From an uncultured Gammaproteobacteria bacterium (GTDB lineage: Bacteria; Pseudomonadota; Gammaproteobacteria; GCA-001735895), in contig CALDDP010000067.1 in the NCBI GenBank assembly GCA_937936805.1, forward strand, positions 1-39,498: a DNA stretch of 39,498 bases, in the 5' to 3' direction. Within the stretch, counting starts at the first letter, position 1, and every line of letters begins with the position of its first letter. Below the pieces are notes generated by a model. The model worked only from the letters and a program-made list of their open reading frames with translations, was not told where the DNA came from and did not search any database. Both the position numbers and the translations under genes were made by a program. Below are positions 1-39,498 of the stretch, in pieces.

Positions 1-132
1 ATCAACTGGCTGGATGACGGCCTGGTCGAAGCCAACGGGATGTTGTTCCATATGCCGGGCCAATGGCGGGTTACCGTGAACCTCAGCTATGACGGGGTTG
101 CCCGGCAAACCCGGCTCGATTTTGAGATCTGA
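1..132 (+). CDS. C-terminal end of an upstream protein (YtkA/FixH-like fold possible); truncated by window start
   Basis: Frame 1 open from base 1: INWLDDGLVEANGMLFHMPGQWRVTVNLSYDGVARQTRLDFEI*, TGA at 130-132, directly abutting the next ATG at 133. Confidence 0.6.
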   Translation: MNWLDDGLVEANGMLFHMPGQWRVTVNLSYDGVARQTRLDFEI

Positions 133-1269
133 ATGTTTCGCGTTGTTATAAAGGTTTTGTTTTTCATCATTGTGGCCTTCCCGGCGGGCAGTGCCGGCGC
201 AGTTGAATTTAGCGCTGCCGAGCGGGAACTGATCGCGCAGCACGGTCCCTGGCCCATGCAGTTCGCGAGCGACAGCAGTAACCGGGTTTCCGGAAACGAG
301 CAGGCAATCCGGCTTGGCGAAGCGCTGTTTTTCGACCATGAACTCGGCATCGACTCGAAGTTCAGTTGCGCCAGTTGTCATGACCCCGGCAGGGCTTTCA
401 CCGACGGTCTGAAAACCTCCCAGGGCAGGGTGCGGCTGGATCGCAATACGCCGAGCCTGTTGAACCTGAAAGCCAACCGCTGGTTCGGCTGGGGTGGCGA
501 AAACGATTCCCTGTGGGCGCAAAGCATTCGCCCGATTGTGGCCGCTGACGAAATGGCCAATCATCCCGACCATGTACGGGAAATGTTATTGAGCCGGCAG
601 CGTTATCGGCAATTTTACCTGCAGGCATTCACCGCCGAAGTTGGCAGCGAGACCAGTGAACAGGTTCTGGTCAATGTCGGCAAGGCACTTGCGGCTTACC
701 AGGAATCCCTGCTGAGCCAGCGCACCGAATTCGACGATTTTCGGGATGCGTTGCTTGCCGGCGACCAGGTCTCGATGAGTCGTTATGCCGAAAGCGCGCA
801 GCGCGGGTTGAAGATATTTATCGGTGCGGGACGCTGCAATCTTTGCCACCTTGGACCTCGCTTCAGCAACGGTGAATTCGCTGATGTCGGCATAGCTTAC
901 TTTACTGCTGACGGTGTCGATGCCGGCCGCTATGGCGGCATTCGGCAGTTAAGGGCAAATCCCTATAACCTGCTCGGGAAATATAACGATGGTGACCCGC
1001 AATCAAACGCGCTGAGCAGTTCGCATGTGCGCCTGACCCAGCGTAACTGGGGTGAATTCAAGGTCCCCGGATTGCGCGCGGTGGCGGCGACTGCTCCCTA
1101 TATGCATAACGGCAGCCTGCCGACCCTGCGCGACGTGGTGCTGCACTATTCGAACCTCGACGAGGAGCGCCTGCATACCGATGGCGAGAAGATTTTGCGG
1201 CCGCTGCAGCTGAGTGATACCGAGATTGATGACCTCGTCAGTTTCTTACGGTCCCTGGGAGAAGAATAG
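133..1269 (+). CDS. Di-heme cytochrome c peroxidase / MauG family protein, exported
   Basis: Signal-peptide-like N-terminus; two c-type heme motifs CASCH and CNLCH; 'GLRAVAATAPYMHNGSLPTLRDVV' typical of the CCP/MauG family. Confidence 0.9.
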   Translation: MFRVVIKVLFFIIVAFPAGSAGAVEFSAAERELIAQHGPWPMQFASDSSNRVSGNEQAIRLGEALFFDHELGIDSKFSCASCHDPGRAFTDGLKTSQGRVRLDRNTPSLLNLKANRWFGWGGENDSLWAQSIRPIVAADEMANHPDHVREMLLSRQRYRQFYLQAFTAEVGSETSEQVLVNVGKALAAYQESLLSQRTEFDDFRDALLAGDQVSMSRYAESAQRGLKIFIGAGRCNLCHLGPRFSNGEFADVGIAYFTADGVDAGRYGGIRQLRANPYNLLGKYNDGDPQSNALSSSHVRLTQRNWGEFKVPGLRAVAATAPYMHNGSLPTLRDVVLHYSNLDEERLHTDGEKILRPLQLSDTEIDDLVSFLRSLGEE

Positions 1270-1271
1270 CC

Positions 1272-2789
1272 ATGCCTGAGCGCAAGTTGATTGCTGTCGG
1301 CGGATTCCAACACGAAACCAATACCTTTGCACCGCACCTGGCACCATTCGAGGCATTCGAGCGCGCCGACAGCTGGCCCGGGCTGACGATTGGCGAGCCG
1401 CTCATCGAAACCATGGCCGGGCTCAACATCCCGCTTTCCGGTTTCATCGAAACTGCGCTAAGGGCGGGGCATCGACTGCATCCACTGTGCTGGTGCGCTG
1501 CCGAACCGAGCAGCTTCGTGACGCGCGATGCATTTGAACGAGTCGCCGATATAATCTGCTCGGGGTTACGCGCGGGTGCGCTACCGGATGCGGTTTATCT
1601 CGATTTACACGGCGCAATGGTCACCGAACACTATGAGGACGGGGAAGGCGAATTGTTGCGCCGAGTGCGTGAAAACGTCGGCCCATCGATTCCAGTGGTG
1701 ATCAGTCTCGACCTGCATGCAAACGTCACCGAAGGTATGGTGGAAAACAGTGATGCGATGACGATTTATCGAACCTATCCGCATCTCGATATGGCGGCTA
1801 CCGGTGCCCGCGCCTGTGAGTTACTCGAGTTTTTACTCGCGGGCCACAAACTGCACAAGGCCATGCGTAAAATACCCTTCCTGTTCCCGCTCACCTCGCA
1901 ATGCACCGACTTCGAGCCCTGCCGTTCGCTCTATGGCGCGCTGGAGACGATGAGTCTGCGGCCAGGGATCAGTGACGTCGATTTCGCGACCGGGTTTCCG
2001 CCTGCCGATATCGCCGAATGTGGTGCCGCGGTGGTCGCCTATGGTGTCGACCAGGAATCGGTCGAGGCGGTGGCTGATCAGCTTTACCGGCAGGTACTCG
2101 ATGCCGAGGCGGATTTTACCTTCGAAACCTTTTCCGCTGACCAGGCGGTACAGCGCGCGATGAATAATGATTCAGACAAACCGGTGGTGCTCGCCGACGC
2201 GCAGGACAACCCGGGCGCCGGGGGTACCTCCGATACCACGGGCCTGCTCGAGGCGTTGGTTCGAAACGGCGCAAGGCAGGCCGTCATAGCCATTTTGTAC
2301 GATCCGGAAGTTGCCGCTATGGCGCATGCGGCAGGCGTCGGCGCGAACTTCGCAGCGGAACTGGGCGGCAAAAGTGGATTTCCAGGGGTGCCGTCTTACG
2401 CGGGAAAGTTTGCTGTCGAAGCGTTGGGCAACGGGCGTTTCGTGTTCACTGGTGAAATGAACCTGAATTCACATGCCGAACTCGGCGACATGGCGTTGCT
2501 GCGGGTCATCGACCACAACTCCGAGGTGCGCGTCGTCGTCGGCAGTGCGCGTGCACAATGCCTCGACCTGGCGATGATCCGCCATCTCGGCATTGAGCCG
2601 ACCGAACAGAAAATCGTCGCGGTTAAAAGCACGGTGCATTTTCGCGCTGACTACGACCCGATCGCGGCCGAAACGCTGGTGGTAATATCACCGGGCGCAA
2701 ATTACTGTGAGCTCATCGATATGGAATACAAAAACCTGCGTGCCGGTGTCAGACTGGAAACGTTGGGGCCCGAGCATCAAAATCAGTAA
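1272..2789 (+). CDS. M81 family metallopeptidase (MlrC-like)
   Basis: N-term 'IAVGGFQHETNTFAP', 'DLHGAMV', 'SLDLHANVTEGMV' and 'DNPGAGGTSDTTGLLEAL' are MlrC/M81 family hallmarks. Confidence 0.88.
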   Translation: MPERKLIAVGGFQHETNTFAPHLAPFEAFERADSWPGLTIGEPLIETMAGLNIPLSGFIETALRAGHRLHPLCWCAAEPSSFVTRDAFERVADIICSGLRAGALPDAVYLDLHGAMVTEHYEDGEGELLRRVRENVGPSIPVVISLDLHANVTEGMVENSDAMTIYRTYPHLDMAATGARACELLEFLLAGHKLHKAMRKIPFLFPLTSQCTDFEPCRSLYGALETMSLRPGISDVDFATGFPPADIAECGAAVVAYGVDQESVEAVADQLYRQVLDAEADFTFETFSADQAVQRAMNNDSDKPVVLADAQDNPGAGGTSDTTGLLEALVRNGARQAVIAILYDPEVAAMAHAAGVGANFAAELGGKSGFPGVPSYAGKFAVEALGNGRFVFTGEMNLNSHAELGDMALLRVIDHNSEVRVVVGSARAQCLDLAMIRHLGIEPTEQKIVAVKSTVHFRADYDPIAAETLVVISPGANYCELIDMEYKNLRAGVRLETLGPEHQNQ

Positions 2790-5700
2790 AGACCGAATTT
2801 TTCGAGGCTGGCCTGAAAACGATCTCGCAGGGCTTTATTGATCGATAGCGATCGCACCAGGCCCTTGCCCGTGACGCTACTGTCGAGCGCCCTGATTTCG
2901 GTGGCGAGTTCTTTGGCCATGGCCTCGTCACCGCGTTCCACGAGTGCGTGGACCAGGTAAAATCGGCACAGTGGCGAGTCGGGTTCGACGTCGATTCCAC
3001 GTCGATAAGTATCGATTGCATCGTCAAGACTACCGGAAAATTGTTCGATCTGGCCCTGGATCAAGTAATACCAGTTGGGTAGTACCGGACACAGCTGCAA
3101 CATGTTCTGGTTGCGAGTGCGGGCCTGCTCAAAGTCGCCGATAAAAATATAGGCAAAAGCCGTTAATGCCTGAATCTCGGCATTACCGGGCTGCAGCTCG
3201 ATTGCTTTGCTGAAGGCGGCAAGCATCTCGTCGGTTTCGTGTTTCATGAGGTGAATCGTACCGGCAAGACTCCAGGCTTCGGAATACTCAGGCGCGAGGC
3301 TGAGAGCATGGTTGTTGGCTTTTTCGGCCTCAGCTAAAGCGTCTTCGAAAGATTCAGTGCGTCCGATATAGACTTCCTGCCAGTGGGTCCAGCCAAGTGA
3401 GACCCAGGCATAGGGATAACCGGGATCGAGCTCGATTGCCTGTTTCGCCATGTTGCGGGCTTCGAGGATATTCTTCTGGATGTAAGTGTCCTGTAAATCA
3501 ATCGCTTCAAGGGTTAACTGCCAGGCCTTGATATTGGTAGTGCCGGCCGAGCGGTGCAATGCCATTTCACCATCGTCGAGATGCACCTTCATCGCCAGTG
3601 CGATATTCATCGACATCTCGTCCTGCACCGCGAAGAGATCATCGAGATCGCGGTCATAATGCTCACTCCAGACTATTTGCTTGTTTTGTGAATCGATCAG
3701 ATCGGCGTTGACACGAATTCGATCGCCACTCTTGCGCACGCTGCCCTCGAGAATATAGCGAACCCCCTGTTGCTTCGATATATCCTCGATCGATGCATTC
3801 CGGCCTTTATATTGCATTGTCGAATGACGCGCGACGATGCGCATATGCCTGAATTTCGACAGGGTTGAAATGACATCGGTGGTAATACCGTCGCTGAAGT
3901 ACCCCTGTTCGGAGTCACCGCTCATGTTTTCGAATGGCAGCACCGCGATCGATGGCATTTCCTCGAAAGGCCCGGTGAGATCTTCGAGCAAACCAGCCTG
4001 TACCAGCTGGTCGAAGGCCACTTCGAAATCCTCGTCGTAACGGTAAGCCTGGGAGATACGCCACAGGCGTCGCCATGCGTTTTCGTCCGTCGGATAGTTC
4101 GGCATTTCACGTTTTGCCAGTTCCTGGTAACGCTTCATTTCCTTGCGTGCTTCCTCGGCTAAACCCAGTCCATTGAAGCAGGCAGCTATCGATGCGTGGA
4201 TACTGGCCGGGGGGTGAGGAATCGAACGATAGGTCTTTATCGCCTTTTCGAATTGCCCCGCACCCTGGTAAACCCCACCCGCAGACCAGCCGGCGCCGAC
4301 GCTGTGCGGATCGAGTTGCAGCGCCCGGTCGGCATAGGGGATAGCTTCGTCGATTCGGCGGGTGAAACCGAGCAGGTCTGCCTTGACCACGTAGCCCTCC
4401 GAAGCCGTTGGATTCAGTTCGATTGCCTTGTCGACATGAAACTCGCTTTGTTCGTAGTTTCTCTTGAAAAACAGATACTCTCCGAAATAGGAATGCGCCA
4501 GCGCGTTGTCGGGTTCGATTTTGATCGCGGTTTCGAGGTGATACCTGGTCAGGCTTTCTGAATTTGCCTGGTCGTCTGTCCAGCCTTCCAGAATATCGAT
4601 CCAGTTAATCATCCCCAGGTTGGTATGCGCGGTCGAATTCTCCGGGTCGATCTCGAGGCATTTCTCGATCTCCTGCCTCGCCTTGACGAAGTCGCTGGCC
4701 GTGAACTTGCCGAAATAATATAGTCCGCGCAGCAGGTAGTCGTAGCTCTGCAGGTTTTTCGCGGCTTTACGCGCCGCCGACTGTTGTAGCGTGTGGCCGA
4801 TACGGCCGCTGATGGTGCCGGCAATTGTCTGGCTCAATTCCTGTTCCAGCTCGAGGATGTCTTCGAGTTCGGCGTCGTACTGTTTACCCCATACCTGGTT
4901 ACCGGTTGCCGATTCGATCAATTGCACCGAGATCCGAACCTTGTGAGCCGATTTGCGAAAGCTGCCCTCAACCAGGTAGGTCACATTCAGTTCATCGGAA
5001 ATTTCCTCCGAAGACTTGCCGCTATTCTTGAAAGCAAAGCTCGAATTCTGTGATTTGACGGCGAGGCCATCGAACAATCCAAGGGACAGGATGATGCTCG
5101 AGGTTATACCGTCGCTGAAATACTCCTGCTCGGGATCGCCGCTCATATTCTCGAACGGCAGCACCGCAATCGAGGGCATGCTGTCGACCGTTATTTCGAG
5201 CTGATCGCATAAGCCGGCCTGCAAAAGCAGGTCGAAAAAGGTATTTGAATCTTCTATGTACTGGAAAGGCATAGCTTCGTACCAGTACTCGCGCCATTCA
5301 TGTTCATTGGCGGGAAAATTCGCCATTTGTGCCTGTGCCAGTTCGAGATAATGCTGCATTTCTGTTCTTGCTTTGTCTGTTTCATTCATACCGGCGAGCG
5401 CGGCGGCGGTTTGTGCGTGCAGGCTCGGTGACATGTGGGGAATCGAGCGAAACGCCTTTATCGCGCGCTCATACTGCCCAGTGCTTAGGTAAACTTCACC
5501 CTCAGTCCAGCCGACATAAGGATGGTATGGATCGATTTGCATGCTCATGTCGGCATATTCGAGCGCTTCTTCGTAACGCCGCATCACGCTCAGTGCGCCG
5601 CATTTCATCGTGTAGCCATCAGGCAGGGTCGGGTTTAACTCGATGGCGCGGTCGGCGTGTATCTCGGCCCGTCCGAAATCGCGTGCAAATACCAGTTGTT

Positions 5701-8700
5701 CCGACATGAAGGCGTGGGTCAGTGCATTGTCGGGCTCGAGTTCGATGGCTTTTTCGGCATAGAGTCTCATCATTCGTCTGGCTTCTTCGCGATCTGCTGT
5801 CCAGTTTTCCAGGAGCTCCATAACATAGGTTTCTCCCAGCATGGAATGCGCCTCGCCATTGTCTGGATCGCACTTGATAGACAATTGAAACTGCTTGCGC
5901 GCGATGAGATTGTCGCGGACATTGAATTTCTCGAGATGATGAAGGCCGCGCATCAGGTAATCGAAGCTCTTAAGATCCTTTTTCGGCTTTTTCAAAGACG
6001 CGTTTTTCAGTTCTTTGCCGATGCGCCCGCTTATCGTACCGGCAATATTTTTTACCATCTCTTCTTCAATGGAAAAGAGGTCTTCGAGACTACAATCAAA
6101 ACGCTTGCCCCAAAGCTGATTCCCGCTGGCAGTCTCGTCAACCTGAACCGTGATGCGTACCTTGTCGCCGAACTTGCGAATGCTTCCCTCGACTATGTAT
6201 TGAACCGCCAGTTCGCCGACAATTTCATCGATGCCTTTTGCACTGTTCTTAAAGGCAAAGCTGGTATGGCGGGATTTAACATTAAGACCACTAAAAGAGC
6301 TTAGACTTACGATGATGCTCTCCGATATTCCATCACTGAAATACTCCTGCTCTGGATCGCCCGACAGATTGCTGAAGGGTAAAACCAGGATTGATGGTAA
6401 AGCCTCGGGACCAGTGCTTTTTTGCGTAGCCGCCATTTCCTCTTCGAGTCCTGCCCGTAGCAGGTAATCGATGATGTCCTGGTTGAGCGCAGGGTTGGCG
6501 AATGGTGCATTGTCTCTATAATAATCCAGCCATTGCGGAATGGTTTTCGGCATGGATAACATGTTCTGCCGGCAAAATTGGAGAAAAGCCGTCAGGGCCT
6601 TTTGTGCATTTTCCAATCGCTCGAGCTTGATATTAGCCGCGATATTGTAGATCTGGATAAATGCGGGAGCATTTCCAGTACCTGCAATAGTGGCCAGGCA
6701 ATCTTCGTACCGGCCGCTGAAATAAAGTGATTCGGCCTGTATCCACCTGACCCAGGAGTGATATGGATCGAGACGCAAGGCAAGTTCTGCTTTTTCCAGC
6801 GCAGCTTCGGCTTTTCCCTGCAGGCTGAGGTTGACCGCCTGCATGGCGATGGCTTCGGCATCGTTAGGGTTTTTTTCCAGCGCTTGCTGCAGTTGTCGAT
6901 CGGCTTCCTCATACCGATACCGATAGGCCAGGTAATCGGCATAGGCGACCTTGACCTGGGTCAAATCGGGGGCCAGCGCAAAGGCTTTGTGGATATGCTC
7001 GTCAGCCAGCTTGCGAGCATCTTCGATATCTTCAACCCAGCGATCGATCACGTTGATATCGTGGCACCAAAAGAGCTCCGTGTGCGCGAGGGCATTATCC
7101 GGGTCAAGGGCCAGGCATTGATTCAACTTGTCAATGGCAGTTAATGTTTCCTGTGCGTTTCCCTTATTGGCATGATGCCTGCCGGCGAGCAGCAAATCGT
7201 AGGCCTGCTGATGCGCGGCGCCCTTGGTGATCGCGATGCGCTGTAAGTCCGACTCTATCTGCCCGGTGACCGTGGCGGCGATGGAGCGGCTCAGCTCCTC
7301 TTCGAGATCGAACAGGTTTTCGATTTCAGCGTCGTAGCGTTTACCCCAGACCTGGTTGTCACTTTTCGCGTCGACCAGCTGGACCGTCACCCGGATGTTT
7401 TTGTCGGTTTTACGAATACTGCCTTCTACGATGTAATCGACCTCGAGCTCTTTTGAAATTTCATCGGGGCTTTTAATCTGCTGCTTAAACGCAAAGCTCG
7501 AATTTCGCGACTTGACGTTGAGTCCCGGAAACAACGACAGGTTCAGAATAATGCTTTCGGTAATGCCGTCGCTGAAGTATTCCTGCGCGGGATCGCCGGA
7601 CAGGTTATCGAATGGCAGCACGGCGATACCATGTTCGCTTGACTGAATCCGGGCGTGGGGAGACAAAACTTCTTCGCTGAGCCCCGCCTGAATCATACAT
7701 TCAATGATATCCTGGTTGATTTGCGGATCGGCAAACGGGTAATTTTCACGTGTATATTGCAACCACTCGTCGATAGTTTGCGGCATCGCCAGCATGCTTT
7801 CCCGGCTTTCCTGCAGAAGTGACTGTAATGCCTGTCGTGCCGGGTCGATTCTGCCGAGTTTGACATTGGACGCGATTCCAAAGATCTGGATGAAACCCGG
7901 CGAGGTACGCATTTTCGTGATCGTCTTCAGGGTGGCTTCGTATTGACCGGAGATAAACTGCGATACCGCAACTTCCCACTCGGCCCAGGGATGGTAAGGA
8001 TCGAGTAAGCACGCGCGTTCGGCGAATTGCAGCGCGTCCTCGGCTTGACCCTGCATCTCGAGGTTCAACGCCATGGTCGTCAAGATAGTCGGATCGTTAG
8101 GGTTGGTTTCGAGTGCCATGTCGAGGTGTTTCGTTGCTTTTTCGAATTCACTGCAAAACACCAGGTATTGGGCATAAAATACCTGCACCGTGCAGGATTC
8201 TGGCGCCATCGCCATCGCCTTTTGGATGTGTTCCGCCGCCAGTTTGAAAGAGGTCAGGTAATCCTCAGTCCAGCGTCCGAGGTAGTCCAGTAAATGACTG
8301 ACGTAAATCCACATCAGCGCCCTCACGTTATCCGGGTCTTTTGCGAGGCACTGGTTCAGTTTCTCGATCGCGATCACCGTGTCCTGCCGATTGTAGCGTT
8401 GATTGTGATAGATACCGCTGAGCAGTAGATCATAGGATTGTTGATCCGTGGCACCCTTGGCAATCGCGATACGCTGCAGCTCGGATTCGATCTGACCGGT
8501 GACCGTGGCCGCAATCGTGCGGCTCAGATTTTCTTCCAGCGAGAACAGGTCGGAGATATCGGCGTCGTAGCGCTTGCCCCAGATCTGGTTGCCCTCGGCG
8601 GCATCGATCAGTTGCACCGTGATGCGGATGTGTTGATCAGACCTGCGGATGCTGCCCTCGACGATGTAGTCGACGTTGAGTTCGGTGGAAATCTCGCCAA

Positions 8701-9664
8701 TGCTCTTGATTTGTTGCTTGAAGGCGAAGCTGGAATTGCGCGATTTGACCTGCAGCCCCGGGAATAGCGACAGGTTGAGGATGATGCTGTCAGTTATGCC
8801 GTCGCTGAAATATTCCTGCTCGGGGTCTCCGGACAGGTTATCGAACGGCAGCACCGCGATGCTGTGATCATTTGACGCAGTCGAAGCGACAGGTGCTTTA
8901 CTGACAGCGGGAGTTGGCGTGGGCCCTGGTTTGGCTGCGCCACCCGCTATTTGATCGCGTAACTCGATCGTTGCGCTTTGGGGGTCTACATCGAGTTCGT
9001 CACGTAAAACCTGCTCACAGCGTTTGAAGGCTTGCAGCGCGTGGCTGCGGTCGCCATGTTCGAAATAGCTGCGTATCAAGATGCGCCAGCCCGACTCGCC
9101 GAGCGGGTCCTGTTTGACCAGCCGTTCGGCGGATTTGATCGCATGACTGAAATCGTGACTGAGTAGCTGGGTTTCCGCCAGGTTCGACAGTATCTCGATG
9201 AACTGGCGTTTGAAGCGGCCGCGTTCGCCGTCGAGCCATTCCTGGCAGGCCGCATCGCGAATCGAAATACCTTCGAGGAATTCACCCTGGTAGAGATCGG
9301 CCGCGGTGGTCAGGGATTCGTAACCGCCCTCGGCGGCGAGGCGTTCGAACTCGTGTACGTCAATATCGATAAGTTCGGGGATCAGGCTGACCGTGGTGCG
9401 ATCGACCTGTAGCACCATGTCGGCGACGTCACCCAGCGATTTTTTGATCGCGCTCAGGCACTGGCGCAACGAGTTACGCGCCTGCTCTTCGCCGCGGTCG
9501 CTCCACAGCAGGTTAATCAGGCGTTCACGCGGATGACGTATGCCGGGGGTCAGCGCCAGGTAGGCCAGCAGGACTTCGGCCTTGCGCATTGACAACGAAA
9601 TTCGCGTGCCTGACGGCAGCAAACATTCGAAACGGCCCAGCAATATGAGCTCCAACTTCGACAT
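2783..9664 (-). CDS. Giant (2293 aa) SARP/BTAD-type winged-helix protein with five tandem TolB-like (COG5616) + TPR modules
   Basis: Single uninterrupted ORF. N-term about 245 aa is winged-helix + BTAD-like ('LELILLGRFECLLPSG...RKAEVLLAYLAL...LWSDRGEEQARNSLRQCLSAIKKSLGD'). Motif '(S/G)I(A/L)VLPF-(D/E/S)N(L/M)SGD-x-(E/A)Q-x-YFSDGI' recurs five times, each followed by TPR-like repeats. SD GGGGAGG upstream of the ATG. Confidence 0.92.
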   Translation of the reverse strand: MSKLELILLGRFECLLPSGTRISLSMRKAEVLLAYLALTPGIRHPRERLINLLWSDRGEEQARNSLRQCLSAIKKSLGDVADMVLQVDRTTVSLIPELIDIDVHEFERLAAEGGYESLTTAADLYQGEFLEGISIRDAACQEWLDGERGRFKRQFIEILSNLAETQLLSHDFSHAIKSAERLVKQDPLGESGWRILIRSYFEHGDRSHALQAFKRCEQVLRDELDVDPQSATIELRDQIAGGAAKPGPTPTPAVSKAPVASTASNDHSIAVLPFDNLSGDPEQEYFSDGITDSIILNLSLFPGLQVKSRNSSFAFKQQIKSIGEISTELNVDYIVEGSIRRSDQHIRITVQLIDAAEGNQIWGKRYDADISDLFSLEENLSRTIAATVTGQIESELQRIAIAKGATDQQSYDLLLSGIYHNQRYNRQDTVIAIEKLNQCLAKDPDNVRALMWIYVSHLLDYLGRWTEDYLTSFKLAAEHIQKAMAMAPESCTVQVFYAQYLVFCSEFEKATKHLDMALETNPNDPTILTTMALNLEMQGQAEDALQFAERACLLDPYHPWAEWEVAVSQFISGQYEATLKTITKMRTSPGFIQIFGIASNVKLGRIDPARQALQSLLQESRESMLAMPQTIDEWLQYTRENYPFADPQINQDIIECMIQAGLSEEVLSPHARIQSSEHGIAVLPFDNLSGDPAQEYFSDGITESIILNLSLFPGLNVKSRNSSFAFKQQIKSPDEISKELEVDYIVEGSIRKTDKNIRVTVQLVDAKSDNQVWGKRYDAEIENLFDLEEELSRSIAATVTGQIESDLQRIAITKGAAHQQAYDLLLAGRHHANKGNAQETLTAIDKLNQCLALDPDNALAHTELFWCHDINVIDRWVEDIEDARKLADEHIHKAFALAPDLTQVKVAYADYLAYRYRYEEADRQLQQALEKNPNDAEAIAMQAVNLSLQGKAEAALEKAELALRLDPYHSWVRWIQAESLYFSGRYEDCLATIAGTGNAPAFIQIYNIAANIKLERLENAQKALTAFLQFCRQNMLSMPKTIPQWLDYYRDNAPFANPALNQDIIDYLLRAGLEEEMAATQKSTGPEALPSILVLPFSNLSGDPEQEYFSDGISESIIVSLSSFSGLNVKSRHTSFAFKNSAKGIDEIVGELAVQYIVEGSIRKFGDKVRITVQVDETASGNQLWGKRFDCSLEDLFSIEEEMVKNIAGTISGRIGKELKNASLKKPKKDLKSFDYLMRGLHHLEKFNVRDNLIARKQFQLSIKCDPDNGEAHSMLGETYVMELLENWTADREEARRMMRLYAEKAIELEPDNALTHAFMSEQLVFARDFGRAEIHADRAIELNPTLPDGYTMKCGALSVMRRYEEALEYADMSMQIDPYHPYVGWTEGEVYLSTGQYERAIKAFRSIPHMSPSLHAQTAAALAGMNETDKARTEMQHYLELAQAQMANFPANEHEWREYWYEAMPFQYIEDSNTFFDLLLQAGLCDQLEITVDSMPSIAVLPFENMSGDPEQEYFSDGITSSIILSLGLFDGLAVKSQNSSFAFKNSGKSSEEISDELNVTYLVEGSFRKSAHKVRISVQLIESATGNQVWGKQYDAELEDILELEQELSQTIAGTISGRIGHTLQQSAARKAAKNLQSYDYLLRGLYYFGKFTASDFVKARQEIEKCLEIDPENSTAHTNLGMINWIDILEGWTDDQANSESLTRYHLETAIKIEPDNALAHSYFGEYLFFKRNYEQSEFHVDKAIELNPTASEGYVVKADLLGFTRRIDEAIPYADRALQLDPHSVGAGWSAGGVYQGAGQFEKAIKTYRSIPHPPASIHASIAACFNGLGLAEEARKEMKRYQELAKREMPNYPTDENAWRRLWRISQAYRYDEDFEVAFDQLVQAGLLEDLTGPFEEMPSIAVLPFENMSGDSEQGYFSDGITTDVISTLSKFRHMRIVARHSTMQYKGRNASIEDISKQQGVRYILEGSVRKSGDRIRVNADLIDSQNKQIVWSEHYDRDLDDLFAVQDEMSMNIALAMKVHLDDGEMALHRSAGTTNIKAWQLTLEAIDLQDTYIQKNILEARNMAKQAIELDPGYPYAWVSLGWTHWQEVYIGRTESFEDALAEAEKANNHALSLAPEYSEAWSLAGTIHLMKHETDEMLAAFSKAIELQPGNAEIQALTAFAYIFIGDFEQARTRNQNMLQLCPVLPNWYYLIQGQIEQFSGSLDDAIDTYRRGIDVEPDSPLCRFYLVHALVERGDEAMAKELATEIRALDSSVTGKGLVRSLSINKALRDRFQASLEKFGLY
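2786..3952 (-). repeat. TolB-like/TPR module 5 of 5 (389 aa, divergent)
   Basis: Starts SIAVLPFENMSGDSEQGYFSDGITTDVISTLSKFRHMRIVARHSTMQYKGRN; differs from modules 1-4 in the core. Confidence 0.85.
3953..5173 (-). repeat. TolB-like/TPR module 4 of 5 (407 aa)
   Basis: Starts SIAVLPFENMSGDPEQEYFSDGITSSIILSLGLFDGLAVKSQNSSFAFKNS; same length as module 3. Confidence 0.85.
5174..6394 (-). repeat. TolB-like/TPR module 3 of 5 (407 aa)
   Basis: Starts SILVLPFSNLSGDPEQEYFSDGISESIIVSLSSFSGLNVKSRHTSFAFKNS. Confidence 0.85.
6395..7630 (-). repeat. TolB-like/TPR module 2 of 5 (412 aa)
   Basis: Starts GIAVLPFDNLSGDPAQEYFSDGITESIILNLSLFPGLNVKSRNSSFAFKQQ; very similar to module 1. Confidence 0.85.
7631..8863 (-). 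repeat. TolB-like/TPR module 1 of 5 (coding repeat, 411 aa)
   Basis: Starts SIAVLPFDNLSGDPEQEYFSDGITDSIILNLSLFPGLQVKSRNSSFAFKQQ. Confidence 0.85.
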
Positions 9665-9852
9665 CTGGCCTCCCCGGAGGCGAATTTCAGAAAATCAACT
9701 TAACAAAATGCCTTACAAATCAATGAGATATAAATTTTAATGATTTTTTAATGTTTATTTTGGGTGATTTAACGCAATTCGGCAAGGTAATTAACGGGGG
9801 CTGACGAGAATGATCACCGTCGCAACAACAAACAGATAACGAGGCACCCACA
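9665..9852. promoter_or_regulatory. AT-rich divergent intergenic region between the giant regulator and a small ORF
   Basis: 188 bp between divergent starts; contains TTTTAATG twice at 9735-9742 and 9746-9753 (11 bp apart) and AAATCAA at 9692-9698 and 9717-9723. Confidence 0.5.
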
Positions 9853-10059
9853 ATGAGAAGAGTCAGAAACCACAAGGTCAACACCGCTAACCCCGCCCTT
9901 ATGTTTGCTCAAGGCATTGAAAGCATCATCCGGGACCCGCTGGTCAGCCCGTCGCAAACCGACGACCTGGAAATGACCACATTGCGTCGCCGGGCGGGCA
10001 AGAAGGATTCAAGCGGCAACCTCTTCAATAGCTTGTTACGCCAGTTCGCCAATTTCTAA
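9853..10059 (+). CDS. Small uncharacterised protein (68 aa)
   Basis: ATG preceded by GAGG; MRRVRNHKVNTANPALMFAQGIESIIRDPLVSPSQTDDLEMTTLRRRAGKKDSSGNLFNSLLRQFANF; followed by a terminator-like hairpin. Confidence 0.6.
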   Translation: MRRVRNHKVNTANPALMFAQGIESIIRDPLVSPSQTDDLEMTTLRRRAGKKDSSGNLFNSLLRQFANF

Positions 10060-10075
10060 CATTACCAACAGTGGG

Positions 10076-10106
10076 CGGAGGATACTTACCTGGAAGGTAT
10101 CCTCCG
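10076..10106 (+). terminator. Rho-independent-like hairpin after the small ORF
   Basis: CGGAGGATACTT-ACCTGGA-AGGTATCCTCCG: 10-bp perfect stem extendable by two pairs, followed by TCCCTTT. Confidence 0.6.
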
Positions 10107-10317
10107 TCCCTTTGCCAATCCGGTTTGCCAGGCTTTAACTGAAACATGTATCTTATGTCTCCTTGACGATTTTCCCGGGAGGCAGTCGTGGGCGTATTAT
10201 CCGAATTCGATCCTAAAGAAATAGTGGCGTACGAGCGCGCGCGAGAACTGCTGGATACTGCACGGGGTCCTGCACGGCTCTGGAGGTCTGGTAGCCATTG
10301 ATTTCAACCCGGGCGCG

Positions 10318-12711
10318 ATGCTGAAACAAATGGCGAGACAACCCGGAATTTCCCGATTGCTGGCTGCTCTCGGAATGCTGGGCCTGCTTGCGGCGTCTGT
10401 CTGGTCGAGCCCCGGCTATTCGCAAACTGAAATGACCATCGGTGTGCTCGCGTTTCGTGGCAAGCAGGACGCACTCGAGCGCTGGGGACCAACCGCGCAG
10501 TATCTTTCGCAAAGCATCAGCGATCACAGTTTTAAAATTGTTCCGTTGACGCTCGAGGGCATGCTATCCCGGGTCGAGCAGGATCGGCTGGATTTTATTC
10601 TGACCAATACCGGTAACTATGTCGTGCTCGAGAATGCCTTCGGAATTTCGCGGCTCGCTACCCTGAAGGTTCGACAATTCGCGGCGGATTTCACCCAGTT
10701 TGGTGCGGTTATTATTACCCGGCGCGGCCATCCGGATCTGAATCAGCTTGAAGATATCGCCGGACATTCGCTGATGGCGGTCAGCGAAGAGGCATTTGGC
10801 GGGTTTCAGATGGCCTGGCGCGAATTGATCGACGTGGGCATTGATCCGTTCGAAGATTTGCAATCCCTGCAATTTGCGGGGTTTCCCCAGGATGATATTG
10901 TTCACGCCGTGATTGCGGGCGAGGTCGACGCCGGAACGGTACGCAGCGGTACCATCGAACGCATGGCCGCGGATGGTTTGATTGATATCGAGCAGATCCG
11001 CGTACTCGGCTCGAGAGACAGCAAATCCTTCCCTTTTTTGCATAGCACCCGACTCTATCCCGAATGGCCGTTTGCCAAGGCGCGTAAGACATCGCAGGAA
11101 CTGGCGCAACGAGTTGCGATCGCGTTACTGCAAATGAAGCCGGACAGTGAGGCTGCCACCCTGGCATTGTCTGCCGGCTGGACGATTGCGCTGGATTATG
11201 GCCCGGTGCACGAACTGTTCCAGGAGCTCGAGATAGGTCCATACGCCTATTTAAAGAAACCGGAACTGGCGCTGGTCTGGCGGGAATACAAGGGCTGGAT
11301 AATATTCAGCCTCGCGATGGTGCTGGTGCTGGTCACCTTGCTGGTGTTGATCGGGCGGGTGAATCGGCGTATTTCGCAATCTGAATTGAAGTACCGCGAA
11401 GAAGCCAACCAGCGCAAGCAGGCCCAGGAGCTGCTCGCATCGCACAAGGAGAATCTCGAGGTCCGCGTCGAGGAGCGCACCGCCGAACTGGCCGAGGTCA
11501 ATACCTCGCTGCGCCGCAGTGAGGCCGCGCTGCGTGCCATGCATGACATCACTACCGATGCGGACAGAGGATTCGACGACAAGCTCGAGAGCCTGTTAAG
11601 CGAAGGCTGTCGGTTCTTCGGTATGGAATTTGCGATGGTTACCGGTGCCACCGAGTCGGGCGAAGGCAGCATTTGCAGGGTCGGCAGCGACGCGGAGAGC
11701 AGTTGGCAGGAGCCGATGCGGATCTGCGAACGCCTGCGTGACGAAATAAAGACCCTGCAGCAACCCGTGGCGATTGCGGATTTCAGTGCTTATTCGTTTC
11801 AGGACGGTAGCCGGGATCTTTCAGGTTCAGCGATTGGCGCCGATTATCGGGTGAACGATGAAACTGCCGGCTTTATTCTGTATAGCAGTTCGAACGCGGT
11901 ACAAAGAGTTTTCTCGGACGTCGATATCGATATTTTACAGCTGATGGCGCAATGGCTGGGCGGCGAGCTGGAAAGATCCGAGATCAACCTGCGTGCGCAG
12001 GAACACCAGGCCCACCTGGCACATGTGTCGCGTCTCAATACGATGGGTGAGATGGCGACGGGGATTGCACACGAACTTAACCAGCCCCTGACCGCGATAC
12101 TCAATTACAGCAGTGGCAGCCTCAGGTTGTTGCAGAAAAATGGTGACGACGATACTGCTTTAAAGAATGCGATCGAAAATATCGGTAACGATGCCAGGCG
12201 AGCGGCGGGAATCATCAAGCGCCTGCGTGAATTTATCAAGCGCAGTGAGCACAGGCCCGAGCGTTTTCTGCTGCGCGACTGTATCGAGCCGGCGGTGGAA
12301 TTACTGCGCCCCAGGCTGGATCAGCATCAGATTGATGTCGATGTCAGCTACGCTGCCGATGTTTCCGATGTGCTTGCAGATCGAATCCAGATCGAACAGG
12401 TACTTGTCAACCTGTTGCTAAACTCTATCGATTCGTTGCAGCATTGCGCGCAGGCATCAGGAAAGATTATGGTCAGGGTCGATAGCGGCGATAAAGGGGA
12501 TATCTCCATCGGGGTCAGCGATACGGGTAAGGGTCTCGCTGCCGATGTGGTCGATCACCTGTTTGATCCATTTTTTACCACCAAAACCGAGGGCATGGGT
12601 ATGGGCCTTTCGATCAGCCGTTCGATTATTGAATCGCACGGCGGCACCATCGAATACCTGGTCAATGAATTTCAGCAACCCACGTTTCGTTTCACGCTGC
12701 CAACGACATGA
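10318..12711 (+). CDS. Sensor histidine kinase with periplasmic PhnD-like domain, TM, coiled coil, GAF-like region, HisKA and HATPase (TtrS-like)
   Basis: Signal peptide then 'MTIGVLAFRGKQDALERWGPTAQYLSQ' PhnD-like; TM 'IIFSLAMVLVLVTLLVLIG'; 'GEMATGIAHELNQPLTAILNYSSGSLRL' H-box; 'NLLLNSIDSL', 'DTGKGL', 'GMGMGLSISRSIIESHGG'. Confidence 0.88.
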   Translation: MLKQMARQPGISRLLAALGMLGLLAASVWSSPGYSQTEMTIGVLAFRGKQDALERWGPTAQYLSQSISDHSFKIVPLTLEGMLSRVEQDRLDFILTNTGNYVVLENAFGISRLATLKVRQFAADFTQFGAVIITRRGHPDLNQLEDIAGHSLMAVSEEAFGGFQMAWRELIDVGIDPFEDLQSLQFAGFPQDDIVHAVIAGEVDAGTVRSGTIERMAADGLIDIEQIRVLGSRDSKSFPFLHSTRLYPEWPFAKARKTSQELAQRVAIALLQMKPDSEAATLALSAGWTIALDYGPVHELFQELEIGPYAYLKKPELALVWREYKGWIIFSLAMVLVLVTLLVLIGRVNRRISQSELKYREEANQRKQAQELLASHKENLEVRVEERTAELAEVNTSLRRSEAALRAMHDITTDADRGFDDKLESLLSEGCRFFGMEFAMVTGATESGEGSICRVGSDAESSWQEPMRICERLRDEIKTLQQPVAIADFSAYSFQDGSRDLSGSAIGADYRVNDETAGFILYSSSNAVQRVFSDVDIDILQLMAQWLGGELERSEINLRAQEHQAHLAHVSRLNTMGEMATGIAHELNQPLTAILNYSSGSLRLLQKNGDDDTALKNAIENIGNDARRAAGIIKRLREFIKRSEHRPERFLLRDCIEPAVELLRPRLDQHQIDVDVSYAADVSDVLADRIQIEQVLVNLLLNSIDSLQHCAQASGKIMVRVDSGDKGDISIGVSDTGKGLAADVVDHLFDPFFTTKTEGMGMGLSISRSIIESHGGTIEYLVNEFQQPTFRFTLPTT

Positions 12712-13349
12712 GTGCTCAGGACCAGCCCGGCAGCAACCAGCAAATGGTCTACGTTGTCGACGACGATCTCTCGGCCCGAGAGTCATTGTGCTGGTTGCTC
12801 AATACGGAGGGTATTGCTACCCGGGCTTTCGCATCGGCGGAGGCATGTCTCGAACACTGGAGTAGTGACTGGAGTGGCTGTATCACGGTGGATGTTCGCA
12901 TGCCGGGTAAAAGCGGGCTGCAACTGCAGGAAGAATTGAATTCACGCCACAACCTGCTGCCGGTGATTGTCCTTACTGGTCATGCCGACGTACCGATTGC
13001 GATCCGGGCGATGAAACTGGGTGCTTATGATTTTCTCGAGAAGCCGTACTCCGACAGCGAACTGCTGACCTGCGTTAAGAATGCACTGGAACTGGGTCGA
13101 GAAATCGATCACGCCGAGCTGGAGAGGAACCGCGCCGAAATCGCGATTGCTAACCTGACCGATCGGGAGCGTGAAGTGATGTGCCTGGTGGTAGAAGGTA
13201 ACACCAACAAGGCTGTTGCCGCCCGGCTGGGGATTTCCGAGAAAACGGTTGAGGTCCATCGCTCGCGTGTCATGGAAAAGACAGCGGCCAGCTCGCTATC
13301 GGACCTGGTGCGTATCTGCCTGATGTTAAAAGAAAAATTATCGCTTTAA
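12708..13349 (+). CDS. FixJ/TtrR-type response regulator (REC + LuxR HTH)
   Basis: 'VYVVDDDLSARESLCWLL', 'DVRMPGKSGLQL', 'VLTGHADVPIAIRAMKLGAYDFLEKPY', 'LTDREREVMCLVVEGNTNKAVAARLGISEKTVEVHRSRVMEK'; ATGA overlap with the kinase. Confidence 0.92.
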   Translation: MSAQDQPGSNQQMVYVVDDDLSARESLCWLLNTEGIATRAFASAEACLEHWSSDWSGCITVDVRMPGKSGLQLQEELNSRHNLLPVIVLTGHADVPIAIRAMKLGAYDFLEKPYSDSELLTCVKNALELGREIDHAELERNRAEIAIANLTDREREVMCLVVEGNTNKAVAARLGISEKTVEVHRSRVMEKTAASSLSDLVRICLMLKEKLSL

Positions 13350-13357
13350 AGGGAGTA

Positions 13358-13369
13358 AGGGAATTCCCT
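13358..13369. promoter_or_regulatory. Perfect 12-bp palindrome AGGGAATTCCCT, candidate operator
   Basis: Located in the 86-bp gap between the response regulator and the DsrE-like gene, just upstream of a TATAAT-like element (AATTATAATT). Confidence 0.35.
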
Positions 13370-13435
13370 AATTATAATTTACGGGTGGCTGGCATAAGCT
13401 GGAGCGCGTCCGAATATTCTTACTGAGGAGGAATT

Positions 13436-13921
13436 ATGAAAACGATTACAAAACTGGTTATCGGCACCTTGCTGCTTTCGAGTTACTGGATGGCGGGAAG
13501 TGCAATCGCCGGTGAATACTATGGTAAGCAGAAAGTTGTTTATCACATCAACTACGATAACCCCAAGAAGCAGTCTGGCGCGTTGCGCAATATACAGAAT
13601 CACATCAATGCTGTCGGTGCTGAAAATCTCGACCTGAAGGTTGTGCTGCACGGTAACGGGCTGGCATTGTTGCTCGAGCCTGATTCGCTCGACAAGTTGA
13701 AGAAGTTCAAGCACGCCAATGCAGACGACAAGATGACCGCCAAGGTTACCGATCTCAAGGGGCAGGGCGTGTCATTTCATGTCTGTGCAAATACCGTACG
13801 GGGTCGCAAGGTAGACGTTGAATCCGATCTCTACGATGTGTCCAAGGAGGATATAGTGCCGAGTGGCGTTGCCGAAGTAGCGAAGCTCCAGCAAGAAGGG
13901 TATGCCTACATCAAACCTTGA
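13436..13921 (+). CDS. DsrE family protein, exported
   Basis: SD GAGGAGGAATT upstream of the ATG; signal peptide; 'KVVYHINYDNPKKQSGALRNIQNHINAVGAENLDLKVVLHGNGLALL' and 'GVSFHVCANTV' match the DsrE-like fold. Confidence 0.8.
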   Translation: MKTITKLVIGTLLLSSYWMAGSAIAGEYYGKQKVVYHINYDNPKKQSGALRNIQNHINAVGAENLDLKVVLHGNGLALLLEPDSLDKLKKFKHANADDKMTAKVTDLKGQGVSFHVCANTVRGRKVDVESDLYDVSKEDIVPSGVAEVAKLQQEGYAYIKP

Positions 13922-13951
13922 TCTATGGGTCTGGCGTCAGCGTTAATCCAC

Positions 13952-13983
13952 GCCGGCAAGCTGCTCCCGGGCAGCTTGCCGGC
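13952..13983 (+). terminator. Strong hairpin downstream of the DsrE-like gene
   Basis: GCCGGCAAGCTGC-TCCCGG-GCAGCTTGCCGGC: perfect 13-bp stem followed by CGCTATTTGTTG; only a weak U tract. Confidence 0.65.
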
Positions 13984-14020
13984 CGCTATTTGTTGCTCGA
14001 AGAAGCTCCCTTTTCAGCCG

Positions 14021-14548
14021 ATGGCTGGAAATCCAACGTCTGCCGGCGCAGCAAGAAAACTGGTTTTCGCATTGCTGCTGGCGCTTGCGCCAGCGGCGCA
14101 GGTGATGGCCGCTTCCCCGCTATTTCAAAATCTTAAAACCGGTGTATTCGAAACCCTCGATGATCATGAAACTGACAAGCAGTGGATGGTGGTCATGATA
14201 TGGGCCCACGATTGCGAGATTTGCGAGCGTGAAGTCGGTGACTATCAACAGTTTCATTTAAGCCACAGTCAGGATGACGCCAGGGTAGTCGGCATCACCA
14301 TTGACGGAGAGAGCAGGAAGAACGCTGCGCTGGGTTTCGTGAATCGACACCAACTCGCGTTCGAGAACCTGCTGGGGGAGCCGGAAACGGTAATGTCCTA
14401 CTACCAGTTGATAAGCGGAAGTCGATGGATCGGAACGCCCAGCTTTCTGATTTTTGCGCCCGGCGGTGAATTGAAGGCAGCCCAGGCAGGCGGGGTGCCG
14501 GTCGAAATCGTCGAAAATTTTATTGCCGACAACAGCGCTAATCCCTAG
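14021..14548 (+). CDS. Thioredoxin/TlpA-like exported protein (start moved to internal ATG)
   Basis: ORF listed from 13925, but its first 32 codons run through the hairpin at 13952-13983. Signal peptide 'RKLVFALLLALAPAAQVMAA', CEIC redox motif, cis-Pro region 'IGTPSFLIFAPGGEL'. Confidence 0.75.
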   Translation: MAGNPTSAGAARKLVFALLLALAPAAQVMAASPLFQNLKTGVFETLDDHETDKQWMVVMIWAHDCEICEREVGDYQQFHLSHSQDDARVVGITIDGESRKNAALGFVNRHQLAFENLLGEPETVMSYYQLISGSRWIGTPSFLIFAPGGELKAAQAGGVPVEIVENFIADNSANP

Positions 14549-15533
14549 CCGATACTTGCGCGCGTTGGTTTACAATCCGAAAATTCTCCTGTTAGTCGCT
14601 TGCGGTCTCTGGCTGAACACAATGGTTGCATGGGCCGCCGATTATTCGCCGGTACCGGTAGATATGACGCCGATCCAGGTGTCGCCGCACGCGTATTACG
14701 TGCGCGGTGCTACCGGCATCGCTACCGATAATTATGGATTCATATCAAACGCGGCCTTCGTCGTCACCGATGAGGGAGTAGTGGTTTTCGACACCCTGGG
14801 GACGCCCGCGCTCGGGGCGGGACTACTCGCAGCGATACACGGCGTGACCGATGCGCCGATCAAAACCATATACATCAGCCATTACCACGCTGACCATATG
14901 TACGGCGCCCAGGCTTTCTCTGCAAGCGGTGCGGAAATTGTGGCTTCAGATGGCGCGAAGCTCTACCTCGAGGGAGAAGTCGCCGGCCAGCGCCTGCGGG
15001 AGCGTCGCCTGAGCCTGAGTCCATGGGTCAACGACGATACGCACATCGTCGAACCTGATCGTTACCTGCAGGGCGAAGAGCGTTTTACTCTCGGTGGTGT
15101 CAGGTTGCGTGTGCTAAATATCGGTAGCGCACATTCCGAGGGGGACCTGGTTTTGTTTGTGGAAAACGATGCGGTGCTGTTTTCGGGCGATATCGTTTTT
15201 CAGGAGCGTATCCCGTTTCTCGGCTCATCGAGTTCCGCCGAGTGGCTCGAGGTATTGAACGAGATGGAGCAGATGGACGTGGTTGCCATCGTGCCCGGTC
15301 ACGGGGCCGCGGCCGAAAGCCCGCGTGAAGTCGTGTCGCTGACCAGGGAATACCTGTCCTTCGTGCGCGCGGCAATGCAGCAGGCGGTAGCGGAATGGAT
15401 ACCGTTTGATGAGGCCTACGAGGCCACCGACTGGGGTGATTTCATCGAGTATCCGGCCTTTCTCGAAACCAATCGACGCAACGCTTATGGCATCTATCTT
15501 TCGCTGGAACAGGAATCGCTTGAATCCCGCTAG
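14523..15533 (+). CDS. Metallo-beta-lactamase fold hydrolase, exported (SoxH-like)
   Basis: 'ISHYHADHMYGAQAF' (HxHxDH), 'GSAHSEGDLVLFVENDAVLFSGDIVF', 'VPGHG'; start uncertain (TTG at 14523 or downstream). Confidence 0.85.
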   Translation: MPTTALIPSRYLRALVYNPKILLLVACGLWLNTMVAWAADYSPVPVDMTPIQVSPHAYYVRGATGIATDNYGFISNAAFVVTDEGVVVFDTLGTPALGAGLLAAIHGVTDAPIKTIYISHYHADHMYGAQAFSASGAEIVASDGAKLYLEGEVAGQRLRERRLSLSPWVNDDTHIVEPDRYLQGEERFTLGGVRLRVLNIGSAHSEGDLVLFVENDAVLFSGDIVFQERIPFLGSSSSAEWLEVLNEMEQMDVVAIVPGHGAAAESPREVVSLTREYLSFVRAAMQQAVAEWIPFDEAYEATDWGDFIEYPAFLETNRRNAYGIYLSLEQESLESR

Positions 15534-15565
15534 ATCGGGATATTCGTGTCATATTCCGGCCGGGT

Positions 15566-16174
15566 TCAGACCAGCATTTCCCATACCACGGGCAGGATCG
15601 AAGCGACCAGCAACAGCGCCATGGCGATATTAAACAGTTTCAGGTGGGCTGGATCCCTGAGGAATTTCTGTAGCCCGGCGCCAAACACCAGCCACACCCC
15701 GGCACAGGGAAAGGTGATGATCATGAATGTTATACAGATGATCGTGACCTGCACGAAAAAATTGTCGTCCAGCGTGGTGTAGGCCGCCAGCGCGCTGCTG
15801 CCCATGATCCAGGCCTTGGGGTTGATCCATTGAAACGCTGCCGACTGCCAGAAGTTGATCGGTTTCGATTGCGTCACTTCACTGACACCGCCACTTGAAT
15901 TGGCGATTTTCCAGGCGAGGTACAACAGGTAAACGATGCCGATTATCCTGATGATTTCGTGCAGCACCGGGTAGAGCTGGAACAGGGTGCCGAATCCCAG
16001 TCCGATCAGCGCCAGCATCACCGGAAAACCGATACAGATACCGAGCAGGTGCGGTATACCCCTGCGCACGCCGAAATTCAGCCCGGTCGTGGTCAGCATG
16101 ACATTGTTCGGACCCGGCGTAATCGCAGCGATTACACCGAATACGACAAACGAAACGAACAGTTCCGGTTCTAT
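15566..16174 (-). CDS. LysE/RhtB family exporter; N-terminus apparently begins at a non-ATG/GTG/TTG codon (candidate ATA at 16172-16174)
   Basis: The ORF track begins at an internal ATG (16099), but the in-frame upstream sequence encodes xEPELFVSFVVFGVIAAITPGPNNVM with the LysE PGPNN motif; AGGAG at 16181-16185. Confidence 0.75.
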   Translation of the reverse strand: MEPELFVSFVVFGVIAAITPGPNNVMLTTTGLNFGVRRGIPHLLGICIGFPVMLALIGLGFGTLFQLYPVLHEIIRIIGIVYLLYLAWKIANSSGGVSEVTQSKPINFWQSAAFQWINPKAWIMGSSALAAYTTLDDNFFVQVTIICITFMIITFPCAGVWLVFGAGLQKFLRDPAHLKLFNIAMALLLVASILPVVWEMLV

Positions 16175-16422
16175 GAGGGGCTCCTGGTCGGTCTTTTCTG
16201 AAGGTCATCCAGCGGCGTGGATCCTGGCGCTCGGCGTAAATGACACGCAGGCGTGAGTAAAACTCATCCAGGTCGATGTGGCAACTGCGAATGTGACGTG
16301 TCGAACTGCGTGCAGTTAAAGGCTTCGCCGGCATAATTCACCATTGTCTGCGCAAACGCAATTCGATTTTTCGATCAAAGGGGATAAACTTCGCGATACC
16401 CTGCTTGCGCCGGAGAAGCGCC

Positions 16423-16944
16423 GTGTCCGTCAGTCATGAAATACTCGATGTCGTTGATGAAAACGATAACGTGATCGCGCGAAAAACCCGTGGCGAGATT
16501 CACGCCGCGGGATTGATGCATCGTGCTGTCCACATCCTGGTTTTCAACAGCAAGGGTGAGCTGTTCCTGCAAAAGCGCTCCATGAGCAAGGATGAGCAGC
16601 CGGGAAAGTGGGACTCTTCGGCAGCGGGACACGTCGATAGCGGGGAAGCATACCTCGATTGCGCGCAGCGTGAAATTGCCGAAGAGCTGGGAATTGTCGC
16701 TGAGCAATCGATGCAGGAACTGTTTAAGCTGCCGGCTTCGATGCTTACCGGTAACGAACATTGCATGGTGTATCGCTATACGTTCGACGGGCCGTTGGTG
16801 CTGCAAGCCGAAGAGATTGACGACGGCCGCTGGGTGTCCCATGCAACGATGGACCGCATGGTTACCGAGGAGGATCCGTGCCTGACCGAATCCATCCGCC
16901 TGATCTGGCAGGAATATCGCCATTCGAGCCACGCGAATCGGTGA
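16423..16944 (+). CDS. NUDIX hydrolase
   Basis: Nudix box GHVDSGEAYLDCAQREIAEELGI; GGAG 7 nt upstream of the GTG at 16423 (the ORF track uses a TTG at 16405). Confidence 0.9.
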   Translation: MSVSHEILDVVDENDNVIARKTRGEIHAAGLMHRAVHILVFNSKGELFLQKRSMSKDEQPGKWDSSAAGHVDSGEAYLDCAQREIAEELGIVAEQSMQELFKLPASMLTGNEHCMVYRYTFDGPLVLQAEEIDDGRWVSHATMDRMVTEEDPCLTESIRLIWQEYRHSSHANR

Positions 16945-17059
16945 GGAGACTTGTCAGTCAGCCGCTTTTACCGTGCGACAGTGTGCCAGATTCCGCTATA
17001 CAAATCCCCCGCCCGGCGTTCTAATAAGGTCCTTTGAAACGAAGACCTGAGAGGGAACC

Positions 17060-17764
17060 ATGTCAAAAGTTGCTTTAATAGTGGGCGCCGGTAGTGGTAA
17101 CAGCGCCTCGTTTGCGCGCGCGCTGGCGGCCCGGGACTACAAGGTAGTCCTGGCGGCAAGAAATACCGCCAAACTCGATGCCCTGTGTACGCAGATCGGT
17201 GCACACGCGATAAGTTGTGACGCTACCTCCGTGGATTCGGTCAGGGATTTGTTCGCATCGCTGGAGCAGGACGTGGGTAGCGCCGAGGTCGTTCTCTACA
17301 ATGCCAGCGCCTATACTGCCGGTTCGATTACCGTGCTTGATCCGGAGCTCGTGCTTGACTCGCTGATGCAAACTGCTTATGGCGCTTTCCTGGTTGCGCA
17401 ACAGGCTGCGATCGGCATGCAACGACTCGGCGGTGGCGCGCTATTCTTTACCGGTGCTACCGCGAGCGTCAAAGGTTTCCCGAATTTCGCGCCTTTTGCC
17501 ATGGGCAAATTTGCCCTGCGCGGCCTCGCACAAAGCCTGGCACGCGAACTCGGGCCGGAGAATATTCATGTGGCGCATTTCATCATCGACGGAGGCATCG
17601 CTTCTCCGGGCCGGGACCTGGGTGCCAGTGACGCAACCAGCAATGCGAATGACGCCGAACTCGAGCCCGACGCTATCGCGCAGACTTACATGGCCGTGTT
17701 AAACCAGCATCGGAGCGCGTGGACACACGAAATCGATTTACGCCCGTGGGTGGAAAACTTTTAA
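17060..17764 (+). CDS. SDR family oxidoreductase
   Basis: 'VALIVGAGSGNSASFARALAARDYKVVLAAR' Rossmann motif; 'VLYNAS'; SD GAGAGGGAACC upstream. Confidence 0.88.
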   Translation: MSKVALIVGAGSGNSASFARALAARDYKVVLAARNTAKLDALCTQIGAHAISCDATSVDSVRDLFASLEQDVGSAEVVLYNASAYTAGSITVLDPELVLDSLMQTAYGAFLVAQQAAIGMQRLGGGALFFTGATASVKGFPNFAPFAMGKFALRGLAQSLARELGPENIHVAHFIIDGGIASPGRDLGASDATSNANDAELEPDAIAQTYMAVLNQHRSAWTHEIDLRPWVENF

Positions 17765-18433
17765 ATGCTGCAGCCTGTCGATTACCTGTCCCCCGACGTA
17801 CCGGAGCAATTGCCATGGCATGATGTGCCCCTGGTCGTGGCCACCGATGAATCGGTCACTGACTACGGCTGCCTGGTGGAAAACCCCGAGGATTTCGAAA
17901 TCGAGATTGTGCAGTGGCCGGCACAGGGCTGGCGCCCGATCGATGCCGGTACCGGTGACGAGGGCGGCGTTGTCGAAGGTATTTTTCACAGCGAATGGAA
18001 GGGCGATTTTTTGTATGGCCGTAACGACGCGGTAAATGGTCACTACATCCTGGGTTGGGCTGATAACCCGGGAAGCGCGACCGCGGGGGCTTCGGCGACA
18101 GAGCCCGAACGGGTCCTGTTATGGCATTTGAACTACCATCCCGATGGTGGGCAAATGTTCTACCCGATGGATAACCAGCCGTTTGTGGTGCCGGTGGCGT
18201 TACCGGGTGATGATCTCGGGCTCGAGGACATTGTCGCGTTCTGGTGTGATGGCAGTCGTGGCCTGTATATCCATCCGGGTATCTGGCACGAAGGTGTTTT
18301 TCCGGCAACCGCCGCGCAGTCGTTTCGCGATCGCCAGGGCAGGGTGCACGCGCGCGTGAGTTGTAACGTCGCGCAGGAGTTCGGTGTTTTTCTAAACGTG
18401 CCCTTGCAGCCGGCTATTTCTTCACCAGGCTGA
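17765..18433 (+). CDS. Ureidoglycolate lyase family-like protein
   Basis: 'LLWHLNYHPDGGQMFYPMDNQPFVVPVALPGDD' and 'IHPGIWHEGVFP' match the ureidoglycolate lyase cupin-like fold; starts immediately after the SDR stop. Confidence 0.7.
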   Translation: MLQPVDYLSPDVPEQLPWHDVPLVVATDESVTDYGCLVENPEDFEIEIVQWPAQGWRPIDAGTGDEGGVVEGIFHSEWKGDFLYGRNDAVNGHYILGWADNPGSATAGASATEPERVLLWHLNYHPDGGQMFYPMDNQPFVVPVALPGDDLGLEDIVAFWCDGSRGLYIHPGIWHEGVFPATAAQSFRDRQGRVHARVSCNVAQEFGVFLNVPLQPAISSPG

Positions 18434-18869
18434 TCTGACGTCCGACCCAGTCGGGTAATTCTGCTACTGCGGCGGCTTTCAGCCTCGCCTGGACTTCGTC
18501 GGGCATCTCCATCGTGCGTCCCTCGCGGGTATTGTAGTGCAGTGCCATAAACTCCGCGGTGGCGCACAGTTCTCCGCTAACCAGCATTCGATGGGCAAAC
18601 CAGATTTTCTTCGCATCACTGCCGAGTATCAGGGTTTCAATCTCCATGGACGCCGGAGCGCGCACATCGTTGAGGTAACGTAAATGGGTTTCGACGGTGT
18701 AAATAGCACAACCGGTTTTATCAAAGTATTCACTACCGATACCGAAGTGGTCCTGCATGACCCAGGTGGTGTTACTGAACGGAACCAGGTAGTAGGCCTC
18801 GTTGAGGTGGCCGTAAAGATCCAGCCAGCTATCCTGCAGCGGTTCGGAATGAAGTCTTAATACCGTCAT
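18414..18869 (-). CDS. Acyl-CoA thioesterase (4HBT/hotdog fold)
   Basis: 'DLYGHLNEAYYLVPFSNTTWVM...VETHLRYLNDVRAPASMEIETLIL' hotdog pattern; Met16 of the listed ORF (18914) is the likely start. Confidence 0.75.
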   Translation of the reverse strand: MTVLRLHSEPLQDSWLDLYGHLNEAYYLVPFSNTTWVMQDHFGIGSEYFDKTGCAIYTVETHLRYLNDVRAPASMEIETLILGSDAKKIWFAHRMLVSGELCATAEFMALHYNTREGRTMEMPDEVQARLKAAAVAELPDWVGRQISLVKK

Positions 18870-18989
18870 GGCATTGTTCCCGTCGAAAAGAATGCGACGA
18901 GTATAACTGATCAAATCGATGTTGAAACTCGCGATCTGCTTCGCGATATAGTGATGTTCAGCAAGGGGATCTGATAGTAGAATCGCGCG

Positions 18990-19909
<920 letters not shown>

Positions 19910-19913
<4 letters not shown>

Positions 19914-20674
19914 TTAACTATCAGGCCATCAGGGTCATCTATAAATACGAGATGCTGCGCGCCTGGCATACCCTGCTGCAGACGATTGCATCACCGGTTA
20001 TTTCAACCTCGCTTTATTTCGTAGTATTCGGTGCTGCCATCGGCTCCCGTATCGAAGAGATTGAAGGGGTGTCTTATGCCGTGTTCATCGTTCCGGGGCT
20101 GGTCATGCTGTCGCTGTTGACGCAAAGCATTTCCAATGCGTCATTCGGGATATTCTTCCCCAAGTTTACCGGCAGTATTTACGAAGTCATGTCGGCGCCG
20201 ATATCTTTTTTCGAAATCGTGGTCGGTTATGTCGGTGCGGCGGCGTCGAAATCATTGATCCTGGGTACCATAATCCTGCTGACAGCGAACCTGTTTGTCG
20301 ATCTGAATATCGCGCACCCGTTCGTTATGGTTTTGTTCCTGGTGCTGACCTGTATTTCTTTCGCCCTGTTTGGATTCATCATCGGGCTGTGGGCGACCAA
20401 TTTCGAGAAGCTGCAATTGATTCCGATGCTGGTGATTACACCGCTGGTCTTCCTCGGTGGCAGTTTTTACTCGGTTAACATGCTGCCGCCTGCCTGGCAG
20501 ACAGTGACCCTGTTCAATCCGGTGTTGTACCTGATCAGCGGGTTCCGCTGGAGTTTCTTCGAGGTGGCCGATGTCAGTGTCGGTGTCAGCCTGGCAATGA
20601 TCTGCCTGTTTCTGCTGGTTTGCCTGGTACTGGTGTGGTGGATGTTTAAAACCGGTTATCGCTTGAAACAGTAG
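19910..20674 (+). CDS. yadH: ABC-2 type transporter permease (YadH-like)
   Basis: ATGA overlap with the ATPase gene; '[15 protein letters not shown]', '[42 protein letters not shown]' typical of the ABC-2 permease family. Confidence 0.88.
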
Positions 20675-20786
20675 TGGAGTTTAAGGCAGAGCTTGATGTT
20701 GCCTCGATCGCCGCAGATGTCTGCCGATTGACGGGTTTGCCTGAGGGCTCAGGCGGGGATATTGCTTCCAGGTCTGGAATAGAAAA

Positions 20787-20812
20787 CGGTGTGGATCGTT
20801 TGATCCACACCG
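20787..20812 (-). terminator. Rho-independent terminator for the DUF1127 gene (minus strand)
   Basis: CGGTGTGGATC-GTTT-GATCCACACCG, 11-bp perfect stem; minus-strand continuation begins TTTTCTATTCC. Confidence 0.75.
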
Positions 20813-20825
20813 CTTGAGCAAATTT

Positions 20826-21071
20826 CTATTTCTGCCAGAAATATTTGCCTACTTCCTGGTTTACTTCGAAGGGATTCAGACCGATATCTTTGAGCATATG
20901 CTCGTTCATGCGCGCCAGCGAGCGTCGGTCATTCGATCGACGTACCCAGGTGCGGACGATGTCGGTTGTTTTGTTGGAGAACTCTTCGACGCGCTCGATC
21001 ACTGCAAAAGTCTTTGCCGAGATGTCCATATCGTCGATGAGGTGAAATTGTTTCGCTTTCAAAGTGCTCAT
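20826..21071 (-). CDS. DUF1127-like small protein (81 aa)
   Basis: 'VRRSNDRRSLARMNEHMLKDIGLN' matches the DUF1127 pattern; own terminator. Confidence 0.75.
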   Translation of the reverse strand: MSTLKAKQFHLIDDMDISAKTFAVIERVEEFSNKTTDIVRTWVRRSNDRRSLARMNEHMLKDIGLNPFEVNQEVGKYFWQK

Positions 21072-21369
21072 GGTATTGCTCCTGTAATAAGGCGGTCAGG
21101 GCTTAAAACCTGACAGCGGTGTTAAGTTAATGTCGAGTATTATAGGTAGCAATGGCAATAGTAACAGATTCAGTTTAATTGAAATTAAAGCATAACAGTT
21201 TTGCGTAACAGATTTGCTCTGATCCGGCTTTTGAGAAGTAGTTCACGAGAACTTTGTGCGCTGCGTCACAAGCCTTTTTCGACGGTTTACAAAAGACTTT
21301 TAATTGTTTCTGTAACCTATTGTTTTAAATCATAAAATAATCGCAATTCAGCGATCGAAAAGAATCAGA

Positions 21370-21406
21370 CTGAAAGCCCCGAAAAGTATACTTTTCGGGC
21401 TTTCAG
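21370..21406 (-). terminator. Long hairpin downstream of the quinone oxidoreductase gene
   Basis: CTGAAAGCCCCGAAAAG-TATA-CTTTTCGGGCTTTCAG, 16 bp with one bulged C. Confidence 0.6.
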
Positions 21407-21455
21407 CAGGGCATTTGAGCCTGATTGTAAACTGTACTGGTATGACAGTTTTTGA

Positions 21456-22430
21456 CTATATTTTCAACACCGTGGAACCGGTCGTTTCGCGGGCTTCGAG
21501 TTGACGATGCGCCTCGCTGCAATCCGCCAGCGGTATGGTTTGATTTACGCTAACCCGAACCTGGCCTCTACCAACCACGTCAAGCAGGCGGTTGGCGCCT
21601 TCGTCCAGCAGCGCCCGGGTCGAGATGTGCGTGGCGAGGGTTGGACGCGTGACATAAAGCGATCCCTTGCCCGCCAGAATGCCCGGGTTGAACGGTTCGA
21701 CCGGTCCACTCGCATTGCCGTAGGTGGCGAGCACTCCGAACGGGCGTAACGAATCCAGTGAGGCGTCGAAGGTTGCTTTACCTATTGAATCATAGGCTAC
21801 CGCGGCGCCGACACCATTGGTGAGTTCGCGAACCCGGCTGGCGATATCCTCATTACGGTAGAGAATCGTATGGTGACAGCCGTTGTCCCTGGCGAGCTGG
21901 GCTTTTTCTTCCGAGCCCACGCAACCGATAACCGTTGCGCCCAGCAGGTTAGCCCATTGACAGAGAATCAGGCCTACCCCGCCTGCGGCGGCGTAGACGA
22001 GGATACTGTCACCCGCTTTTACCGGGTAGGTGCGGAACAACAAGTAGTGCGCTGTTAGCCCTTTGAGCATCATTGCGGCGGCGGTTTCATCGCTGATCGA
22101 GTCGGGCAGGGAAACCAGTTTGCTCGCGTCGATGAGGCGGGCTTCGGCATAGGCGCCAAGGGTCATCGGATAGGCGACCCGGTCTCCGGCAGCGAGATCG
22201 TCAACGCCGTCGCCGACCTTTTCGACCACGCCGACACCCTCCATTCCCAGCACCGCAGGCAGATCGCCGACCGGGTACATTCCACTGCGGCCGTAAACGT
22301 CAATGTAGTTCAGACCACAGGCTGATTGTTGCAGACGAACCTGGCCGGGGCCGGGGTCGCCAACTTCTATATCTTCCCATTTCAGGACTTCGGGACCACC
22401 GGTGGCATGAATTCGAATTGCTTTGGTCAT
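21456..22430 (-). CDS. NADPH:quinone oxidoreductase family (zinc-independent MDR)
   Basis: 'VLGMEGVGVVEKVGDGVDDLAAGDRVAYP', 'ILVYAAAGGVGLILCQWANLLGATVIG'. Confidence 0.9.
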   Translation of the reverse strand: MTKAIRIHATGGPEVLKWEDIEVGDPGPGQVRLQQSACGLNYIDVYGRSGMYPVGDLPAVLGMEGVGVVEKVGDGVDDLAAGDRVAYPMTLGAYAEARLIDASKLVSLPDSISDETAAAMMLKGLTAHYLLFRTYPVKAGDSILVYAAAGGVGLILCQWANLLGATVIGCVGSEEKAQLARDNGCHHTILYRNEDIASRVRELTNGVGAAVAYDSIGKATFDASLDSLRPFGVLATYGNASGPVEPFNPGILAGKGSLYVTRPTLATHISTRALLDEGANRLLDVVGRGQVRVSVNQTIPLADCSEAHRQLEARETTGSTVLKI

Positions 22431-22494
22431 TTTGTATTACTCATATTTGATTCATAACGGGAAAACACGACCTTGCCCGAAACCGGTTCACGGA

Positions 22495-23367
22495 TCAAGC
22501 GGTTACCGGTTTAAAACGCAACGACAGTATTACCACCGAGATTACCAGGATAACCCCGCTGAGCTGGACATTGCTGAGGGTTTCGTTCAACACCAGTTGC
22601 GCCAGCAGGATCGATACCACCGGCTCCAGGTTCAACAAGAAGGCGGCGCGGGCGGCGGGCAGGCGCGCCAGGGCTTCAAACTGACTGAGGATGGCAACCA
22701 GGTAAAAAACTGTCGCCAGGCTTAAGGCTAGCTTTCCGGCGGACGCGGCAGGCAAGGTGAGTTTGTCAATCATCATTGGCAGTATCAGCAGTAAACCGAG
22801 TGCGTTGATCCAGAAGGTCATCAACAGGGGAGACATCGACGGCGCTACCCTGGCACCGCAGATAAAAGTGAAGGCAGCGCCACAGCTGGCCAGCGACGCA
22901 AACAGTATGCCATTTACATTGAGCGTCATTTCAGTCCCGGACAGGGTCATGTAAAGACCGATAAAAGCGGCGCAGAATAACGTAATCAATCCCGCCGACG
23001 GCTTTAGGTGGCGCGTGAAAATGGCGTACGCCAGCACCAGCAACGGGTAAAAGTAGAGAATCAATACGGCCAGGCTGACGGAAATTGTTTCCACCGCCAT
23101 CAGGTAACAGATCATCGCCCCCGACCAGACAATGCCAAGTGCTATCAGCGCGATGCGGTTGTTAGCCGCTACCCTGAAACTGTCCCGCCGGATCAGCAAT
23201 AGTAAACCGAATACAATCGTCGACACTGCAAAACGCGCCAGCATCAGGGACAGCGCGTTACCGCCGTCGCTGTAAAAGATCTTCGCCTGGGTGGTAATTG
23301 CACCGAGCCCGCATGCGGTGACCAGGGCGAAAACCATACCGCTGTTTCGTTTGGATAGATTGAACAT
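22495..23367 (-). CDS. EamA/DMT family transporter
   Basis: Multiple hydrophobic helices; 'LEPVVSILLAQLVLNETLSNVQLSGVILVISVVIL' typical of EamA; likely start MFNLSKRNSG at 23367 rather than the 23673 extension. Confidence 0.85.
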   Translation of the reverse strand: MFNLSKRNSGMVFALVTACGLGAITTQAKIFYSDGGNALSLMLARFAVSTIVFGLLLLIRRDSFRVAANNRIALIALGIVWSGAMICYLMAVETISVSLAVLILYFYPLLVLAYAIFTRHLKPSAGLITLFCAAFIGLYMTLSGTEMTLNVNGILFASLASCGAAFTFICGARVAPSMSPLLMTFWINALGLLLILPMMIDKLTLPAASAGKLALSLATVFYLVAILSQFEALARLPAARAAFLLNLEPVVSILLAQLVLNETLSNVQLSGVILVISVVILSLRFKPVTA

Positions 23368-23455
23368 AGCGCCCGCACTATAGCGGCAGAGTTTCCTGCT
23401 TGCCAGACGCAATGCAATTGGATATGTTGCCGTCCTGGTAGAACCCCGGATAAAG

Positions 23456-24316
23456 ATGATGGTGACTTTGCAACTACCCGATTCACTGGTCAGCGTTTCC
23501 TGGCTGCGGCAGCACCTCGAACACCCTGATCTGATTATTTTCGATGCCAGCTGGCATATGCCGGCTACCGGCCGTGACGGGCTCAGGGAATGGCAGCAGG
23601 AGCATATACTCGGGGCCAGGTTTTTTGATTTCGATGGCAGGATCTGTGATCCGAATTCAGATCTGCCGCACATGTTACCGCAGGCGGAACTGTTTACCCG
23701 CGAGCTTCAGTTGCTGGGTCTGAAGCAGGACAGTGTCGTCGTTGTTTATGACAGTATGGGCATGTTTTCCAGTCCGCGTGCCTGGTGGATGCTGCGTGCG
23801 ATGGGTTGCGATAATGTAGCTCTGCTCGATGGTGGTCTGGTGGCCTGGGACGAGGCTGAATACCCGATCGAAAGCCTGTCTGAAGAACCTGTATACGCGG
23901 CTGGCGATTTCATCGCCAAGGTGAACCGGAAGCTGATTGCCGATGCAGATGAAGTTTTAGCCGCACTCGACAACGCTTCGGTTTGCGTGCTGGATGTTCG
24001 ACCCGAGCCACGCTTCCTTGGCACGGCAGACGAGCCGCGTCCCGGGTTGCGCCGCGGACACATGCCCGGGGCGCTGAATCTGCCGTTTGCGGATATGTTC
24101 AAACACGGCTTGCTGAAACCCAGGGACGAACTGCGGGAAGTTATCGCCCCCTTGATTGCTGGCAGCGAACGTACTATTTACAGCTGTGGTTCCGGGGTTA
24201 CTGCCTGTATTGTCGCCTTCGCGGCAGAGTATATCGGCTATGAAAACTTCGCCATTTACGACGCTTCCTGGTGCGAGTGGGGATTGCCCGGCGAGCTGCC
24301 GGTGGTCGAGGGCTAG
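23456..24316 (+). CDS. sseA: 3-mercaptopyruvate sulfurtransferase (two rhodanese domains)
   Basis: 'VSVSWLRQHLEHPDLIIFDASWHMP', active-site loop CGSGVTAC, 'VVVYDSMGMFSSPRAWWMLRAMGCDNVALLDGG'. Confidence 0.9.
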   Translation: MMVTLQLPDSLVSVSWLRQHLEHPDLIIFDASWHMPATGRDGLREWQQEHILGARFFDFDGRICDPNSDLPHMLPQAELFTRELQLLGLKQDSVVVVYDSMGMFSSPRAWWMLRAMGCDNVALLDGGLVAWDEAEYPIESLSEEPVYAAGDFIAKVNRKLIADADEVLAALDNASVCVLDVRPEPRFLGTADEPRPGLRRGHMPGALNLPFADMFKHGLLKPRDELREVIAPLIAGSERTIYSCGSGVTACIVAFAAEYIGYENFAIYDASWCEWGLPGELPVVEG

Positions 24317-25011
24317 ATTACTTCCGCTAGCAGGCTGATATCTTCGATGACGATATCAGCGATACTTTCGAGATCGCTGCGCGTGCTGGTACCGGTTAAA
24401 ACACCGACGCAAAGGCCGGCATTGGCGTTTCTGCCCATTTCGATATCATGCCGGTTGTCCCCGACTACGACTACGGACTCCGCGGGTAGTGCCACTTGCG
24501 CACAAAAGGCGTGCACCATGCCGGCCTCCGGTTTGACGCCGTGGCCACTATCGAAACCGGCAAGAAAATCAAACTCCTGCAGCACATCGAAAGCCTGCAA
24601 TGTGTTGATAATGCCCTGGTGACTGTCTGCCGTTGCAACGCCGAGTTTGCGGCCGGACTGTTTCAACTGTCTTAGCGTGTTGGCGAGCTGTTTTACCGGG
24701 GTCGCCTGTATGGCCCCCTGGTCACGAAATATCCGGTGAAGTTGCCTGCTGATAGTTTCAACCTGATCCGGCTTGTCAATCTGAACCGCCCAGGCGTCGG
24801 CAATCTGCTGATTGTTACCAGCCGCAAGCAGGCTGCCCCCGATAAACTTGTTCTGGCTGCGGTCAAAGCCATGCTGCGTGAGCAGTGATTCGGCAAGCCC
24901 GCTATCGCCTTCGGCAAACTCCTGCGCGGCGTAAAGATAAATGGGTAACCAGGTGCGGTTGAAATCGAGCAGGGTGCCGTCCTTGTCGAAAACAATACCC
25001 CGGTATTTCAT
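24313..25011 (-). CDS. HAD family hydrolase (phosphatase-like)
   Basis: 'FDKDGTLLDFNRTW' (DxDGT) and 'VVGDNRHDIEMGRNANAG'; ATGA overlap with the upstream dioxygenase. Confidence 0.85.
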   Translation of the reverse strand: MKYRGIVFDKDGTLLDFNRTWLPIYLYAAQEFAEGDSGLAESLLTQHGFDRSQNKFIGGSLLAAGNNQQIADAWAVQIDKPDQVETISRQLHRIFRDQGAIQATPVKQLANTLRQLKQSGRKLGVATADSHQGIINTLQAFDVLQEFDFLAGFDSGHGVKPEAGMVHAFCAQVALPAESVVVVGDNRHDIEMGRNANAGLCVGVLTGTSTRSDLESIADIVIEDISLLAEVI

Positions 25012-26135
25012 GAGGCGGTTTCGAGGGTGCGTAAACTGCTATAGAGTCCGTCCAGGTCGCTGTAAGCACCCTGCAAGTGCCGGCTACCCGCTGCTGAATA
25101 GGCTTTACGTGCATGTAGTATTCGCGTGTTATCGAACAACATGAGCTCGCCAGGCTGCAGCTTGAATACGGTTTGCAATTCTTCGCGCTCGAGGATTTCG
25201 GCATAGTGGCGGTAAGCCGCGTAGAACGGCCGGATTACCGCGGGTGGCAGGTTAATCGTATCGATCGAGCGATTATTGAAGCGCACCTTGATTACCGCGC
25301 CGAGGTCGTTGGTTTCGATAAAAGGAACCCGGGAGCGTAAATCGGCTGCATCGTCACGGAAGCGAAAATTAATCCAGTGCTGGCTGAGCATGGCAAAGTG
25401 TTGCGGATCTTCGTCGCGCAGTATTCTTGCCGCCATGAAGCCATCCTGTAATATCGATTCGCCTCCGGCAGTCGACGATTCAAGGCAATGCAGTAGCTGC
25501 AGACCCGGCACAGGATCCCGATACGGATTGTCGAGATGACAGCCCAGCCCCAGGTTGGTGTAAGCGAGGTTGTTCGGCTCGACCTTGGTGCGCACTTCGA
25601 AAAACGGGCCATAATTGGTCTCGCGCACATAACCAAACTGTTCGATTACCTTCAATACCTGGCCATCCTCACAGGGCACCGCGTCGAGCAGCACAAAGCC
25701 ATAGTCGCTGACTGCCTGCAGGGCGGCGCGCCGGCTTCCGCGCTGCGCGCAGAACACATCGTAGGCGTAGCGCGGCAAGCCTTGCTGAAAGGAATCGCCA
25801 GACCAGAGAATTTTATTTATCTCGCTGCGATCATCATGCTGCTGATTCAGGCTATAGCAATTTTCATACAGCCAGTCGGGGTCGAATTCAGAGCGATGTC
25901 CGTCGGGCCTGAACTCGATGACCAGGCGACCGTCTTCGAGACTTACCCGGTCGATGCATGGGTCCTGCGGGATGTCGGTTATGTTTAACAGTCGCTGCCC
26001 ATTGTCTGGATTGCGGCTGGCGGGCATCTGGCAATGATCGCGTAACCAGATTGCCTGCAGCTGACTCTGGCTCGCGTCTTCCCAGACTATCGTCAGTTCT
26101 TCGCTATCGTGGGAGAAATGCCGGATTCGGTTCAT
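25008..26135 (-). CDS. TauD-fold 2OG/Fe(II) dioxygenase with N-terminal DUF971-like domain; TmpA-like (GBBH-like)
   Basis: 'LQAIWLRDHCQ' GBBH-like N-domain; HxD in 'GCHLDNPYRDPVPGLQLLHCLE'; distal His in 'FDNTRILHARKAY'; followed by Arg in 'SRHLQGAYSDLDGLYSSLR'. Confidence 0.85.
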   Translation of the reverse strand: MNRIRHFSHDSEELTIVWEDASQSQLQAIWLRDHCQMPASRNPDNGQRLLNITDIPQDPCIDRVSLEDGRLVIEFRPDGHRSEFDPDWLYENCYSLNQQHDDRSEINKILWSGDSFQQGLPRYAYDVFCAQRGSRRAALQAVSDYGFVLLDAVPCEDGQVLKVIEQFGYVRETNYGPFFEVRTKVEPNNLAYTNLGLGCHLDNPYRDPVPGLQLLHCLESSTAGGESILQDGFMAARILRDEDPQHFAMLSQHWINFRFRDDAADLRSRVPFIETNDLGAVIKVRFNNRSIDTINLPPAVIRPFYAAYRHYAEILEREELQTVFKLQPGELMLFDNTRILHARKAYSAAGSRHLQGAYSDLDGLYSSLRTLETAS

Positions 26136-26136
26136 C

Positions 26137-26706
26137 TCAGCTCAGCAGAAATGAATCCAGCAAATGACGATAATCGGTTACCGGTTTGATGGTCAGACCG
26201 GCAACCTTGCCATCGTCATCGTAAAGCCGTAGTTGAACCGCGTCTTTATAATGCGGATTGGTTGTGAAACTTTCGACCTCCGCCGGGCTCATCGGACCCC
26301 CCTGTACCATGAGTGAATTCACCGATGCGTCTGACAGGCGGCCGAGGTATTCGTCGTTGGTCGCGCAAAGATATCGTTTGGCGGCGACATGCAGGCGAAT
26401 CGGTTCGGTGATCGATGGCGGGAAACAGGGTTGCAGATAACGCGCCCCGACTTCCTCGTGCGTATTGTCGATACCTTTTTCCAGGGCTTCTATCGGATGG
26501 TCGCCGACAAAATGTCCGATGTCATGCAACAGCGCCGCAATCACCAGGCTGTCGGGGGCGCCATCGGCAACGGCACAGGCGGCGCTTTGCTCCATGTGTT
26601 GTGACATGGTAACTGCTTCACCCATGTATTCCCTGGCACCGCGCTGTGCAAACAGATCAAGGATTGAATCGATAATGTTATCTGAATCGATGTGCTGTGG
26701 TTTCAT
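26137..26706 (-). CDS. HD-domain diiron oxygenase, PhnZ/TmpB-like
   Basis: 'EYMGEAVTMSQHMEQSA', 'VIAALLHDIGHFVGDHP', 'THEEVGARYLQP', 'HVAAKRYLCATNDEYLGRLSDASVNSLMVQGGPM' match recalled PhnZ signatures closely. Confidence 0.85.
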   Translation of the reverse strand: MKPQHIDSDNIIDSILDLFAQRGAREYMGEAVTMSQHMEQSAACAVADGAPDSLVIAALLHDIGHFVGDHPIEALEKGIDNTHEEVGARYLQPCFPPSITEPIRLHVAAKRYLCATNDEYLGRLSDASVNSLMVQGGPMSPAEVESFTTNPHYKDAVQLRLYDDDGKVAGLTIKPVTDYRHLLDSFLLS

Positions 26707-26813
26707 CTTTACTAATCCGCAGTTGCATTCGTGTCAGTGGATCCTGGAATTCGCTACATGTTAAATCAGCTTGCGTAAAAACAAAACGCGCGATTCTGAT
26801 TTGCCAGGCAGGA

Positions 26814-27236
26814 TCAGGAAGGTGGTGGATTACCGGTGCTCCAGCGCTTGAATTTTTTCCTGCAAAATTGCAGCAGTGCATCGTAATCAGGAAAGTACAG
26901 ATCGAAACCATCCTCGGCCGGGGCATCGTATTCGCAGTAATCGTTGCTGTGTGAGCGACATATCGTGGGGCGTTGCTCGTAGATATTACAGCGCCCGTCT
27001 GTAAGCAAATGTTGGCAACGAGCTTCAAACATCACAAACCAGCCGTCGTCGTCCTTGTAGGCGCCGACGCCGTCATGCGACACCTGCCATAACAAAACCT
27101 CAAAATCATACTTGGAGCGCGGTGTGTCGATTTGCTGGGTAACGTAGGTACAGCATTTTGAATTGGTGCAGAGGTCGCATTTGCTGAACTCATCGTCTTG
27201 CTGGTTTATTTCGATTTCGGGAAAGCTGTCGGTCAT
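26814..27236 (-). CDS. YkgJ family cysteine cluster protein
   Basis: 'CDLCTNSKCCTYV...CQHLLTDGRCNIYEQRPTICRSH' Cys cluster. Confidence 0.8.
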   Translation of the reverse strand: MTDSFPEIEINQQDDEFSKCDLCTNSKCCTYVTQQIDTPRSKYDFEVLLWQVSHDGVGAYKDDDGWFVMFEARCQHLLTDGRCNIYEQRPTICRSHSNDYCEYDAPAEDGFDLYFPDYDALLQFCRKKFKRWSTGNPPPS

Positions 27237-27244
27237 GGTTTTAT

Positions 27245-28153
27245 CTATGCCAGCCAGTCACGCGGTTTCAGATAATAGTCAGTCAACTCGGCTTCCGCAC
27301 TACCTGCTGCGGGCTGGTAATTGTAGCGCCAGTTTACTACCGGTGGTAGCGACATCAGGATCGATTCGGTGCGTCCGCCAGATTGCAGGCCAAACAGGGT
27401 GCCACGATCGTAAACCAGGTTGAATTCAACATAGCGGCCGCGACGGTACCACTGAAATTTTTTTTCCCGTTCGCCGAACGCGTCGTTTTTATGACGCTCG
27501 ACAATGGGCGTGTAGGCCGGCAGGTAGTGATCACCGACACTGCGCATAAAGGCGAACGCCTGCTCGAAATCGGGCTCATTCAAATCGTCGAAAAACAGCC
27601 CGCCGATACCTCGCGCTTCATCGCGATGCTTAAGATAAAAATAGTCATCACACCACTTCTTGTATTCTGCGTAGCGCGTCGGACCGAAGGCATCACAGGC
27701 TTGTCTGGCGACGCGATGCCAGTGCTCACAATCGCTTTTGAATCCGTAATACGGCGTCAGGTCAAAGCCACCGCCGAACCACCAGATTGGGTCTTCGCCT
27801 GGTTTCTCGGCAACAAAAAAACGCACATTGGCGTGCGATGTCGGTATGTAAGGATTGTCTGGATGGATAACCAGCGAAACGCCCATCGCCTGGAACTTCC
27901 GCCCGGCCAGTTCGGGTCGATGCGCGCTGGCCGAAGCGGGTAGCTTGCTGCCATATACCTCGGAAAAATTGATCCCGGCCTGCTCGAATACGGCGCCGCC
28001 GCGCAACACCATGCTGCGCCCACCGCCCCCGGCCTCACGTTGCCATGTGTCGACTTCGAAAACGGCATTACCGTCGATTTGCTGCAGCTCGTCGGTGATG
28101 CTGTCCTGCAAGTTCTGCAGATAGTCGTTGACCCGATCTATGTCGATTCCCAT
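27245..28153 (-). CDS. hemF: Oxygen-dependent coproporphyrinogen III oxidase
   Basis: '[12 protein letters not shown]', '[16 protein letters not shown]', '[31 protein letters not shown]'. Confidence 0.97.
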
Positions 28154-28710
28154 CAGGCACCGTTCCTTATCGTTGTTCTGTCGAGCAGGGATTTTATCTC
28201 ACTCGGCCTGTTACCGCCCGTGTCGAAGCCGCTAACGATAAAATCAAGTTCATCGCCAAATTGTTTTCGCATTTGCACGGAATTGCGCACGCACGACTTA
28301 CCGCTGCGATTGGCGCTGGTCGAGACTATGGGCGCCTGCAGGCGCGCGCATAAAAACTCGACTAAAGGGTGATTGGTGATTCTGATCGCGACCGTTGGGT
28401 AAGTGCCGCGAATCCAGCTCGGACATGCCTCGCTTGCAGGCACCAGCCAGGTGATGGGGTGATCAGTCGCCCGCTGCACCGGCTCGAGTTGCTCGCTGTC
28501 GAGTCCGACATAGTTCATGCAGTAATCGATTTTGGACGACAGCAGGATCAGGCCCTTGTCGGGGCTGCGTCGCTTGATGCGCAGTATGCGGGCAACACTG
28601 CTCGCGATCAGAGGATGGCAGCCGAATCCCCAGATGGTGTCGGTCGGATAGCCGAAAACGGCGCCCTGTGATACCGCATGTGCGAAGCGATTTAGTGCCC
28701 ACGGACTCAT
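28153..28710 (-). CDS. tsaC: Threonylcarbamoyl-AMP synthase (Sua5/YciO/YrdC family)
   Basis: '[18 protein letters not shown]', '[19 protein letters not shown]', '[15 protein letters not shown]'. Confidence 0.93.
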
Positions 28711-28722
28711 AACAGGCTGGTT

Positions 28723-31131
28723 TCAGCTGGCGGCGGCGGTAGCCTTTTTCCTGGCGGTTTTCTTTTTGACGGCCTTTTTCCTGGCGGCTTTCTTCGGTGC
28801 AGCCTTTTTCCTGGCAGCTGCCTTTTTGCGCTTCGATTTGGGCAGGGGTGCTTTTTCGATCAATTCCTGGCAGGTTGCCAGGTCCAGCGTTGCCGGGTCT
28901 TCGACATCCTTGGGAATACGTGCATTCTTGTTACCGTCGGTAATGTAGGGGCCGTAACGACCGCGCAGTATTACGATATCGGTACCCTCGAAAGCCTTGA
29001 TCTCCCGATTTGCATCGAACTCTTTCTTCTCCGCGACCAGCTCCAGCGCACGCTCCAGCGTCACCGTATAGGGGTCATCTCCTTCCTTGACCTTGAGCGA
29101 CACAAACTTGGAATCATACTTGATGTAAGGTCCGAAGCGACCGATGTTGGCGGAAATCTGTTCACCTTCGGGAGATACCCCGAGCTCGCGTGGCAGCTTG
29201 AATAATTCCAGTGCTTCCTCGAGCGTGATCGAGTCCATTTTCTGACCCGGCCGAAGGCCGGCAAAGCGCGGTTTATCTTCATCCTCGCGCGTGCCGATCT
29301 GGACAAAAGGACCGTAGCGCCCCATACGCACCGAGATTGGTTTACCGGTTTTTTCGTCAGTCCCGAGCTGTCTGGCCTGTATCGCCTCGTCACGACTAAC
29401 CGTTTCCATCTTGTCGTCGACCTGATGTTTGAAGGCGGTCCAGAAATTCTCCATCAGCGGTATCCAGTCTTTCTCGCCGCGGGAAATTTCATCCAGTGAA
29501 TCCTCCAGTTGAGCAGTGAAATCGTAGTCGACGTACTGCTTGAAGTGCTGGGTCAGGAAACGGGCTACCACGCGTCCGACATCGGTCGGATGGAAGCGTT
29601 TATTTTCCAGTTCGACGTATTCGCGATCGAGCAGGGTGGTGATGATCGAAGCATAGGTGGATGGTCGTCCAATGCCGTGCTCCTCGAGCGTCTTCACCAG
29701 CGAAGCCTCGCTGAAGCGCGGTGGCGGCTGGGTGAAATGCTGTTCCAGCCTGATCTCATTCAAGTTAACGATATCGCCTTCAGCCAGTGGTGGCAGGATA
29801 TTTTCCTTGTTGTCATCCTTTTTGGGTTCATCCTTGTCCTCGATGTAAACACGCATGAATCCGGGGTCGCGAATGGTGGAACCGCTTGCCCTGAAGCTGT
29901 TGTCGCTGCCGCAGGCGAGATCTACCGATACCGTGTCGAGGGTTGCGTGAATCATCTGGCAGGCTATGGTGCGTTTCCAGATCAGGCTGTAAAGGCGGAA
30001 TTCGTCGTCGCCGAGATGCTGCTTGATTTTGAACGGCTCGTTACGCGCGCTGGTCGGCCTGATCGCTTCATGTGCTTCCTGCGCATTCTTGGATTTGGTT
30101 TTATACTCGCGTGGCGTTTCCGGCAGATTGTTCTCGCCGAACTTTTCGGCGATAAATTCGCGGATTTCACCAAGCGCGTCGGTAGATAGCGATACCGAGT
30201 CGGTACGCATATATGAAATAAGTCCGACCTGGCCGGCACCGATGTCGATACCTTCGTAGAGTCGCTGCGCCGTACGCATGGTGCGTTGCGCACCAAAACC
30301 CAGTTTACGCGCGGCTTCCTGCTGCAGGGTCGACGTGGTGAAGGGCGGTGTCGGGTTGCGCGTACGCTGCTTCTTTGCAACCTTGTCGACGCGCAACTTG
30401 CCCTGCGCGGCTTCGCTCAGGCGACGATGCGCATCATTGGCCTGATCGGCATTGGTAATAGTGAACTGCTTGACTTTTTCGCCGGCCAGTAGATTGAGCT
30501 TGGCGCTGAACGGTTGTTCGTCGAAAACATTGTCTGCCTCGATACTCCAGTACTCGACAGGATTGAAAGCTTCGATCTCAAGCTCCCGCTCGACGATCAT
30601 GCGCAGGGCAGGGCTTTGTACCCGTCCGGCGGAAAGACCGCGCCGGATTTTGCGCCACAGCAGAGGCGACAGGTTAAAGCCGACCAGGTAGTCGAGTGCC
30701 CGGCGAGCCTGCTGGGCGTTGACCAGGTCCATGGTGATTTCACGCGGATTTGCGATCGCCTCAGAAACGGCCTGCCTGGTGATTTCGTAGAAAGCCACCC
30801 GGTAGGCGCGCTTGTTCTTCATTAATTTCTTTTCGTTCAGCAGTTCATACAAATGCCACGAAATAGCCTCACCCTCGCGATCCGGGTCAGTTGCCAGGTA
30901 AAGCGAGTCAGCTTTCTTGAGTTCTTTCTTAATGCTGGCGATATGTTTCTGATTACGTTCGACCGCGGTGTAATTCATTTTGAACGCGTTGTCGGTCTCG
31001 ACGGCGCCTTCCTTGGGGACAAGATCGCGCACATGGCCATAAGAGGCCAGCACCTTGAAATCCTTGCCCAGGTATTTCTCGATAGTTCTGGCTTTAGCCG
31101 GAGATTCTACGATTACTAGATGACGTGCCAT
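28723..31131 (-). CDS. topA: DNA topoisomerase I
   Basis: 'HLVIVESPAKARTIEKYLGKDFKVLASYGHVRDL', 'LATDPDREGEAISWHL', 'ISYMRTDSVSLS', 'LSAGRVQSPALRMIVERE'; Lys/Ala-rich C-terminal tail. Confidence 0.97.
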   Translation of the reverse strand: MARHLVIVESPAKARTIEKYLGKDFKVLASYGHVRDLVPKEGAVETDNAFKMNYTAVERNQKHIASIKKELKKADSLYLATDPDREGEAISWHLYELLNEKKLMKNKRAYRVAFYEITRQAVSEAIANPREITMDLVNAQQARRALDYLVGFNLSPLLWRKIRRGLSAGRVQSPALRMIVERELEIEAFNPVEYWSIEADNVFDEQPFSAKLNLLAGEKVKQFTITNADQANDAHRRLSEAAQGKLRVDKVAKKQRTRNPTPPFTTSTLQQEAARKLGFGAQRTMRTAQRLYEGIDIGAGQVGLISYMRTDSVSLSTDALGEIREFIAEKFGENNLPETPREYKTKSKNAQEAHEAIRPTSARNEPFKIKQHLGDDEFRLYSLIWKRTIACQMIHATLDTVSVDLACGSDNSFRASGSTIRDPGFMRVYIEDKDEPKKDDNKENILPPLAEGDIVNLNEIRLEQHFTQPPPRFSEASLVKTLEEHGIGRPSTYASIITTLLDREYVELENKRFHPTDVGRVVARFLTQHFKQYVDYDFTAQLEDSLDEISRGEKDWIPLMENFWTAFKHQVDDKMETVSRDEAIQARQLGTDEKTGKPISVRMGRYGPFVQIGTREDEDKPRFAGLRPGQKMDSITLEEALELFKLPRELGVSPEGEQISANIGRFGPYIKYDSKFVSLKVKEGDDPYTVTLERALELVAEKKEFDANREIKAFEGTDIVILRGRYGPYITDGNKNARIPKDVEDPATLDLATCQELIEKAPLPKSKRKKAAARKKAAPKKAARKKAVKKKTARKKATAAAS

Positions 31132-31175
31132 TGACCGCTACGGATTTAAAAAGATGACTGACAAATTTACGCCGC

Positions 31176-31658
31176 TCAATGAAAGACTGCGGGTTGATCG
31201 GAAAACACGATGTCTTCGTAATGCATCAATGCGTTTTCGTCCTGCTCTTCCGAGCTATTGAAAAGAACCATCATTACGACCCACTTCAATTCTTCGATAT
31301 CGACCTCGGAATTCGATTCGAGAGCCATGACTCGATTGATAACCATTTCACGCAATCTTGGTGTAAGCACGCCGGATTGCTCGAGGAATAACAGGAACCC
31401 CTGGGCATTATATGCCAGCCGCGCACTTTCTTCGCTTGCCAGTACACGGGTTGCGATAGCGGATTGATCCATTGCAGTGTCGTCCTCGACTTGCGCCAGG
31501 CCATCCAGCCATTCAAATGCCTTGTCAATTTCAAGTGGCTCGAAACCCGCTGAGCGTAAGTCGGCATCTATCCCGTCGCGGTCTTCAGGCAGGTTTTCAT
31601 CCTGGTCCGCATAGCTCGAAAATATATACATTAGAACGTCGATAACGCCTTCTTTCAT
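31176..31658 (-). CDS. smg: Smg family protein (DUF494)
   Basis: 'MKEGVIDVLMYIFSSY', 'LREMVINRVMALESNSEVDIEELKWVVMMVLFN'; position between topA and dprA. Confidence 0.92.
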   Translation of the reverse strand: MKEGVIDVLMYIFSSYADQDENLPEDRDGIDADLRSAGFEPLEIDKAFEWLDGLAQVEDDTAMDQSAIATRVLASEESARLAYNAQGFLLFLEQSGVLTPRLREMVINRVMALESNSEVDIEELKWVVMMVLFNSSEEQDENALMHYEDIVFSDQPAVFH

Positions 31659-31669
31659 GAATGCCTCTT

Positions 31670-32770
31670 TTAGATCCTGACGAAGCAGCCGCCGGGTGCC
31701 GATTGAATTAAATCACTAAGCTCAAGTACCAGTAGCATGGATGAAAGCTTGTCGATGGTCAAGCCGCTGCGTTGCACAAGTATGTCACATTCGACAGGAT
31801 CATAGCCGATCGCTTCGAGTAGTCGTTGATGTTCGCTATCCAGGGATTCGATTCGGCTTTCAGAGTGCTGAAATTTCTGCTCGAGCACAAAGCCGACCAG
31901 ACCGGATAAGCCGCCTACAATATCCCCTGGCGTTTCGACGAGCATGGCGCCATCCTGAATCAATTGATGGCAGCCGCGGGTCTGGGGATTATGGATCGAA
32001 CCCGGAATAGCACACACCTCTCGGCCCTGTTCGGCCGCCAGCCGGGCGGTAATCAGTGACCCGCTGCGTTTTGCCGCCTCTACCACCACGGTCGCCATCG
32101 CAAGACCGCTGATAATGCGGTTGCGCTGCGGAAAATTGGCCGGTCGTGCACGGGTTCCCAATGGAAACTCGGATACGATCAATCCGCGGTCGATAATTTC
32201 GGCGGATAATTCGCGATTAGCGGAGGGATAGATCAGGTCCAGCCCGGTCCCGGTTACGGCGATCGTCTTACCCTCGGCGTGCAGGGCGCCGCGATGTGCG
32301 GCCGCGTCGATTCCAAGTGCCATGCCACTGGTTATCACCAGTCCCCCGGCAGCGAGTTGCGCGGCGAAATCAAACGCCGTTTGCGCTCCTCCGGGAGTAC
32401 AGTTTCTACTGCCGACAATTGCCACCTGTGGCTCGGACAGCAGCGGCAGGTTTCCGCTGGCGTAGAGTAGTACAGGGTAACCTTTGGTCTGACGCAGTAA
32501 CTCCGGGTAGGCGCTGTGCTGGTAATGAACCAGGTGATTGCGGCTGGTTGCTGCCCAGGCCTGATCGCGCGCAACCTGTGGGTGTTGCCGCGCCCTGATT
32601 TTTCTTATGTTGTGGTGATCTAATCCCGCTGCCCTGAGCTCGCTGGTGCAGCTGCGGCAAACCTGTTCAGAATCTCCGTCGAAGTGATCAAGGAGAGCGG
32701 CCAATACCGCGCGTCTGTGTCCCAGGCTGTGATAAAGATGAAGAAAATCGCTGAGCAAATCCTTTTGCAT
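31670..32770 (-). CDS. dprA: DNA processing protein DprA (Smf)
   Basis: 'VAIVGSRNCTPGGAQTAFDFAAQLAAGGLVITSGMALGIDAAAHRGAL', 'FPQRNRIISGLA', 'AIPGSIHNPQTRGCHQLIQDGAML'; SD GGAGG before the ATG at 32770. Confidence 0.95.
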   Translation of the reverse strand: MQKDLLSDFLHLYHSLGHRRAVLAALLDHFDGDSEQVCRSCTSELRAAGLDHHNIRKIRARQHPQVARDQAWAATSRNHLVHYQHSAYPELLRQTKGYPVLLYASGNLPLLSEPQVAIVGSRNCTPGGAQTAFDFAAQLAAGGLVITSGMALGIDAAAHRGALHAEGKTIAVTGTGLDLIYPSANRELSAEIIDRGLIVSEFPLGTRARPANFPQRNRIISGLAMATVVVEAAKRSGSLITARLAAEQGREVCAIPGSIHNPQTRGCHQLIQDGAMLVETPGDIVGGLSGLVGFVLEQKFQHSESRIESLDSEHQRLLEAIGYDPVECDILVQRSGLTIDKLSSMLLVLELSDLIQSAPGGCFVRI

Positions 32771-32808
32771 TGTGGCCTCCAGTTCCATTTGCAGACCCGC
32801 ATACTATA

Positions 32809-32830
32809 GCACCGGGCGTTTGCCCGGTGC
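32809..32830 (-). terminator. Hairpin downstream of the LysM gene
   Basis: GCACCGGGC-GTTT-GCCCGGTGC, 9-bp perfect stem; no obvious U tract. Confidence 0.5.
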
Positions 32831-32865
32831 CAGTTAGTAGACTGTTTGTTAGCGGTTGCGCGAAG

Positions 32866-34077
32866 TTACGGGGACTTGACGTAATCTTGCAGGCTGATCG
32901 GGAAATCAGCTTCCATAATCAACGCGTAACTCATTTTTTCGAACGAACGGATTACCATCGCCATGCCAATCTCTTCATCCGGCAGTTTGACGAGAAAGTT
33001 CGGGTCTTCCTCTTTCTTGTCGCGGACAACAGTTCCGTAGCGAAGAATTTTCAGTATATTGCCGCTTTCGAGGCCATCGCGATTGCCCAGGTTGATCGCA
33101 ATAGTCTGGTAGATGCCGGTTTGCGAAATTGCATCGAGCAGCGCTACGATTGCTCCGTTGACCTCGTTACGCGGTGGTCTGGGCACGAAATCACGTTCAA
33201 AGTTGGTGTTATCCATCGGGATCACGCGATCGTCACGCAGGATTTCACGATCTGACTGGGTGACTCTTACCGATGCCGGGTCGCCGCGCAGCAACAATTT
33301 GGATTCACCGACGTAAAGCGCTTCGTAGCCCAGCAGTTCATTGGTGATGGGGTCGTACAAGGGCTTGTTAGGGCGATAAATCTGGTAACGTCCACCGCCT
33401 TTGCTGGTGTCGAGCTTGCGCACATAAAGCTTGTCGTTGAGACTGTTAATCAGATGGTTATCGAGGCTGGCGAGTACATAGGCGGAATTGTTCAGCGTGT
33501 CTTCATCCATGATCATCGGACGCTCGAGCAGGTGGCGAATCGAGTCGATTGGAATCGAAGCGATGGTGGCATCGATCGGAGTAGCTCGAACCCTGGGGTT
33601 AACCTTGATCACCTTGAGGCCGTCTGCAGTTTGCGACAGTACCGAGCCGTCTTCACCACGTGACAGGACCTGGACCTTGCGCTCGCCGCCGACGTAGACA
33701 ATGGCAAGGGTATCGCCGGGATAAATCAGGTGAGGATTTTCAACCTGGGGATTCTTGAACCAGATTTCAGGCCAGAACCAGGGATCGCGTAAAAACACGG
33801 TCGAGATATCCCATAACGTATCGCCTTCTTGTACAATGTAGGTTTCGGGATACTCCTCTTCGTAAACGACAGGTTCGACAGGCTCGCTGACCTGGGCGAT
33901 CGGTTCGGGTTCGGGCTCCGGTTCAGCGATGCTAGCTTCGACAGTGTTAGTTTCGGTGGGCTGTTCAGGTTCGTAAACAACGGCGTAGGGTTCTGGCTCG
34001 GCACAGGCAGCTATCAGCAATACAGTGGAAAGCAGAATTATCCCTTTTATATGCTGTCTATTGATGAAGCTAGGCAT
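32866..34077 (-). CDS. LysM-domain lipoprotein
   Basis: Start at Met18 of the listed ORF (AGGGG SD); lipobox LIAAC; Glu/Pro-rich linker; LysM 'TYIVQEGDTLWDISTVFLRDPWFWPEIWFKNPQVENPHLIYPGDTLAI'. Confidence 0.88.
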   Translation of the reverse strand: MPSFINRQHIKGIILLSTVLLIAACAEPEPYAVVYEPEQPTETNTVEASIAEPEPEPEPIAQVSEPVEPVVYEEEYPETYIVQEGDTLWDISTVFLRDPWFWPEIWFKNPQVENPHLIYPGDTLAIVYVGGERKVQVLSRGEDGSVLSQTADGLKVIKVNPRVRATPIDATIASIPIDSIRHLLERPMIMDEDTLNNSAYVLASLDNHLINSLNDKLYVRKLDTSKGGGRYQIYRPNKPLYDPITNELLGYEALYVGESKLLLRGDPASVRVTQSDREILRDDRVIPMDNTNFERDFVPRPPRNEVNGAIVALLDAISQTGIYQTIAINLGNRDGLESGNILKILRYGTVVRDKKEEDPNFLVKLPDEEIGMAMVIRSFEKMSYALIMEADFPISLQDYVKSP

Positions 34078-34215
34078 AAAAACCCCTGAAAATGCATTAT
34101 TAATTGATGGATTGTAGACTAAAAACATCCGACTACAAGTATTTTACCTGTGAAGATTCTAATATAATCATTAACTTGGAACGACTAGCTGTAACTTTTC
34201 TTGAAGTAATTCACG

Positions 34216-34722
34216 ATGGCACTATTAAATATTTTACATTTCCCCGATCCGCGTCTCAGAACCGTTGCCAAACCGGTTAGCGAATTTGACGAAAACCTTA
34301 AACAACTGGTTAGCGATATGTTCGAAACCATGTACGAAGCGCCTGGTATCGGCCTCGCAGCGACCCAGGTCGATCGGCATATCCGCCTGCTGGTGATGGA
34401 CGTTTCCGAAACGCGAAACCAGCCCAGGTGCCTGATCAATCCGGTGATTTTATCTGCCGAAGGAGAAGAGGAAATGGATGAGGGCTGCCTGTCGGTGCCG
34501 GGCTTCTATGAAAAGGTAAGACGGGCCGACCGTATCCGGGTGAGCACCCAGGATGTGGACGGCGTAAGCTCGGAATTCGAGGCCGAAGGAATCGAGGCAG
34601 TCTGTATCCAGCATGAAATGGACCATCTCGACGGCAAGCTGTTTGTCGATTACCTGTCTAATCTGAAACGTAACCGAATCCGCAGTAAGTTGGTTAAACA
34701 ACAGAAACAAAAGTCCAGCTAG
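34216..34722 (+). CDS. def: Peptide deformylase
   Basis: [29 protein letters not shown] motifs. Confidence 0.97.
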
Positions 34723-34735
34723 CTTCCCCAAATCT

Positions 34736-35674
34736 ATGTTCAACATTATCTACGCGGGTACTCCGGAATTTGCTGTTCCGGCGCTGGCATCACTGCTGAA
34801 TAGTGAGCACCGCGTCGTAGCGGTGTATACGCAGCCTGACCGTCCGGCCGGGCGTGGTCGCAAACTGCAGCAAAGCCCGGTCAAGCGTTTTGCCCTCGAA
34901 CACAGTTTGACGGTTTGCCAGCCGGTCAATTTCAAGGCCCGCGATGCGGTAGACGAGATACGTGCATTTAATGCCGATCTGATGATCGTCGCTGCCTATG
35001 GTCTGCTCCTGCCAGCGGCGGTACTTTCCGCTCCCCGCCTGGGCTGCGTCAATATACACGCCTCCCTGTTGCCCAGATGGCGAGGTGCCTCGCCGATACA
35101 ACAGGCTATTCTGGCGGGTGACGAGTACAGTGGCGTTACGCTGATGCAGATGGATCAGGGGCTCGATACCGGACCCATGATTGCCGCTCGTCGGGTCGCT
35201 ATCGAGCCCTGCTGGACCGCTACGGAATTGCATGACGTTCTGGCATCGCTGGGTGCCGAGCTGTTGCTGGAATCGATCGATGATATCGAGTCGGCCATTC
35301 GGCAGGCCCGGGCTCAGGACGAATCAGGGGTAACTTACGCGCCCCGCCTGAGCAAGCAGCAGGCTGAAATCGACTGGCACAAGCCGGTCACCGAGTTATC
35401 GAGGGAGGTGCGCGCTTTTAACCCATGGCCGGTTAGCTATACCTGCCTGCAAGATGAAAATGTCCGCATCTGGTCGGCCCGGGTTGCTACCGATATCGAT
35501 CAAAAATTACCCGGCGAGGTAGTTGCTCACGATAACCGCGGCGTATTTGTCAGTGGCATCGACGGGGTTTTGCAAGTGACCGAGTTGCAGTTTACCGGGC
35601 GCAACCGCTGCACCGCGGCACAGGCGCTGAATGCCAGAAACCTGTGCGGATGTTTGCTCGGCAAACAAAAATGA
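34736..35674 (+). CDS. fmt: Methionyl-tRNA formyltransferase
   Basis: 'IIYAGTPEFAVPALASLL', 'INIHASLLPRWRGASPIQ'-type motif (VNIHASLLPRWRGASPIQQAIL), 'GVTLMQMDQGLDTGPM'. Confidence 0.97.
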   Translation: MFNIIYAGTPEFAVPALASLLNSEHRVVAVYTQPDRPAGRGRKLQQSPVKRFALEHSLTVCQPVNFKARDAVDEIRAFNADLMIVAAYGLLLPAAVLSAPRLGCVNIHASLLPRWRGASPIQQAILAGDEYSGVTLMQMDQGLDTGPMIAARRVAIEPCWTATELHDVLASLGAELLLESIDDIESAIRQARAQDESGVTYAPRLSKQQAEIDWHKPVTELSREVRAFNPWPVSYTCLQDENVRIWSARVATDIDQKLPGEVVAHDNRGVFVSGIDGVLQVTELQFTGRNRCTAAQALNARNLCGCLLGKQK

Positions 35675-36978
35675 ACTCCTCCAATCCTCGCTGGATCGCC
35701 TTACAGGTAATGTTGCAGGTCGTTGACCGGGGTCGATCGCTGGACGATATATTTGCTGACAGCTGGTATCAGTCGCTAACTGCGAGCAAACGCGATCTGG
35801 GGTTAAGCCGTGAACTCGTTTTCGGTCTATGTCGTTGGTACTACGCGTTGTCGGCATTACTCGCCAGGCGACTGCAAAAACCGCTACGTGAACGCGATCG
35901 CGATATTGAAATCATACTTTTACTGGGACTCTATCAACTACTGGTCATGAAAACCGGGGCTCATGCGGCGGTAAACGAAACCGTGAAACTGACCGGATCA
36001 GGTAAAAAGACCTGGGCGCGTGGACTGGTGAATGCGGTGTTGCGCGCCGTTGTCAGGGAGGAGGCAAGTCTGGATAGCAACGCACAGGCGCAGGCCTACC
36101 CGGACTGGATGCTGGCACGAATTCACCGTGACTGGGGTGAACAGGCAGAGCAGTTGTTAACAGAGGGGAACCAGCGGCCTCCCATGACCCTGCGGGTCGA
36201 TACCCGGCGGGCGAAGCTCGATGATGTGATCGATGCGCTAAGGGCGGATGGCGCAGATGCTCGCAAACATGAAATGGTGGCAACGGCGCTCGAACTGGCA
36301 TCACCATGCGATGTAACTCGACTGACTGGTTTTGAGCAGGGAATTCTCAGTGTGCAGGATGCCGCTGCGCAACTCGCAGCGGGTCTACTGGTATGTGCAG
36401 CAGGCGCGCGCGTGCTCGATGCCTGTGCCGCGCCGGGAGGCAAGACGGCGCATTTGCTGCAGACTTATGATGATATCGAGCTGGATGCGCTTGATAGCAG
36501 CGAAACCCGACTCGAACGGTTGCGGCAAAATCTGCTGCGTATCGATAAATCAGCTAGAATTCTGACAGGAGATGCGGCCGACCCGGACAGTTGGTTCGAT
36601 GGTAACCACTACGACTGTATTCTAGCTGATGTGCCGTGCTCGGCGAGCGGAGTAATACGCCGTCACCCGGACATCAAACTTTTGCGCCGCGAAAGCGATA
36701 TAATGCCGACACTCGCGCAGCAGCGAAAAATTCTGGATGCCTTGTGGCGTCTGTTGAAGCCTGGAGGGAGAATGCTGTATAGCACCTGTTCGATTTTCAA
36801 GGATGAGAATGAGGTCCAGATTGCCAAGTTCCTCGATCGCCACCCTGATGGTAGCGAGGTGACGCTGCACGAGGTCCCCTGGGGCGAGCCTTGTCCGCAC
36901 GGGCGCCAGGTTCTGACCGGGCGGGATAACATGGACGGTTTCTACTATGCGCTGTTAACAAAATCAGGTCATGCATGA
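35671..36978 (+). CDS. rsmB: 16S rRNA (cytosine-967-C5)-methyltransferase
   Basis: NusB-like N-domain; 'VLDACAAPGGKTAHLLQ', 'DVPCSASGVIRRHPDIKLLR', 'LYSTCSIFKDENEVQIAKFL'; ATGA overlap with fmt. Confidence 0.96.
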   Translation: MNSSNPRWIALQVMLQVVDRGRSLDDIFADSWYQSLTASKRDLGLSRELVFGLCRWYYALSALLARRLQKPLRERDRDIEIILLLGLYQLLVMKTGAHAAVNETVKLTGSGKKTWARGLVNAVLRAVVREEASLDSNAQAQAYPDWMLARIHRDWGEQAEQLLTEGNQRPPMTLRVDTRRAKLDDVIDALRADGADARKHEMVATALELASPCDVTRLTGFEQGILSVQDAAAQLAAGLLVCAAGARVLDACAAPGGKTAHLLQTYDDIELDALDSSETRLERLRQNLLRIDKSARILTGDAADPDSWFDGNHYDCILADVPCSASGVIRRHPDIKLLRRESDIMPTLAQQRKILDALWRLLKPGGRMLYSTCSIFKDENEVQIAKFLDRHPDGSEVTLHEVPWGEPCPHGRQVLTGRDNMDGFYYALLTKSGHA

Positions 36979-37571
36979 CCACTATCACTACACATAGCCG
37001 TCCGCGTCCTGTTCTGCTAGCCCTGCTATTGGCGATGTTGATGGTCGTGACCGCCTCACCGGCCGAGGAGGACAGTCCATTCGTTGTCAAGAGTGCGAAG
37101 TTTAATCTGGATGAGACCATGTTGATGCTTGATCTCGTAATCGATAGTCAGATCCCGGATTTCATTTCGCTAGCAATCGACCAGGGATTTGCGGTGCCGC
37201 TGATGTTCGAAGTTGAAATCCGCGCCGAAAAAGCTTACTGGTTTGATGACAAGGTGGTGTCGTTGAAACAACAGTACATGCTGCACTACCAGCCTATGCT
37301 GGATTCATTCGTGGTGCTCGACGTGAATACCAGGGAACGGCATTATTTCGATCAGCGCAAAGCGGCGGTACAGTTTATCGAATTGGTTTACAATTACCCG
37401 ATGCTGGATATCAACAACCTGGCAGCCGATAAGAATTACTACGCACGTGTGCGCTTTGGTATCGATTCCGATGAGTTGCCGCTGCCGCTGCAGTCGAGCT
37501 GGTTTTGGGATAGTGACTGGGATTTGCAGAGCGATTGGTATGAAGTGGAAATCAGGCGTCCCGCATCATGA
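36975..37571 (+). CDS. DUF4390-like exported protein
   Basis: Signal peptide; 'DSQIPDFISLAIDQGFAVPLMFEVEI'; position between rsmB and an ntrY-like gene; ATGA overlap with rsmB. Confidence 0.75.
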   Translation: MTTITTHSRPRPVLLALLLAMLMVVTASPAEEDSPFVVKSAKFNLDETMLMLDLVIDSQIPDFISLAIDQGFAVPLMFEVEIRAEKAYWFDDKVVSLKQQYMLHYQPMLDSFVVLDVNTRERHYFDQRKAAVQFIELVYNYPMLDINNLAADKNYYARVRFGIDSDELPLPLQSSWFWDSDWDLQSDWYEVEIRRPAS

Positions 37572-39498
37572 ATAGCACATTTCGCAATACAGTTTCCATA
37601 GTGGTGCTGGTTCTGCTGTTGATGGGATCGCTTTATATGATTAGCGACGCCACTTCTCACTCGGCTACCTTTGGCAAGTACTACAACTGGCTCGTGTTTT
37701 TTAACGCGCTCGGCCTGGTTGCCCTGCTTGGCCTGATTATTTTTAACGTATACAAACTAATCGTACAGTATCGCCTGAAAACGATCGGTTCACGCTTGAC
37801 CGCGCGCATGATCGGAGTGTTCGTCCTGTTGACTATCATTCCGGTGAGCGTGGTTTATTACTTCTCGCTGAGTTTTTTACATCGCGGTATCGACAGCTGG
37901 TTTGATGTCGGCGTCGAGACCGCGCTGGAAGACTCCCTGCAGCTGGGGCGCAGCTCGATGGATCTACGCAAACGCGACGCCTTGCAGAAGACCCGCAGTA
38001 TGTCGAGCGAAATAGTTGAAATCGACGATGATATGCTGGTTGTCTATCTTGACCGCATACGCGAGCAGTATGCTGCTAACGAAGTAACACTTTACGATCA
38101 TCTCAACACAATTATTGCTTCCAGCAGCATCGATTCCACCGAGTTACCGCAAGTTTTGCCGCTGAGCGAAATCGGAGATCTCGATCAGAATAGCCCCTAT
38201 CTTAGACTGGTCGATGACCCGGTATACGGGCTCGCAATACAGATTGTGATTCTGGTGCCAAGTCTGGATGCCACCGAGCCGGCTAAAACGCTGCAGGCAC
38301 AGTATCCTTTTACTGATCGGCTCAACGAACTTACGGTTGGGGTACAGGAAGCGCATAACCGCTACAAGGAGCTTGCGATTCTGCGTGACCCGTTGAAAAC
38401 AAGTTTCACCCTGACGTTATCAATCATATGGCTGTTGAGTGTGTTGTTGGCTATCTGGCTGGCATTTATTGCCGCACGTAAACTGGTGGCGCCGATCAAT
38501 GACCTGGTGGAAGGGACCAAGGCGGTAGCAGCCGGCGATTACGAAAAACAGTTAACCCTGTCGGGCAACGATGAACTCGGGTTTCTGCTGCGCTCTTTCA
38601 ATACCATGACGCGCAAGATTTCGCGCAGCCGCGCTATTGCTGATCAAAGCCAGCGCATGGAAGCGCTGCAGAGAAACTACCTGGAATCGGTAATGGAGCA
38701 TATTACCTCCGGTGTACTGACGATCGATGAGACCGGGTTTATTATTAGCGGTAACCCGGCAGCCTGCCTGATATTTGATATCGAAGATTACTTTTTCAGC
38801 GAACAATACATCAGCGATGTAGTTGCTCATCACCCGATGATGGAACCATTTTTCGATACCGTGCAATCACATGTAAACAATGAAGATGAATGGCAGGAAG
38901 AAATTGTAATATTTGTCCAGGGCGGCAAGAAAGTGCTGCGAGTTCGTGGCACCGCGTTGCTATCACAATCCAAAGAACGCAAGGAGCAGGTCATCGTGGT
39001 CGATGATCTAACCGAATTGATCAAGGCGCAAAAAGATTCTGCCTGGAGTGAAATGGCCCGTCGGCTTGCGCACGAGATCAAAAACCCGTTAACCCCGATT
39101 CAACTGTCGGCGGAACGTCTGCAGCGCAAGTTAAGTGGAGAGGTTAGTGAAGAAAATCAATCGATGCTGGATCGCTATACGCATACTATCGTGCAGCAGG
39201 TCCAGGCGATGAAGCTAATGGTCAACGCCTTTACCGAGTACGCCCGGTCACCGATGAAAAAGCCGCAGCTGGTTGACATGAATGCGATGCTCGAAGAAAT
39301 TGCAGTGCTTTATCATGAAGATAATGCCGACATCGTCATAGACCTGGAACTCGATAAATCGATGCCGCAGATTGAGGCCGACGATGTACGTTTGCGGCAA
39401 CTGGTGCACAATCTGATCAAGAACAGCCTGGAAACGCTAGAGGGTGAGGGGTGGATAAGGCTCAGGACCAGCTGCAGTGTTAAATCGGGCCGCGACTG
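37568..39498 (+). CDS. ntrY: NtrY-like sensor histidine kinase, 3' end truncated by window
   Basis: Absent from the ORF track because it runs off the window; translated by eye: multiple TMs, HAMP 'KLVAPINDLVEGTKAVAAGDY', PAS, 'SEMARRLAHEIKNPLTPIQLSAERLQRKL'; ATGA overlap with the preceding gene. Confidence 0.88.
   Translation, partial: MNSTFRNTVSIVVLVLLLMGSLYMISDATSHSATFGKYYNWLVFFNALGLVALLGLIIFNVYKLIVQYRLKTIGSRLTARMIGVFVLLTIIPVSVVYYFSLSFLHRGIDSWFDVGVETALEDSLQLGRSSMDLRKRDALQKTRSMSSEIVEIDDDMLVVYLDRIREQYAANEVTLYDHLNTIIASSSIDSTELPQVLPLSEIGDLDQNSPYLRLVDDPVYGLAIQIVILVPSLDATEPAKTLQAQYPFTDRLNELTVGVQEAHNRYKELAILRDPLKTSFTLTLSIIWLLSVLLAIWLAFIAARKLVAPINDLVEGTKAVAAGDYEKQLTLSGNDELGFLLRSFNTMTRKISRSRAIADQSQRMEALQRNYLESVMEHITSGVLTIDETGFIISGNPAACLIFDIEDYFFSEQYISDVVAHHPMMEPFFDTVQSHVNNEDEWQEEIVIFVQGGKKVLRVRGTALLSQSKERKEQVIVVDDLTELIKAQKDSAWSEMARRLAHEIKNPLTPIQLSAERLQRKLSGEVSEENQSMLDRYTHTIVQQVQAMKLMVNAFTEYARSPMKKPQLVDMNAMLEEIAVLYHEDNADIVIDLELDKSMPQIEADDVRLRQLVHNLIKNSLETLEGEGWIRLRTSCSVKSGRD

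Follow-up and report, generated by a model that had tools for sequence, protein, structure and literature searches.

Bacterial regulators normally change their inputs by swapping one sensor domain. The CadC protein of Escherichia coli, a ToxR-like one-component regulator with 3LY7 as its sensory domain, carries this domain in the periplasm, and the TolB/TPR regulators constitute an abundant, largely uncharacterized group. SARPs are known to bind heptameric direct repeats with 4- to 15-nt spacers (PMC10972967). For a typical SARP, such repeats would be expected close to the -35 region. A literature search in open-access full text, outside of which most subscription journals lie, returned no paper on tandem SARP-TolB-TPR arrays.

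The window, i.e., the whole stretch of 39,498 nucleotides that was analyzed, belongs to a gammaproteobacterial MAG (87% complete, 348 contigs) and encodes a regulator that combines a known head with a known sensor fold. The array is unusual and variable, and both a dedicated operator and a partner small protein are predicted for it. We regard this arrangement as real and well supported; the mechanism proposed for it is read from its anatomy and conservation. The regulator gene is composed of the following parts:

2783..9664, minus strand: SARP-(TolB-like/TPR)x5 regulator gene, a 2293-aa ORF with an ATG start
8945..9664, minus strand: SARP head (residues 1-240) made up of an OmpR-type winged helix and a BTAD (PF03704, 8.5e-22; matches to EmbR 2FEZ and AfsR 8HVR)
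8864..8944, minus strand: flexible Pro/Ala-rich linker, residues 241-267 (pLDDT <50 at residues 243-265)
7631..8863, minus strand: module 1, a CadC-like sensory domain of class A; 84% identity between its TPR half and that of module 1 in G006
6395..7630, minus strand: module 2, class A; 86% identity between its TPR half and that of module 1 in G024
5174..6394, minus strand: module 3, class B by module comparison and tree
3953..5173, minus strand: module 4, class B; 75% identity between its TPR half and that of module 6 in G018
2786..3952, minus strand: module 5, class C (bipartition support 1.0), the final position in all complete arrays except one

The preliminary description had reported a single ORF with five modules behind a SARP/BTAD-type N-terminus, and its coordinates and all five module starts (nt 8863, 7630, 6394, 5173, and 3952, corresponding to residues 268, 679, 1091, 1498, and 1905) were reproduced exactly. 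A core HMM likewise found exactly 5 domains of 225 to 244 bits apiece, and chance is excluded as the origin of the repeat. In the Pfam search, the protein matched BTAD, FlgO/TolB_N/CadC_C1, and numerous TPR families. The head starts with an OmpR-type winged helix that is followed by the BTAD, which is the domain order of a SARP, and in a PDB search EmbR spanned its residues 3 to 240 and AfsR its residues 23 to 239. No NB-ARC domain was present in the best 25 of 31 Pfam families, which speaks against a large SARP (SARP-NB-ARC-TPR) or a STAND ATPase. The cyclase catalytic domain of TolB-like/TPR class III cyclase proteins was likewise absent among the Pfam families listed, and the array behind the SARP/BTAD head carries no catalytic domain, in agreement with the earlier proposal of a repeating sensor/scaffold array without catalytic output. 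Hydropathy revealed no membrane segment in the 2293-aa protein (19-aa maximum of 1.38, located away from the linker), and hence not the single transmembrane helix between the DNA-binding and sensory parts that is typical of CadC/ToxR-like regulators; a membrane-bound CadC homologue is thereby ruled out. Since a membrane segment is missing, the regulator would be a cytoplasmic one-component protein with cytoplasmic sensors, and the whole looks like such a regulator equipped with tandem CadC-like sensors. We consider it probable, with moderate confidence, that this regulator is dedicated to its own locus, with the head on an operator, the modules as input, and a small protein as output.

The five modules (411, 412, 407, 407, and 389 aa) cover residues 268 to 2293, and each of them consists of a TolB-like core and TPRs. 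Within the protein, the cores (first 140 aa) are 35 to 80% identical and the TPR halves 16 to 47%. Module 1 was modeled with AlphaFold2 from 44 modules (pLDDT 86, pTM 0.79), and its best Foldseek match in the PDB was the CadC sensory domain 3LY9 (E 3.5e-07, TM 0.69 by target length, 306 columns); 3LY8, 3LY7, and 3LYA were also among the top six, the remainder being TPR proteins. Pfam placed CadC_C1 (PF18500) at residues 327 to 389 (6.9e-07). According to the model, the module is by fold a CadC-type sensory domain. This fold was missed in the preliminary description, as were the variable module number, the cassette exchange, the operator, and the small gene, so that its interpretation stands for the array as such and is otherwise incomplete. 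A model of residues 1 to 1090 (SARP head and two modules) has confident domains in an uncertain arrangement (pTM 0.43), and beads on a string is all that can safely be read from it.

In the proposed mechanism, the tandem CadC-like domains would serve as the input, the TolB-like core being a constant frame and the TPR half a variable surface that binds ligands or partners, and the array would integrate several cues. A serious but rather unlikely alternative holds that the modules mainly form a protein-protein scaffold or polymerizing platform, in which additional copies confer avidity or length instead of ligand sensing. TPRs do usually bind proteins, and strongly conserved cores with variable TPR halves would suit this role; however, over its full length the module matches the CadC sensory domain better than it does pure TPR scaffolds, and the TPR halves form discrete, diverged types, which avidity alone would not need.

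For the proposed one-component regulator, the predicted site of action lies directly upstream, in the intergenic region shared with a divergent gene:

9736..9796, plus strand: predicted SARP-type operator, four heptamers oriented to the small gene, from a 17-locus alignment
9806..9811, plus strand: -10-like GAGAAT, a weak box
9853..10059, plus strand: 68-aa small gene without a Pfam family, dN < dS
10070..10111, plus strand: hairpin after the small gene, likely a terminator or 3' stabilizer (-28.3 kcal/mol, z -3.8)

The heptamers at 9736, 9747, 9768, and 9790 (TTTAATG, TTTAATG, TTTAACG, and ATTAACG) are spaced 11, 21, and 22 bp apart with spacers of 4, 14, and 15 nt, and this TTTAAYG-like block is conserved between the regulator gene and the divergent 68-aa ORF in all of the 17 aligned loci. 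A three-heptamer pattern was present in 18 of the 31 congeners, exactly once in each genome and at this gene, but in 0 of 26 other genomes, and the reversed control pattern occurred in none of these genomes; for the 18-base two-heptamer pattern, the window's own genome contains one perfect site. In 13 of 18 loci, the -10-like box is located exactly 9 nt past the last heptamer. Consensus scans of positions 9600 to 10400 for sigma-70 promoters and terminators yielded nothing useful for the small-gene promoter and reported neither GAGAAT nor the hairpin, and no RNA element reached the Rfam gathering scores in the window. Judged from its sequence, the four-heptamer block is a predicted SARP-like operator, and its conservation beside a divergent small gene is new here. 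The SARP head would bind the four heptamers, and since all of them face the small gene, activation of this gene by the bound head is the likeliest reading; the head may also tune its own promoter.

Of 57 relatives, 20 contain the small gene, all of them within the genus; it is under purifying selection, with pairwise dN below dS (e.g., 0.26 versus 1.15). It is present at every module-bearing locus with a readable upstream region and missing at two module-less loci (n = 2, uncorrected for phylogeny). Hairpins that are alike but differ in sequence follow it in several congeners, albeit not in all. Copies of the small gene are also oriented divergently to winged-helix-TolB-TPR genes, with a different upstream sequence, namely in the window's own genome (contig C248) and in two others. 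The former, at positions 4196 to 4396 of locus L094, lies beside a cyclase-TolB-TPR gene and has CTTCAT-type repeats upstream that are about 11 bp apart. At locus L097 (G001:C363), an in-frame TGA interrupts the small gene near the contig end, by either decay or sequencing error. A known family can be rejected for the small protein, which has no Pfam match; similarity to DUF1127 is confined to its rhizobial counterparts. Because the two kinds of partner share the TolB/TPR part, feedback on the modules is favored, and the small protein most likely returns a signal onto them, as its linkage in sequence would suggest. The binding of DUF1127 small proteins to the sensor kinase PhoR provides a precedent for the principle only (PMC12501420).

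That the small protein is an unrelated neighbor and the operator serves nothing but autoregulation of the regulator gene is clearly unlikely. G029, which has neither modules nor the small gene, does retain two heptamers 11 bp apart ahead of its head gene, as would be expected of autoregulation, but at the array loci all heptamers face the small gene with a fixed spacing to the -10-like box, and the linkage of the small gene is genus-wide and extends to another type of regulator.

Returning to the proposed dedicated regulator with its modules as input, the number of modules per protein in the genus is 0, 2, 3, 4, 5, or at least 7. Two modules are encoded in G006 and G021, three in G024 and G002, four in G013, and five in the window. 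G023 has five and G018 seven, both on contigs that begin within the head, which in G018 is connected to the array by a 94-bp contig overlap. In G029, on a 1.9-Mb contig, and in G014, only the head is present; the gene stops in the linker and no module follows. A tree of 44 modules separated class C (last modules, support 1.0) and class B (internal modules, 0.96), class A (front modules) being the remainder, itself unsupported. Except for G003, whose three modules lack the last class (ABB), every complete array is arranged as A(1-4)-B(0-2)-C. In congeners, the array gene adjoins MlrC and a block of a TtrS-like kinase, a FixJ-like regulator, and DsrE. In the window, positions 10318 to 15533, which are conserved next to the array gene in congeners, comprise genes for a TtrS-like sensor kinase with a phosphonate-binding-type domain, a FixJ-like regulator, DsrE, a thioredoxin-like protein, and a SoxH-like metallo-hydrolase. 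Farther away, at 28741 to 28819, 2.6 copies of a 30-bp tandem repeat are located at the end of an 802-aa ORF (28723-31131, minus strand).

The comparison of the TPR halves is indicative of mosaicism. Those of modules 1, 2, and 4 of the window are closest to different species, i.e., G006 (84%), G024 (86%), and G018 (75%), and identities to most other species are about 40 to 60%, versus about 80 to 90% for class A cores (two modules). Between the window and G006, module 1 has a dS of 0.54 and the flanking MlrC gene one of 1.40. G021 and G002 are nearer to the window by MlrC (86% identity, dS 0.99), yet their TPR halves reach only about 48 to 50% and no such module is shared. These values are consistent with module cassettes that were exchanged horizontally or sorted differentially. 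In G018 and G023, exactly identical stretches of 47 to 54 bp lie close to the junctions between modules and suggest where recombination may happen. In terms of the mechanism, recombination would add, remove, and exchange modules, with the conserved core and the junctions between modules as its probable sites. It is conceivable, and proposed here only tentatively, that the array acts as a combinatorial sensor bank, in which species swap TPR cassettes by recombination within a fixed A-B-C frame to retune the inputs of one transcription factor with a constant head, operator, and small-protein output.

Neutral expansion and contraction of the repeat, with a drifting number of little functional meaning past the first and last modules, would agree with the great lability of the copy number (0 to at least 7) and the persistence of two-module forms in two species but is very doubtful, given that the modules keep the reading frame, that purifying selection acts on them (dN/dS of about 0.04 to 0.22 in the pairs compared), and that A-B-C order is so widely kept. 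Finally, the assembly artefact that the preliminary description had named as a danger to its claim is rejected: the gene contains no exact repeat of >=18 bp, so that collapse or inflation of the copy number by short-read assembly is unlikely, and independently assembled congener MAGs carry the same gene with 2 to 7 modules at the same locus.

Outside the genus, a protein with a SARP head and two modules was found in G248, a member of another family, with heptamers 32 bp (11 + 21) apart. It was the only genome with a further multi-module protein among 369 surveyed class-wide, and there was none among 399 surveyed phylum-wide, the two best candidates per genome having been scored. This indicates that the multi-module form is rare outside the genus and bears out the earlier statement that the TolB-like domain normally occurs once per protein. 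In another gammaproteobacterial family, at least nine single-module TolB-TPR genes of about 610 to 760 aa are lined up head to tail (L066, G040:C94, positions 753-18805), as it were, an array in the form of a gene cluster. The rhizobial SARP-TolB-TPR genes of L124 and L125 are 688-aa open frames with one module each. Five rhizobial SARP-TolB loci have a divergent small gene, and TTTAAC(G/A)-N4-TTTAGCG is present in the same orientation in four of them, the fifth keeping one heptamer; their small proteins are DUF1127-like where scanned (1.4e-05 in one case). A further rhizobial group (L132 and L134) is without the heptamer pair layout and adjoins YcaO genes. In these two loci (L132 4517-5663, Rhizobium leguminosarum; L134 4537-5678, R. 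acidisoli), genes for a 47-aa peptide and a YcaO-like protein come after the SARP-headed regulator, possibly as a RiPP cluster.

The variation in module number and the exchangeable TPR cassettes are new here. At this one locus, a single polypeptide appears to gain, lose, and trade its inputs as complete cassettes, and the natural series of 0, 2, 3, 4, 5, and 7 modules raises the question of how several CadC-type inputs are integrated. The locus moreover ties TolB/TPR regulators to a concrete predicted operator and a small-protein gene. With CadC of E. coli, the regulator shares the sensory fold in each module, a head of the OmpR winged-helix class, and the one-component layout, but it has five sensory domains instead of one, a SARP head where CadC has a simple winged helix, and no membrane segment. 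AfsR, EmbR, and ActII-ORF4 are similar in the winged helix plus BTAD and in the heptameric spacing of the predicted operator; in contrast, the protein described here is gammaproteobacterial, has a TolB/TPR array and no NB-ARC or FHA as its C-terminal part, and has a small-protein gene as its predicted target, not an antibiotic cluster. COG5616-type TolB-like/TPR proteins with a winged helix or a class III cyclase, several of which are encoded in this genome, contain the same kind of module, but only one per protein in every such match examined. The single-module SARP-TolB-TPR proteins of Rhizobium agree in the head, the module, the divergent small gene, and the TTTAAC(G/A)-N4-TTTAGCG motif and differ in having one module only and a DUF1127-like small protein, which belongs to another family than the one described here.
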